A DNA stretch of 64,000 bases from Cliona cf. orientalis (Eukaryota > Porifera > Demospongiae > Clionaida > Clionaidae), in NCBI GenBank assembly GCA_963930775.1, contig OZ005689.1, positions 31,649,235-31,713,234 on the forward strand, written 5' to 3'. The translations under genes were made by a program, and so were the position numbers. Numbering within the stretch: the first letter of the stretch is position 1; each line of letters begins with the position of its first letter. This document shows, one piece after another, positions 1-64,000 of this stretch. A model generated the notes under the pieces. That model ran no database searches. It had not been told where the DNA came from and worked only from the letters and a program-made list of their open reading frames with translations.

Positions 1-185
1 TACTGGAGTTGTAGGAGATGACTGCTTCAGGGCAAGGAACAGAAGTTCGCGATCCATCCCTCTGTCTACGCAGTACAGATCCTGTGGCTGTTGGCTGTGT
101 GTTCGTGGACATCACGGTGACAAGTTTGTTGTCCATCCATACGCTAGCAGAAACCTTGCCCCTCTGGAGCGTCTTCGATTCACCA

Positions 186-359
186 CTGTGGAGTATAGTT
201 TCCATGTGAGTTTCATGATGATTTTTGGTACTATTTGCGGGGGGGGGGGGGGGGGGGGGTGGGGGCGTGGGATACGGATTGAGGGAGAGGCCATCTACTA
301 TGCTGTTGTGTACAGTATGTATGCATGTTTATTTTATTTACACCCATTCATACACCTAC
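186..359 (-). other. intron of the piggyBac copy with a G-homopolymer
   Basis: GT/AG intron on the minus strand between exons 2 and 3. It contains an uninterrupted run of about 18-20 G (plus strand) around 240-259. Such runs are prone to length error in assemblies. Confidence 0.6.
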
Positions 360-1085
360 CGCTGTTTCAGGCCAGGGTTCTTGAAAGCCGGTGGGAACTC
401 CTTTCTGTCCTTCCTGGCTGTACCGCATCCGTAAATTCCATCTCTTTCAAGGTCTTCCAGGAGCTGATAGCTGGTGAAGAAGTTGTCGAAGAACACGTGG
501 TGATTCTTGTTCTTCAGATCTTTTGTCAACTTCTTCACCACGTGTGCCCCAAGTCCTTCTCTTCGCTCCTCTCCCTTGCCGGTGTATACATCAAATTGGC
601 TGAAGTAGCCGTTGGTACTATCTCCCAGTACCCACACTTTGATTCCACGCTTAGTTGGCTTCTTGGGCATGTATTGCTTGAGGCTGGAACGACCTTGAAA
701 CTTGATCATGGCCTCATCTACAGCTACCTCTTTAGATGGTTCATAGAGGGTTTTGAACTTGTCGCTGAGATGAGTGATCAAGGGTCGAACCTTGCCAAGC
801 CGATCGTGTGCTGGACCACCATGTGGAGCAAGATGGTTGTTGTCCACAAAGTGTAGGTACCGGGAGATTTCCCTGAAACGCCAGCGAGGAATCCTGTCTG
901 CGATTGGACCATATCACAGTCGCTGGTCTCGGCTCCAGTAATCGTCGAGCGATGGTAGATGGTTTACTCCCATCAAGATCGAGAAGCCAAAGAAAGCTTT
1001 TAGCTCATCCACAGTGATGGGTGTCCACGACTGGTTTTGCTGGTCGCCTATTACTTGTTTGGCGTAACGGTTACTCTCCCTTATT

Positions 1086-1134
1086 CTCAGAAGACGTGCA
1101 AGAAGATATATATATCTTCTTGAGGTCTTCTGAG
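1086..1134. repeat. near-perfect palindrome inside the piggyBac coding exon
   Basis: Left arm 1086-1110 and right arm 1111-1134 are reverse complements except for one mismatch and one indel, with no spacer. The reading frame changes across it: upstream codons read FELFFSEDLKK and downstream codons read ESNRYAKQV in another frame. The palindrome therefore appears to be an inverted duplication that broke the gene. Confidence 0.8.
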
Positions 1135-1277
1135 AAGAAGAGTTCGAAAACATCAATTGGTGCCTCAGGAATATCTGTAGTTGGACCAACTCTGGATGTA
1201 AAATCACGGATGGTGATCGATTGCAATTGATCTGTCCATGCAGTTGGCAACGGTCCTATACATTGAAATAGTGTGAG

Positions 1278-1280
<3 letters not shown>

Positions 1281-1313
<33 letters not shown>

Positions 1314-1420
1314 CGTGTGTGTGTGCGTATTTGTGTGCGTGTGTGTGTGTGTGTGTGTTCTATGTGTGCATGTGTATGTATGTATGTGTGTACATGCATG
1401 TGAGTCTGTGCATGTGTATG
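1281..1420. repeat. (GT)n microsatellite in intron
   Basis: Runs of GT/TG with a few GC interruptions, inside the first intron (1542-1256) of the piggyBac copy. Confidence 0.85.
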
Positions 1421-2100
1421 TACATTTGGGTGTGAGTGGGGGGAGGGGGTGGGGGATGCCAGTGTGTTGGCTTTTCATTCTTGTACTGAATAATTTCATG
1501 CATGCACATTTTGACATTCACTATCATTCCACCAGAACTAACCATTTGTGGATGGAGAAGTTGGGGGTGATGGGGGTGATGACGGTGGGGTGCTATCCAA
1601 ATCACCATTTGTAGTGTTTGGATCTAAGGCTGGGCCAGGGTCAGGGTTATCGGAGGGAGGGCTGAAAAAGCATTGACCACCCAGGTTGTCCACATCCATA
1701 TCATCATCACAGTCACTGTCAAACTCCAGGTCTGAAAATTCATCATCACTACCCTCCATTAGTGGCTCTTCTGGATCGTCCAGGTCGTCATCATCGTCAT
1801 GCAGGTTCTGTACTACCTCCTCAGCAGTCCACCTAGGTCTCTTAGTCATCTTGTTTCTTCTATCGAGTGTTTAGATTAGCTAGTTAGTGTCTAGGTTAGT
1901 AAGAGTGCCTTAGCCTATGCTAGTTTTATAGTAGTATGTTCTTGTCATGCATATTTTATTATTGAAATTTCATGTTCATTTTATAAAATATATACAATGA
2001 TAAGTAATATAAGCAGTACAGTCTAAAGTTACCTTAGCGATAGTCCGAGAATCCCTGCAAGTGTCGAAAAGAACGGCTCCACCTCCAGTGAGTTATCGCG

Positions 2101-2195
2101 ATTATAGCAAGTAATATTGCAGCTGACGCGAAAACGTGTCTATGGCGCTTCGCGCGCGTGACGCAATATTGCGTCTATGGCGTATAATCGGTTAA
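2101..2195 (-). mobile_element. 5' terminal region of the piggyBac element, ending at TTAA
   Basis: TTAA at 2192-2195 is followed on the minus strand by CCGATTATACGCC, a plausible piggyBac terminus upstream of the transposase start. Inside lie a 14-bp perfect palindrome, ACGCAATATTGCGT (2161-2174), and two copies of GTCTATGGCG (2138-2147, 2172-2181). The matching right end is outside the window, so the boundary is inferred. Confidence 0.55.
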
Positions 2196-2905
2196 TTTGG
2201 ATCAACCTCATAATAATTATACTGAACGTTATATTCCCACATCAGGAGTTTGGCCACACATCATGGCAGAGTTAGAAATAACAGCTGGTCATCGGACATT
2301 TTCCGACCAAATTGTTGAAATGACCGATGAAATTCCCCATGCAACTCCATAAAGTCTTATACTGTGTCCTAGCAATGTCCGACCAAAACATGAGCCTTAT
2401 TTCTAGCCCTGCATGGCATGCAGTGATTTCATAATTTTGATGGTGCGGCATACCAGTGATACCAGTAGGGTGCTGGTGGCTTCCTCTTACGCCCCCCCCC
2501 TCCCCCCCATCCCCTTTCTGTGCACTATAAGGACATGTCTTGGGCACAAATATAACCATAAAAAGGGAAAAAAACAAAAAAACACGAAATTCTCAGTGTT
2601 GTAAGAATGTTAAAAGTCCCAAAATATGAGGAATCCTGGGTAGAATAAGAACTGGAGAGATGTAGTTACGCATAATTATAGGCAGATACACAGTGGGCGG
2701 GCATGAGACTTCCAAAGGATATACTTTACATACTACATGACCAAGGAGTGATGACCCTTTACCATTTTGTTAAGTCTGGCTATTGGGGGAGGCCTGGTGG
2801 GTGTACACTAGACTGGGAGGCTGATACATTTCGCTTATATGACATTGTACATGTTCATTGAAAGAAGTTGTCTGTATGCATGCACATCACCGTGTGTTTT
2901 CTTTG
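2196..2905. other. no gene seen; spacer
   Basis: No open frame with recognisable similarity. There is a C-rich stretch at 2491-2508. A 3' splice site at 2913 introduces the next coding segment. Confidence 0.5.
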
Positions 2906-2913
2906 CCATTTAG

Positions 2914-4516
2914 GATACTCCCACGTCAAATAATGATAGTCTCAATGTGACAGTGGAGAGTGATGAAGAGACTGACAGTCTCAACGTGACAGTGGAGAGT
3001 AAATACTAATGATGGCTCCCTGTACGTTCCAACCCCTCAAAGAAAGGTTAGAGAGAGGATAGAAAATACGTCATTTATTCCATCAAGTATTTGCTTCATG
3101 GACTTGAAACAATTGAACAAGTTCATCAAGCAAGTGAATCAAATACGTTGTTGTGCCACACCTGGTTGTAAAGGTGCATTGTGTCCCATTCATGTGAAAA
3201 GCCTTGGGCTGGGTGGTGCTCTTTCTATCACCTATGCTTGTAATGGTTGTGCTAGTCAGTGGGCATTGTTTGAAACGTCATCTAAATACGAACTTGGCTG
3301 TGCTACCGAAATTGGTATTGCTGCGCAGGTGGCTTGCACGCATGTGACTTATTACAAGGTATTGAAGCATGCACTTGGGATTGAAGGAGTTAGTTGGCCA
3401 ATGTTTGACTCGACCATCAAGAGAATGTACCCTATTGTCAAAGAGATGGTCGATAAAATGTGCAGTGATGCAAAGGATGACATGCAACGCATGGACCAAT
3501 ATGAACTGGGTTCATGGAGTCGTGCCGTCACGTCCGCTGACGGCACGTGGATGACACGTGGTCATCACAGCAAGAATGCTACTTTCAGCATTCGAAATTA
3601 CTACAATGGAGCTCTTCTTTACCGCAAGCATCTCTGTCAGAAAGGCAGAGATGACATAATTGAAGAAGAGCTCTACCAGGGGACATCCAAGGGTGCCAAA
3701 GGCTATGCCGCACGCCTTACGTTCAAAAAAGCCAAGGTGGAAGGGATGAACATTGCCATTCAGTGGCAAGATGCCGACTCCTCCTCTGCTAAGGCAGTGA
3801 CAGACCACTTTCCCAATGCAGAGATCATGATCTGTGGTGGGCATGCCGGTAGGGCCCACAAGAAGCAGCTGGAAAAGCTGCAGAAAATCAAGTCCTTCAC
3901 TGTTGATTTAATAAGAAAGTATAAAGACACTTTTCCCTCTGTTGGCGACGTGGTCTGTCATTGCTCAAGGCACAAACAGGGATGTGGTTGCTTCTCCAAG
4001 GCGTTCATTGAAAAGGCTAGAAACTACTTTTTGCTAATTTTGTCGATGAGTGAATCTGCTGAAGAGTTTGCAACCAGGATGAAAGGATTGGCCAGACATG
4101 CCCGCGACGAGCACGATTGGGGATTTGGTAGGTGTGACTTTCACCAACTTCGAGTATGCAGCTGTGGCGAGTGTGAGGATGGAGAGGATCTGAAGTGCGA
4201 AGGAACAGACTATCACACAAGGCATGCACTGACATGTCCTTTCCACTCTCTGGCTTACGAAATTGAATGCCACGAGAGAGCAGAAATGGCTGAGCAGCTG
4301 GTTCACCCCATTCTTAAAACGGGGCATTCCAATTGGTTGGAGGCCTCCCACAATGTGTTCATTCGCTTCAGACCAAAGCACATTTACCTCGAGAGGCTAC
4401 ACTATGTGGTTTCAACCGAGCTGGCTCTGCTGCAATCCAACATGACATACATGTATGAGAAGCGTGGGCCACAATATCATTGGGTGGTTGAGTACGGTGG
4501 CCCGGAAGTGCAATGA
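2914..4516 (+). CDS. Mutator-like (DDE) transposase, one upstream frameshift
   Basis: An open frame from 3098 to 4516 (472 codons) belongs, in my reading, to the animal Mutator-like transposase group. The N-terminal part has a Cys cluster (CCATPGCKGALCPIH, then YACNGCASQW). The core shows DGTWMTRGHHSKN, then WQDADSSS and CGGHAGRAHKKQL, and later HSNWLEASHN. The Asp in DGTW, an Asp in DADS and the Glu in NWLEASHN are my candidates for the catalytic triad. His/Cys-rich segments (CHCSRHKQGCGC, CSCGECEDGEDLKC) lie between the second and third. Coding sequence extends upstream to a 3' splice site at 2913 and includes two copies of DSLNVTVES. One extra base near 3002 shifts the frame before NDGSLYVPTPQRK. 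Earlier exons are missing, so this is a 3' fragment of a larger element. Confidence 0.75.
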
Positions 4517-4845
4517 GCGCAATTGTGCTTCACAAGCCTCGAGTCCGGTTCCTTGCGCTTCGAGTCCGATTCCTTGCGCTTTGAGTCCGATACCTAGTGT
4601 TGCGCTCGCAGTCCTAGTTCTATTCTTGCGCTTCGACTTCCGGATTCTCGGATAGTTTGTCGATGCTTGCGCTTCGAGTCTGATTCTCAAGGCTTGAGCT
4701 TCAAGTCGGATTTCTTGCGCTTCAACTTCGAATCTCGTCCAGTCCATCAAAGCTTGAGCTTGGAGTTCGATTGTGGATTTTTGCATTTGAGTTCGATTCT
4801 TGGCAATTTTTCGCGTGGAGTCGTGACGGATGCGCATTGAGCCGC
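4517..4845 (-). repeat. terminal repeat array of the Mutator-like element (right end), also open as a minus-strand frame
   Basis: Degenerate tandem units of about 18-24 bp built on TTGCGCTTCGAGTCCGATTC. Read on the minus strand from 4837 they encode a repeated I-R/G-L-E-A-Q pattern. The same array occurs in the opposite orientation at 26700-26994. The similarity continues about 25 bp into the neighbouring coding sequence: the minus strand here gives LHFRATVL, matching LPFKATVV in the gene at 27000. This fits long terminal inverted repeats of one family. Confidence 0.7.
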
Positions 4846-4888
4846 TAAGCTATCACATGACAAGTATAGCGATCGTTATTTGGTAATA

Positions 4889-7397
4889 ATGGCGACCTTG
4901 GAATGTTTAGCACCAGTTGAGATCCCTCCTGGTGGAATGAACAGAAGGTTCTTGCTATAATGAAATTCAGGATTTTATAAAAATAGCTTGTTAATTTCCT
5001 CAGCCATTTGTTATCTCTGTCTCCTGTACAAATATCTGTGTTAGTGGATGGTTTTATGGATCAGTTAGTGGCCATTAAAGATGGAAAGGTACTGTAAGTA
5101 TATAATACTCCGCATGCATTATAATTATACCTTGCCAGGGTTTCATCCAGTGGAGGGACAGGGGGAAGCTTCCCCACCAAACTCCCTAGCTTCCCCCCAT
5201 CATAATATCACAATAAGTCACCAAATCAAATCACTAGTATTTTATCAAAAATTACCCGAAACAATCTGGAGGAATTCTCCTAAAATACGTCTCAAGGAAC
5301 TTTGAGTGCTAAATACGCCCACTCATTTATCGCGCTTCCACCCCAAATTTTTGTCGTTAGATGAAACCCTGCTTGCCACATATAGGCAAGTCATGATCAC
5401 TGACTGCGTATCCCGAGGTTATAATTGTATAATTATTGTACATATATAGATACCATCATGGAGACATGAAGCATACACAAGAAGCTGTAGGCACAGAAGT
5501 GAGCATGCATGCATGCATGCATGTGACATTGTATCATGTATAATTTTATAGCATTATAGCTATAATGTAGAGCTATAGATATATACATATGTGTACATAT
5601 GTTCTGATATTGATGTGATACTTAGTCATAATGATTTGAATTCTCAGATGCTCTGAAGTACACATTTTATGCCACCCAATTGTTGACAACAGCACAATTT
5701 AATGGCTTGTCATCTTATCTAGTTTCAAAGCTCTGTCAGCAAAATATGAAGGTATAATATTATTATATTAATGCACCAATTATAATATTATTATAAGTCT
5801 TGCATGATACTATTATTCAATGACATGCAGTTGTTTGGGTATGTTATGGATGTACTTTTGGCTGAAGCTGTAATACGCCTCATTGCAACATGTTGCAAAG
5901 TTGACCTAGAAAAGGTAGTGCATGCATGCTATTGCAAATAATTCTATCGTTAATAATTGTTAACTCACTTCCTCCTGGTAATTGTAACTTTTAAACTTAA
6001 AGGCTGAGAGGATGATGAGGAATTCATCAGAGGAACATTGTGGTAAAGAATCTAGGCAAGGTATATACACAATGTCATGCAATTTTAATGATTTATGAAT
6101 AATAATTAATTATTATGAGCAGAATCTGATCCAATTGAAGCCAACAGTGAACAAGAAATTCCTGAGACTACCTTATGTATGCCGTGCAAAATGCATGGCA
6201 TTGTGTTGTAATTATAATAACATAATTATAGCGATATAGTCTATTATATAAATACATGATTGTACATGTATATTATACACATGCAGTACCAATAATAATA
6301 GAAGTACACAAGGAAGAGTTACAAGCAGCAGCAAATTCATTCCAGGTAGTTATAGGAAGAGGTACATTTGGAACAGTCTATCGTGGTCAACTGAAACAAG
6401 AAGAGGTTGCTATTAAAGTATTGTATTCTTCTGAGGTATATAAAATATAAACATTTTGTGATAATGCATAATCATGATTGTTAGGATATAGCATCTAATT
6501 ACTCACCATGCAACTATATACTGTAGTCTGTATCTATAATACATATTAATAATATTATTATGGCACATCCCTGCAGACTGATCTACCCCTGTGCATGTTG
6601 CGATGCGTATTAATTGAAGTGTATAATTTCACAAGGTAAACTTGCATATCATTGATCATATGCATAACATGGTTACCATTAGGTTTAAGAAGTTAATTAA
6701 TTGGTATAGACTAAAATGGAATTATATTTATATGTCAAGCAGATTCCGACACTCAAATTTAATTTTCCTCCTTGGCTATTGCGAAGACCCCCCATCACTC
6801 ATTTACCCATATATGGTGAATATGTCACTCCATGTATGTCTTCGCAACAATATCATTACGATAAATTAGTTAATGTATTTGCATAATATAGGATTATATG
6901 CATACATGATACAATGCATCATCCTATTAATTATTATGTGCATGCATGCATGACTGAGCTATATTATCGTGTATTAATGCTATTATAATTCATGCATTGT
7001 AGTCCAAGTGTTCACTTACCTGGGATCAGCGAGCACATATTCTTCGTGGCACAGCCAGCGGCCTATCGTATTTACATTGCCATAATCCACCATTTATCCA
7101 CCAGTGTCTAAAATCGTAAGGAGTATTATAATACTGATAATTCATACAATATTAATTTTGTCAACCTGCATGCATGCATGTACAATTTTATTTTTTTTCA
7201 GTCAAAATATTCTTCTTGATGAGAACCTGAATGCCAAGGTGGCAGATTTTGGGTTAGGCATTCCACAGCCAATCCAGGTGGGATCAACTCAAGTAATCAC
7301 CACAAGTACATTTCTTCCAAGTAACTGGGGCTATTTAGCTCCAGAGTATTTTGATGTTCCAGTCGGTCCATATACTGATGTATATAGCTATGGTGTG
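4889..7397 (+). CDS. kinase gene 1: RLK/Pelle/IRAK-type kinase with altered catalytic loop (12 exons; C-lobe exon at 15614)
   Basis: Exons: 4889-4947, 5004-5088, 5450-5498, 5648-5751, 5831-5914, 6003-6060, 6123-6176, 6287-6435, 6577-6635, 6743-6833, 7003-7115, 7202-7397. All junctions are GT/AG and phases agree throughout. The start is [16 protein letters not shown]. Exons 2-7 encode a helical region of unknown function. Kinase signatures are the glycine loop [15 protein letters not shown] lysine, an alpha-C Glu in [22 protein letters not shown], and VADFGLG. The catalytic loop reads IHQCLKS where HRD/HQD is expected, so the catalytic Asp is Cys. The phospho-loop region ends YLAPEYF and YTDVYSYGV. 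The paralogue at 20515-26162 has IHQDIKS with an identical 113-bp exon. I infer a pseudokinase or a decaying copy. The exon following 7397 was not identified with confidence. Confidence 0.8.
5136..5371. mobile_element. 236-bp MITE in kinase 1 intron 2
   Basis: Ends CAGGGTTTCATC and GATGAAACCCTG are perfect 12-bp inverted repeats. CTTGC is repeated directly on both sides (5131-5135, 5372-5376). It lies between exons 2 and 3 of kinase gene 1. Superfamily not assigned. Confidence 0.7.
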
Positions 7398-7933
7398 GTA
7401 AGTTTATAATGCTGTATAACATCATTCTAATCAATTGCATGGTGATATAATATAGCTATAATCATGAATCATGCATGCAGTATCATAATGGCGGCTTGAA
7501 AGTATAATTAATGTCTTTGCATCAGTATAATATTTGCATGGTCCATATTATAATAATAATAATATTATTATACATATATTATACAGTCACCTTGGCAGAA
7601 GCAGCTTCAGAAGATGTACATTTCCAGGGGGCATACACATGCATGCACATAATATGCCCCCAGATCTGGCGTTTACACATTCCCCCTCCCCGACAAAAAC
7701 TCCTGTATATAGAATCCTGCCATTATTATAATAATAATATTATAATATAGGTGTGTTCGGTTGAGCGACGATTGAATGTGATGTGGTGGATGTATGTATG
7801 CGAACAATGCTCGCTTATTGCCGTGTTAACAGCTCATTAATGAGTGTATCGAATTAGGCCAGTGTTTTGTATCATAATTACCTTCGTGTAGCTACACATA
7901 CTCAACTTTAGCCACCTTGTATTATGAGAACTA
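7398..7933. other. kinase 1 intron sequence left of the large insertion
   Basis: AT-rich, with aataatattatt palindromes at 7550-7570 and 7726-7745. A possible acceptor at 7749-7750 is followed by VCSVERRLN and a stop after 28 codons. This resembles the paralogue only at the first two residues, so I do not call it an exon. Confidence 0.4.
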
Positions 7934-7944
7934 CACAGAAAAAA

Positions 7945-8215
7945 ATGGTGTGCTATTTTGGTGTTTGTCAATGTGCTGAAGTAGCACAGTACTGTGCTGT
8001 TTACTAATTCAGCACACATAGTGTGTTGTTTCATTTGAACATAGCACAGTAAGTGTGCTGTTTGACTATCCATCAGCACACAACTGTGTAGTTTTAAAAC
8101 AGGTGCTAATTAGCCTTATCTAGGTGTGTTAAATTGGGTGTGCTAAATGTACTGAAGTGTGCTGAAAATAACACTTTGTGCTAAATTAGCACAAAGTGTG
8201 CTGTTTCAATGACCA
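7945..8215. repeat. left subterminal repeat cluster of the CACAG element
   Basis: At least ten copies of TGTGCT or its complement AGCACA in both orientations, for example around 7945, 8014, 8042 and 8155-8200. Likely transposase-binding sites, as in other CACTA-type elements (inference). Confidence 0.65.
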
Positions 8216-8596
8216 TGAGCTATAATTGTGTGTCAAACTAAAGGGCCAGGAAATGGATCTGGCCAGAGTAGTACAATGTCATAATAATATTATTATAATT
8301 ATTATCCTGAATTTGCGTATATATCAATTTGAAAATGTCTAATGTCACTTATGTTGGTGACGTAACAGAGGTGTTAGAATCACGTCACACAAAATTTGAT
8401 AAGTGGCACTTCACCCTTTGTCGATATGAGCACTTGATCACCCGATTCTGATTCCACACACTAAAGTGAACTGGCAGGGATGTTGGTAAGGCCAGAGGAA
8501 GTATTGTCGTACTGTACATATCATGTATAATTCAAAAAATCATATTGACATACATGTACGTTACAATTATAATAATAATAATTATTATGATCGAGC

Positions 8597-11500
8597 TCAA
8601 TAAAAGAGGGTGTGCTTGGCCCAGTGATCCTTTTCTATTAAATATGAACTATGAGCATGTTGTTTGATATGAAGGACCCCATGACAATACAGCTGGGTGG
8701 ACAAACACACCAAGGAATTACTTGTAACATCAACACAGATTGCTCTCAAGTTATTCACAAAGTCACTGATACTCAGTTTGTTGGTTATGAAAATCTTGAA
8801 ATCTTGATAGACATATACATGTGCTATCTGGGCATAGACGAATGGCAGGTCTCCGTGCTCATTATTGGATGTTATGCGTATCACTGAGCCTCGCTTGTAT
8901 GTAGTACCATGAATCTTCACACCTTTACAACTGCATAATAATAATACACAATACAATGATCGTAAACATTGAACAGTGGACACATGTATACACACAGTGA
9001 CACACACACAACTGTCAATCGTACATGTACACACACACACACACACACATACACGTACACACACATATACATGTACACACACATACATTTGTTGGTAGTT
9101 GCCTAGCAACCAAAGTTTTTATAGGTAATTTGCTGGCTACGGAAAGGGGGTGGGTCATCATGAGTAGGCTAATGATGAACAGAGGTCACCTACCAACAAA
9201 TGAGTGATCTGACAGTAATTGGGCCCGGGGTGCATTCGACCATGCATCTCATGCACCCAACTACTGTCAGATAACCATTATTTGTACACACCTCAATAGT
9301 TCCAATGACTCTTTGCCTGATGGAGCCTCTCCACACAAGAAAAGAATTTCCTCCACATATTCATTCACTTCTGTCACTGATCCTACAAGTATGTACACAT
9401 ACATGTGTAGAATAAGGACAATATCAATACAACATTGTTCCTTTTACCTACCTGATATGACTTCATCTCCAGAGTAAAAGAAATTTGACACAGTTTGGCT
9501 GGGATGTATTGCTAGCTGGTGACATATCCACTGCTGATGGTGAATTGCTACAGTGAGTGGCACATTTCTGAACGATGATGATACAAATCGCTTGATTTGA
9601 GCATTTTTCGACTCAAATCGCATGCACCAGTGTTGCCTGAGTGGGCCAAACCTATAAAGAATAGTACATGTACATGTACATGTATATGACATTGTACATG
9701 TAATATTGATGAAGTAAAAACTGACATCAGTATTTGCTTTGGTAGATGGACCAGGTAATGCATCTTTGGTGTCACCGAAGCTCCATACAGACTCGTGAAA
9801 GCCTCCAGATACGTTTCTATCAGCCACCCGAGGTGAGTGGCATCATCTGTTGTCAGTTCAAAGGAGCATACAACACTGCAAATGTCCCACAGTAGCAGAA
9901 AACACTCCCAGTGATCATCATCATGGTCTACCAAATCACCAATGAACAAAGGAAGATGTCTGACTAGGGTCATCATCTGAGAAGCTATGAATGTTTACAT
10001 TATTATGTACATATTACTATTTACACATACTCAGAAAACCATTAATTTTATGTATTATATATTAGAAAATAAGACATGAATTAAAAATAAATTTTGTACT
10101 AGTCTCCCATACTACAGCCCATTTACTCTAGAAGAAGAAAGGATCTGGTCAAATTGATCACACTAATGCATCAGGTTGGAATGCCAATTTTGGTGAGTAT
10201 TAAATAGAAACAACCCATATATTGTGTGTGTACATGGTCTGGGCGTACACATGGAAGTACTAACTACAAATATATGCCTATGTATAGGGTACATGTAATT
10301 ACATTCCAATAATATCATGTGACTTACGCTTCAACCTGTTGGGACGCAGTATACGTGTATGTACATGTACATATACGCGTACCTCGATTGAGGATCGACA
10401 AGGAAGTTGACCCTTTGACCAGACCCTTTCTCGTGTGTGCTGGCATGTGCATAATGTGCATCATGACACATGTGCAATTTTGTTACGTACCTGATTGCTT
10501 AAAATGGAAGTCTGAATGAGAAGTTGACTCTCGACTGATTGGAGATGGTTTGGTGTCCACTTCTGAATAACCATAGTCGTGACTGCTGATAATATGGTTG
10601 AGGTCTCTGAGGCAGAATAGCTGGCACTTGTCAATTACATGATGAAGGAGATGATTGATGTGGTTTGACGCCACACCCTCAAACACTGTGTGCATAACAT
10701 CAAATGGAAGACATTTGGTAATGTCAAATCCAGTCAGGTCCTTGAGTGGGCTGGCACGGTTGATACCATACGTTGCAGAGTCATGACTTGCTCCTTCAGT
10801 TATCAGGTCAAGGTGATCACCATAGGTTGTCAAGTTTCGTTCAATAAACTCTGATGCATGAAACTAATTCAAACAGAGATACAGTGTATGTAACATTGTA
10901 CACACAATTTAAATATACATGTACATGTAGTTGTCAATACCTTGGACGACATATCTGGGAGTGTAGCCAAACATTGCCTGCACTTCCTCAGTGAGAACCC
11001 TACTCCTTCCTTGAAGCCACCGATGTAACAGCTAGCTGGTGTGTCACCACAGAAGCAAACAACTGCTCCATGAAGAACTACAGTCTCATCCCTCAATTTC
11101 AAGGAAAAACCTTCATCCTACAGTGTGTGTATGTAAGCTGATAAGGCAGAATACAAGTCCATGCGAACATACACATGCAGCTCTAATTAGAACCCACCTT
11201 TCCAAGGGTATTGATACTTGAAATGAAATTCTGGATCAATCCATATCGACGAATATCTGAATTTTTTGCGACTGAAATCAGTTGTATTGCTTGAAGTCGT
11301 GAACGAAATATAGGCCGAATATTCCCCAATGTGTAATAAAACACACCTGCAGTTGACATATATGTATTGTACATTAAACAGAATAACATAAACACTGTAT
11401 GCTACCATACCTAACTTGTGTTTTCCAGCTTTCGCGCCTAGGGGATTGGCTACTTCTATTTCATCATAGTACATGATGAACTGGAGAGCATCAGGATACT

Positions 11501-12718
11501 TCGAGAATACCTCATGGTTTCGGAAAAAGTCTCCATCACAAAAGTCCCTCAGAATACCACCAGTGCTAGTATGAGTTGTGGCAATCTCTTGTCTTACAGC
11601 AGGATTGCTCAGCAAAGTCTGAAATTGATGCTACAATGAAATTTATACATCTCACATATATTATAGCTAGTGTACACCGTGCGAATTGCGAGTTTTTGTA
11701 CATTTCGCAATTAATAGATTCGCAAACGTAAACGTACACGTATACTACAGTATGGTACGGGGTCGTCTATCACAATTATTGGATTCGCAATTTGGCCTGA
11801 CTTGACTACAACGCAATTATTAAACTACGCAATTAAAACCTGTCCTACATGTATGCATGTACATCACACTTAAACTGATGTACCTACATGTACCTGTAGC
11901 CCAGCAAACAGGTCCACTTCGTACCCATAGTGTTTTGTCTCCACTAGCTTTCTCTGTCCATTCAGTACAGCCCATTTCCATTCCGTTCCCAAGACAATAG
12001 GTGTTGGTTCCTACAGCACATCCAATAAGGGACTATTTAAATTACATGTAAACTGACCTACATGTACATGTAATCCACAATATTGATCTTACCACATAGT
12101 TGAAGTGATCACAGTAGTACTTCTCTCTACTGTATCTAGATTTCAGCCCAGCAAATAAGTCTCCAGGAATACACTCTTGTAAGATATCTTTCCTATGTTG
12201 TGCATCAACACTTGGTGGCAAACTAGCTTCAACCCGATTCGAAATCTGTGAGCAAATCTTCTCAACAAACCATTGTGTGGAATCACAAAAATTGTCCACA
12301 CCGGCATGAGTAAGAGAATGTTCTTCAGTCATACGTAGCAGGAAACGAGCACTTTCCCAATGCTGGTCAACCTCTTCTTCGTTGTCTGCTGAGTGTTGAT
12401 CATCAAACCAATCATCCACTGGGTCACTACCACTCGCACTGGAAGAGGGGGGCTCACTGGAGGCTACAGCACACACACACGCACACACAAACATTCCAAA
12501 GTAAAACAATACAGTCTCACTTTTCTAAACTTACTTGGATGAGAACGATGTAAGTGTTTCTTTAAAGAGCACCACTTTCTGTAGGTTCGGCCACACAAAC
12601 TGCAACTCACTTGGAAGTTGGCATCATTCTCGTGGATTTCACGTAAATGTTTCAGAAGGGCTCTCTCATCACGACACCCGTAGTCACATAAGTGACAAAA
12701 CGTAGTGGTAGTTGACAT
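8597..12718 (-). CDS. 11-exon transposase with N-terminal C2H2 zinc fingers (820 aa predicted)
   Basis: Exons (minus): 12718-12535, 12463-12093, 12010-11894, 11618-11411, 11346-11198, 11117-10941, 10863-10491, 9984-9726, 9651-9452, 9382-9292, 8930-8597. They sum to 2463 nt with consistent phases and no internal stop. The N-terminus has two C2H2-type fingers (FCHLCDYGC...HLREIH; CSLCGRTY...HLHRSH), then an acidic linker. The core contains MYYDEIEVANPLGAKAGKHK, LGNIRPIFRS, a GGFK...CRQC segment, LPFDVMHTVFEGVA and FGPLRQHWCMRFESKN. I know these motifs from unclassified animal transposases related to CACTA/EnSpm-type elements; no catalytic triad is assigned here. It shares a 189-bp divergent upstream region with the SAM-domain gene. 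Intactness suggests a young element. Confidence 0.8.
9001..9088. repeat. (CA)n-rich microsatellite in transposase intron
   Basis: Interrupted CA/TACA repeats between exons 10 and 11 of the transposase gene. Confidence 0.8.
11672..11850. mobile_element. short MITE, TACCGTAGG family, copy 1
   Basis: Contains the shared internal sequence with GTACGGGGTCGTC and AATTTGGCCTGACTTGACTA seen in the copies at 21940-22986 and 57829-57993. Its terminal TACCGTAGG/CCTACGGTA motifs are degraded. It lies in an intron of the transposase gene, so it inserted after or travelled with the big element. Confidence 0.7.
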
Positions 12719-12907
12719 AGTGGATCATGGACATGCCTACCTAACCCTAACCACTTGTTCTAAATAACGCACACTTTTGAGTGCAATGTTACTTTTCGCG
12801 TAAATAGATGTGTAAAGTTGCTCCATAATGCATAGCAGGTGTCATTTTTTCGAATTGAACGCGGGAGTTAACTTTTTGAGAAGAAGGTGCTGCTAAACTG
12901 TCTTATA
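12719..12907. promoter_or_regulatory. shared divergent upstream region of the two genes in the CACAG element
   Basis: 189 bp separate the two opposite ATG codons (12718 minus, 12908 plus). No clear TATA box is seen. A bidirectional promoter is the simplest inference. Confidence 0.5.
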
Positions 12908-15113
12908 ATGGAAAGACTAACTGTCAGTCAGGTCACATCTTTGTTGAGAGAGCAAGGTTTGCCTGAAGTGCTGTTGGATACTTTATCTGGTAAGTTTTCT
13001 ACCTGGAAGTATGCAAGTAGTGGACTATTTATAATACTGCCAGGCTAGTAAATTGTCATGTTTATTATTATAATCATAATACAATGTCATATTGATAAAA
13101 AGAGATGTATTTTGCATACATTGTAGCAAACTTTATTGATGGAGCAGCACTAACTGTACTCCCAAATGATTTCACGGAATTTTCACACCTCGTCCCCCAG
13201 AGTGGGTTGAGAATAAAGCTTAAAGCTGCTATTGAAACACTTATGACGAGGAGCTTAGAGCAGTTCTCTGAGGTTAGACAATATTTGATAGTGTTGTGTT
13301 GGTTTTGTACACCATATTAAATAAATAATACAAGTCAAAAATTATATTACCAGTATTATCACTCTTAGGATTCCTCACTTAATGGACTAGATGACACCTC
13401 ACTGGGAGAAACAGCTCGAATTATCTCCTCTAGCATGGCAACAACGGATCCAGTGGGCAAGGAAGAATGGCTAGATAATCTCTCTGATCTCAGTGTGTCC
13501 TCCCCACCTCAAGACTTGGTAAAGACCTCTACTCCAGTACCACCGTTAAAACGAAAACAGGATTTCCCTGACCCAGTTCCCAAACGAAAACGAGCTCTGA
13601 GCCCTGACAAAGAGAATCATGATCCTGACAAAACACCAACTAGACCAGATACTAGTGTATGCCGTCTTCCTGAACCGTGCCCACTACCAAACACCTTTTC
13701 ACGAAAGACAATGGATGCAATTGAGCGGGGAGAGCTGCTTGGAACTGCCAAGACCAGAATGTTAAGAGAAGCTGCTACATTTTATTTTGGTGTTTGCTCT
13801 GGCCGCTACTCTTCGGACTACATCACCATCGCCAAGACGCTGTGCAAGGAGTATCCCCAGCTAAAGGACAAAATGCCAACAAATGAAGAATACTGGGTAA
13901 GCTATCGTTGTAGTGTGGAATAAATCATAATGTGTGTATCTTATTCTTTTCCAGAAAACTGTGAAGGACTATATGAGTCAAAAGTTTCGAAATTTGCGCC
14001 GGAAATCTGAACCAGTACCTGCTGATGGCGAGGTGAAAGCCAAGATCATTACAGCACAGCATGCTACACCAGTGGTCGCTCGTCACCAATCATCACAGGA
14101 AGAAGGGGACGCTGTTGCCTACGAGCGGAATATCCAGTCACTGAAGGATGAACTGTCCAAAGGCAGCCCTAACAACAACAGGGTACACCAACTACTCAAG
14201 CTCACCCACGTCACAAGACGCAGACAGATAGAAGATAGTGACCTTCATGCAGTGCTACTGAAAGAAGAATATCCTTTCTTGGGCTTCAAAAAATGGGTAA
14301 GTATCTCTCTTTCCTTTCCTTCCTACCTCCCTTATTATCAGTTCTATGTGTGTTGGGATGGGGCCTCTAAGACCCTTCTCTTTGAGTAGGTGGGGCTGGC
14401 GTGCAAGTTTAGTGTGTGTGCATGACAGATTACTAAGCATACTTGTGTGTCTGCATGCACGGATGTTTGTATACACAACTCATGTATTATTCTATTTATA
14501 TTGTGTAGGTCAAAACAGAGTTTAATCTCTTGTGTGGAGAAGCTGCTGTGGAGACCATCACCAAAAACCTGCTCAAGTTTGCTCCTAAACTGCTTGAGTA
14601 CGGTGGATACCAGGTTCCTGAATCAATTGAAGAAAATGATATGATGAAGGTGATGGAGACCATTGACAAGTCTTTGAGAGGGTCTGGTCAGGGTGCTAAA
14701 GCACCTGGAGTTTATTCACTCTATGAAGTGAGTCAACCACTGTTGATTATGTTTTAGTTTAACCTCATCCCCTTTCACTTGAACAGGCTGGCACAGACGT
14801 TCATAGTGTACTCAAAGAGAAGGCATATACTGAGCCTCGCCTACTCATCTTTTTAAACAAGGCAAACCCCTCCCTAACCCAAGGATTTATTGCAGCGGAG
14901 AAAGAGCTGCTCTTTGAAGTTAGTGACTTCACTGTCACAGAAGGAATCATCTCACTAATAGCCACCTACTGGGCCTACCATATCCAGTATCCTAAACCAC
15001 TCCCTTCCCTCAATTTTATGTTATTCGTACAGGAAGTACTTTTGGAAAGGAAGGACGAAACTGGAGCACGAAAAGGTGCAAAGTATTCTAAACTTTTAAA
15101 TTATGTACTGTAG
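12908..15113 (+). CDS. SAM-domain transposon partner protein (SAMD3-like, 547 aa predicted, 6 exons)
   Basis: Exons: 12908-12989, 13127-13272, 13369-13896, 13955-14296, 14509-14727, 14787-15113. They total 1644 nt with matching phases and a TAG stop at 15111-15113. Residues 1-75 look like a SAM domain: SLLREQGLPEVLLDTL, then NFIDGAALTVL and an amphipathic last helix. A basic, Pro-rich linker with KRKRALSPDKEN (probable nuclear signal) follows. Next come GELLGTAKTRMLREAATF, YPQLKDK and a KFRNLRRK segment, all familiar from SAMD3-like proteins encoded by animal transposons. It is divergent from the transposase inside the same element, so a role as DNA-binding or regulatory accessory is likely but unproven. 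Confidence 0.75.
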
Positions 15114-15289
15114 TGACTCTGTTTACTGGTCTTAGCTGATTATTAAAGTGGTATTTATTTCAGAGGTCTTTTAAGCATCTTTTAAGTTTATTCATTTATT
15201 GCTTTTTGGTAATTATTGTTATTATTATGTACATACATGTATATTGAATGTCTGAGAATTTTGCTCTACTTTCAAAAAGTATGGACTAA

Positions 15290-15489
15290 TCAGCACACTT
15301 CTTGCATGACATTGTGCTAAGTTAGCACACATTTGGAAAAGCACATGTGCTTGTTTAGCACACTTCTAAAATAGCACACATGCTCATTTAGCACACCTTT
15401 CAATTTAGCACATGTGCAACGTGCTGAAACTGGAGACATTGGTTTAGCACATTTTTGTGTGTTGATATAGCACACTTGTTTTCTCTGTG
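15290..15489. repeat. right subterminal repeat cluster of the CACAG element
   Basis: About ten TTAGCACA / TGTGCTAA-type motifs in 200 bp, mirroring the left cluster. Confidence 0.65.
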
Positions 15490-15613
15490 TATGATAGGAG
15501 GTATAGTGTGTGCAACTGAAGAAATCCATTATTATTATTAGTTTAATGTGATTCACTTGTATTATGTATAAATATATAATAATATTAACCTCATTCGTTT
15601 ACAAATACCTTAG

Positions 15614-15778
15614 GCTGATCATTGTAGTCAGTCTAATATGCTGGAGGATATTCAAACTTGTAAAACAAAATGTGATCTAAAGGCAGGTAATCCCTCAGAC
15701 ATAATGGCCACAGCTTTCATGAGTATCAGTAAGAAGTGCATCCATCACAATTACAAGAAGAGGTGTAACATGTCAGAG
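15614..15778 (+). CDS. kinase gene 1, C-lobe exon displaced 8 kb by the transposon
   Basis: A 165-bp exon with 3' splice site TTAG and donor GTAAAT. Its product (ADHCSQSNMLEDI... DLKAGNPSDIMATAF... KKRCNMSE) aligns along its length with exon 15 of kinase 2 (20805-20635), which reads VDYCTEAKLF... DLKAGIPSDIMAETF... KKRCTMST. It is therefore the continuation of the plus-strand kinase at 4889-7397. The exon equivalent to kinase 2 exon 14 and a final exon were not found, so the gene may be incomplete. Confidence 0.75.
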
Positions 15779-16430
15779 GTAAATATATAGCATAATAATA
15801 TTATTATGGCTAACACTATATAATGACCAAATAATATTATCATTATAATATTATATATAAATAATTATATGTTCAGATCATTTGTATGTGGAGCTGTGTA
15901 TCTGATTCCACCATGGATATATAGATCAAGCAACTAGATAGTATATACTATTATAGAGAACTATATTCATCGTACACTGTCAGTGACTGATCCATTGCCT
16001 TATTATCGGGATGAAACTAGTGTGTGCATGCATGTAGCTAATGAAATTCAATCAGAATCTGATTATTATTAAGTTTACCAGTATGTTACTATGATATATA
16101 TAATATAATATAATACTGATATAGTATACAAAACTAATTGTTGTGATAATAATATTATTATTGTAGCAGTAATAGTGCTAAAGATGCACATTGTTTATGA
16201 GAAACTTATAGATTTGAATCCAGTTTGTGTGTGTAACATCCCGGTGTAAGTCTACATTAAATCTTGCTTTGGTTATTCCATTGCAAACAGTGTAAAAATG
16301 CTCATCAAAAAATGGTGGTGGTTGTTTCCTCACATATATGAAATAATAATTGTAAATGTGATTGGTGTACGATAATCTTCAGCCTCTATAATATTATAAA
16401 TTAAATTGCAGTGCTATAATAATAATATTA
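15779..16430. other. no gene recognised
   Basis: AT-rich with many aataatattatt and tatataat palindromes. The final exon of kinase 1 should lie near here but I could not identify it. Confidence 0.4.
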
Positions 16431-16609
16431 TATTTCTCTTACCAAATTCTTCTGGCATGTCAAACATATCCTCAGGGATACCTGAAGGACACTCAATGCT
16501 TCTATTATACCTTATTCTATGCGAGTTCCAATATGCGACAAAGTCCAATAGCTCTTGCTCGAGCATAGTGACTTATACAACAGGCAAACATTTCCTGCCA
16601 TGTTCATTG

Positions 16610-17556
16610 CAGTATTATACACTAAGCCCTCACTTTTGCCTGATTGTGGAATGTGATTCAGTAGTAACCACTAATTACGTTATCTTGCATTTGCGGTGCT
16701 TCGCGCGCGCGCCGCGCCATATATTGGAGTGTATCGGCAACGCCCACACTTACTCTTCGTGACGTCACAAGGTCCTGAGGCCGGCCAGAAGCAAGAGAAA
16801 AATGGTCCTGGTCGACATTTTGCAAGTTCATATTCAACACGAGCAAGGGATTTAGCCAAGGATATTGCACTGGGCAACTCTCGAGGTCAAACTGTCCATG
16901 TGATCTTCATATGACTTGGCTCTGACCTTTTGCATCAAGTTGTCCAGTAAGCTGAAATCGAGCTAGCCACGAGTGTGGCGATTTATTGGTGAGCGATCGG
17001 CTCCATATCTCAACAATGAAGAGAGTTGAAGAAACGAAACTTCTTCCATCCTTTAGTAGTTGTAAAACTAATCTCTATGTGAGTCAGCTAGTCTACAGAG
17101 CTGTTTATACTATGACAGTACGTTATTGAATATAAATTATTTTCATTTTTCATGACCTTCTAATTCAACAAACACAGTAAATATTACTTAGTCAAGCAAA
17201 TATACTATACTGCTAGTGGTACTCTCCTTCCAGCTGAAGTATGAAAGCCTCAGCAGTCTTCGCATCAGGTTGTCCAGAATGTTGAAAATGAGTTGGCCAA
17301 ACATTTACGGCCGACATTCGGCCTTGTATAGCGAGGTAGCTACGCTTTGCAAATTGGATACGAACTGGACGTGCCCATATGTTGTTTAGCTAGTCTTCTT
17401 ACAGTCTGCTGTGTTTCACAACCCAGGAATATACCAGTAGCCAGAAACTAAACTTTTTTGTCATGCATGTTGACCACGATCGCGGTCTCCATATGTTCAA
17501 TACAGCAACCGCAAACCGGAAGTGATCAGGCAAAAGCGAGGGCTTAGCGTATACTG
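16610..17556. mobile_element. 947-bp TIR element, CAGTATACGCTAAGCCC family, copy 1
   Basis: Ends are CAGTATTATACACTAAGCCC and, reversed, CAGTATACGCTAAGCCCTCG. TTG flanks both sides. A nearly identical copy lies at 50075-51017 and a fragment at 47602-47730. No transposase frame inside; it contains a GC-rich CTTCGCGCGCGCGCCGCGCC stretch. It sits within the integrase-like gene. Confidence 0.8.
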
Positions 17557-18949
17557 TTGTAAAAAAATTAATAATAACATCTAATAGATGTGCATGCGGT
17601 TTCTTTATTTACCGGTGAATAGTATCTTGTGGATCAAAATATCCATCTTGCTGTAAGTTCTATGATCAACAACATTATAAGTTAAACAAGTAGCTATTAT
17701 AATAATATAGCATATGTATAATAATATAATATTATGTACCTGCATGCATGCATGTACATAATATTATACGTATATATACCATGCAGTATACAATGTACTA
17801 TCTATAATATAGGCATGCGTATATATACACTATTACAATACCTTCAATGATGATATCCACCATCCAATCTTCATCATTCTCAGCTTTGACCACCAGGATT
17901 CAATTCTCTAAAATTTAATAATAATATTATACTAATAGCTATCATGCATGCATGTTTATAATAATATTATACTGAATTGGTTGGGGATGAACCATATCGT
18001 ACACTACCAGCTCCAGCTAGATTGTCCGAGTGATTCATTCTTAAGGCAACCTGAGCTTCTGCAATTAAACTGTTTTCAATACCACGATCAAATCTCATGA
18101 CACACGGACACCCTATATATTATATAATTATATTAACAGTTTATGCATGTATGCATGCGTTCAGACTGATGTCAGAGGTATATAATAATTATAATAATGA
18201 TACACAATGTCATTATTTATTATGAAAGCGCACAAGCCAATACTCACCATTTAAGGTATGTATACTATCCAAAAAGTATCCAAGTGTCACCGCTGGAGCT
18301 CTGTTAGTGGTCGCTAATGTCAGCCAGATGATCTTCCTTGAGAAACTTTTATCATGAATATTGTATGAATAATATTACATTCTGTATCATAGCTTATTAT
18401 TATAATGCTCACCCATCAATGCAGCCATGAATAAAAAAAACCAAATGTTGACAACTTGTCGTACTGGTCGACATGCCAAGCATAATTGGGTCCCTATAGA
18501 TTATAATATTATTATTACACATTGATACAAAAACCATTGCATGCATGGTCTAGCTTAAAATTTGTACAACAAAAATTAATTAAAGCTTACCTTACTGGTA
18601 TAGACTCTACGTATAATTCTATGACGAGCTCTTTCACGTACACCAACAGGATCTATTTGTCTCAGTACCAGCATAACTGTGCTCCTATACCATGGCAGAA
18701 TTAATAATATTATTCATAGTCATGCATGCATATATCACGTCAATAATTTATAGGTACACAATCATAACTATAGCATTATGCCGCCGATGATTCACAAAAT
18801 TGATATTATAAAACCTTTTCACTTGTAATCCATATTTATCCTTCAGAATTCTCCACATTATTCTATATCCAACATGTTCATTTGATGTGTTGAGCTCATG
18901 CTGTAATGATTAACAAACTATGATCCGTGACTGAATGTATGGTGCATGA

Positions 18950-19850
18950 CAGAGAACCATGCATAATTATAATAAATATGGTTTGCGTGCATTCAAAATT
19001 AATACTATAATATATTATAATAATGTCATTATTCTGCTTCATCATATTCTTTACAATGTCATGCCTGACATGTTATTATATTATTGTATTAGCTATACAC
19101 CAAATTATTTAATAATAGCAACTTACAGTTACTGTTATATGCAGTCTTACTCCATGCAAAATAGCTATTGGCTCGCGATTGCGATCGAGTGACGGCTTCC
19201 TGGGCTCGAGCCCAGGGGTTCGTGCTTGATCCTTACTAAGGTAAGCAATGCGCTGCCATGCAGTCACATGATTCGGGGCGAGCCTGAGCGAGCCCCGAAT
19301 ACACGAGGTACAGGAAGCGGTTTTATATGTATATATATATATATATATGTTTGTGGGGTGATCATTTCAGTGAGGAGAGAGTTAAATTTTTAACGCGTAA
19401 GGTAATGGTCGTCATGCGCATGCGCATACGCCTGCACTGCACCATCGATCTGAGAGACAACTCGAGTGTAGGCATGGCATAAAACTGGAAAGGTGAGTGC
19501 TGTACCACTCTGGCAAGGCTCAGGTCCACGATTAGCATCACTGGTAGACTCCACTTTCCTGAGCATGAAGATGACTGCATGGAGGCTTATTCCCTCAGGG
19601 CCTGGCTACAGGTACTTGGACTCATGGTCATGGCATGTAGACCATCAACATTATTGGACTAGCTTTTGCCATTATACTAGCAATCTGTGATACTTTCACT
19701 GTTGTGGTAGCTTCTCAGTCCTAGCTATTGGGGTACCAACCCTATGTGCGCACGTATACTTGTGTGACTCTTGTGACTTTGGCGAAGGCTCGCCCCGCAC
19801 AGATGATTTTCATCACCACTAGTATATAGTTTACAATCACATGCATTATA
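18950..19850. other. long intron of the integrase-like gene with palindromes
   Basis: Holds an 18-bp perfect palindrome CCTGGGCTCGAGCCCAGG (19199-19216), an inverted repeat ATTCGGGGC/GCCCCGAAT (about 19270-19300) and a TA dinucleotide run (19326-19349). No exon seen. Confidence 0.5.
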
Positions 19851-20514
19851 TTTCTTAAATTTTAGCTCAGTATTATAGCTACATGCACTGTGAGTATAAT
19901 ATAGATCTAAAGTATACCCATACCATGATGCAGTTGGTAATAATAGAGACTCCTGTGTACGCACGAGAACGTCTACGAAGGCCTAACCGTGCATATTGTC
20001 CTTTTAGCCATCTCAAGCTAAAATGCAGATATCCATATTATAATGTTATCATACAGAAATTATATATACTCAGACAAGCATGCATGCAGCCTTCAATATA
20101 TTATCATTTTATACCTACGACGAATTCCATGGACACTACGAAGTCGTTGCAAAATCACCTTGTATGAAACGCCACGAATGAAATAAATTAGTGAATAGTT
20201 CTGCCATGCATGTACGGTTATTATTAGAAGTCAAGGATTAATGATGCTAATATATACCGTCCAATTCTCTAGGAGAGAGCGCGGCAGAAGTCATCCTGCA
20301 TGTACGACATCGATCCTCGAGCAGCACTTGGTAAGTATCGTCAACAGTATAAGTAAAATTAATATCGATAACAAATTAATTTTAATAATGGGCAACCACA
20401 ATACAATCGGTAAACAATAATTAATAAATGAATTGAGTGCCTGAATGTTTGAAGACTTCATGAGTACAATTATTTTAAGAATGCTTGCATGAAGGTATAT
20501 CCTAGCTATCAGTG

Positions 20515-23500
20515 TCAATCATCTGTGGACTGCCTCAGTACAGCTGACCACATTTCAATAACCTGCGTATAGGAGGTATAATAATTATATCAGAGTTAAT
20601 AGTTCTCTACTATAATACTATTGAATATACTGACCGTTGACATAGTACATCTCTTCTTGTATAAACGCTGAGCACACTTCGTGCCTATTTTTATAAAAGT
20701 TTCAGCCATTATATCTGATGGAATGCCGGCCTTAAGGTCACTCATTGCTTTACAAGATATGTCCACCTTCTCGTCAAATAACTTTGCTTCAGTACAGTAA
20801 TCCACCTGCATGAAAAGCAATCAAAATTTATTTCATTCTTGCATGATACATGATACATGCTGAGTATTCAACAGCACTCACAAAATTCAGTTGCTATAAT
20901 ATTAAAACTGATTGCCCAAGTACACAATTATACTAAAAACTCACCAATTTCTCTTCTTCACGTTGCTCAGAATATACAAGGAGTCCAGTGTAAGTTTCTA
21001 AGCAAACCTTGATCAACCGAATAATCATCCATATACAATAATAATCATAGTTTTTATACTTACTACACCATAGCCATATACATCACTAAGGGGACTACGT
21101 TTGCCGTCATTAAACTCAGGGGGTGTGTACCCACGAGAACTAGCTAATCCAACAGCTCCAGCAGCAGTTACTACTGTGGTACAACCAACATTAGTAGACG
21201 TGGGAGTGACGAAACCAAAATCAGCCACTTTTGCAGTATTGAGGGCATCCAGCAGTATAGTTTGTCTTCATGGTATATAAAATCAACATCAGATTCTATA
21301 CTCTATATATTATACTAATCAATAGTTACGATTTAATATCTTGATGGATAAAAGGAGGATGTGAAGAATGGAGGTAGGCAATACCGCAGGCTGTACCATG
21401 CAATATATGTACTCGCTGGTCCCAGGTGAGGGGATTATCAACCTATATACAATGTCATAACAAAATTACTGGATTATACGACACATAAATTGCATCAACT
21501 GCATAGTGCAATCACTGCCAAAACATTACGATGGGCAACCCCATATCATCAACATTATTATTATTATAATGTATAGTATACCCTGGTACACATTAATAGT
21601 ATTATCTGTATTATATGCAGTACCATGAATCATCAGTGACCTTTACCTTGTAAGTATGAAGGCGATGGTATAGACATTTGTTGTGCATATATGGATACAC
21701 AAGCATTTTGGGGGCTTCGCAGTATCCCATGAGTGTAATAAGATTGGGATGCCTAAATCTGCATAATACCAAAAACACTGTCAGATGGAGCCAATTATAA
21801 TATGCATGCTTATCCAATATCTTCATAACCTGGAGAGGTTGCTTATTTCAGTTGACATTGAAGGTACTCCTGGGGTTGACTCTCTGTCAATCTATTGGAT
21901 AAAGGCACTGTAACAAGCATTAATCTTACATAATTAATATACCGTAGGTCGGGTTTTAAATGCGAATATCTATTAATTGAAAGGTTTTCTATATTTAGCA
22001 ATTAATAGATTCGCGAACATAAACATGCACGTACAGTCAACTCTCTCTTAGCGGACGCTCCGAATAGCGGACTCACACGTTATAGCGGACACTGCTCCAT
22101 GCACGGATTGATTTCCATATTATTACTGTACAAAAAAACTCCCGAATAACGGACTCTCTGGTTTCCGGACAGCGGACACTTCGGATTGAACGCTGTAATA
22201 CAATACAATGATAATCGTTTCCTGAATAACGGACAGTGGGCGGGGCATAGCATGCATGCATGGCATCATGATTCAGGTGGTTGACATTGATGACGCAGTA
22301 CAGTTAGGCTCTCTGATTCAAAGTGCCATGGGTGAATCAAGTTGCTCTGCCGAGGAGTATGTTGCTGGAGAAGATGCTATCCCCGTGTGTGCTGACTTTG
22401 ATTGTGAAGACTGGGATGAGAATTGGTTGAACAGTTTGAACGTCGACAATCCCGATCAGTTCTGATACTGAGGAAGTAGATTATGATCTACTACCGCCAC
22501 CACCCTAATTAACATGTTTTAAGCAAGCTATTGAAGCTCTGGAGGATGTACAAGCATTCTTGGAACACCGAGGCTATGTTGAGCAAGCAACATCTGTAGG
22601 AAAAGTGATGATCAGTTAATCTAGCTGGCATTATAGTGTTCATAATTATACTCAGACTAGCTACAATTGATCAATACTTTTCATAATGATAGTTTTTGAG
22701 GTGCTGAGTCATTGAATTCTCATATTAAACATGTTAACATCATTTGAGTCATTGATATTATTATTTTAAACATTATTAAGCATGAATTTCACAAAACTCC
22801 CCAATAGAGGACACTCTCTAAATACAGGACAAAGGCTGTCGTACCAAAGTGTCCGCTATTCGGAGAGTTGACTGTATACTATAGTACGGTATGGGGTCGT
22901 CCGTCGCAATTATTGAATTCGCAATTTGGCCTGACTTGACTAGAACGCAATTATTAAACTAGGCAATTAAAACCCGTCCTACGGTATCCCAGTTGCAGAC
23001 CTTGTATGCACTATATTGACGACCTTTTACCACAAGCATGCACCATTATATAATAATAGCTATGTAGCTACTGGGGGATAATGAAAACATTCATATTAAT
23101 ATACTCACCTCAAACACCTTGACAGCAACTGCCAATCCTTCATAACAACCTTTGTACACTCTGCCAAATCCTCCCTTTCCAATAAGATGGGAAAAGGATG
23201 AAGTAGCTTCAACGATCTCTTTATTAGAGAATTCACGCACGAGCGCTCCGGCTGCTTTGGCTATAAGGAGGTCTCTATGATAATAATAGGCCCAATAGTA
23301 TTAGAGTTAACACATACAATCACTTGATTTGGGATCTGAACTATGGGGTATGCTTCCACCTTCTGCTCTGGGATCAACATCATGTGGTGCAACACTGGTA
23401 CCTTCTGGTGTAGTATGTGGTGTTGGACCACTATCACCAGAGGAATCATACAACATATCTGTATTTTCATGATAACTATTATGATTGTATGTGAATATCT

Positions 23501-26162
23501 ATTAAAGGTTGACACAATCTTTGGTTTTCAGCCCCCCCCCCCCCCCCCCCCCCCATTATTATGCAAAATTATGTTTATTCCTGGTCCTAGTGTATATTAT
23601 ATCCTAGTGCTTTGTTGGTCAGTTGTCCAGTGGAAAGAATAAACAGGCATTCGGGATTCCAGACAATAATATTTATCTGCAATGTGGTTTGTAAGTGTAC
23701 CTATGCATATCATGATTGTGGTATAATGGCACAAGCCAGAGGAATTTCCATTATCTATACATGAAAGGCAGAACCACACACCTTTAGAAACCCACAATAC
23801 AGCTGACTATGACTCCACAAAACAGACATTTCCTCACCACAAGCACTCTACTTTAAATTAGTATGCAACCAGGGTACATGTGGTTTACAATGTAGCTACG
23901 TTTGAAGTATCATAGTACCAAATAGATAATCATGCATGCAGAAAGTTTTGTCATACCATCAGAAACATGAATGCTCCCAGAACGGCATTTGGCACTGTTG
24001 TCCTTATTTTCAACCGTACATCTGTACGTACCACTTTTCGTCACATACAGTACTGGACTACACTGGCGTAAGAACCAGGGGGGCTGGGGGGGGGGGGGGG
24101 GGGGCAATTGCCCCCCCAGTCATAAGATTGGGGGGGCAGAGCCCCTCTGATTTTTAGACTGCATACTGTACAAGCCAGGGGGTGGGGCTCACCCTCTGAG
24201 GTTTGCACTTTTCTTTTTCATCTGTTGCCACAATCAGGGTTGAGTTATTCATGATTGTGGTGTATCTTAGCCCCACGGTGTGTAGATATCAATAATTGTC
24301 ACATGTGACAAGCTAAGAGTCCAGAATGTCCTCGAAAATGCACTAGAAAAGCTCTCAGAAGGTCTAAAACTCCAAAATTTTCCTGGGGGAGCATGCCCCC
24401 AGATCCCCCTAGCTTTCGCGCGCTACGCGCATGTAAAGCGAATCTTCACCTCCTTATTTTCAGCCCCCCTGCTCAAAAACATCTTCCTACGCCACTGCTG
24501 GACCATACAACCCCACATTTCCTTTGATATTATCCCAGTGGTATCTATACTTGGATGAGTGATGTGAAGCTATACAGAACAAGGGCATAACTGGACCATC
24601 AAGGGCGCAATCCTTGCTCTGGTGAACTACACAAAAGGATTCTGCAGGAATCAATTCTTATAATTCATCATCACAAACCTGTTGTCCACTTACCCTTATC
24701 GTCATAAACACTGAAGCCACTACCATTATAATTCAAAACAGTTGTACCCTCTGCAGGTAATAATTAAGGTTGCTAATTAAAACAAATGATTATGCATGCA
24801 TTAATTTACCATACTCAATTTTGCAAACATCATATCCCGACTGTTCTGGGTACCACGGTACTGGTTTGTCCATACAAGAAATAGGTAGAGATAGAGAATT
24901 TACAGATTTCCAAATATCTGAGCGTGCTTTCATGTGGGTAGAATCCAAGCCCATGATCCCAATGTTTGGTGCGTACCACACTATAATTCAGTATAGGTAC
25001 CATTTGAGATTGAGCAAGTGTAAGAGTAATACCTTTCAGCTGGCTCTCAGTATGCTTTTGCCTTTTGCCAGGAAGGTCTGCAGCTGACTCCAAATTAAAA
25101 TGTTAGCACCTGGGTGTATATATTTAACTACTTTTGATTAGAAATAAGGCTTCACTGCAGGCTACATGCAAAATTTAATGGTAAAGGGTCACTTCAATAT
25201 TAAGCAACCAGAATACATACCTCAAACATCCCAATACCAAGCTTAACTTGGGTTTGCTTATGAAATGTATGTTTCACATAAGTCGCTATGGTCCATGGAC
25301 ATTCCTCATCATTGATAAGCAATGGCTGATCTAGCACTCTGGTTCCACTAACTCTGCAAATTTGTGGAACGTCATACCCATCCTCGTCTTCCCATTCACA
25401 AGCTAGGCCTTGTACTGCTTTATGGACGCATTCAGCATACGTTTCATCTCCGGAAAAGGAGATTTCAACGTAGTCATCTACTTTAGCCAAACCACCTTTC
25501 CGTCCTCGCACCATCTTACAAGAAAAAAAAAAACGATTTTAATAACTAGCATATCATGTGGTCCAAGAATGTTCATGGTATACTTCATACACCATAGCCT
25601 CCCCCCTCCACCAAACCGCCACAACCACCATCACCTTTCCTCCAGAATTCTTCTTGTATACGACATGTAGACAACCCGAACCCGAACTTCACACACACAC
25701 ACACACACACACACATACATACATACACTCACACACAAAACATGTATACATGTGATACTTGGTGTTGTACACACTTCGAGGTAGGTATTTTTTATATGTA
25801 TATTAATATTATAGCAAGGTACATACAGTGGTTTTACAACTTACATGCATTGCCTTTTTGCATGACTTTCTACCCACTGACTTGCTCATAGCTAGCCTTG
25901 TACTACGTGCCTTAGCTATTACAGCACGATCATCTTTGAAAATTAGCATAAAAAGAAATGCAGTAAAATTATAGCATCACAAGAAATAAAAATAAGAGTT
26001 ACCTTCACTTAAAAAGTCAGATGAAGTGGATGAAGAAGGGTGTGGAGAGCTCGATCCAGACAGTGGAATAGTTTCATTCAAGATGTCCACGATGGTACTT
26101 TTAAGTGACGTTTGGAGTTTATCAGCTATTTTATCCACCACTGCTTTCTTTCTGCCGGCCAT
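20515..26162 (-). CDS. kinase gene 2: Ig-like domain plus RLK/Pelle/IRAK-type kinase, 16 exons, one exon split by a transposon
   Basis: Exons: 26162-26003, 25933-25845, 25514-25221, 25087-25033, 24980-24810, 24750-24694, 24641-23957 (split), 23458-23318, 23260-23109, 21891-21830, 21758-21647, 21442-21330, 21265-21064, 21007-20945, 20805-20635, 20562-20515. Phases agree throughout. Without the insert the total is 2130 nt, 709 aa. Start MAGRKKAVVDKIADKL has no signal peptide. Exons 3-6 are of unknown fold. Exon 7 is Ig-like (LFCIAS, YHWD, SGTYRCTV). Exon 8 is a Ser/Pro/Asp-rich linker. Kinase: IGKGGFGRVYKG, VAVK, TEISNLSRFRHPNL, IHQDIKS, VADFGFV, GYTPPEF, SDVYGYGV; all key residues are present. 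No membrane segment was found, so an intracellular Ig-kinase is possible (compare the cytoplasmic Ig domains of MALT1). The family acts in innate signalling in animals; that role is inference here. Confidence 0.8.
22034..22874 (+). mobile_element. 841-bp pogo/Tigger-type element nested at TA
   Basis: Ends CAGTCAACTCTC and GAGAGTTGACTG are flanked by TA on both sides (22032-22033, 22875-22876). The interior repeats AGCGGAC/CGGACA motifs typical of pogo/Tigger termini. An internal frame (22256-22465) is short and acidic and probably the remnant of a transposase C-terminus. Confidence 0.85.
22256..22465 (+). pseudogene. remnant transposase C-terminus in the Tigger-type element
   Basis: About 69 codons, strongly acidic (DFDCEDWDENW), without a catalytic domain. 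Tigger/pogo transposases end in an acidic tail, which is the basis for the call. No helix-turn-helix or DDE part remains. Confidence 0.45.
23530..23553. repeat. C-homopolymer in kinase 2 intron
   Basis: About 22 consecutive C between exons 7 and 8. Confidence 0.9.
24061..24497. mobile_element. 437-bp hAT-like MITE inserted in the Ig-domain exon of kinase 2
   Basis: Left end CACTGGCGTAAGAA and reversed right end CAGTGGCGTAGGAA are inverted. Flanks are CTGGACTA (24053-24060) and CTGGACCA (24498-24505), 8-bp direct repeats with one mismatch, the hAT target length. Read through on the minus strand it introduces stops. Taking out the element and one flank copy gives a 240-bp exon whose phases match both neighbours. 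It contains a G-run near 24086-24103 and a CGCGCGCTACGCGC stretch. Confidence 0.9.
25688..25715. repeat. (CA)n microsatellite in kinase 2 intron
   Basis: ACAC run between exons 2 and 3 of kinase 2. Confidence 0.85.
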
Positions 26163-26172
26163 AATATAGATC

Positions 26173-26542
26173 CAGAGGAGGTAGGACACGCTTGACCTTT
26201 GGCTAATAGTTCACTAATTAAATCGCTAGTATAGGCTTTCGTGAAGGTTTTTAGAGAAAATCGTTGTGATTTTCGAACTCAGCGCTATTGATTTAGTGGG
26301 GGGAGACCCTCTTAGTTAGCACTGTAGAGCAATTTTTAGGTCCTTGGAATGTTAATCAGCCGCTTTGATTAACATTCCAAAGACCTAAAAATTGTGCTAA
26401 TAAAGAGGGGCTCCCCCACTAAATCAATAGCGCTGAGTTCGAAAATCACAACGATATCCTCTTAAAATCTTCACGAAAGCCTACAATAGCAATTTAATTA
26501 GTGAACTATTAGCCAAAGGTCAAACGTGTCCTACCTCCTCTG
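26173..26542. mobile_element. 370-bp foldback (MULE-type) element with 9-bp target duplication, just upstream of the kinase 2 start
   Basis: Arms 26173-26357 and 26367-26542 are long inverted repeats with few differences and a 9-nt loop; termini CAGAGGAGGTAGGACACG. Exact 9-bp direct repeats ATATAGATC flank it (26164-26172, 26543-26551). A 9-bp duplication and long arms are the signature of Mutator-like elements. The kinase 2 start codon is 26162-26160, so the insertion lies almost at the ATG. Confidence 0.9.
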
Positions 26543-26639
26543 ATATAGATCACTCAGACTGATAAACTTGAGCTTGACCTGGCTAGCTGCACACATACAC
26601 CACATAAACACTAACCGTGACCACGTGTAGTGTATCATT

Positions 26640-26994
26640 GATGTGGGCGGGGCTTACCAGAAAGCCCGCACCCGGCCCGGCCCCACGCCGGCTGCGCCGC
26701 GAGTGAAAGTGAAGCGCGCACGCATGGAATCAAGCATTGAATCTGACTTGAAACACATGGAATGGAACTCGAAGCATTGCAATCGAAGCGGAACAGGAGG
26801 CGCATTGAATCTGACGCGAAGCGCATGAAATCGAACTTGAACCTCACTTCGAAACGCATGGAATGGAACTCGAAGTATTGCACTCGAAGCGGAACAGGAG
26901 GCGCATTGAATCTGACGCGAAGCGCATGAAATCGAACTTGAAACTCATTGAATCCGACTCGAAGCGCATGGAATCGAACTGGAGGCTCATCAGT
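26640..26994 (+). repeat. terminal repeat array of a Mutator-like element (left end)
   Basis: Degenerate units with GAAGCGCATGGAATCGAACT and GCGCATTGAATCTGACGCG; one roughly 120-bp block recurs at about 26760-26830 and 26855-26940. It is the reverse complement of the array at 4517-4845. In the frame of the next gene it encodes I-R/E-L-E-A-H units, but TGA and TAA codons break it upstream of 26951. Confidence 0.7.
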
Positions 26995-28910
26995 TGGAAA
27001 TCGAAGCGCACGATAGGAAACTAGCTTCATTGCCCTTTAAGGCTACTGTAGTTGAGCTGTTTGAGCGTCTGAAGCTACCTGTGTTTGATGGTGTTCAGGC
27101 TGCTCTGGAGACATTCAATCGACAGAGAAAGATGTATTTAGATCAGGAAAAGACCGATTCCTCCAAGCAGAGGCGAATACAGTTAAAAAGTGAGCAAACA
27201 GTGGATGCACAGTGTCGCAAGCTGTGGTCAAAGAAGCATGGCCACGATACCTACGGCAGTGACGACAGTGACATAGACGAAGATGAACTCAAACGAAAAG
27301 GACAGAAGAAGCGTACAACTGGAGGGACGTGCAAGTGTGGGTCCACCACTCACCTATGTACCAACCATAGTGAATGTCCTTTGAACGTCAAAAATCAGAG
27401 AAGTGGTGTTTCTGTGGATGACAGAGCATCTGACAATAATGATGTCATTTCCTATTCTGAGGATACCCTGTCAGACGCAGAAAGCATTTCTTTGGAAAAA
27501 AGTGTGCCTACCCCAACTGGTGACACTAGTTGGTGTTTTGAAGATAACGTAATAAGTGGTATCTGCGTGTGCGGAGCACTTGGACGAGCACACAAGAGGG
27601 ATTGCCCCTCAAACTCACAAAATCGTTACGTTGGGTGCACATTGTTTCCCAAGGCCTCTTCTGCTGACTCTGACAAGAATGGCAAGGATGATGCTTGTGT
27701 GAAATCCAAACCTCCTAAAGCAAGCAAGCCGGTCGATACGAGGTCCACTCGTCGAGGAAAGAGAGAAAAGCCAGGTGGTGAGAAGCCTCCCCCAGCGAAA
27801 AAGCCTAGGCCCAACTTCAAGGTGGGTGACTGCGTGAATTTGCATGATAGCAAATTGGGCAAATGTCACCTTCCTTGCTGCGTTGTGCAAGTGTTTGGTG
27901 ATCGATGCCTACTATGTTGTCACAAGGGAGTTCTCACTACTGGCTATGCAAAGGGGCAGTTGACGGCTATCAGCGGTGATCTATCCATTTCAGTAGACAA
28001 CTGGCGAACTGCAGGAAGGATCTCACTACGAGATGTAGCAAATGATTCTGCAAATCTCAAAGTGTGTAACTGTGGCCTAACCAAGACTGTTGTTGAGCAT
28101 GTTGTTGACCTGACTGACGATCCCACAGCCTTGTCTTCAGCCGATGGTTCTGCAGTTGTAAGCAACACCTGGGTGTCCACTCCACTGTACACCTTGCACA
28201 TAGATAAGAAACGGGAAATTGTTTCATCTGATGGTTGGCTCTCAGACACAGTCATTAGGGTCGGTCAGTTGCTCATCTTGCAGGAATTCCCAAACATAGC
28301 CGGCCTGCAAGATCCGGCAGTTCACAGGAGTCTGTCGTTCCAAATCCTCATAGGAGAATTTGTGCAGATCATCTTTGTTGGAGGCTGTCACTGGTGTACT
28401 GTTTCCAACGTTGGATGTGACAATGGAGTGGTCAATGTGTACGACAGCATGTACTCCAGTGCTTCCAGTGGGACGGTCAAATTGATTGCCAGCCTTGTGT
28501 TCAGTCCTGCTAAACAGCTTGTAGTGAGAATGATGGATGTTGGAAGGCAGTCAAATGGTTCCGATTGTGGAGTCCTTGCCTTAGCATTTGCATACGACAT
28601 TTGCGGTGGTAATGACCCGTGCAAGATCAAGTACGATCACAGGTCTATGAGGCAGCACTTGGCAGAGTGCTTGGAGAAATGTCGCCTCTCTCGCTTCCCA
28701 GCGGTCGGCGAGCGCAGGACTGTTGGTGTCAGGCACACCCAGTCAGTGGACCTTCACTGCTCCTGCCGCTTGCCCGAGGAAATAGGTGATAAAATGGCCG
28801 AGTGCGATGTATGTAAAACCTGGTACCACAAACACTGTATGGACGTTCCTAACTATGTTTTTGAAAAAAAAGATGTCCCCTGGAAGTGTAAATCATGTGC
28901 CGCAGTGTGA
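26951..28910 (+). CDS. Ulp1-type cysteine protease with C-terminal PHD finger, transposon-encoded
   Basis: Open from 26951 to the stop at 28908-28910. No ATG precedes the LEAH-repeat segment; the first in-frame ATG is 27132 (MYLDQEKTD), so the true start is uncertain. Order: a short helical N-terminus, Cys-rich CKCGSTTHLCTNHSECP and ICVCGALGRAHKRDCP knuckles, a basic Pro/Lys stretch, then a C48 (Ulp1/SENP) domain. GGCHWCTVSN carries the His, VNVYDSM the Asp and RQSNGSDCGVLAL the Gln and Cys. The last 55 residues are a PHD finger: CSCRLPEE..DKMAECDVCKTWYHKHC...WKCKSC. Ulp1-like genes are known cargo of some MULEs. I infer that this is the left half of the same family whose transposase half lies at 2914-4516. 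The transposase is absent here. Confidence 0.8.
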
Positions 28911-28938
28911 AACTCTACCTAGTATTTTGTTGTATATA

Positions 28939-29150
28939 CCGTATTTCTTCTAAAAATTCGGCCCTTCTAATTATTCGGCACCCTTTACCGAATGATTGAA
29001 TATAGTCTCTAAGCAAAGGTCGTCTTGTGTATATGCTATAAACGGGAATGGAATGCGGACGCAGAGAGCATGTTGAATATTAACCTCTAAAAATTCGGCG
29101 AAGCTAAAGCAATATTATTATTTTCATGCCGAATTTTAGAAGAAATACAG
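28939..29150. mobile_element. 212-bp MITE with TA flanks, downstream of the Ulp1-PHD gene
   Basis: Left CCGTATTTCTTCTAAAAATT and reversed right CTGTATTTCTTCTAAAATTC are about 23-bp inverted repeats; TA at 28937-28938 and 29151-29152. Probably Tc1/mariner type. Confidence 0.85.
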
Positions 29151-29206
29151 TAGTTTACCCAGGTGTGGCCACATGTATTGATTACCAATCCATCCTCTCT
29201 CTCTTA

Positions 29207-29241
<35 letters not shown>

Positions 29242-31540
29242 TGCTCGTCTCAATGCTAATACATGTATGTGTACATGTCTATTACCATAATAATATTATT
29301 TTTTCTCAGTGTTATTTCTCTTCATACCTGTGTTTTCTTGAGTGGGCATGTCAACTCAATAAGCCTGACACAGGGAAGGTTTATGCAGTTGTAGGCTCTA
29401 CCTTCCTTGAATTTTGTTTTGGGGCTAAAAGTGGTTTCTGAATGTCAGGTCATAGGGTACAGGTACTGGTTATCAATCTTATCTGTATGCTTGTAGTGAC
29501 ACTGCCAAACCAGCTGACTGATTTTTTTTGCATAAGAAAGTACACAAATACCATGTCAGCAAATAGGGTTGTTCTCTGCTCTGCCATAATATCTAGATGT
29601 ACATGTATCTCTCCTCGTTGAAGTCAGTTGCCTGAAGCTCCCACCCTCAGGTGGCGTGACGAGTCGTTGATGGCTTCTGGTTTTCACATTGGAGATACGT
29701 TTCTCTCTTGTGTTCTCTATCCCAGTCTATACCACATGTATGTATGTTTATATTAATATGGCTGCATTCTCCCTCTCTGTATCATCTCAATACTTGTTTG
29801 TGTTGGGCACTTGGTACAGTTGTTTGTTGCCTGTTCAAAGCTGATTATATTACAGAGCAGTAGGTACAGTTATAGGTTACCGAGCAAAAATTTTATGAGT
29901 GAAAACGTAATATCAAATTGTATCATGTTGCTCTAAATATAATCTGCTCTACAGTACATGTGTTCTATCAGTATAATATTATTATTATAGTGTCATGGGC
30001 ACTTGCCTGGGACACTATGGTATTACCCCCGTATGCATAGTAAAGTAATCGGGTGGCTTGGCATTTTCTCTCTTTCTCCTCGTTGAAGTCAGCTGCCTGA
30101 AGCTCGGGTGGCATGATGAGTCGTTGATGGCTTCTAGTTTTCCCATCGGACTTATATTTCTCTCTCTGTTCTAAAAAAATTATCTGATATCAGCATAGAG
30201 GCAATCTTAGCGAGTGGTGAGTATATTATATTCATCAAAAATGTCAAAGCTGACGTTTATTTCACCTCGTAATGCTGACAAACTGTACAAATCACATCAG
30301 GTGTGCCATGTGCTGTTTCGACCGCATACTGCACATCTACATGTATATGACGCGTACATGTAAGTGAATGCAAGAGCTCACACTAGGCTACTAATTGTGC
30401 ACACGGGGTATGTGCTCTACAGAGCTCTCATTCCCTTTTTCTTGAAAACTGGCAGTCATGTTGATGTGCTCATTGTAACGTGGTGCTTGTAGTCACACTG
30501 TCTAGGTGTAAGGGTCAAGGAAGCTCATACTAGTGTCAGCCGCTATTATGTTTAGGCCGCTATCTTTACATCAATATGTATGTGCATTGTACACATTTAG
30601 CCTCCTCCATAAACCGAGGCAGTGTGGCCCGGGCTCTTAATATCGTGTGTTTATGTCGAGCTCCTCCAGGTACAGCATGATGGAGCACTTGTTGCTCCTG
30701 TCAGTGGAGATATATGGCATGTACTGATACAGACTTCGTTTTCTGTGGCGTTTTTGTGTTGGTGAATGGTCTGTATTGTGCTATATCTTTCCTCTCTTCT
30801 TGGAGCTCAGTCGGGACGAATGTGAAGGCTTGTTGTGTATGTATGTATGTAATGGCTGATTCTTGGCTGGTCAGCTTTGGATGATTTCGCTAGAGAATGT
30901 TTTCCAAAGCAGCTATGAGTACACATCTGATTTGTAATGAGAGTAGGGTGGGGACATACAATGTATATTAATTTGTGTGCTTACAGTTCGATCCAGGAAT
31001 CAGCCATTCCTTCTTTCTCTCCCTTGAATTTGAGCCGGGGCATTGTGTAGTAGACAAAATGCCTCGAGGGTCACCTGTGCATCTGCCTCCGCGTGGCGTG
31101 ACCTGGGATAGGAGTTACATGTGCATAGAAGTGTCTCCATAATCAGGTTCTAGTAGCTACTATAATATCATCCCTTCACTATAGTTTGTGGTTCCGTTGT
31201 ACATGTAACTCTGAAGCCAAAGGATGCACACCATCACTGTCTCTCGTGCCCAGCCCCCTTCATGCACGCGCGAGAAAGGGTCTGGTCAAAAGGGTTGCAC
31301 TTCCTTGTCCTCGAGGTACGTATATTGCGGCCCAATCAGATTGCAGAACCATGGTCACATGACATTAGTGGAATGTAATTATGTGTGGTATATACTACAC
31401 TGCTATAAGTACATGCGCTTATTAGCCAGATTTCACAGTAACTTTATTTCAATCCTATTGCAAAATAACGAAAACCATAAAATAATATTTATTAGCATAT
31501 TATGCAGTTATGACCATAAAGGGGAGTTGGTGAAGTAGGT
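29151..31540. other. non-coding, repeat-rich stretch
   Basis: Holds a (TC)n run (29213-29237) and a direct repeat of about 80-90 bp (29613-29703 and 30070-30152, core CCTCGTTGAAGTCAG and GTCGTTGATGGCTTCT). A segment at 30451-30530 recurs at 33563-33643. No gene seen. Confidence 0.5.
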
Positions 31541-31544
31541 CTCA

Positions 31545-32320
31545 TAACTGGTGGAGCTGGCGGAGGAGGACGCACTGATGGAGGAGGAGGAGGAGTAGAG
31601 GGCCGCTGACCAGCTGGAGGAGGAGGACGCACTGGTGGAGAGGGCCACTGACTAACCGGAGGAGGAGCAGAAGGCCACTGACCAGCAGGAGGAGGAAGAG
31701 GACTCGCTGCTAGAGGAGGAGGAGCAGAGAACTGACTACCTGGAGAAGAGAGACTCATTACTGTCGGAGGAGTAGCAGAAGGCCATTGACCAGCCGGAGG
31801 ACAAAGACTCGCTGCTGGAGGAGGAGGAGCAGAGGGCCACTGACCAGCCAGAGGAGGAGCAGAGGGTCGCTGACCAGCCGGAGGGGGAGGACTCGCTGCT
31901 GGAGGAGGAGGAGCTGACCAGCCGGAGGAGGAGCAGAGGGTCGCTGACCAGCCGGAGGAGGAGGACTCGCTGCTGGAGGAGGAGGAGGAGGAGAGGGCCA
32001 CTGACCAGCCGGAGGAGAAAGACTCGCTGCTGGAGGAGAAGCAGATGGCCACTGACCAGCCAGAGGAGGATGACTCGCTGCTGGAGGAGGAGGAGAGGGC
32101 CACTGACCAGCTGGAGGAGGAGCAGAGGGTCGCTGACCAGCCGGAGGCGGAGGACTCACTGCTGGAGGAGGAGGAGCAGATGGCCACTGACCAGCCGGAG
32201 GAGGAGGATTCACTGCTGGAGGAGGAGGAGAGGGCCACTGACCAACCAGAGAAGGAGGACTCGCTGGTGGAGGAGGAGCAGAGGGTCGCTGACCAGCCGG
32301 AGGAGGAACTGATTGAGCGA
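31545..32320. repeat. coding-like minisatellite (GAGGAG-rich), open on both strands
   Basis: About 780 bp of imperfect 40-60-bp units built on GAGGGCCACTGACCAGCCGG and GACTCGCTGCTGGAGGAGG. The plus strand is open from 32045 and reads acidic SLLEEEE.ATDQPEEE units, ending at a GT donor-like site (32322). The minus strand is open from 32238 to 31492 as Pro/Ser/Ala-rich units. Either strand could be an exon; I cannot decide, and simple composition bias may explain both. Confidence 0.7.
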
Positions 32321-32399
32321 CAAGGTGAGTTTGTGATTTCTGTGTTGGGAGAAATAAATATGTTACTGTCGATCCTCTAGAGATTGCTCTTTGTCATTT

Positions 32400-33056
32400 G
32401 TGACCGGATCTGAGAAAACCCGGCATATTTGTCAAACGCGCATATGGCGCAATGCGCGTTTTTAGTATCAACAGTCAAAAAATATCAAAGTCCAGTTTTT
32501 GTCATATTTATGTCAAAGAACCCTTCTACTAATTGTTGCCACCGCCTACGGAGGGTAAATGTAAGTTACCAAGGCGAAATAAGCCTTCATCTTGACCTAC
32601 CTAGTCAGTACAGCCGCCGTACACGGAGCCCGTTGCTATGGGCGGTAATTAGAATTCTCTACCTAGATACAGCTAGATTCATCGAACTACTGTACGTTCG
32701 CTCACCTTTTTAGCTTCTTGGGCATCTTAGAACAATCGCCGACCGTTGTCAACGTCGAAATCCGACCCTTGCTCGATCTTTACGTTCATTTCGAACGGCT
32801 CCGCCCAGGTCCATTTAATTGATTTCCGGTTCACGCTAGTATACGGAAACGCCATACGCGTGCATAGCAACGCCTTTAAACCGTAATTTCTCGATTATTG
32901 AGGGTGTGGCGCGATCGCAAACAAAGCGCTCTAGCTCCACAGCCAAGCGCGCGATGTGTCTCAGACTTGGAGGCAGGTTAGCCCTATGATACAGCTATCC
33001 AAACATACAGCTAACATGGATTGATGAATATGGCGGGTTTTCTCAGATCCGGTCAC
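32400..33056. mobile_element. 657-bp GTGAC-ended element, ATTT target duplication
   Basis: Ends GTGACCGGATCTGAGAAAAC and its reverse complement are perfect over at least 20 bp. ATTT flanks both sides (32396-32399, 33057-33060). No coding frame. Relatives: 48525-48827 (right half), 62183-63005 (inverted), and fragments near 35890-36050 and 36597-36690. Confidence 0.85.
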
Positions 33057-34984
33057 ATTTGCACTTACCTGAGATGTTCTTTTGCCTTTTTTTGTCTTAC
33101 ATATATATGGTATCGCTGGCCTAGAAAGTATTAGTGAGTAATGACTATACATAGTGAAGCATGCAGCCTATAGCGTATACATGTAACTAGTACCTCTAAG
33201 ACCAAGCTGCTGTTGTAGCCGCTGTAGGTGCTGCACCTCTCTCTCCCTTTCTTGCAGCTCATCTGTAACATACCCTGCAAGTTAGACTAGAGGATAAACT
33301 TTTCAAGGTAGTATTGTATCCTTACTTGATAAATGCTGTCCCATTTTCCCAGTAACGTGAATGAGACTTTGGTAGCTGTCAGGGGGTATTTATATAGGCA
33401 CCTAGGCACTGCAAGAAAGCAGCATGCTGCTGCTTGCTCTCTGTCTAATGAATGTGCTTAGGGTTACAGATTTGAGACTCATTCTTGTTACACCAATACT
33501 GGTAGAACGAGAATGAGTGTATTATGATTTCACGGATATACCTTCCCTCTCTGTCTCTAAAACTGGCGGTCATATTGATGTGTTTCATTGTAGCATGGTG
33601 CTTGTAGTCACACTGTCTAGGTGTAAGGGTCAAGGAAGCTCATACATTGATGAGAATTATTCCAGACCTGTACATTTACAAATTATTAACACCTGGCTTA
33701 TGCCTTGCAGAGGCGCCCAGGTTATAACACAACACCTATAGGTCACACACCAACACCTATACCTAGGTCACACTCACCACTTCCCTTATGTATCACTTGT
33801 AGGGCTTACCCATATCTTCACCCACAATAACAGGATTGATGGCATCCTGACTTCAAAGGACTGCAACTACACAACCTCTTACTGGGGAGGGGTTCAAAAT
33901 GAGATTCACATAACAGATAGTATATAGGTGCATGACATTGAACAGCTGCATGGGAAGGGCTGGGTTTCTCTGGCTTAGCACCCTCCTTATCAAGGACCCT
34001 TAAAAATATGATGGTAGTACTGATACCAGTAAATGATACAAAATTAATTCACACACACACACAAATTCTTTCTCCTCCCCCTCCCCCCCCCCCCCCCCCC
34101 CCCCCCATTCGATCTTTCTCTTTCTCACACACACACAAATACTTTGCCCTGGATCCATATGGGGTAAGTACATGTACATTCAGGTTTTTCGTCACAACCA
34201 ATGCATACCTGGGTCACCTTTGTGAGTGGGCAGGCATGCACACACACGTACACACACACACACACCCTACCCTTTTCTGTCTGGATGACCATAACTACAC
34301 ACTACACAGCAAAAGATAGCCAACACCTAGAAAACACGTGTATTTGGTGAGAGAGAGTGTGTGAGAGTGAGAATGTACTCCATATCATAGTTGGTAGACT
34401 CTACAAGTAGGGATGACCCCGGATATGCCATCCTTTTTTACCCTGCCATCCCTACTTCATCCTTCAATTTTATTTTTCTTTTATACTTGTATCTATGTAG
34501 GTGTTGATGTAAGACACTGAATAGCTGGGAGGGGCTGGGTTTCTCTGGCTTAGCACCCTCCTTATCAAGGATGCATATTTTAGTACTGATAGCAGCAAAA
34601 GATACAAAATTCACACACACACACACACTCTTTCTCTCTATACCTCAATAATTGTATGTGTGCAGCAGGAAAAGGGATTGCGACCTATTGAGAGAGAGAG
34701 AAGTAAATATAATCCCCATTCTTGCAAGCACTAGCCTGCAAAAGCCTTTTTGTCTGGAATAGTGCAAGGGTGAACAAACATCAACATTCAATTAGAAAGT
34801 CATACATGTATCTCAAACATGCTTAAACGCTCCATTCCCTGAATGGCCAGGCAAATGAAATCACTAGGAGGGATTCGAATGTGCGTATGCTGCTGCAGGT
34901 ACAAGGTGAACATATCAGAAAGATTTAACTGTTCAACAGGGTCCATTGAAGCAAATCCCTGATGGCTCACTGTTGTTTCACCTA
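33057..34984. other. non-coding stretch with a local duplication and simple repeats
   Basis: Segments 33944-34060 and 34517-34627 are direct repeats (core GGCTGGGTTTCTCTGGCTTA). A C-run lies at 34086-34106 and CA runs at 34051-34062, 34240-34264 and 34612-34628. No gene seen. Confidence 0.5.
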
Positions 34985-36419
34985 CAGCTGTGGACCGTTG
35001 GGCTGTGCAGGAGAAATCTCAGATTGTGTGACTTGTACATCATCCTTATGTTGGGCAGCATAGTACTCCTCAGCGGCAGTAGAGGAAGGGAATTTCCTAG
35101 TTAGTGTAGTAGTAGCCTTCAGTCTGCATGCTCTACCTGTGTAGGTGAGATACATGTACGTATACTGCTAGTCTCATTGTAAATTATACAATGTCATGTA
35201 CTTACCTGAGCGAAGATACGAAGTATGGAGAAGTTGTTGGATAAAAATTCCAGCTTGGTCCCAGAATCGAAAATCCTTATGTGCAACCCAAATCTTCCCA
35301 TCAGTGTGCAGCACAAGAAACAGCGTCAAACATCTTAGTTCAGCATCAGTCCAGTTTGGTAATTCTCTCGTCCTACGTGACTGTTCACTCTCTGCTTCCA
35401 CACTACTAAATAGCCTCTTTCGTGGCCGATCCCTTTGGATTCCTCGTGCTGTTTTGTACCTCCAAGCCCTAGGTGTGTCTTCCAGGTGGATATCCCATAC
35501 TGCAACAGTTAGCTCCCCAATTGTACGATCTTCTGGGGTACCTTTTGGAGTTATATCACTCTCAGGAGATTCATGTTCATCATTATGGCGCTTGTGGAGA
35601 CGTCCAGATTGTGAAGCACTTGGACTTCTTTTCCGTTTTGTTCATCTGAGTGAGTGATGACCTTCAGCCATTTATCTCGCCTCTCAGCACCATAAAAACT
35701 ACGGGCACAATAGGGCACGATCAATATTTGAATAGTAATCGTCGAAATATGCCACTGCAGCACCAAAACAGATAGTCCTCTGCCCGTTATCGCATGTAAC
35801 GATGACAAGAAGTTTGTATGTGCTGGCTATGCAAAAAAATTGCTGCATCAGCAATTTTGTGCACACGTGAGCATGTCCGACCTCCTGTGATTCGCGCAAT
35901 GCGCATTATTAGTACAAGTCAAAAATGTCGAAGTTATATTTTTGTCATATTCATGCAAAAGAACCTTTCTTGTCGTCTATAGAGGCTAACCGAAGGTGAA
36001 ATAAACCTTCATTTTGACCTACCTAGTCTGTATAACTGCTGTGCAAGATTTTATTCCACACACACACACACACACAGAGAGAGAGGCTTGGTGACATCTA
36101 CAGAGAACTTGGGCCCTCCAGTGATAGTGCACAAGGCCTATTATTAATGTTCCAACGTTAGACTTGGCAAAAGAAGTGTTGCATGCATAATTTTAGCTCA
36201 CAAATCATTTACCTCACAAATCATTTACCTCAATGTCATTGCAATAAGAGTTGGTAGTATTTGCTAGTCTGACAGCTATGCGGTACGGGGTTGACGGGGG
36301 AGAAAGTGTCAGAGGTGGGGCTCGAAGATTGTGCAGGGTCCGCAGGAAGACTCCACGTTCGTCAGTACTGGAGCTAGGTTTCCTCTTCAGAGTGGAGATA
36401 CTCTTTCCCAGGACCATAG
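34985..36419 (-). CDS. SANT/Myb-like protein, tentative, probable frameshift
   Basis: Tentative exons (minus): 36419 to about 36231 (MVLGKSISTLKRK... NSYCNDIE, donor GTAAAT), about 35700-35206 and about 35138-34985. The middle exon begins FYGAERRDKWLKVITHSDEQ, then must change frame near 35645 to continue with RSPSASQSGRLHKR. It goes on through WDIHLEDTPRAWRYKTARG to a Trp-rich domain: NWTDAELRCLTLF, GKIWVAHKDFRFWDQAG. Spaced Trp residues and basic flanks resemble SANT/trihelix DNA-binding domains of transposon- or host-derived proteins. The last exon ends SEISPAQPNGPQL. No partner gene is evident. The link between the first and second exons is a guess. Confidence 0.4.
35888..36060. mobile_element. 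fragment of the 32400-33056 element family
   Basis: Similar in order to the left part of that element (CGCAATGCGCATT, TTTTTGTCATATTCATGCAAAAGAACC, ACCTACCTAGTC). No ends. A related fragment lies at 36597-36690. Confidence 0.6.
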
Positions 36420-37892
36420 CCAAGTGATGTTTGCAGTACTGTACTGTGCATGGCAACGAATTCGTTGTGCAGGCCCAATTTATGAGCAGGTGTCTTGTAG
36501 GTGCTATAACCGCCATTTCACTATGCATGCAGATTGTGCGTGGGTGGGGCATGTCACGTGATTTGAAATCCGGCAGCACGACTGATGTCCAACCAAGCAC
36601 ACAGTCGGTCTAAAAGTTGAACACGGGTTAGCTCTATGGTAGAGCTTATCAGCCATACATAAAACTAAACTTTCACAAAAAATTCCATGGGCGCTTAAAC
36701 ATAACTCACGAATTTGGCCCGCACAGGCGCTTACCCAGGATGTAACTTCCATACATTTGTATGGAGGCTATTATAATATGGCCCCTTGAAATGTGGTACA
36801 CGAGTGCTTACCCAGGAGTGTGCCTTTCCTGGAACACTCCTGTATAGCCCTTTCAGCGCCATGCAAACCTTTATAGCTTTTGATAGTATCAATAAACTCA
36901 TTTGATACGCAAAAATGAGACAGTTAATAGTTTAATTACAATGTAAGTTCATCGTTGCCATCACCCCACTGAGGTTGTCCCCAGGCATTACAGATGGAGA
37001 GTGCAAATCAATAAGATCGGCAGGGGGAGTATCTGCATTTCCTCCCTCAGTGATTGGCCCAGGAGCACCCATAGGCACCCGTGGGTAGGTAGGTGGGAAG
37101 AGTAGTAAACACTTTTACTGGCTGAGGATGGGGCAGATGAAGCAGCATCTGAAGTGCCACCTGCTCTCTTTGGGATCATTCTCCTCCTCCTTTTGTGGTC
37201 TCTCTTAGGATAGCCTGATGTGAATAGTATTCGATAACGGTCTTGGCCACATCTACTGCTGAAAGTAGGGAGGGTTATTGGTAGCAGCACCATGGTGAAA
37301 GCAGAGGTATAATTCCTATTCCACACTGATGCAATTGTCATGCAATATGTGCAGGCTACATTAGTCAGTAATGAAACAGAATGGTGCAGTACTATACAAA
37401 ATAGAATGAAGTGTAAGCTAGTGACAGATGAAACCAGATTAATCATTTACGTACATGTGAGGTAGTGATTGTATATAAACCTACTCTTTCCTGGAGAATC
37501 GGTGAGCGGTGATCAAAACTACTAAAATGGGAGATTCCTTGAGTAAGTTGAATACTTCACAGTCCTGCTGCCGCGCACCAGGCTCCATTGCATACTGTAG
37601 GATTCATCTTTTATGAGTTCCAGTGGGAGCTACAGCTGATCTGACGGAGAGGGACAGGACTCTACCTACTGGAGCTGGAGAGAAGATAGATTGGGGGGGG
37701 GGGGGGGGGGGGGGGGTTGAACAGTGGCCACTAACAACTAAAAACTGCATGGTTCTCTTCTAAACTACACTCACTCACCTAATTGCTAACTGTTTACATA
37801 AAGCAATAATATGCTCATTTTTTACCTTGCTATGACCTCTTCACAGCTGCATGGTGTGCCCTTTCACAGCCCTTTTACAACACTCTATATAT
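36420..37892. other. no gene recognised
   Basis: Mixed spacer; a G-homopolymer of about 21 lies near 37695-37717. Confidence 0.45.
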
Positions 37893-38310
37893 GTGGTAGG
37901 ATATGAGAAAAGGGACCTTATCGCGCATTTTCCGAATTTGCATATTCAAACGTTTATATGTTGGGAACCACAGCAGCTATGAACTTCAAACCTGGCATGA
38001 ATATTCTTCCATCATCCTGCTACACTCGCTACAAGTTGCGAGCCCCGCCCATTTCCGGTGTGGGCGGGGCAAGCGTGCACGTCGATCGCGTTCGAAAATC
38101 GCCGTTTTATGCCTCACTTTGGCGGTTCACCACTCAGGACAGGAGGCTTGCTCAGGCTTCTAACGTTGGATCTGTAAAGTAGAAGGCCCAAACTACCTAC
38201 AAACCAAATGGGAAGCTTGAGGCTCTTGAGGCCTTGGAATGGTGGAAGTTTTAAAAACGGTAAAAAATCGCGTTTTGCGCGATAAGGTCTTTTTTCTCAT
38301 ATCCTATCCC
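37893..38310. mobile_element. 418-bp GTG-ended MITE, ATAT target duplication, copy 1
   Basis: Ends contain AGGATATGAGAAAAGGGACC and its complement; ATAT flanks (37889-37892, 38311-38314). The copy at 52702-53054 shares termini and interior and has the same ATAT flanks. Confidence 0.85.
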
Positions 38311-38913
38311 ATATTATAATGGCAGGGCATGTGACCACATCCTAGAGAGGTTTGGGGTCATGCTCCCCCAGAAAATTTTGAATTTTAGACCTTTCGAGAG
38401 CCATTTTGGGACCATTTGACTTCAAAATATTTTTTTTGGTTAGTATAAAATAATTCGTAACGATAAATCTAACATTCTCACTCAGTATACAAATTTCTAA
38501 AAATTTTTAATTACATTTACATAATTCTTCTGTTCTTGTCCTGAGAAGCAAATCTTTTTACATTGTCAAGAGAAAGATCCTGTGAAAGTTCCTTTTCAAT
38601 TGATAGGATCGCAAGGTTGACCAGCCGTCGTATCATGGTAGATCATAGATAACTATTGATGTGTTTAAGAGCAGAGAAAGATTGTTCAATGTGCAGTACT
38701 AACAGCAGTAGTTAAAGCTATTTGAATTAACTTCACTAATAAGGGAAATGCTGCCCTTACAGGATGAAGAACAATGATAACTTCATCCATTCAAAGTATG
38801 CGTAGCTAGTTTACACTGCATGTCTAGATTGGTTATATCAAGGCCATACTAGTCTGCAAGAGGAGCTAGTTGATCTGATTCCAGAAAAAGGGGTGATCAA
38901 GCTTCAACTGCTC
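38311..38913. other. no gene recognised
   Basis: Unremarkable AT-rich sequence to the left of the LINE remnant. Confidence 0.4.
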
Positions 38914-39470
38914 TCATATGCATGAGATTTTTGTCTGAAAATATTTGCTGAAGTCATAGCAGCTAACACTGGAAAAATGCTCAGACAGTGAAGGTGATAC
39001 ATCTCTCACCCCAGTGGACTCCAAAACAATGCCGTCTTGAAGTCTCTTTGATGGCTGTTTCCAGCGATAAGGACATGGAAGGTGTTTACTGATACCATAC
39101 AGATCTGCAACCTCTATGACATACTCAAAGACATGATTCCATTGACTTGGGTTTGAGAGGTGCAGGAGGTATGAGTAATAGTGGCTGCTCCAGCACTTGA
39201 AGCACATTTGGAGAGCAAATATCTGAATTTGTTCGAGCTGACTGGTATGCTTAATGAGATGAGGGTTCCAAATTTGTGAAGCATACTCAAGATGAGGTCT
39301 CACCAGAAACACATAACTGAAGGAGTGTTTGGGGGGAGGCGAATAAGTAGAGAACTGTCGATACAGAAGACGAACAATTTTTCTTGCCTTTTTGCTGATT
39401 TTATCAATATGAGTATTCCATGATATTATTACACCTAGATACCTATAAGATGAAGCATTTTTGGAGAGGT
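38914..39470 (-). pseudogene. non-LTR retrotransposon reverse transcriptase, C-terminal remnant
   Basis: The minus frame reads SSYRYLGVIISWNTHIDKIS, KKARKIVRLLYRQF, then VRPHLEYASQIWNPHL and LEQIQIFALQMCFKCW. These are the conserved post-palm/thumb motifs of LINE reverse transcriptases (CR1/jockey-like group). The polymerase core and endonuclease are absent. It lies directly left of the DIRS-like element. Confidence 0.8.
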
Positions 39471-39923
39471 TGACCGCTCAGTGCTTAACAGTTGCACTGC
39501 TCAGAAGAGTATGTTCAAAGCTTACTAAATGAGCCACATGAAATATGGATTAGATATCCTATAGATATTTTTCATAATAACCATTAATTGCAGGGTAACT
39601 CCCTTGGATAATGCTACCGTCCGCTGGTCTATGACCAGAGTTAGGTGTTGGTGGAAGCCCCTGAGCAGTGAGCTGTCTGCAGGACCTCCACCCTGCCGCT
39701 TCGCCGGGGACGAGAGGAGTTCTCCAGTCCCCACGATCCCGGTGCGGCAGGAGGCGCCTCCTAACGCTGAAGGCTTGGGGTCCCTAACACCAGGGGGAGT
39801 GGCGTCACTACCCCCGCATCCAAGCAATACAATGCCCCCCAAGCCAGAAAGTGTATGTAAGGTGTTTGTATTAGAAGTTAAGATGAATTCATATTGAGAT
39901 TTTACCCAGATGCAGGTAGGCCG
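39471..39923. other. 3' flank of the DIRS-like element, GC-rich
   Basis: GC-rich segment (39600-39840) with no protein match. It probably belongs to the non-coding end of the retrotransposon because its composition matches 44460-44640 rather than the AT-rich spacers. Confidence 0.4.
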
Positions 39924-40943
39924 CTAGGAGGAAAGCAGGAGTGTATAATTCGCTAATTCCTGCCGAGGGATCTTAATGTATCTTTGATATGCATCACTCT
40001 CCCATCTGCCTAGGATCTTGATCAGACTGTCCTCCATGCCATTAGCAGCTGCTGTAGACGCTGCTCCGATCCGGAAGCTGTGTCCGTTGAAATCTGAAGC
40101 ATCTGCTCCAGCCAGCTGCAAAGCCTTTTTGACCTCCTCCACGAAGTGGGCTCTGGTTAGAAACTGCCCATTCTCCCAGATGAATACAGGACCTGGAGCC
40201 GTCCCCCTCACCACCAAATAACTCAGCAAAGCAGATACAGGGCACAGTGGGGACTTATTTGTCTTCCCAAGGACGACTGTGACACCCTTCCTTAGCTGAT
40301 CTGTCTTTGACTGCTTCAAGTTAATTAAGACCATAGAAGGGGCCTCGAGGCGATCAACTGATATGTCGGAGATGGACAGATGAACCTTGTCATCGAATTG
40401 GCTGACTCCTGATGCTGTGAACTCCCCGACTCGTAGGAAAGCGAAAAATGCTAGGCATGAAGCAGCCCATAGCATTTTGGCGTTCCTCAAATCTGTTCGT
40501 CTTTCCCATACTGCAAAAAGCTTGCTGAGAAGTGTAGGTGTAATTGGCTGGCGTTCCTTCCTAGGATTAGGCTTTAGGGCGCCATCTCTCCTTATTCCCC
40601 TCATGATGTACTCCAGGCGTGCCATCCGTGAGATACCAGGATCCCCCAGCCCATTTTGTATCTGGTAATGTCGTATTGCTGACAAATAGACTTTCAGTGA
40701 GGTGTAGGACACACCTTCTTTCGCGAGAGCAGCCACAAATGCCGATAGGGTCTCCTCTCTTGCTGGAAGAGTCGGACGACTGAGCCTTACACAGAAGCTC
40801 TTATATCTCCTGATACCAGACTGATAGGACTTGAGTGTAGACTTCGCTAGACCTTTCGCAAAGAATTCATCAGCGCTCGCCTGACATTGTTCCCATTCAG
40901 CAGAGACCATTGATGGTCCTATATTAAGAGTTATAATGAGCAT
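39924..40943 (-). CDS. tyrosine recombinase of a DIRS-like retrotransposon
   Basis: 339 codons. An N-terminal SAM-like core-binding region (STLKSYQSGIRRYKSFC) is followed by the catalytic domain. FLRVGEFTASG carries Arg I, NGHSFRIGAAST the His-x-x-Arg box and DAYQRYIK the nucleophilic Tyr. DIRS-type elements use this enzyme instead of a DDE integrase to join their circular cDNA to the genome. No stops interrupt it. The start ATG at 40943 may be upstream of the real start; an alternative lies at MVSAEWEQC. It follows the RT-RNase H frame with a 108-bp gap. Confidence 0.92.
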   Translation of the reverse strand: MLIITLNIGPSMVSAEWEQCQASADEFFAKGLAKSTLKSYQSGIRRYKSFCVRLSRPTLPAREETLSAFVAALAKEGVSYTSLKVYLSAIRHYQIQNGLGDPGISRMARLEYIMRGIRRDGALKPNPRKERQPITPTLLSKLFAVWERRTDLRNAKMLWAASCLAFFAFLRVGEFTASGVSQFDDKVHLSISDISVDRLEAPSMVLINLKQSKTDQLRKGVTVVLGKTNKSPLCPVSALLSYLVVRGTAPGPVFIWENGQFLTRAHFVEEVKKALQLAGADASDFNGHSFRIGAASTAAANGMEDSLIKILGRWESDAYQRYIKIPRQELANYTLLLSS

Positions 40944-41051
40944 AATGACTGAGAATGGCTACAATCATACAATTCACAAGATACAACAACAGAGACAAAT
41001 AACATTCTGATACAGAATCTGATATCCAGGCCTTAACTGTTTCTATAGAGG

Positions 41052-42758
41052 CTAGAGGCAGGCTTGAAAGGCGCTGGACCACTCGGCCGACAACCAGTTT
41101 GGCCTTTGATTGATTAGAATCTCGATCAGCGCCGGAGGTATCGCTGAGGCAGCCCTAGCGGCAGAGGGGACCTTCAGGAAAAATGCTGGTAGATTGTTTC
41201 TCGACAAAGCGTCAGCTGCTTCATTTGAGATGCCTGCTATGTGCTCCGCAGATAACGTGATGTTGGATCGTGCACATATAAAGAAAAGGCATCTGAGCAG
41301 ATGCATCGCCATAGGGTGCTTACTTGTGTGTTTATTGATCATGACAACAACAGCTGCATTGTCGCACAAGCAACGGATATGGCGACCAGTCATGTCACTC
41401 CCCCATATGGCACAGGAGACAACAATCGGTAATAACTCTTGCACACTGATATGTACCTCTGCCCATGCAGGGCAAGAGGACCACGACAGAGCGAACCACT
41501 TGCTGCCAAAATAGGCTCCGCACCCCCAGGAGCCAGAGGCATCGGTGACTAGCCTGGCATCAATCGGGCATCTGCACAGAGCGGATATCACCGACACTCC
41601 GTTCCACGTATCGAGAAAGGTTGCCCACCACCGAAGATCTGCTCGGAACTCGGCATTAAGCCGCAAATGACCGTCCATATGGACCTGACGTTTTGATAGG
41701 TCGATCATTCGGCGTAGGAACGTACGACCAGGCCTCACCACCGAGCTCGCATGCTGCAGGTTGCCTATCAGAGAGAGAAGAGTACGCTTAGTACAGCTTT
41801 TCTTCGATCTCCATGAGTAAATCATCTGCTTGATACGTGACAACTTCTCGTCTGGCAGTCTGATTTCCATGGATGTGGTATCAATTATGAAGCCCAGAAA
41901 GTCTAGCACCGTAGCTGGGCCAAGGACTTTTTCCTGCATGACTGGGAAGCCTACTTCTCGGCATAGATGAAGAGCAAGGTCCAAGGCCTTGCCACAGGCT
42001 TCTGAGCCAGGACGTCCCCCGAACAAGAAGTCGTCCAGGTAGTGGATGACAAACTCGACTTGAGATCCACCTTCATTGACGATGACCCACTCCAGGGCGT
42101 CAGCCACAGCATTAAACAACTTTGGGGCTGACCGGAGGCCGAATGGTAGACAGGTGTCCACATACGTCTTGCCCTTCCACTGGATACCTAGCAGATGCCG
42201 ATCCCCAGGGTGCACGGGTATATTACGGTATGCCGACTTTATATCAAGCTTCGCCAGCAGCGTTCCTCTCCCTGCCTCATAGACATAGGCTGCTGCATCA
42301 TCCACCGATGCATAAGAAAGTGAGCATAATGTGGGGCTGACAAAGTCATTGGTACTCGCTCCCTTGGGAGACGACAGATCCACTATCAATCGCCATTTCC
42401 CCGGCTGGTGTTTCTTGGGGATGACCCCCAGCTTCGAGGTGTGAATGACCTCTGCGAGCGGCGATTGAACTTCTACTAGACGACTGGACTCAAGTTCCTC
42501 CTTCAAATATTTATCCACGACGCCGGAGTTGCTGTATGCAGCTGACATATTCTGTGTGGAGGATCGAAGATCTGTTCTACCCGCATTGCAGCCGATGCGG
42601 AAACCTCTCTGAATGCCGTTAACAATGAAACTGGCATATCGCCTATCTGGGTGGGCTGATAGGAGGCATTCCCAGATATTAGACTTCAGGGGGGAGGTTA
42701 TAAGACAACAATCTCCTGGTAGGGGCACTTCATAATGAGAAGCTGCCTCCAGGGCCAA
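41052..42758 (-). CDS. reverse transcriptase-RNase H polyprotein of the DIRS-like retrotransposon
   Basis: 568 codons, intact. RT motifs: LGVIPKKHQPGKWRLIVDLS, AKLDIKSAYRNIPVHP (first Asp), TCLPFGLRSAPKLF and YLDDFLFGG (catalytic Asp pair). RNase H follows with DASGSWGCGAYF, VQELLPIVV, CDNAAVVVMIN and NEAADALSRN, supplying the D-E-D-D set. No methyltransferase domain of the kind found in many DIRS elements is visible. Open sequence continues upstream of 42758 to about 42800 after an AG, so the start may be earlier. Confidence 0.92.
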   Translation of the reverse strand: MALEAASHYEVPLPGDCCLITSPLKSNIWECLLSAHPDRRYASFIVNGIQRGFRIGCNAGRTDLRSSTQNMSAAYSNSGVVDKYLKEELESSRLVEVQSPLAEVIHTSKLGVIPKKHQPGKWRLIVDLSSPKGASTNDFVSPTLCSLSYASVDDAAAYVYEAGRGTLLAKLDIKSAYRNIPVHPGDRHLLGIQWKGKTYVDTCLPFGLRSAPKLFNAVADALEWVIVNEGGSQVEFVIHYLDDFLFGGRPGSEACGKALDLALHLCREVGFPVMQEKVLGPATVLDFLGFIIDTTSMEIRLPDEKLSRIKQMIYSWRSKKSCTKRTLLSLIGNLQHASSVVRPGRTFLRRMIDLSKRQVHMDGHLRLNAEFRADLRWWATFLDTWNGVSVISALCRCPIDARLVTDASGSWGCGAYFGSKWFALSWSSCPAWAEVHISVQELLPIVVSCAIWGSDMTGRHIRCLCDNAAVVVMINKHTSKHPMAMHLLRCLFFICARSNITLSAEHIAGISNEAADALSRNNLPAFFLKVPSAARAASAIPPALIEILINQRPNWLSAEWSSAFQACL

Positions 42759-43039
42759 CAGATCCTCTGTGTAGCCGTAACAACCGTCAGAGACGTTACC
42801 AACTGTATTGGAATATATACAAGCAATAGCATGCCATTAAGGATGTTTAGTAATTGCAATCCATTACTCAGAGAATGATTGCTGTCACTATTTTATAGAA
42901 TTATAATAATTTCATTTTTCTTTTGTGCACGCATGCGTGCCATAACATTGTATAGTATACAATTCAATATAGTTCAGAACCGCTACACTGCAGCTAGCCA
43001 ATAGTCACGATTGGTACGAGTTCCGAGACTCTGCTGCAC

Positions 43040-44005
43040 CTATGAAGTAGCGGGAACAAACGAGGCCTTGCAATCCACCATGCGATGGTCCTTCCCACAG
43101 CGGATGCATTTGTGCTCCCTATCGCATGGCTTGGGATGCCGGAAGCACTGTCCTTCGTTGAAGGAGAAGCAGTAGGAGACTTTAGAGGCCTGCGAGGCTG
43201 GCTGCGAGGTCGGCGTGCCTTCGCGCCGAAAGCGCTTCCGGGGCGGCCCTGACTGTCTCCCAGCGTCGGACTGACGGACACGAGGCGGCTCCTGCGCCGG
43301 CTCCAAAGTAGACAAGGCGCATTCCGATTTGGAATGGTCTGGAGCCATGCACCTCGGGCACGTGAGAGCTTCCACTCGCTGGCTCAGAAAGGACAAACTG
43401 TAGAACATCGGATGTAGCATGGACCAGCTGGTATGCGGCTCCTTTTCGACGTGCTCTCGGAATAGCTTGTCGTAGCTCAGCCACCCCTTGCACCCGAAGC
43501 GGAGTGCTTCAATAAGAATTGTGGCATGATAGGCCAACAACTCACTAAACTTCTCGGGGTGCTCTTTGGAAATTATGGCCACGAAGGTAGAGAAGGAGAC
43601 GGACCATGCCACCAGTCCTTTCCAGTCCTCCGTTAATTCTCTCTTCTTGGGAGCCTTCGATGAACACGATGCTGCTCTTTGAGGCTCCCCCGACCGGCGA
43701 GCCAATTCGAGGTTGTCGGGAAGAAGTTCAGCCATGCTGACATACTCCCACTTTAAGATTTTCGAAACCAACTTTTGAGGGATGAGTGGGAATCCGTGTC
43801 CGAGAGAGAAGCCAGCCGATTGACCAGTACTGGCTGAGTTAGAGGAGCCCCCTGAGCGGTCGGTCGCAGGGATGGAGTGTGTGCCCCCCGCCGATACCAC
43901 CTTGCATGGGACTCCCCCAGTAGCCGATGATGCCGAGAGCGGTGAGGGGATCCTCACCTCCTCCCGGAGCGAGAGGCAGTCGTAGAGAGGCCAGTTCTGC
44001 TGCAT
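43040..44005 (-). CDS. Gag-like protein with zinc knuckles (DIRS-like element)
   Basis: 321 codons. The middle (KLVSKILKWEYVSMAELLPDN ... EDWKGLVAWSVSFSTFVAII ... FGCKGWLSYDKLFREH) matches the gag-like domain commonly linked to sponge and cnidarian DIRS elements. Near the C-terminus are CPRCMAPDHSKSEC (CX2CX4HX4C) and CIRCGKDHRMVDC (CX2CX3HX4C), nucleic-acid-binding knuckles. The frame ends TAG just before 43040. It probably joins the upstream small exon at 44459-44130 by splicing. Confidence 0.8.
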   Translation of the reverse strand: MQQNWPLYDCLSLREEVRIPSPLSASSATGGVPCKVVSAGGTHSIPATDRSGGSSNSASTGQSAGFSLGHGFPLIPQKLVSKILKWEYVSMAELLPDNLELARRSGEPQRAASCSSKAPKKRELTEDWKGLVAWSVSFSTFVAIISKEHPEKFSELLAYHATILIEALRFGCKGWLSYDKLFREHVEKEPHTSWSMLHPMFYSLSFLSQRVEALTCPRCMAPDHSKSECALSTLEPAQEPPRVRQSDAGRQSGPPRKRFRREGTPTSQPASQASKVSYCFSFNEGQCFRHPKPCDREHKCIRCGKDHRMVDCKASFVPATS

Positions 44006-44102
44006 CTGGCATGTCTCCTAGCAGGGACGCTCCTGCAGTCAGGAGAAACACAAGAGAAGCGGATATATACCGAAGGCTCGCGCCTCATTGTCGAATATAT
44101 AT

Positions 44103-44459
44103 CTAAACTGATCGCTTGATACACAACTCACCATCAGTTCTAGAGGCAGATCTCGAAGAAGCTGAGCCCCCAGGACCTTCGGGAGAGACGACTGCAAGCA
44201 TCCTCCGTATCACCTCTGGATTGGAGAGTGCGTTCAGGACAGCGGCTGTAACCGCTTCTTGATTTGCTTCGCCGGCGCCTCGGTCTCCGTCTGGCTCAGG
44301 GTTATCATTCGGCTCTCCGTCGTGAGGGTTACCTCCGCCATCTCTTTCTGCATCCTCGGGAGGAGGAGGGGGAGGAGGAGGCGGTGTCGGATCAGTGGGC
44401 GGTAGGGAGGCTTGCTCAGTGTCACCCCCAGTGCGGGTTCGACTGCGACGTGACGACAT
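44103..44459 (-). CDS. first Gag-region frame of the DIRS-like element
   Basis: 118 codons, Ser/Arg start (MSSRRSRTRTGGDTEQ), a Pro run, an acidic stretch and VLNALSNPEVIRRMLAVVSP. A donor-like GAACTGATG|GTGAGT ends the useful part at about 44132. An acceptor CTGCAG near 44035 leads to GASLLGDMPDAAELASLR, which then overlaps the main Gag frame in another phase. The splice is inferred. Confidence 0.6.
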   Translation of the reverse strand: MSSRRSRTRTGGDTEQASLPPTDPTPPPPPPPPPEDAERDGGGNPHDGEPNDNPEPDGDRGAGEANQEAVTAAVLNALSNPEVIRRMLAVVSPEGPGGSASSRSASRTDGELCIKRSV

Positions 44460-44601
44460 CTGTTAATAAGTTTCCTTCAGCGACAGAGAATGCAGCTCCT
44501 CAGCTCTTCTTGCCACAGCAACACTAAGCTCTTACTCAACCTAACCTAACACGCTTTCCCGCTACGCTTGCAGCGGCTTAAGTACCCTGGGTCCTTTCCA
44601 G

Positions 44602-44631
44602 CCCTGTCGCAGGTTTCAACCTGCGTCAGGG
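44602..44631. repeat. hairpin at the 5' flank of the DIRS-like element
   Basis: CGCAGGTT and AACCTGCG with a 2-nt loop, extended by CCCTG/CAGGG across one mismatch. It may mark the element's terminal repeat, or a transcript structure. Confidence 0.6.
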
Positions 44632-45330
44632 GTGCCTATGCTTGTACTCTTATTTGTTATTATTGATGAACAGTATGATGTTTATCGATACAGATAACAG
44701 TATACTGTGTATGTTTTGACGCCCGCTAATTACCCCGCGCGCGCGTGGCGCCTCATGTAATGCCCCTGCGCGCGCATGCGCGATTCGCCTGCTCGCGCAG
44801 GGCGGGGACTTCCTGCGCAATTAACCTGCTTTAAATGTGACCATTAAAACCTCATTTAATTTTTGTGGGGCTAATGTACAACAAATTCCAGTCCCTTAGA
44901 GTAGGTGGCATGTATGTGACAAATCTGGACTTTGACAAATTTCGACCTGAGCTACTAAAAACATGCATTGCGCGCGTGGATCCATTACGGAGGGTTTTCC
45001 CGAATCCGGTCACATGTTAATGAGACAAGAATATTAACACTGTAATACACACACAATATTACAGTGCACTTGTTTCTCTACACTTGTAGCTTGTAATAAG
45101 TTAGGGCTGTACACAGTGTAAGCAAGGGAATTACCATGACAATCTGAGAGCAAGGGAAAGGACAAGAGTCTGCCTGAAATTAATTTCTATACAAACGAGA
45201 AACCAGATATCTAGTATGGCCAGTGCTACGTAACATACAACATAGGTACTACTTGGCAAACCATCAACACAGCTGACTATACAGTACACACTCATGTAAG
45301 CCTGCATATGTGCTTAGCTACAACTTACAT
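44632..45330. other. no gene recognised
   Basis: GC-rich CGCGCGCGTGGCGCC / GCGCGCGCATGCGCG segments at 44735-44790. A GTGAC-family right end (GAATCCGGTCAC) lies at about 44998-45012. Confidence 0.45.
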
Positions 45331-45334
45331 GTAC

Positions 45335-47590
45335 ACTAGCTTACCTTTCACTTTTTCAAAAGTATGTAGCCGACTGAATGGATACACTCCTCCAGAGTCC
45401 TTTCGGGACTTCTTGGCAGGTAGACCAATCGTGGTCAGTTCATGGCCCTTTGGAAGGCCTCTCTTCTTCACAGCAGGAGGGACCTTCAAACCTGTACATC
45501 ATGGTATTGATTGTGTGCACGCACAAATAGCTTGACATTATGCAGTTGCAAAAATGTACATGTATCTTGTACCCAAGTGTAGATGTCCATCATCCACCTG
45601 GTTTATGCTCTCCCCACTCTCGTGATCATTTTCATTCCTTTCTCCAAGTATCTTGCTCACAGTTGGCTTTGACTGAGACTTGATAATTTTACCATCATCT
45701 CCATCTTTCCTCGACAGATCCTAAGAATCTACAGCGAAGCATAACCACAGCTCTAATTTAAACACACACAGTTAAAATAAATTAATCTTGACACAATTTT
45801 CATACATGTCATGCATGTACCTTTAAGAACCTGTTGAGATGGGAGCATGATTTTTCCCCAATTATGCCAATTTCTGACTTCTGCTTGTCAGGACTATCAC
45901 TCTTCGCTCCGAGAGCTACAGTCTAAGAAAAAATCTCCAATTAGAGCCATTCTATACACTTTACTACTGTTGAAACAGTACGTACAGTAACTGGTATGTA
46001 AAATGATGTCTCTAGTTTGTACACTCACCACTCTTTTCCAGAATGCTAGATGGATGCCGACAGTCTCCTGTCTTGGTCTGAGCCTCCGTCGTGGGTGCTT
46101 GAAAAAGCTGCCTGGCATTCACACTTGTCAAGTTCTGTTTTGAAGTGGCGGGATCACAATCACTCTTCTTCAGAAGAATCTTGAGAAAAATTTGATGGTG
46201 CACACGTAAATTGTACACAATATATTATACTTTACACACACATGTACAGTAGTCAATCCTCCAATATTCTCTAATCAAGGTACTGTACAACAGCAGTTAA
46301 ATGAGGTTAAGGTAACTTACAATATACCTAAATCAAGATCAACCAAACCAACTTCTTCACCAGATTTCCAATGATCAATCAGCTTCTTGAGTAACTTCAT
46401 TTGACGATGAAAATGGATGTGGGAAGCTCCACTAGCAACAGAACCAGCTCAGAAGTAAGCAACAAAGCTTTGCGATATATTTCATGCTGGCTTAGTTTAT
46501 GCTTATGTTTCGATGACACTTCCACAACAGCTACAGAAGGTTAAGATGAGCTATTTGAATATGCAGACATCCATCGCTTGTCACAAATATTTGGGTTGAA
46601 TAGGTGCTCATAGCTTGATCCGCATGGCAAACATATGACAAGGCAAAAGCATCGAATTGTGAAAGATGCAACCACATCCTGTACAACTCACAACTCTCTC
46701 CCTCTGATGTTTCGACAAGGTAATCCTCATTTTCTCTGATATTTTTACCTTATCTGCAAGCTTTAGTTGCTTGATGACGAACGTTGAAGCATAGGTTGTG
46801 AAAAGTCTGGAGTACTCACTCTCACGACTTCCCTGCTTATACGGCTGCACTCTAAACATGATTGCTGCTTTGTCGTCTCATTCAGTTCGTAAAGCAGTCA
46901 AGATAGTAAAGAAGCTGGAGATGAACTCAAGAGAGCTATGCCGATGATGCTCTCTAAACGATTATTAGTAGCATTCAAGAAGCTACCACATGTGGATTTG
47001 AGTTCCAACACCTACCCGTGCTTGATCGAGTGCCAGGTTTTATCGCAATACTTTACAACCAATCTCTTGTGGAGCATCTCTTTGAAGCTGTGCATAATTA
47101 TAAGGAATCATATTTTGCTTCTGATGAGGCGTAGGCTAACTTTTGCACTATCTGTAAAGACAGCATCCTCTGCCCCACCGAGATTCCTAATTTCTCGCAT
47201 GAAACCTCTCTTCAAAAGCTTCGAAGAGTGTGGAACAGGCATATAAGCACGGAAGAGTTGGGTAGACACTGCTTGATTATGTCACGTTCCTGTATATCCT
47301 TATCAGCCATGACTACACGGATCCGTTGCCATTCACTACTATTTATCTACCATCCACTTCATACAGTTGACATCTTTGGACACAAGAAGGCAAACGCCAA
47401 CAATTTCACTTCGGCCATTTCAATCCTCGCCTCACACAAAAAAGATACAATGGTATCCCAAGCTCTAGCAGCTTGTAAGTGGCATTGATAAACACTATTT
47501 CTGGATAAGCTCTAAATGCATCGCTCATTGTACCATCCTGGAAGAAGAGACCCTTAAATTTTTTCTTTTCATCGGAATAAACTTCTACAG
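45335..47590 (-). pseudogene. ZSWIM3-like MULE-type transposase, decayed
   Basis: Minus strand. 47590-47470 reads EVYSDEKKKFKGLFFQDGTM, AFRAYPEIVFINATYKLLEL. 47330-47120 gives IRVVMADKDIQERD-like and LPNSSVLICLFHTLRSF pieces in changing frames with stops. 46860-46605 has the SWIM zinc finger CTGCGCIFHNSMLLPCHMFA. 46390-46330 gives DHWKSGEEVGLVDL, and the last exon (45490-45340) VKKRGLPKGHELTTIGLPAKK ends at GTAAGC. This order matches ZSWIM1/3-type proteins, which descend from MULE transposases. The usual VDATYKL motif is INATYKL here, so a probable catalytic Asp is Asn. Several frameshifts confirm a pseudogene. The N-terminus is replaced by other repeats. Confidence 0.75.
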
Positions 47591-47601
47591 TTGCTCCTAA
47601 A

Positions 47602-47730
47602 AGTACACGCTAAGCCCTCCCTTTTGCCTGATCACTTCCGGTGTGCTGTATAGAACATATGGAGGCTGCGATCGCGGTCAACATGCATGACAAAAAAAGT
47701 TGAGTTTCTGTCTACTGGTATATTCTTCTC
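47602..47730. mobile_element. fragment of the CAGTATACGCTAAGCCC family (copy 3)
   Basis: AAGTACACGCTAAGCCCTCC, TTTTGCCTGATCACTTCCGG and CATATGGAG...GATCGCGGTCAACATGCATG match one end of the copies at 16610 and 50075, inverted. The other end is missing. Confidence 0.75.
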
Positions 47731-48520
47731 AGTGCACTTAAGGACTATCTGGAATTGAAGAAGTTACAATTTTCATTTTCAGTCACATTCAGACTCTTTT
47801 TAAGCACCTAGTAAAAGTATCAGAGGCTGATCAGGGTACCATATGAAAGACCAATCCACCTTCCGAATATTTAATTATTAACCACAACCAATTAACTAAT
47901 TAGGCCTGGCAGCGCCATTCAGCCACGCCCTCTGAAACGCTAAATCGAGCTATTCGGAATTTAAGCGGCCACTTTTACCGAACCTTAGCTACACAAACGG
48001 AGGCTTACTATGATGATCTAACATATCAGCGGACGGATTGTCGAAAAACCCCTCTGCTACGATTTTAGTCGCAAAAAACTAGATTTCGGGGGGATCCACG
48101 GCACGATGTTTCGCATGCATGTAGCTCCAAACTGAAAGCAGTTATCGACAATCCGTCCGATAGATCGTCAACATTGATCGTAAGCTTTGGTCTCTCCAAA
48201 ATTAAAACAGCTAATAAGATTATTATGATCTTGGCACCTGAGCACTAGTCTCGCGCGCCAGCCCCTTCTATGCAAAAAGGGAAAGGGTCTGGTAAATAAC
48301 GTACCATGCGCTTGTCCCCATGTACGCTATATGAACTACCAATGAAATGGCAGTATCTAGTCACATGACGGTTGGACTCGTCTCTTGACTGTTTAACTTA
48401 TTCATTTGCGTTGAATAGCTGGTCTCGTGTTTTGTGTGTGACCTAATTAATTTTTGTATAGCTGATTTGTCTGGTTCTCCTGTTCACCACAGCATTTCTT
48501 TCTATGTACCACTAGGGCTC
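47731..48520. other. no gene recognised
   Basis: Contains an inverted repeat GCGGACGGATTGTCGA (48030-48045) / TCGACAATCCGTCCG (48137-48152). Confidence 0.45.
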
Positions 48521-48524
48521 CTTT

Positions 48525-48827
48525 GCTGGCTATCTTGCTCGATCTTTACGTTCATTTCAAACGGCTCCACCAAGGTCCATTTAATTGATTTCTGGATCAC
48601 GCGTAGTATGCGGAAACGCCATACGTGTGCATAGCAACGCCTTTGGACCGTAATTTCTCGATTATTGGGGGTTTGGCGCGATCGCAAACGAAGCGCTGTA
48701 TCTTCACAACAAAGCGCACAGTCGCTCTGAAACTTGAACGCGGGTTAGCCCTATGGTAGAGCTTATCAAATATGTAGCTAACTAAAAAATTAATTCGCTA
48801 TATGCTGGGTTTTCCCAGATACGGTCA
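48525..48827. mobile_element. right-half copy of the 32400-33056 element
   Basis: Follows that element from GCTCGATCTTTACGTTCATT to the terminus ACGGTCAC. The left half is absent. Confidence 0.8.
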
Positions 48828-50021
48828 CATATTATGGGGAGTTAATGTATCTCAGTAACGAGTGACATAAACTTAATGATGCAGTGCCTCACTGAAAGCG
48901 TTGGATAAATGTGACCTGCTTTGGAAAAACCGACCACTGGGTATAGGTCGACGCAGAATTTACTGTAGAGTTCAACGGTCAAAGAGCCAGGCTCTAAAAA
49001 GCTTCCTAAGCCGAGTTATGGCCAAAAAATTGTACACGGGTCACCCGTGCCTCAGTTCACAATTTTTCAAGAAACGGAGCGTTTTGTACGTACATAGCTC
49101 AACGTTCAACACAGAAAGCGCCAGTACAGCAGGCCTGGTCTTAGGGAGAAGATATCGAGAGAAGCGATGGACTCTACACTTCGTAAGTTGTCTATGATTG
49201 TTCTTATAGCTAAGGCTGCATGTAATAAACACCCCTGGGTGTGATTCAACATGAAGTACTTCTGGCAAAGTACGATGGAGTCTGACACATGAGATAGCCA
49301 TTCGTAGCTGTGAGTTTACTAGCTAGCTGTGTGCGTTGTTTGATATGAGCTACAGTTGTGAAAAGCTCAGTATAACTTTGTTGTAGAAAATGTAATTTTG
49401 AAGGCTCTGTACTGCGCTATGCAGGTTGTGAAAAGCTTTTATACCTTTGTTGTAGAAAATGAAGGCTCTGTACTGTGCTGTGAGTCTACCAACTGACTGG
49501 ATGTGATGCTCTCACTGTGAGGATGAGTCTGCTCATTGTTTAAGATTTGGAAAGCTAAGGTACATGTATAGAAAACAGGGAGAGTTTGTGTGCATGTTGA
49601 AGTGTGTGTGTGTGTGTGTGCATGTGTCCGTGCATGTACATGTATAATGTACTTGTAGAAATTGGGGGGAGCTGGAAGGAGAGAAGGGCTTAAAGCCAGC
49701 GACAAACATGAGGAAGGAGAGTTGACTAGTCTTGCATGAGAGCGTATACGGTGGGAAAGGTATGTATCCAAGCTGGCACATTTGAGCTGGGGGTTGTGTG
49801 GATGTCAACGAGGATAGTGGCTGTTGACTCAACAGTGATTCTGAGACTGATACATTGATAAGGTCTTCTCAGTAGCTGTTTTTGAAGTTTGCTGCACAGG
49901 TACTAGTTCTTTCATCCTCGTCCATGACCGTACAAGTAACATGCATGTCGAATTATCCGTGAATGTACGTGTATGTCCATGTAATTTACCGCGGTATTTA
50001 CATGTACCTCCTCTCTCCCTC

Positions 50022-50070
50022 CCCCCCCCCCCCCGTTCCATCTATCTCTCTCTCTTTTCTCCCCCCCCCC
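50022..50070. repeat. C/CT-rich low-complexity tract
   Basis: C-runs at 50022-50034 and 50061-50070 around a TCTC stretch. Confidence 0.8.
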
Positions 50071-50074
50071 TCCC

Positions 50075-51017
50075 CAGTATACACTAAGCCCTCACTTTTG
50101 CCTGATTGTGGAATGTGATTCAGTAGTAACCACTAATTACGTTATCTTGCATTTGCGGTGCTTCGCGCGCGCGCCGCGCCATATATTGTAGTGTATCGGC
50201 AACGCCCACACTTACTCTTCGTGACGTCACAAGGTCCTGAGGCCGGCCAGAAGCAAGAGAAAAATGGTCCTGGTCGACATTTTGCAAGTTCATATTCAAC
50301 ACGAGCAAGGGATTTAGCCAAGGATATTACACTGGGCAACTCTCGAGGTCAAACTGTCCATGTGATCTTCATATGACTTGGCTCTGACCTTTCGCATCAG
50401 GTTGTCCAGTAAGCTGAAATCGAGCTAGCCACGAGTGTGGCGATTGATTGGTGAGCGATCGGCTCCATATCTCAACAACGAAGACAGTTGAAGAAACGAA
50501 ACTTCTTCCATCCTTTAGTAGAGTTGTAAAACTAATCTCTATGTGAGTCAGCTAGTCTACAGAGCTGTTTATACTATGACAGTACGTTATTGAATGTATA
50601 AATTATTTTCATTTTTCATGATCTTATAATTCAACAAATACAGCAAATATTACTTAGTTAAGCAAATATACTATACTGCTAGTGGTACTCTCCTTCCAGC
50701 TGAAGTATGAAAGCCTCAGCAGTCTTCGCATCAGGTTGTCCAGAAAGTTGAAAATGAGTCGGCCAAACATTTACGGCCGATATTCGGCCGTGTATAGCGA
50801 GAGATAGCTACGCTTTGGACACGAATTGAACGTGCCCATATGTTGTTTAGCTAGTCTTCTTACAGTCTGCTGTGTTTCAAAACCCAGGAATATACCAGTA
50901 GCCAGAAACTAAACTTTTTTGTCGTGCATGTTGACCGCGATCGCGGTCTCCATATGTTCAATACAGCAACCGCAAACCGGAAGTGATCAGGCAAAAGCGA
51001 GGGCTTAGCGTATACTG
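50075..51017. mobile_element. 943-bp TIR element, CAGTATACGCTAAGCCC family, copy 2
   Basis: Nearly identical to 16610-17556 along its length. TCCC flanks both sides (50071-50074, 51018-51021). No transposase frame. Confidence 0.85.
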
Positions 51018-51652
51018 TCCCTCTTAGATTCTCTGAGTCTTCAGACAGCTCAAGGCACTGTTGTGCTCAAGGCTGTGGGCTCCCTCAGGCTGGACTGGGC
51101 TGCTGCTGTTGAGCTCTGCTGGTCTACATAGATAGTTAGGCATTGATATTGATTTTAGTAAACAATTCAATTCAGTATTATGACAGTGTATTGTATGATT
51201 AGCGGGTGGGGAGGATGGGTGGGACTATCTTCTTGATTGACTTCTGGTGCCGTCGATCATGGAGATGAGGGTCAGCGGCTGCTCTGTGTAGGATCGAAAG
51301 CAAGGCAAGGGCCTCGAGTCGGCCACTACTGACTTGCTGTGCTATGCTAGCTCGCTAAGCGCGGGTATCGTCATGGTGATCGACCGCGACTTGTAGATTA
51401 TAATAGATCGATAACACTGTGGGTCTGTTCACGTAGCTAGCTAAAACTGAACGCCATTCTTTCTTTCGAGCGGTACACACACTGAACAAGCTCGGATCAC
51501 GCTGAAACTTTATAAATGGATGGGCAAAGGACTATACTTTCAGAATATCCAAAGAAAAAAATTCGAAAAAATGTTGAGTCAAGTATCGAACCCCGTACTG
51601 CAAAATCATATTTTAGTGCGAGTGGTCGGTTTTTCCATAGCGGGTCACAAAT

Positions 51653-52066
51653 GGTTTACAGCTGAAGAAATTATACTGATGAAACAATGCTGCTGATATT
51701 ACTGTAGCCGTACATACATACTCACAGACCTGATGGTGAAGGTATCAGAGGAGGACGTCTAAAGAATAAGAAAGATTGAGGAGTTGTAGCTGGTATAGGT
51801 ATTCTGAATTACCCAAAGGATAGCAGATTTGGGAAGGTTCACATCTTGATTACAGTAAGTGTTCACCTGCTGTATTTTTAGTGGCATTTTCAACAGCAAC
51901 TGGATCATCTAAAAGATTTTGCGCATCTATAGTTGAATTGTCTTCAGCATCATTGTAGTCTTCAAAGATCTGCCGCATGCATGTCTTCGAGGACATTCTG
52001 CACTTCATCTTCAATGTCCATATGATACATTTATAATTTCGAGTATTGAAAATATGTGATATTGTA
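51653..52066. other. no gene recognised
   Basis: Plain spacer between two elements. Confidence 0.4.
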
Positions 52067-52398
52067 CAGTGGCAGATCTAGGATTTGTTGAAGGAGGTTC
52101 TGTTGTATTGTTGCACGCAAAGCGTGCGCGAAATTTTAGAAGCCACGCCCACGTTCGGCTAAAACCACGCCCATTTTCCATCGTTTTCAGAACAACTACA
52201 TACCCCTACCAGTCCAATCGATGGATTTTGAACGAATTTTCTGCTAAAGCATGCTAAGGTGAGCCATAGCAGCAGTTTTCTTAATTCTGTAGCCAGAGAG
52301 AGGGGTTCCAGTTAGCCTATCATTAGTACTTCTTACAACTAGGCCACCCAAAGGGGGGTTCTGTCGAAACCTCCGAAACTCCCCTAAATCCGCCACTG
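52067..52398. mobile_element. 332-bp MITE with CAGTGGC ends (hAT-like)
   Basis: Left CAGTGGCAGATCTAGGATTT and reversed right CAGTGGCGGATTTAGGGGAG are inverted. TTGTA occurs directly on both sides (52062-52066, 52399-52403). Ends resemble those of the element at 24061-24497. Confidence 0.7.
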
Positions 52399-52701
52399 TT
52401 GTATGCACCCCCCAATGCATGCGCCGCACAGAAACGTAGCAATTACATTTCCAGGTGTAGTATAGGATCCACTAGCCTTGTCCCCAGCATGTATGCATGC
52501 AGGCAGGCGGCGATTTGGTAGAGTATGTGCAACTTTGAATAAGTGCGAATTATGTGTCTTGGTTGGGAATTGCATATGTGGCAGTCACGGGTAGAAAACG
52601 TACATTATTCTGGATAATACGTTTTGAGATAATCGCGTTTAAACTTTACCGTTTGTATTGTAACTAAAATCAACACCATATCAGAGATCTAGCTAACATA
52701 T

Positions 52702-53054
52702 GTGACAGGATATGAGAAAAGGGACCACTTCGCGCATTTCCCGAATTTTCATTTTAAAACGCTTATATCTCTGGAACCATAGCAGCTACATTAAAAATCC
52801 GGTGTGGGCGGGGCGAGCGGCCGCGTCGATCTCGTTCGAAAATCGCCGTTTTATGGCTCACGTTGGCGGCTCACCGCTCGGGACAGGAGGCTTGCTGCAG
52901 CTTCTAACGTTGGATCTGTGAAGTAGAAGGTCCAAACTGCTTATAAACCAAGTGGGAAGCCTGGGGCTCTTGAGGCCTTGAAATGGTGACAGTTTGAAAA
53001 ATGGCAAAAAAACGCGTTTTGCGCGAAGTGGTCCCTTTTCTCATATCCTACCAC
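52702..53054. mobile_element. 353-bp GTG-ended MITE, ATAT target duplication, copy 2
   Basis: Ends contain AGGATATGAGAAAAGGGACC and the complement; ATAT at 52698-52701 and 53055-53058. Same family as 37893-38310. Confidence 0.85.
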
Positions 53055-53291
53055 ATATGGCACACACACACTAACTATTTTACCTTACAACGCTGGGCGG
53101 GAGTTAGCAGCTGCTGGTTGAGCACGATCGAGCGCGAAATATAGCGGATTTGCAGCTGACTTTGTCTTTGCTCCCTGGTCTTTGGTGTCGAAGCTACGGC
53201 GATGTCTATCCACGCTCAACGAAAGGCCCAACGGCAGCAGAACTTGGCTGGAAGAGCTCGAAGCGCTCATCGCCTTCAGCAGTCCCTCGAG

Positions 53292-53904
53292 TAGCCTCGT
53301 ACCCAGGCCCTTTGAGGAGGAGGAGAAAGGGCCTGGTACACACTGTATGCGCATGCGTTATTTTCCCAGTAAAAGCTGGGAATTCGTATTTTAGTCCGCT
53401 TATCTGTCCGTAAACGGGAACCTTGACCTCAGGTATTTGCCTAAAAATCATTTTTGCTAGCAGTGTTTCGGGCTCAAGACGCCTGCTGTGACCGATTTAG
53501 CTATCACAAGCGAGCAATATCGACAGAAGAATAATAAAGAAGCTATGAGAAGGACATCGACTCACGTTTAGTTGACTTTTTTTAATGAAAAACTGGAAGT
53601 ATCGACACCGAGGCAGTTGTCCAACGGCAGCGAAAGGACTTTTCTCAAGAAGGTTTGTTTAAAGTCAAGTGAGAGCGAAGAAAGTCTTCCGTACGATATT
53701 CTTTAGAAGTATCCAGTCTGTAGGCTTCACCGACTTCGGATGCCATGGGATGCTTAGTATACGTTGTCCGTACATGTCCGACCGCGTGGTAGCGACAATA
53801 TCCGGCAAATTATACTAGAAAATGCTCCGTAAACTTCGCGCATGCGCGTACAGTGTGTACCAGGCCCTTTCTCCTCCTCCTCAAAGGGCCTGGGTACGAG
53901 GCTA
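53292..53904. mobile_element. 613-bp MULE-like element with 9-bp target duplication
   Basis: Terminal inverted repeats of about 65 bp start TAGCCTCGTACCCAGGCCC. Flanks are TCCCTCGAG (53283-53291) and TCCCTTGAG (53905-53913), 9-bp direct repeats with one difference. No coding capacity. It lies directly before the transposon gene at 54005. Confidence 0.85.
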
Positions 53905-54004
53905 TCCCTTGAGCAGTCTATCATTCGGGAAAGTACCATAGTACCCGCCCAAAACGCTAGCTCCTCCCACTACCATCATGCAAGAGGGGGTGTCCCCAGG
54001 TACT

Positions 54005-55138
54005 TAGCGGTTTGAAGGCTGCCTTTGATGCAGCAGGGCTCCACCCAGGAAAGGACCACCAGAAGAGAGTTGCCAGCTACCCTGCACCCAAGAAGCAGAA
54101 ACTGGCTCATAGAAACATCCGAGGTACAATGTCATTAATAATCATCAAAATTTGTCATAATACAATACAAAAAATTACAATGATATTGTTATACGGATGC
54201 ACACAACACACACGCACACACACGCACGCACACACGCACACACACACACACACACACACACTACTTTGCAACACCAATTTTAGCACAAAACCAGTGGCTC
54301 AGGGAAAACACTGTGGACGTCCATGGAAATCTTCTCTTTTGCCGAGATTGCCTCGCCACCTGCTTTGGGCTTCACGGCTCTAGAATTCAACGTCAGCGGG
54401 AGATCAAGCGGTGTCAGAAGGAGCAGCCAATAGCAGAGTTGTCGAAAAAGGAGGTTGAGGAGAAAAGACTCATGGACTGTGTATTACGAGATGATGACAA
54501 TGGTGAGACCTTTGCTACTTGGTGGAAGAATGTTGACGAGGATGACATTGTAGAAGTCCAGTACCCACACGACCGGCATGGCCTAGCTGGAAAGGTGTCG
54601 AATCACTCCAAGCAGGAAGTAATGTCTGAGTTTCTCGCCTTTGTCGATGCAAACTCGCAACCAAATGGACGTCAGGCAGGGAGTTACAGTGCTCAGTTCT
54701 TCTTCCTCCCTAAGTTCACCCGCATAGCCACACCTAGGGAAGGAGAAAAGAATTATGCAGAGAAGAGCAAGTCTTCAGTGGTAGCGGAGTTCAACAGAGT
54801 GCAGAGAGAGAACGAGCGACCAACCTGTGGCTCCACTGCTGCAGTCGAGTGGTTGAAAAAGCATCGACCTAAGGTAGCGCTTCATCCTTCGATGACAGAC
54901 TACTGTGATACTTGCAAGTACCTGAAGGAGCAACTCTCTCGCAACCAGGCCATCCTCAACCGCCAGCAGCAGTCAGGGAGTACTTCAGGGGCTGAGCTGC
55001 GCACCTTGGAGTCAGCCAAAAGGAACCTGGAGGAAGAATTGGCACAACACAAGGATACAGCTACCAAAGCGAGAGAGTATTATAAGGCTACAAGAGAGAG
55101 ATGCAAGTCACAGTGGTCTGTCATACAATATCTTGAAT
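54005..55138 (+). CDS. DNA-transposon protein, 5' part (Cys-rich and coiled-coil region)
   Basis: Exon about 54010-54129 (GLKAAFDAAGLHPGKDHQKR), then 54284-55138 after a 154-bp intron with a CA microsatellite. It encodes NLLFCRDCLATCFG, a basic helix, a GKVSNHSKQEVMSEFLAFVD region, HPSMTDYCDTCKYLKEQLSR and a long coiled coil (LESAKRNLEEELAQHKDTA). I recognise the pattern from large unclassified animal transposon proteins whose C-terminal half contains GHTKFAPD; that half lies at 59604-60337. The frame stops at 55136-55138, and the middle of the protein is not present between the two parts. A KDZ-type gene occupies that space. The 5' start exon is missing. Confidence 0.6.
54204..54262. repeat. 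(CA)n microsatellite in intron
   Basis: ACAC/CGCA-type repeat between the two exons of the transposon gene. Confidence 0.85.
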
Positions 55139-55390
55139 AATAGCTAATAGGATAAATTTTAAATATGCATAGTGCAGTCCAGACAATAACTGTGTCAGAA
55201 TCGATGTTATTTACAAACTACTGAAATTTACTAGGTACACAGGGCAGTATGACAGGTACATGCCACCTTCACCTTTGGGGTCTATAAATCCTTGTAATTG
55301 TACACGAAAATTTATGCTAGGAGAACATTTTTACCGAGTTCGCCACCTGCTCTTATTTGTTAAAATTTTATCGCATGACTTCTGTCCTGT

Positions 55391-58300
55391 GTGAATGATT
55401 GCATAGAGGATATGGTGACCTTCACCACATTCTTTCCACCAATAATTCTACAATACAAAAGTATAATTGGGCTTGGCAAAATTTTATGTAGCAAAAATTT
55501 GCATGCATATGGTACCTACATGTACAGTAGGAGCATTCTAGCACGTCTAATGCTAGACAGAAGGAGATTGGAGGATGCCCATTTCCAGTATGCTATACTA
55601 AAGGTTGCTTTATGGTATCCAAGCAGTTTCAAATTGACTGATCTCCCTCTCCATGGACCTACCAGAGAGACACTACTACATATGTCGGATTTGTACTACG
55701 GAGCATTCATGAAGAAGTACTCAGGTAATAATATTATTTAATAATATTATATGTATGTACCGTACCCTTGCGAAAGAGGGCCCATGGGCGGTGCACCTTA
55801 CATTAGGCCAAGATTGGGGGATGGGGCGATATTCGAGGTATCAGTATCGCATTTATACGTGAAAGAGCGCCCAGGTAAGTTACCTATGCTAGCTTCCTAA
55901 TTCGGCGGCTACCATTGATTTCAGCCTTATTCAAGCGCAGTTACCACTGGGCGGCCGTGATACTTCACCGTGTGTTGTTGAGTACGATAGTTAGTGCTGA
56001 AACGTGGCATAAAGCTAGCTAGGCTTAGTTTTTACGGCTGTTTAGCACGTTATTTATCGAAATATTCGAAGTTTAGTCCTCACAAACCAGCCATTTGAGC
56101 TGCGTTTTCAAGGACAGCTACACATGGGCGTATAGCAGGAACTTGAGCCCAAAGTGGGGTGGGCCGACATTCTGTAGTGGGCCCTCTTTCGCGAGGGTAT
56201 GGTACATGTATATGTGTACGTGCTATACACACATTTGTATCAGAGTTCATGGTACAAGTGGCCTTGTCTGTGTGCATCCTTGCGATAGTGACACGTACAT
56301 ATATAACAATGCCGCATCAATAGTGCACAAAGATTGTATTCCATGCACTATAGGTCACAGATGCAGTGTTTCTGGTTGTGGAGAGACAATTGTCATAGAT
56401 GGCAACATGAAAAACCACAGGGATGTGTGTTTGGCAACAGAAGCTGGTTATGTTGAGTACCTTGGTCTCCCTGGGAGGGTGAAAACTGGCTGTGCAAACA
56501 CCCCAGACTTTAAGTCTAGATTCTGTTCCCTACATAAACCAACTGCTACAGTCACTCGTCAAGAGAATGCAGATGTAGCCGATGCTCACGTGACAGGCAA
56601 TCAAGTTGGGGTAATACTTCATAAGAAGTCAACAAGGGCACAAACCTTCTATCATGTATGTAAACAAGACATACATACTTACATGAGGCATGAAGTATTA
56701 ATAATTATGTTTATGTACATGTAGGTTGCATGGCTAGGTCAGGATATTACTACAGCAACATGGGAACCGGAGGCATCACTTCCTTCACAACATGTTAGTG
56801 AGTATGAGTCTGGACTTTCTCGTGAGATATATGATATTACTCACTGTGGTGGTGGACAGACAGTACACACTATTGCAAGCAAAATCTCTGACGAGATACC
56901 CCCTCCCAAGCGACCAAGAGAAGATAACTGCCAACTGTCATCCACTTCATCAGGGTATGTACTGGTTATAGACTTGCTGTACATGAACATGTGGATCAAT
57001 GTTTCATCCCATATCCAGAGCTTTCTCTCTACCTGACACTGACACGGACACCAGTTTGAAATGTAATACCGAAAAAGATAAACAAGGACGCATTCATCAT
57101 CGTACTGCAGGTAAGTTTACGTATGCTTGATAATTGAAGCATAGTAGCAATACTATGCACTATAGCAATGATTACGTCACTACAAATGTAAGCATGCATA
57201 CATATGTATATACGAACAATCATATGTGTGGTCACTAACACAAGATTTTTTATAGGGGGTGGAATTTTAAGTAGGGCATGCTTACACATTAAAGTTTTGA
57301 AATTTACAACCTCTGGGATAGTTTCTGAGACCATATACACATTGTATCACTCTACAATAATAGTTTCAATTTTAAAGAGAGGGGATAGAAAATCCGTGTA
57401 TTAATCCCTGACTAAAGTAGTTGGTACAAATGAATTAGAATTATACCTTGCAATAATTAAATTTTGCAGGGATTGTTGCTGGAGTGTGGCCTTGCGGTAT
57501 TATCACATTTTTAGGTGAAATCTTCGGTAGTGAATCAAAGAGTCAGGTTACATGCTTTTCTTCACGCTAATAAGGAATCGACTTCAGATCTGCGTGAGTT
57601 ACTGAAATGTATAATATTATTTAGTGTGGATTTCAAAGCATTATTAGATATTTAAGCAGTCAATCAAGCGAATCAGTCTGTGTTTGTATATTATTAATTT
57701 TAGTATTAATCAATATTTTAGGGGGGAAATGTCAGGGCACCCCTTCTAAATGAAACACCGACTGTGGATATAATAATCATACTATGCGCCCTAAAATAAT
57801 GCTAACGTTCTTCTCTAATACCGTAGGACGGGTTTTAATTACGTATAGTTTAATAATTACGATGGACGACCCCGTACCGCACTATAGTATATGTGCACGT
57901 TTATGTTTGCGAATCTATTAATAATTGCGAAACGTAGAAAAACTCACAATTCGCAATTAATAGATACTCGCAATTAAAACCCGACCTACGGTACTTACAC
58001 ATCAAAATTATGTCATCATAATTAAATTTTGTCTACCCCTACTTACCATACTTGGAATACTGGCACTTATAAAATTAATATTGATTTATTTGATACTGTA
58101 ATTAGCCAAACTTAGAATGATAACTATCACCACATCACATGCATGCAGGGTGGAGAGTTAATAAAATTATATTATATTCAAACTACAGGATTTGTTTGTT
58201 ATGATGATGGGTGTCACCTCAAGAGATATGCTTCCCACAGTGATAGAAGAAAGTTGACACCTACCACTCTACGTTTGTCCTCCGCCATCTCCATTGTTGT

Positions 58301-58665
58301 AGATAAAATGCACTTTCGGGGACACACTGACAAGTGGTGCCAAGAGCATTGCAATCCGTACAAATTTGATGAACTTAAAGAGGTAGGGATTAGCTAGTAT
58401 GTAAATTGACAAAAGAATTGGTCAATGATATTTTTCTCATTATGTAGGTAGATACCGAAGTTTGCGAGCAAACTTTTTCATGGCTTTCCAGATATTCTAG
58501 GATAACTCAGCGTATGAACAGGCATCATTTTCTTTTTTATCTTCTTTATGATGTGATTTGCATAATCAAAGAAGATGCCAATGATTTTCCACTTGATTTG
58601 AAGTTATTTCGCTCTATACAATGTATCTTAATTATACATAATAATATTATATTATTATAATAGGC
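55391..58665 (+). CDS. KDZ-type (Kyakuja/Dileera/Zisupton-like) transposase, multi-exon, possibly incomplete
   Basis: Pieces in order: about 55550-55727 (RRRLEDAHFQYAILKVALWY), 56310-56655 (Cys/His-rich GHRCSVSGCGETIVIDGN, NHRDVCLATEAGYVEYLGLPG, KTGC...FCSLHKP), 56725-56956 (chromo-like VAWLGQDITTATWEPEASLP), 57472-57561 (GIVAGVWPCGIITFLGEIFG), 58149-58382 (CYDDGCHLKRYA, VDKMHFRGHTDKWCQEHCNP) and 58448-58665 (DTEVCEQTFSWLSRYSRITQRMNRHHF). The YDDGCHL and HF.GH.D.WC boxes are my basis for the KDZ call. Two MITEs sit in introns. No stop interrupts the recognisable pieces, but some junctions and the start are unresolved. It lies between the two parts of another transposon gene. Confidence 0.6.
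55760..56201. mobile_element. 442-bp MITE with TA flanks in the KDZ gene
   Basis: Left CCGTACCCTTGCGAAAGAGG and reversed right CCATACCCTCGCGAAAGAGG are inverted through GGCCCA. TA lies on both sides. Confidence 0.8.
57829..57993. mobile_element. 165-bp MITE, TACCGTAGG family, copy 3
   Basis: Ends TACCGTAGGACGGGTTTTAA and reversed TACCGTAGGTCGGGTTTTAA; the best-preserved copy of the family at 11672 and 21940. It lies in an intron of the KDZ gene. Confidence 0.9.
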
Positions 58666-58704
58666 TGGTAGCAAATATTGCATTGTATGCCTATACTAGA
58701 AGTG

Positions 58705-59160
58705 TATCCCAGGAATCCCGGGATACTCCGATATGGGGACCTTTGGTGCTACTTGTGTGTCTTGGACCTATCCCAAGTATCCCAGGAATCCCGGGATACT
58801 CCGACATGGGGACCTTTGGTGCTACTTGTGTGTCTTGGACCTACCCCAAGTATCCCAGGAATCCCGGGATACTCCGACATGGGGACCTTTGGTGCTACAT
58901 ATGTGTCTTGAACCTATCCCAAGTATCCCAGGAATCCCGGGATACTCCGACATGGGGACCTTTGGTGCTACTTGTGCGTCTTGGACCTACCCCAAGTATC
59001 CCAGGAATCCCAGGATACTCCGACATGGGGACCTTTGGTGCTACTTGTGCGTCTTGGACCTATCCCATGTATCCCAGGAATCCTGGGATACTCCGACATG
59101 GGGACCTTTGGTGCTACATGTGCGTCTTGGACCTATACCAGGAATCCCGGGATACTCTGA
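58705..59160. repeat. 73-bp minisatellite, about 6 copies
   Basis: The unit holds CCCAGGAATCCCGGGATACT, CCGACATGGGGACCTTTGGT and GTGTCTTGGACCTA; starts at 58711, 58784, 58857 and on. Because 73 is not a multiple of 3 the three forward frames interchange each unit, which leaves all three open. The long frames here are therefore not evidence of a gene. Degenerate relatives continue to about 59590. Confidence 0.9.
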
Positions 59161-59600
59161 TATAATAATATTATGCATCCTTAGTGACATTGCCACATGT
59201 ATGCATATTTCTAATAAAGTATTGTATTATATTACTTGGACAGTCCATGGAATATCCCAAGGTATACTATGGTGCTTAGATAGTCCCAGGAAGTCCTATG
59301 TATCTTTGGCTTGGCACATGCATAGTATCTTATGGTACTTGGACTGTCCATTCCATGTATTCCATGGAATATAGGAATATCCCAGGAAGTCCTATGTATC
59401 CTATGGTACTTGGACTACCAGTCCATGGCCATGGGGTATCACAAGAAGTCCTAGGCTTGGCAGGGGGCATATATGAGGCTTTGGGCTTGACACATAGTGT
59501 CTTATGGTACTTAGATAGCCTGTGGGGTATCCCAGGAAGTCCTGTGTATCTTAGGCTTGCCATATAGTACTTGGACAGTCTATGGGGCTACTGGACATGT
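59161..59600. repeat. degenerate repeat tail with GGACAGTCCATGG / CCCAGGAAGTCCTA motifs
   Basis: Recurring units (AGGAAGTCCT with TATGTATC or GTGTATC; TATGGTACTTGGACT) loosely related to the 73-bp array. No gene. Confidence 0.6.
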
Positions 59601-59603
59601 ATG

Positions 59604-60337
59604 CTAGCACCAATAAGAATAAGTATCTTTTTTCTTGGGCTATGGAGATGGTGAGTAGTGGAGAGCTTGACCACATTCACATCAGCTTTATGATCGCAGG
59701 TCACACAAAGTTTGCTCCAGATCGGCTGTTCTCAACCATTGGATGTGCCTATAAGACAGAGGATGTGTTCACTATAGGTGATCTGAAGTCTATCTGCGAC
59801 AGGAGTGCAACATGCCACATAGAGACGGGAGAGCAAATACTTACGTGGCGGAACACACTTGGCGAGAAGTACTCTGACCTTCTAGGTGTACGGAGGTACC
59901 ATGACTTCCTTGTGGTGAAGGCTCATGATGGGTCAGTTGTTATGAAGGTCCGTGAAAACTGTTTTAGTGGGAGCTGGAAAGACTCTCCCCTCCGCATACG
60001 CAATTCGTCACTACCTGGAGTACCGACAGAGACCTACAAGGACACACAGACAAAGAGTCTCACTACAGAAAAGATGGCAAATATGGTCACTATGTATGAT
60101 CGCTTCATACCTTCTGATTGCAGGCCAGACTACTTGCCATCCCAGAGTACTGCTATTCGTTCCTCCTGTGCTCCTACTTCATCTTCACAGTCGTCAGCTG
60201 GTGTTTCGAGCCCGTCTCGAAAGAGAAAGCAGAGCAAATGCTCTACGGAGGGGTGTGATGGTACTGGACACAAGAATCCTACCAGATGGGCTGCAGGTCA
60301 CACCACCAAAGCCAGCTGTCCGCTGCAAAAGAAGTAG
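59604..60337 (+). CDS. DNA-transposon protein, 3' part
   Basis: An exon after an AG at 59603, starting TNKNKYLFSWAMEMVSSGEL. It contains HISFMIAGHTKFAPDRLFSTIG, a conserved box in large unclassified transposon proteins of corals and sponges, then a Ser-rich, basic tail (SSPSRKRKQSKCSTEGCDGTGH) and a stop at 60335-60337. I take it as the C-terminal part of the gene that starts at 54005. An alternative is an independent truncated copy. No catalytic triad can be completed because the central exons are absent. Confidence 0.6.
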
Positions 60338-60837
60338 CTTAATTCATTATTAACCTTTTTAATACCCATGCATTTCACTGCTACTCCATGTCAACCTCTA
60401 ATAAAAGCCCACCTACCCAAAAAAAGGGCAAAAAACATAAAAATGGAACTCTTGCTGCCTACAGACCATAGAACAACTACTGATAACATAATAAACCCTG
60501 TACTATTATGCCTCGTGGCATGATATTAGAGCACATGGGAATATTTCTAATTAAAGCGCATCAAAATAAATGGTCCAAAATAACTATAGTATCACTCTTT
60601 TCTATAAAATACCTACAGATCAATAAAAGAGCACTAAAAAAGTCTGCTATACCTTACAAATAATTCATACAAGTAAACATGCATTAATAGCGCTACCTTT
60701 AATACTAGAGACCTTGGTGGTACATTGGCTTTCCTCTAGTTTTATAGAACTTATTTATAACATGTCCTAACATAGTACAAACACTTACCGCTTTGCTGCT
60801 TTGACGATCATCCACACTTGAGCAACGAACTCGTGCT
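60338..60837. other. no gene recognised
   Basis: AT-rich downstream sequence; AATAAA-like motifs present. Confidence 0.4.
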
Positions 60838-61482
60838 GTTTAGGCCACCCCAAATTAAATGTTGGTTTGGGGTCAAAAGGCATTTCAGAATTTGAGTAGG
60901 TAGGTAGGAAAAAAAACTTAATTTAAAGAAAAAACTTAAATTATAATTGAACTAAAATTAACCACATTAATAACAATATTAAACAACATGAAAATATCAA
61001 TGAGTTATGCTGACAGTCGTGCCTTCGTAGAAGCTGATGCTTTCGAATTACTTGAAGTCGGGTGCTTGTACTTCCCACAAGTTACAGGCTCTTTTAGTAC
61101 TTTTACACCCTTGGCATATGGGAAGCACTAGCCTTGCAAATGACCCACATGACAGCTGTCTATACTAAACAGCTAGCCAGGCACATTGGAAAAATTAATG
61201 ACGGAACTAGGAGAAAATGATACACAGGAAGTACAAGGATAGCTACCAACTAAGAATAGTTAACCTACAATTCTGAAGAGATAGCTTGTATGACTGTATA
61301 ATATGTAGAAGGTCCACTTGTCATGAATAGGCGCGCCTAGGCGCTAGGCAGCATGCACGATCACGTGATCACTATGATGATGTCATTAATCTAATTTAAA
61401 TTTAAAAATTTTCCTCCTATCGTGCAAAATTTGAGTCGGTCGGTTGACCCCAAACAAACAATTAAGTTGGGATGGCCTTAGG
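60838..61482. mobile_element. roughly 640-bp TIR element
   Basis: TTTAGGCCACCCCAAATTAA...GGTTTGGGGTCAA at the left and its inverted relative TTGACCCCAAAC...TTGGGATGGCCTTAG at the right, about 35 bp. No frame inside; target duplication unclear. Confidence 0.65.
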
Positions 61483-62182
61483 TCCTTCCAAGCTCTCATG
61501 TTGCTCGATCAGCAATATCACTCAACGGGGGCGGGGTCACTACCTGCGCTTGCAATTTTTAGTGCAAAGGTCACTGCAAAGATGACCGCGTAGCTCAGCG
61601 AGCGGTCGCCGGAGATGGCTATCTCTCTGAAGGCAGGTATACGATGGATCAACGGATCGATTGAGGTTAAAAACTCAGTTTTGACCAGGACGGAATAATG
61701 TACGTTTTCTACCCGTGACTGCCACATAATATTATTATAAGCATTTAATACTGGAACAGGGAATTGGATTCCCAACATAAAATAGCATGCACACAGTGAC
61801 TGTATAGACTATGCTGGGAGGGGGTGATGTATAGACTATGCTGGGAGGGGAATGAGTATTAATAGCATATTAGTTATAGTTAGACTATAGCCTTGAGTGG
61901 TTTAAATGCACGCCTTGACGGTACAATTCAAATAAAGCACGATAAGGCTATCGTCCAAGTGGCTTGTACTGTGACCGCCAACTGTGGTATATGGAAGTTA
62001 TACCACGGCTCTATGCCCATAGTAAATACACGCATTATCAGCCAGCTGTGGTATATGGCAGTTATACCATGGCTGTGGTTACTCCACAGTTGCACAGTGG
62101 GCAGACAGTGGTTTACATTGTATGTACTACAGGCGGTGTCTTTGATCTTTACTCTAGTCATAGTACAATGCATATTAAATTG
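61483..62182. other. no gene recognised; small duplications
   Basis: ATAGACTATGCTGGGAGGGG is duplicated (about 61803 and 61832). TATACCA/TGGTATA units and GTGGTATATGG(A/C)AGTTATACCA recur at 61984-62070. TACGTTTTCTACCCGTGACT at 61699 also occurs inverted near 52590. Confidence 0.5.
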
Positions 62183-63005
62183 TGACCGGATCTCCATATT
62201 CATCAATCCATGAAATTTTAGTTAGCTGTATATCTGGATAGATGTAACCTGCCTCCATGTCTGAGACACATTGCACGCTTGGCTGTGGAGCTAGAGCACT
62301 TTGTTTGCAATCGCGCCACACCCCCAATAATCGAGAAATTACGATCTAAAGGCGTTGCTATGCACGTGTACGGTGTTTCTGTATACTACGTGTGAACCAG
62401 AAATCAGTTTAATGGACCTGGGTGGAGCGGTTCGAAATGAATGTAAAGATCGAGCAAGAGTCGGATTTCGATGTTGACAACGGACGCTGATTGTTTTAAG
62501 ATGCCCAAGAAGCTAAAAGGATGAGCGAACGTACAGTAGTTGGATGAATCTAGCGACAGGGATTTCTAATTAGTACCCATAGCAACGGTCTCCTTGTACA
62601 GCAGCCGTACAAACTAGGTAAGTCAAAATGAGGGCTTATTTCGCCTCAGTAACTTACGTTTACCCTCTCTGTAGGCGGTGGTAACAGCTAGTACAGTGTA
62701 GTCCACCTAATTTGAATCCGCATACCACGAATTTTCTTCTTTGAAGTCGTTCAAATTTCCCATGTAGAGTTAATACATAAATTCGAAATGCCACTTTCGC
62801 TTCATTAGAACATGCACAAGGTCTATCAGGCTCTAAACTGTTAATTAAAGAAAGCTAGAAATAGTAGATCAAGTGAAGTTCGCCTCCAGATATGAAAAAT
62901 GTTGGATATTGCTGTAATTCAAAATTTCCTTTAATTCAAATTATTTTGGTGGATTTGTATATTCGAATTAAGTGGACCACATTGTACAAAGGTTCTTTGA
63001 CATAA
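62183..63005. mobile_element. inverted copy of the 32400-33056 element, with a nested element
   Basis: Starts TGTGACCGGATCTCCATATT and follows the reverse complement of the reference copy to TTCTTTGACATAAATATG, where it is truncated. A 291-bp element at 62694-62984 interrupts it. Confidence 0.8.
62694..62984. mobile_element. 291-bp Tc1/mariner-type MITE nested at TA
   Basis: Left CAGTGTAGTCCACCTAATTT and reversed right CAATGTGGTCCACTTAATTC are inverted; TA on both sides. Removing it and one TA gives the sequence order of the host element at 32400-33056. Confidence 0.85.
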
Positions 63006-63928
63006 ATATGTGACCCGCTATGAGAAAAGGGACCGTTCGGCGTTCGGGATAAAATACAAATTCGCGGTGGGTGGCCGAGAATATGAAAGATTAAATTTTT
63101 TATCATAATATTGTAATTTTATCACCATATGAAAATTCAGTCTTTTCTCTTCATTTTGGTATGCTACATTTGCATTTTGCACAAGAATAACTATGTTTAA
63201 CTAGAGCTCTGTAGAGCACATACCCCGCGCGCACATTGTGCATTCTATAGATTCACTTTCGGTGCATGGCTATAATAAATTTCAGAGAAACAGAAATGCT
63301 GCTTAGCCTACTGGGGGTTCCGGTGACACTTGAAAAAGCATTCTCTGCACCCAGACCCAGCCCAAATTAGGAACATATGAATTTCTACCTATATTTGTGG
63401 TAACAATACTATTATAGTAGTATAGCTGTCTTACATTATGATTGGTTACAGATTTTAGTCACTGTAGACATCACGAGCATTATTTAGAACATCGACGATC
63501 TTTACCAGTCATGTTAGTTGTGCGCATGAGCAGAAAGCACAATTGGTATGCATATGCATTGATGGGCACTGTCGATAGGCGTGGCTACGGTGGCCAACAA
63601 AAAGGCACTATTTATGACGCTCGTGGACCGTATCCCTCGATTTGACGCACGCTGAAGCCAGTTTTTCGCCGAACTCGATTGATTCGTTGTGATTACGAGT
63701 CGCTTAGATGCCTATATCTCGAGATATGGCGATTTTTGTGCTAACGACAACGACGACAACGACGACACGACCGATTACTTTACCCCCTTGCGCATGCGCG
63801 CGGGGTAATAATAAAAAGAAGTCGACCAGTCAGCTACCTTGCAGGAGAATACGGACACGTTCATGTAAGATTAGCCGATTCACCCTTCCCGCCAAATCCA
63901 TTAGCGCAAAGCAGCTGTTGTATCTCTG
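63006..63928. other. no gene recognised; one element end
   Basis: Begins GTGACCCGCTATGAGAAAAG, resembling the GTGAC-family ends; no matching right end found. GCGCATGCGCGCGGGG at 63790-63806. Confidence 0.45.
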
Positions 63929-64000
63929 ATGGAGAACGAGAGAATCGCTAGGGCCTTAAATCTCCTAGGAGAGAATGCAGACCTCTTCTCAGCCGATCGT
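63929..64000 (+). CDS. start of an open frame, truncated by the window edge
   Basis: ATG at 63929-63931 opens 24 codons (MENERIARALNLLGENADLF...) to the end of the window. Helical composition. No family recognised. Confidence 0.3.
   Translation, partial: MENERIARALNLLGENADLFSADR

Follow-up and report, generated by a model that had tools for sequence, protein, structure and literature searches.

A short inverted-repeat element splits the Ig exon of a kinase gene that is probably cargo of an IS3EU-like transposon in Cliona cf. orientalis

In complete IS3EU families the ends are TA..TA and the target duplications are usually 6 bp long, according to the portion of PMC10045372 cited here. The IS3EU families of rust fungi have ends of the form TAYGG..CCRTA, and in all TET-carrying IS3EU families the TET/JBP gene lies between the transposase and alpha-kinase genes, as stated in the excerpt of PMC12730594 on which we draw. 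Alpha-kinase cargo in fungal IS3EU elements has already been published; among the literature entries listed, judged by titles and the openings of abstracts, none had an Ig or IRAK-type kinase as cargo of an IS3EU element. The same excerpt (PMC12730594) describes hAT5-type elements, which are hAT elements with 5-bp duplications, and a CMCT clade (with Transib), which has CA..TG ends and duplications of 2-5 bp.

Here we describe a locus in a window of 64,000 nucleotides, by which we mean the whole stretch of DNA that was analysed. This window comes from contig C1 of the 216.8-Mb genome of Cliona cf. orientalis. In it, a miniature inverted-repeat element (MITE) interrupts one exon of a kinase gene with an Ig domain. 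We consider it quite probable that this gene, of the IRAK/Pelle type, is cargo of an IS3EU-like transposon, and that the transposon copy on C1 was later hit by the MITE and gives no full-length protein.

The transposon around the gene and its second copy

The candidate IS3EU-like transposon occupies 4493-27050 (22,558 bp) and has TA..TA ends. Its left terminal inverted repeat, TACGGTGGCCCGGAAGTGCAATGA, takes up 24 bp on the plus strand (4493-4516), and the right one, TACAGTAGCCTTAAAGGGCAATGA (27027-27050, minus strand), is identical to it at 18 of 24 positions; the inverted ends read TACGGTGGCC and TACAGTAGCC. The 6-bp target duplication GTTGAG stands at both junctions (4487-4492 on the left and 27051-27056 on the right), and four other copies of the repeat that was entered (L087-L090) have it once and run unbroken from GGTTGAG into CTGTTTG, which makes them empty sites. 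The entered repeat is multi-copy; the part of its ORF to the left of the transposon (2990-4492, plus strand) has no Pfam match, and its continuation on the right (27051-28907, plus strand) has a PHD finger (3.6e-06) and a sub-threshold Ulp1-type match. Pieces taken outside the transposon (1001-4400 and 27101-31500) match a long repeat, and among the matches listed most are on C1.

Inside the transposon lie the Ig-kinase gene (20515-25514, minus strand), a transposase gene of the rva_4 (integrase core) type in exon pieces (16417-20230, minus strand) and a second kinase gene (6310-15787, plus strand; pieces 6310-7406 and 15614-15787). The transposase pieces with counterparts in the copy on contig C2 are 16417-16572, 17970-18119, 18216-18374, 18579-18713, 19882-20037 and 20096-20230, and the joined exon pieces match Pfam rva_4 with an E of 1.7e-20. 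In its TA..TA ends and the length of its duplication the element fits IS3EU, to which the rva_4 transposase may also belong.

The close copy on C2 is 13,953 bp long and has the same ends with different flanks; its gene order is kinase (plus), rva_4 transposase (minus) and Ig-kinase (minus). Several features speak against our reading: no 6-bp duplication is visible at this C2 copy, the right end, TACAG, departs from the TAYGG..CCRTA seen in fungal IS3EU, and a search with the transposon's left 498 bp matched nothing beyond the window, C2 and a 66-bp stretch of C7. Several segments of the C1 copy are absent from C2 (among them 7757-15575, 16610-17556, 19273-19822, 22034-22872, the MITE and a repeat at 26173-26542), and about 2 kb of transposon is found in the C2 copy only. 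The repeat at 26173-26542 is near-palindromic, about 370 bp long, with many copies that are 88-94% identical. The T-run in the transposase gene has 8 bases in the window and 7 in C2; from this difference and the extra nested insertions, the C1 copy looks to be decaying. A C-run at 23532-23554 has fewer bases in C2; its length may be polymorphic or prone to assembly error. Elsewhere in the window, on the minus strand at 39924-42836, stand ORFs which by eye we take to resemble a tyrosine recombinase (39924-40958) and a reverse transcriptase (41052-42836).

The split exon and the family of the inserted element

An earlier note on this DNA gave the Ig-kinase gene 16 exons and 709 codons; our model has 14 exons and, once the split exon is joined, 630 codons, and the two additional exons were not found in the gene. 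The note further held the gene to be otherwise intact, and the rest of the frame is indeed open, but the large transposon around the gene and the uninterrupted copy on C2 were missed. The product matches Pfam Pkinase at 3.2e-32. The best PDB relatives of its kinase domain are SymRK (2.1e-36) and IRAK4 (1.1e-35), and by these nearest matches we assign it to the RLK/Pelle (IRAK) type. By eye, VAVK still has its lysine and HQD and DFG their aspartates, and no membrane segment was seen in the model. A search for further copies of the gene with 24800-25700 returned the window and C2 only.

The split exon is assigned to an Ig domain through its homologues. A profile of five homologous Ig exons has as its best matches an Ig-like protein (5.3e-10) and MALT1 (8.2e-08), and with E allowed up to 1, all five members match both Ig_2 (best 2.1e-05) and Ig_3 (best 0.0074). 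Taken singly, the sequence of this exon stays below the Pfam cut-off: the C2 exon alone reaches 0.15 against Ig_2 and 0.094 against Ig_3, and the joined exon of the window has no Pfam match.

On the minus strand, the 5' half of this exon lies at 24498-24641 (144 nt; its Ig identity comes via the homologous exons) and the 3' half at 23957-24052 (96 nt), which adds up to 240 nt; the 14-exon model puts both exon ends in phase 1. The MITE that parts the halves is 437 bp long (24061-24497), has the ends CACTGGCGTAAGAACC and TTCCTACGCCACTG, and is flanked by CTGGACTA on the left (24053-24060) and CTGGACCA on the right (24498-24505), which agree at seven of eight bases. At the same position C2 reads CACATACAGTA-CTGGACCA-TACAACC, an exact empty site. 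Since this duplicate has a single target copy, CTGGACCA, and lacks the element, the changed base is in the left flank of the MITE. When the MITE and one flank are removed, a single open frame results; when the MITE is retained, the minus-strand frame runs GP-AVA-stop, ending after three element codons. Thus, the interruption of the Ig exon, the exon of 240 nt in phase, the frame opened by removal and the stops met with the element in place, all claimed in the earlier note, were reproduced.

The features of a MITE are all present, as the element is short and multi-copy and has inverted ends and target duplications. It matched at least 39 other places in the genome, counted among the 40 scored out of 1165 first-look candidates; with the window copy these make 40 copies, or 39 when L085, whose right end is unaligned, is left out. 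In the alignment, the end points are common to the copies of the family, and an AG close to the end is family-wide and not private to the window copy. The window copy differs from the family consensus at 6 of 426 sites (1.4%), with three private changes, and to judge from its sequences the family is young. A G-run of about 20 bases in the MITE (24085-24104) varies in length within the family and may be polymorphic or assembly-prone. Another copy, L060 (C1:8343866-8344339), also interrupts a kinase coding stretch, with the 5-bp duplication GCGTG, and its paralogue at C1:612761 spans the empty site with 98% identity (211/215).

As to the class of the element, exact 5-bp target duplications flank 33 of the 39 copies, and two more match at four of five bases. 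Only L053 has a perfect 8-bp duplication (8/8) among the 39 copies, and none was seen at L051 and L057 in this flank comparison; for the window copy, a 5-bp duplication CTGGA plus three additional bases is an alternative. The family therefore lacks the mark of a classical hAT, the 8-bp duplication being confined to L053 and, at 7/8, the window. The label of an 8-bp hAT-like MITE in the earlier note is only half right, because the flanks do agree at 7/8 over 8 bp but the family mostly makes 5-bp duplications, and hAT is not established. No autonomous hAT partner tied to the ends of the MITE was found among 148 hAT-domain matches in 150 scored candidates. By its sequence features, the family may be hAT5 or Transib-like.

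Fate of the interrupted copy

The C1 and C2 gene copies are 98-99% identical by substitutions, in counts that leave out large insertions and compare exon 2, at whose acceptor the copies have a 91-bp difference, only in part. In the coding region 22 of 1896 sites differ, with one in-frame 3-bp indel, and in aligned noncoding DNA 51 of 3000 sites differ, with 14 indels; the compared C2 exons have no stop and no frameshift. The open frame was considered as proof of function and set aside: a random change makes a stop in about 4.7% of cases, and with about 11 changes on the C1 lineage only about 0.5 chance stops are expected (0.8 at the noncoding rate), so that an open frame by itself proves little. 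Coding indels are depleted, with one in-frame event against 8.8 expected, and the lack of a frameshift on the C1 lineage alone has a P of 0.043. This shortage, which weighs against our reading, means that the C1 gene has probably been constrained during some or all of its history; the MITE may have arrived very recently, or it may be tolerated. The dN/dS is 0.41 for C1 against C2 (13 nonsynonymous and 9 synonymous changes) and 0.38 (8 and 6) for the N-terminal and kinase pieces of two further loci, C6:2.39 Mb against C1:29.86 Mb, whose transposase pieces show no change whatever; a row taking in an Ig range, where a wrong frame gave three stop codons, is left out of these figures. There is a modest excess of synonymous change (P 0.05 to 0.11 for the C1/C2 pair, 0.011 to 0.037 pooled), and purifying selection on the Ig-kinase copies is suggested, not strongly.

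We propose the following course of events. A large IS3EU-like transposon would carry the Ig and IRAK/Pelle-type kinase as cargo beside its transposase and the second kinase. One copy entered another repeat on C1, where GTTGAG is duplicated, and a close copy stands on C2. The young MITE then entered the Ig exon in the C1 copy alone; since it is absent from C2 at a clean empty site, it inserted after the copies separated, unless gene conversion took place. With the unspliced message stopping inside the element, the C1 copy is predicted to yield no full-length protein, the message being either destroyed or spliced past the 240-nt Ig exon with the frame kept.

What splicing might do to this message deserves attention, as the earlier note took the allele to be either null or rescued by a new intron. 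It would be null unless splicing rescues it, but in-frame skipping was overlooked: since the exon counts 240 nt and both its ends are in phase 1, leaving it out keeps the frame. Without the Ig domain, the C1 gene could in this way still be of use to the host or to the transposon, an outcome we regard as rather unlikely; constraint on the C1 gene after the insertion is inseparable from constraint before it. Splicing at the MITE's own ends, which would make the element a new intron (an introner), has a suitable geometry. On the gene strand the element starts CA/GT and finishes AG/TG, these terminal bases are common to the whole family, and own-end splicing would add 4 bp of element and the 8-bp duplication, which read by hand as four in-frame codons without a stop; identical arithmetic (4 + 8 = 12 bp, four amino acids) is given for Aureococcus introners in the section of PMC9860276 cited here. 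However, in a scoring matrix built from the 13 introns of the Ig-kinase gene alone, the end-borne donor GCA/GTGGCG scores -2.62, under all 13 natural donors, and the acceptor -0.97, under 12 of 13, and a second end-borne pair is also weak (donor 1.19, acceptor -2.37). Frames of at least 200 nt span the joined flanks of 17 of 39 MITE copies against 14.6 expected from swapped flanks, with no clear excess; at 400 nt the count is 4 against 3.3, and each of the five thresholds gave a count a little higher than the swapped flanks. Considering the weak splice sites at its ends, we give an introner role very little credence. Two cryptic sites of the exon, one 11 nt before the MITE and one 39 nt after it, would excise it together with 14 Ig codons and leave a shortened protein. 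No other in-frame pair scanned scores as well (the donor, at 5.25, exceeds 5 of the 13 natural sites and the acceptor, at 6.64, exceeds 8 of 13), with scores from a matrix of 13 introns of one gene, but the stretch lost holds residues invariant among five aligned Ig exons, and we think such a product unlikely.

The Ig-kinase could also be a host gene, with C1 and C2 related by segmental duplication or as a misplaced allele and with terminal repeats that arose by chance. Indeed, two copies about 98-99% identical could look like alleles, and the C2 copy has no target duplication. Against this stand the precise junctions, inverted ends that do not differ between the two copies, the differing flanks of C1 and C2, the 6-bp duplication with its four empty sites and the rva_4 transposase inside; moreover, none of 20,000 random 24-mers from the window matches the left transposon end at 18/24. 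Segmental duplication and a misplaced allele were dropped once the transposon junctions were read, and a host gene in this position seems highly improbable. We thus return to transposon cargo that a MITE has interrupted. A truncated unspliced message, poor sites at the MITE ends, a cryptic pair with a cost to the domain and a skip that keeps the frame together lead to an expected loss, and the C1 copy has probably lost its protein or its Ig domain.

Possible kinase cargo at other loci and kinase cargo in known elements

At C6:2.39 Mb and C1:29.86 Mb the transposase and the Ig-kinase adjoin, and where their pieces match the window proteins, the identity is 33 to 59%. These two loci are alike across the roughly 9.1 kb fetched, after which come short repeats, a TACGGTGGCC end (seen at the one end read) and differing flanks. 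Unlike in the window, the transposase and Ig-kinase are on opposite strands there, and no inverted end was found in the 4 kb left of the C6 transposase region. At C1:29.716 Mb the Ig gene starts 1.1 kb inside the ten bases TACGGTGGCC, but the kinase exons found there run on the opposite strand, and no match to rva_4 comes closer than 140 kb. An rva_4 match stands within 10 kb of four of nine Ig-kinase loci and within 50 kb of seven; for the other five, none was found within 10 kb. Since the four are two pairs of close copies, they represent two independent cases. Among eight spliced kinase loci of the Ig-kinase type, three are within 10 kb and six within 50 kb of rva_4; among other kinase rows, 0/123 are within 10 kb (0/83 and 0/40) and 1/123 within 50 kb, and for random points in the distal arm of C1 the values are 3.3% and 15%. 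The part of C1 beyond about 13.9 Mb has 61 of the 111 rows that match rva_4, each row being an exon piece and not a locus, in about 11% of the genome, and this arm seems transposon-rich.

The MITE insertion alone is an ordinary nested insertion. What looked like a host receptor-like kinase gene is, on present evidence, transposon cargo, and genes of this kind should be checked before they are counted as part of a host immune repertoire. It is possible, and we offer it tentatively, that an animal IS3EU-like lineage has long kept Ig and IRAK/Pelle-type kinases as functional cargo, perhaps targeting host immune or silencing pathways, in parallel to the alpha-kinase and TET cargo of fungi.

The MITE can be placed beside several known elements. 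One of its ends reads CAGTGGCGTA and resembles hAT ends. Maize Ds insertions can be spliced out of exons, and the MITE is likewise a non-autonomous element in an exon that may be removed from the RNA. The 5-bp duplications of its family (33/39 copies) resemble those of hAT5; the CMCT clade, as the excerpt describes it, shares the CA..TG ends and short duplications. The Aureococcus introners, in the section cited, have the same end geometry and the same 12 bp, or four codons, but here the splice sites are weak and coding flanks are not clearly enriched. As for the large transposon, it shares with IS3EU and GingerRoot the TA..TA ends (the left end here is TACGG), the 6-bp duplication and an integrase-type transposase; its right end, TACAG, is different. 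Like the fungal TET-carrying IS3EU elements, as far as the excerpt describes them, it has a kinase gene as cargo. In those fungi the cargo is an alpha-kinase and TET/JBP, whereas here it is two eukaryotic-type kinases, one of them Ig-bearing and IRAK/Pelle-related. Together with the kinase cargo of fungal IS3EU, this locus raises the testable question of why such transposons keep kinases.

Follow-up and report, generated by a model that had tools for sequence, protein, structure and literature searches.

What becomes of a gene once a short transposon has entered one of its coding exons, and does the interrupted copy keep any function? We addressed this question in the window, a 64,000-nucleotide stretch of a Cliona cf. 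orientalis contig (C1), where such an element lies in exon 7 of an Ig-kinase gene (Table 1). The gene model, reconstructed on the minus strand between 26162 and 20515, has 16 exons (exon 4 starting at 25087) and 15 of 15 introns bounded by GT..AG, which bears out the position inside exon 7 of a 16-exon gene given by the earlier note. Re-reading 24061-24497 likewise agreed with its description of a 437-bp element with inverted ends and flanks identical at 7 of 8 positions. Removal of 24053-24497 leaves an exon 7 of 240 bp with phase 1 at both ends and a frame of 709 aa followed by a stop, as had been claimed for removal of the element plus one flank. The stops predicted for the minus-strand frame with the element in place were also found: the retained exon translates as ...GLYGPAVA and then reaches TAG at 24489-24487 (open frame 24490-24657, minus strand). 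The codon of V48 is the insertion point of the element, with P47 and V48 straddling the site.

Table 1. Positions of the interrupted gene, the inserted element and associated features in the window.
Feature	Position	Strand	Basis
C1 side of segmental duplication; partner C2:1337435-1351389	4491..27050	.	locus comparison
16-exon gene, C1 copy: N-terminal region, Ig domain, RLK/Pelle (IRAK-like) protein kinase	20515..26162	-	exon model and translation; Pfam Pkinase on C2 protein
Exon 7 (Ig domain), 685 bp with element, 240 bp without; symmetric phase 1-1	23957..24641	-	exon model
Non-autonomous DNA transposon (MITE), 437 bp, CA..TG ends	24061..24497	+	alignment to family copies
Left target-site copy CTGGACTA, with T where the empty site has C	24053..24060	+	comparison with C2
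Right target-site copy CTGGACCA, same as C2 empty site	24498..24505	+	comparison with C2
In-frame TAG, three codons inside element on exon 7 read-through	24487..24489	-	open frame and gene frame
Exon-12 donor, GTAACT in C1 and GTAAGT in C2 (scores 6.2 and 9.1)	21324..21329	-	site matrices
Intron-9 insertion of C1 with no counterpart in C2; TA duplication; ends CAGTCAACTCTC / GAGAGTTGACTG	22034..22874	+	C1/C2 comparison
C1-only insertion that begins 10 bp upstream of ATG; inverted arms; 9-bp duplication ATATAGATC	26173..26542	+	C1/C2 comparison

A genome search with the exon flank returned one further place, C2:1348905-1349057 (99% identical), two places in all. The locus on this second contig (C2) has all 16 exons, a single CTGGACCA at the site and a whole 710-aa frame, whose product matches Pfam Pkinase at E=1.5e-35. 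In the stretches compared, homology between the two loci ends on either side, inside contigs of 37.5 and 14.8 Mb, and such bounded homology on two large contigs points to a segmental duplication and not to an allele at the same place. The empty site recovered by the genome search thus lies in a paralogue, and the term "allele" used in the earlier note should give way to that word. The two copies differ at 195 of 8650 non-coding sites (2.25%) and at 23 of 2122 exonic sites, and form a before-and-after pair within a single genome, one member of which carries the transposon while the other lacks it; their neutral divergence of about 2% can serve for dating. Two of the other insertions that separate the loci are listed in Table 1; the one near the ATG we take to be Mutator-like from the length of its duplication. 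A further one at 16610-17556, present in C1 and absent from C2, has a TTG duplication and the ends CAGTATTATACA and TAGCGTATACTG. The right edge of the duplication is overlapped by a 652-codon open frame (26952-28907) with a PHD finger and a weak match to Ulp1 protease, to which 50 proteins are related among the matches listed.

Six paralogous Ig exons are listed in the genome besides those on C1 and C2, and five of them (L056, L058, L059, L063 and L067, leaving out C1:29864944) were compared. These five and P0001, a full-length homologue with 34% identity, all cross the site without an insertion. As the C2 copy is insertion-free too, the site was empty ancestrally, and C2 preserves its condition from before the insertion. 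The Ig alignment comprised six members, with L063 left out because of a stop within its exon. Both P47 and V48 are invariant across it, as are C22, W35, Y57 and C59, which make up the Ig signature Cys..Trp..Tyr-x-Cys. A profile of the six matched the MALT1 Ig domains (3k0w) with a whole-sequence E of 6.2e-6 (best single stretch 0.014), and Pfam Ig_2 was found in 6/6 members at E<=1, the best at 1.5e-5 and the C2 member at just 0.13, below the cut-off. The predicted fold is a beta sandwich (pLDDT 83.5) with V48 at the start of a predicted strand, 48-51, and a Foldseek search with the model gave top rows that were largely Ig-type, all at E>0.1. The Ig label of the earlier note gains from the MALT1 profile match, the Ig_2 matches and the predicted fold, but draws nothing from Pfam scans of the whole C2 protein (E<=1) and of P0001, which returned no Ig domain, or from the C2 member's own Ig_2 score. 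The N-terminal and Ig region by itself (residues 84-356) had no homologue at E<=0.001. The gene family, comprising the gene in the window and paralogues L056-L067, joins a MALT1-like Ig to a kinase of the IRAK/Pelle type; no signal peptide or membrane span was seen by eye. Among the matches listed, its members lie mostly on C1, which leads us to guess that the interrupted copy could be the older of the two and the C2 copy the derived one.

The element belongs to a family that is well represented in this genome. Its ends are CACTGGCGTAAGAA and, inward from the opposite side, CAGTGGCGTAGGAA, and the exact 16-bp element end occurs 158 times genome-wide. For the family set we scored the best 40 of 1165 candidates, which are 40 distinct copies (that of the window and 39 others), and aligned all of them. 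The 38 copies with both ends measure 416-493 bp. Substitutions relative to the majority sequence are below 1% in 6/40 copies, at 1-2% in 24/40 and higher in 10/40, with a median of 1.5%, and these low distances indicate a young, star-like family. The copies are thus short, non-coding and alike, with inverted ends and with 30/40 within 2% of the majority, as expected of a MITE. The idea of a preserved gene with a long-standing insertion was dropped, because an apparent copy divergence of 10-15% proved to be length differences. At the upper extreme, L046 (15%) shares the 5' end but diverges beyond it; inspection by eye revealed no transposase in this copy. The window copy differs from the majority at 6 of 427 compared bases, two of them private, and is without 41 bp of the 468-bp majority; most or all of this segment is also absent in L003 and L039 and partly in L044 or L034.

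Several other copies drew our attention. L021 was considered as a second kinase exon and rejected, as it occupies a short fragment next to tandem repeats, and L022 lies inside an open frame that, by eye, resembles a DDE transposase. The copies L027 (C19:4896994-4900459) and L028 (4870029-4873494), about 27 kb apart, are separated by zero substitutions and agree in the 12 bp shown at either side, and are probably a recent local duplication. The window also carries other mobile sequences: a transposase fragment at 359-913 (Pfam DDE_Tnp_1_7, E=1.9e-50) of the piggyBac type, and a DIRS-like arrangement at 39927-42836, in which an RVT_1 reverse transcriptase (41055-42836) adjoins a tyrosine recombinase-like Phage_integrase frame (39927-40958).

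The earlier note had called the element hAT-like, which the family as a whole does not establish. Among the 38 copies with both ends (L044 and L046, with rearranged ends, being left out), 33 have exact 5-bp target duplications, one (L007) has an exact 8-bp duplication, the window copy matches at 7/8, and three (L005, L006 with 4/5, and L018) have neither size. The canonical 8-bp hAT duplication is therefore not a property of the family, and only the window copy by itself looks canonical; 5 bp fits both hAT5 and Transib-type elements. Transib duplications are exactly 5 bp long, and Transib elements prefer GC-rich targets. Such a preference is not apparent among the 33 sites of this family, whereas its CA..TG ends and 5-bp duplications are as in the Transib/CMCT clade, for which the accessible portion of PMC12730594 gives 5'-CA..TG-3' ends and duplications of 2-5 bp; the same portion gives 5-bp target duplications for the hAT5 subgroup. 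The likeness to hAT5 extends to one element end, which begins CAG, but the other begins CAC, and no transposase partner could be linked to the family among the loci examined. No long end-pairs were present in the family loci. Matches to the hAT dimerisation domain number 148 among the 150 scored of 230 candidates in the genome; inspection by eye of 100 listed of the 158 ends showed such a match within 10 kb of only two, in each case on the outer side. By hand count, 91 of the 148 lie on C1, which is 17% of the genome, all within 13.9-37.3 Mb, and the arm in question could be rich in repeats or have been joined in an odd way.

At the window copy, the chance of 7 or 8 flank matches is 25/65536, or ~4e-4, for a fixed register and equal base use. 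By comparison with the empty site, the left flank in C1 has undergone a C to T change after insertion. The 8-bp flank may be read either as a true 8-bp duplication or as a 5-bp GACCA plus a CTG repeated at the element end; the true 8-bp duplication is tentatively favoured because L007 matches at 8/8. Two 8-bp duplications, in L007 (8/8) and at 24053-24505 (7/8), are unusual within a 5-bp family if a single transposase moved all copies. The literature that we found on MITEs held nothing directly useful on 5-bp versus 8-bp hAT duplications.

To what extent has the C1 copy decayed? In the coding sequence, with one inserted codon excluded (C2 has one extra near 655), the two copies are distinguished by 14 replacement and 9 silent codons, giving dN 0.0085, dS 0.0214 and dN/dS 0.40. 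Using the relatives, with kinase residues of P0001 placed by eye, 5 of the 14 replacements could be polarised, four well and one weakly, and 9 could not. All five fell on C1 (a p of only 0.03 for five of five on one side). They are A288 (V, V, V, I, I and Y in relatives), C502 (S in 5/5), T551 (N in 5/5), S591 (G in 5/6, R in one) and, weakly polarised, S343 (G in 3/6, W and T in others, and S, as in C1, in the distant P0001). The Asn of codon 551, Thr in C1, we take to be that of the kinase catalytic loop.

Outside the element, the C1 frame contains no stop and no frameshift. In 4000 simulations a neutral C1 copy remained free of stops with a probability of 0.44, so the intact frame supports function only weakly; an argument for selection from the open frame was dropped for this reason, and an "otherwise intact" frame tells little at such an age. 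Around the gene there are 14 non-exonic gap runs in 2761 bp, several of them in simple repeats, and 10 are not multiples of 3; by arithmetic from this rate, ~3.9 frameshifts would be expected in C1 if it had been neutral since duplication. As none is found, constraint probably acted on C1 during part of this period. Divergence per lineage since duplication is ~1.1%, and the element carries between 0.5% (private differences only) and 1.4% (all differences), from which we infer that the insertion was roughly contemporary with the duplication or later, in agreement with the empty site on C2.

These data suggest that a young non-autonomous DNA transposon in the Ig exon has probably made the C1 copy null, and that the C2 copy, with an empty site and a whole frame, probably carries the function. 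The earlier note had left a choice between a null allele and a new intron, of which the first is favoured, for the copy, and the second finds no support in the sequence, as the splice sites indicate. Site matrices were derived from a single gene, the C2 copy with its 15 introns (45-504 bp). Among 135 GT-AG pairs that would remove the element, 43 stay in the open frame, about the third expected by chance. The best in-frame pair, donor 24508 (5.3) and acceptor 24022 (6.9), scores within the limits that leave-one-out analysis gives for the 15 real introns; it would take out the element together with 14 Ig codons, YGPVLYVTKSGTYR, including the invariant P47, V48, G55 and Y57. Near-precise removal of the element as a new, introner-like intron, for example 24508-24058 with two codons lost, would preserve the frame and the invariant Pro-Val, and its TAG acceptor arises from the substitution in the left flank. 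However, this acceptor scores -3.7, under the lowest of the 15 real ones (-3.4, leave-one-out), and across 40 copies the open span over the empty junction has a median of 71 codons compared to 78 at random points of the same loci. Since family-wide spans are not longer than the controls, the introner reading has no family-level support; an introner family was rejected on this absence of excess in open frames, and we regard a new intron at this site as very unlikely.

Loss of the Ig domain is another way in which C1 might still yield a protein, either by skipping of exon 7 or through the 24508-24022 intron, with a kinase that would probably be inactive. The symmetric 1-1 phase means that skipping leaves the Ig-less frame open, and the score of the second route and the zero frameshifts in C1 fit such a product; in our view, in-frame skipping, which the earlier note had named solely as a refuting observation, would be a stronger rescue route than a new intron. 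An Ig-less C1 product is nevertheless unlikely, given that kinase residues have changed on C1 too, the catalytic-loop Asn among them, that the exon-12 donor is weaker in C1, and that the 14-codon loss would remove four invariant residues. The short introns on C2 would favour retention over skipping. The exon-7 splice sites in C1 score well (9.1 and 8.6), which counts against a null copy. There is a slim chance that C1 makes something new, an Ig-less pseudokinase without the catalytic Asn that dampens the intact C2 kinase or acts as its decoy. Finally, the C2 block could be the other haplotype of C1, as 2.25% non-coding divergence could equal heterozygosity, or the element could be misassembled at the long G-run, the artefact that the earlier note had warned of. 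With 39 other copies of the element (in the best 40 of 1165) and 158 exact ends, with target copies matching the empty site fully and at 7/8, with homology ending on both sides within the two large contigs, and with several further insertions separating the loci, an artefact seems extremely improbable.

The C1 copy is thus most likely a dying duplicate, because of the TAG in the element, the five polarised replacements on C1 and the C1-only insertion near the ATG. In the proposed course, the Ig-kinase gene was duplicated between C1 and C2, and the MITE would have inserted into exon 7 of C1 after or around that event. The C1 transcript would then keep the element, stop early and be degraded, and the copy would decay under relaxed selection. 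If the C1 copy is dead, the pair shows the course of duplicate decay after a hit.

Among known systems, introners, or transposon-derived introns, are reportedly treated by Gozashti et al. 2022. Introners with terminal repeats and target duplications exist according to the accessible portion of PMC9860276, and the element in exon 7 resembles them as a non-autonomous element with both features in a coding exon, but differs in the absence of an excess in open frames and in the weak acceptor for near-precise removal. The locus is closer to a duplicate inactivated by a MITE: a young MITE interrupts a coding exon and brings in an early stop, the sister copy is intact, and the polarised changes lie on the interrupted copy; it differs in that the remaining C1 exons stay open. 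Inactivation of one duplicate by a MITE is a general route of pseudogene formation after segmental duplication. The C1/C2 pair is likely a well-resolved case of this known process, the ordinary decay of a spare gene copy.
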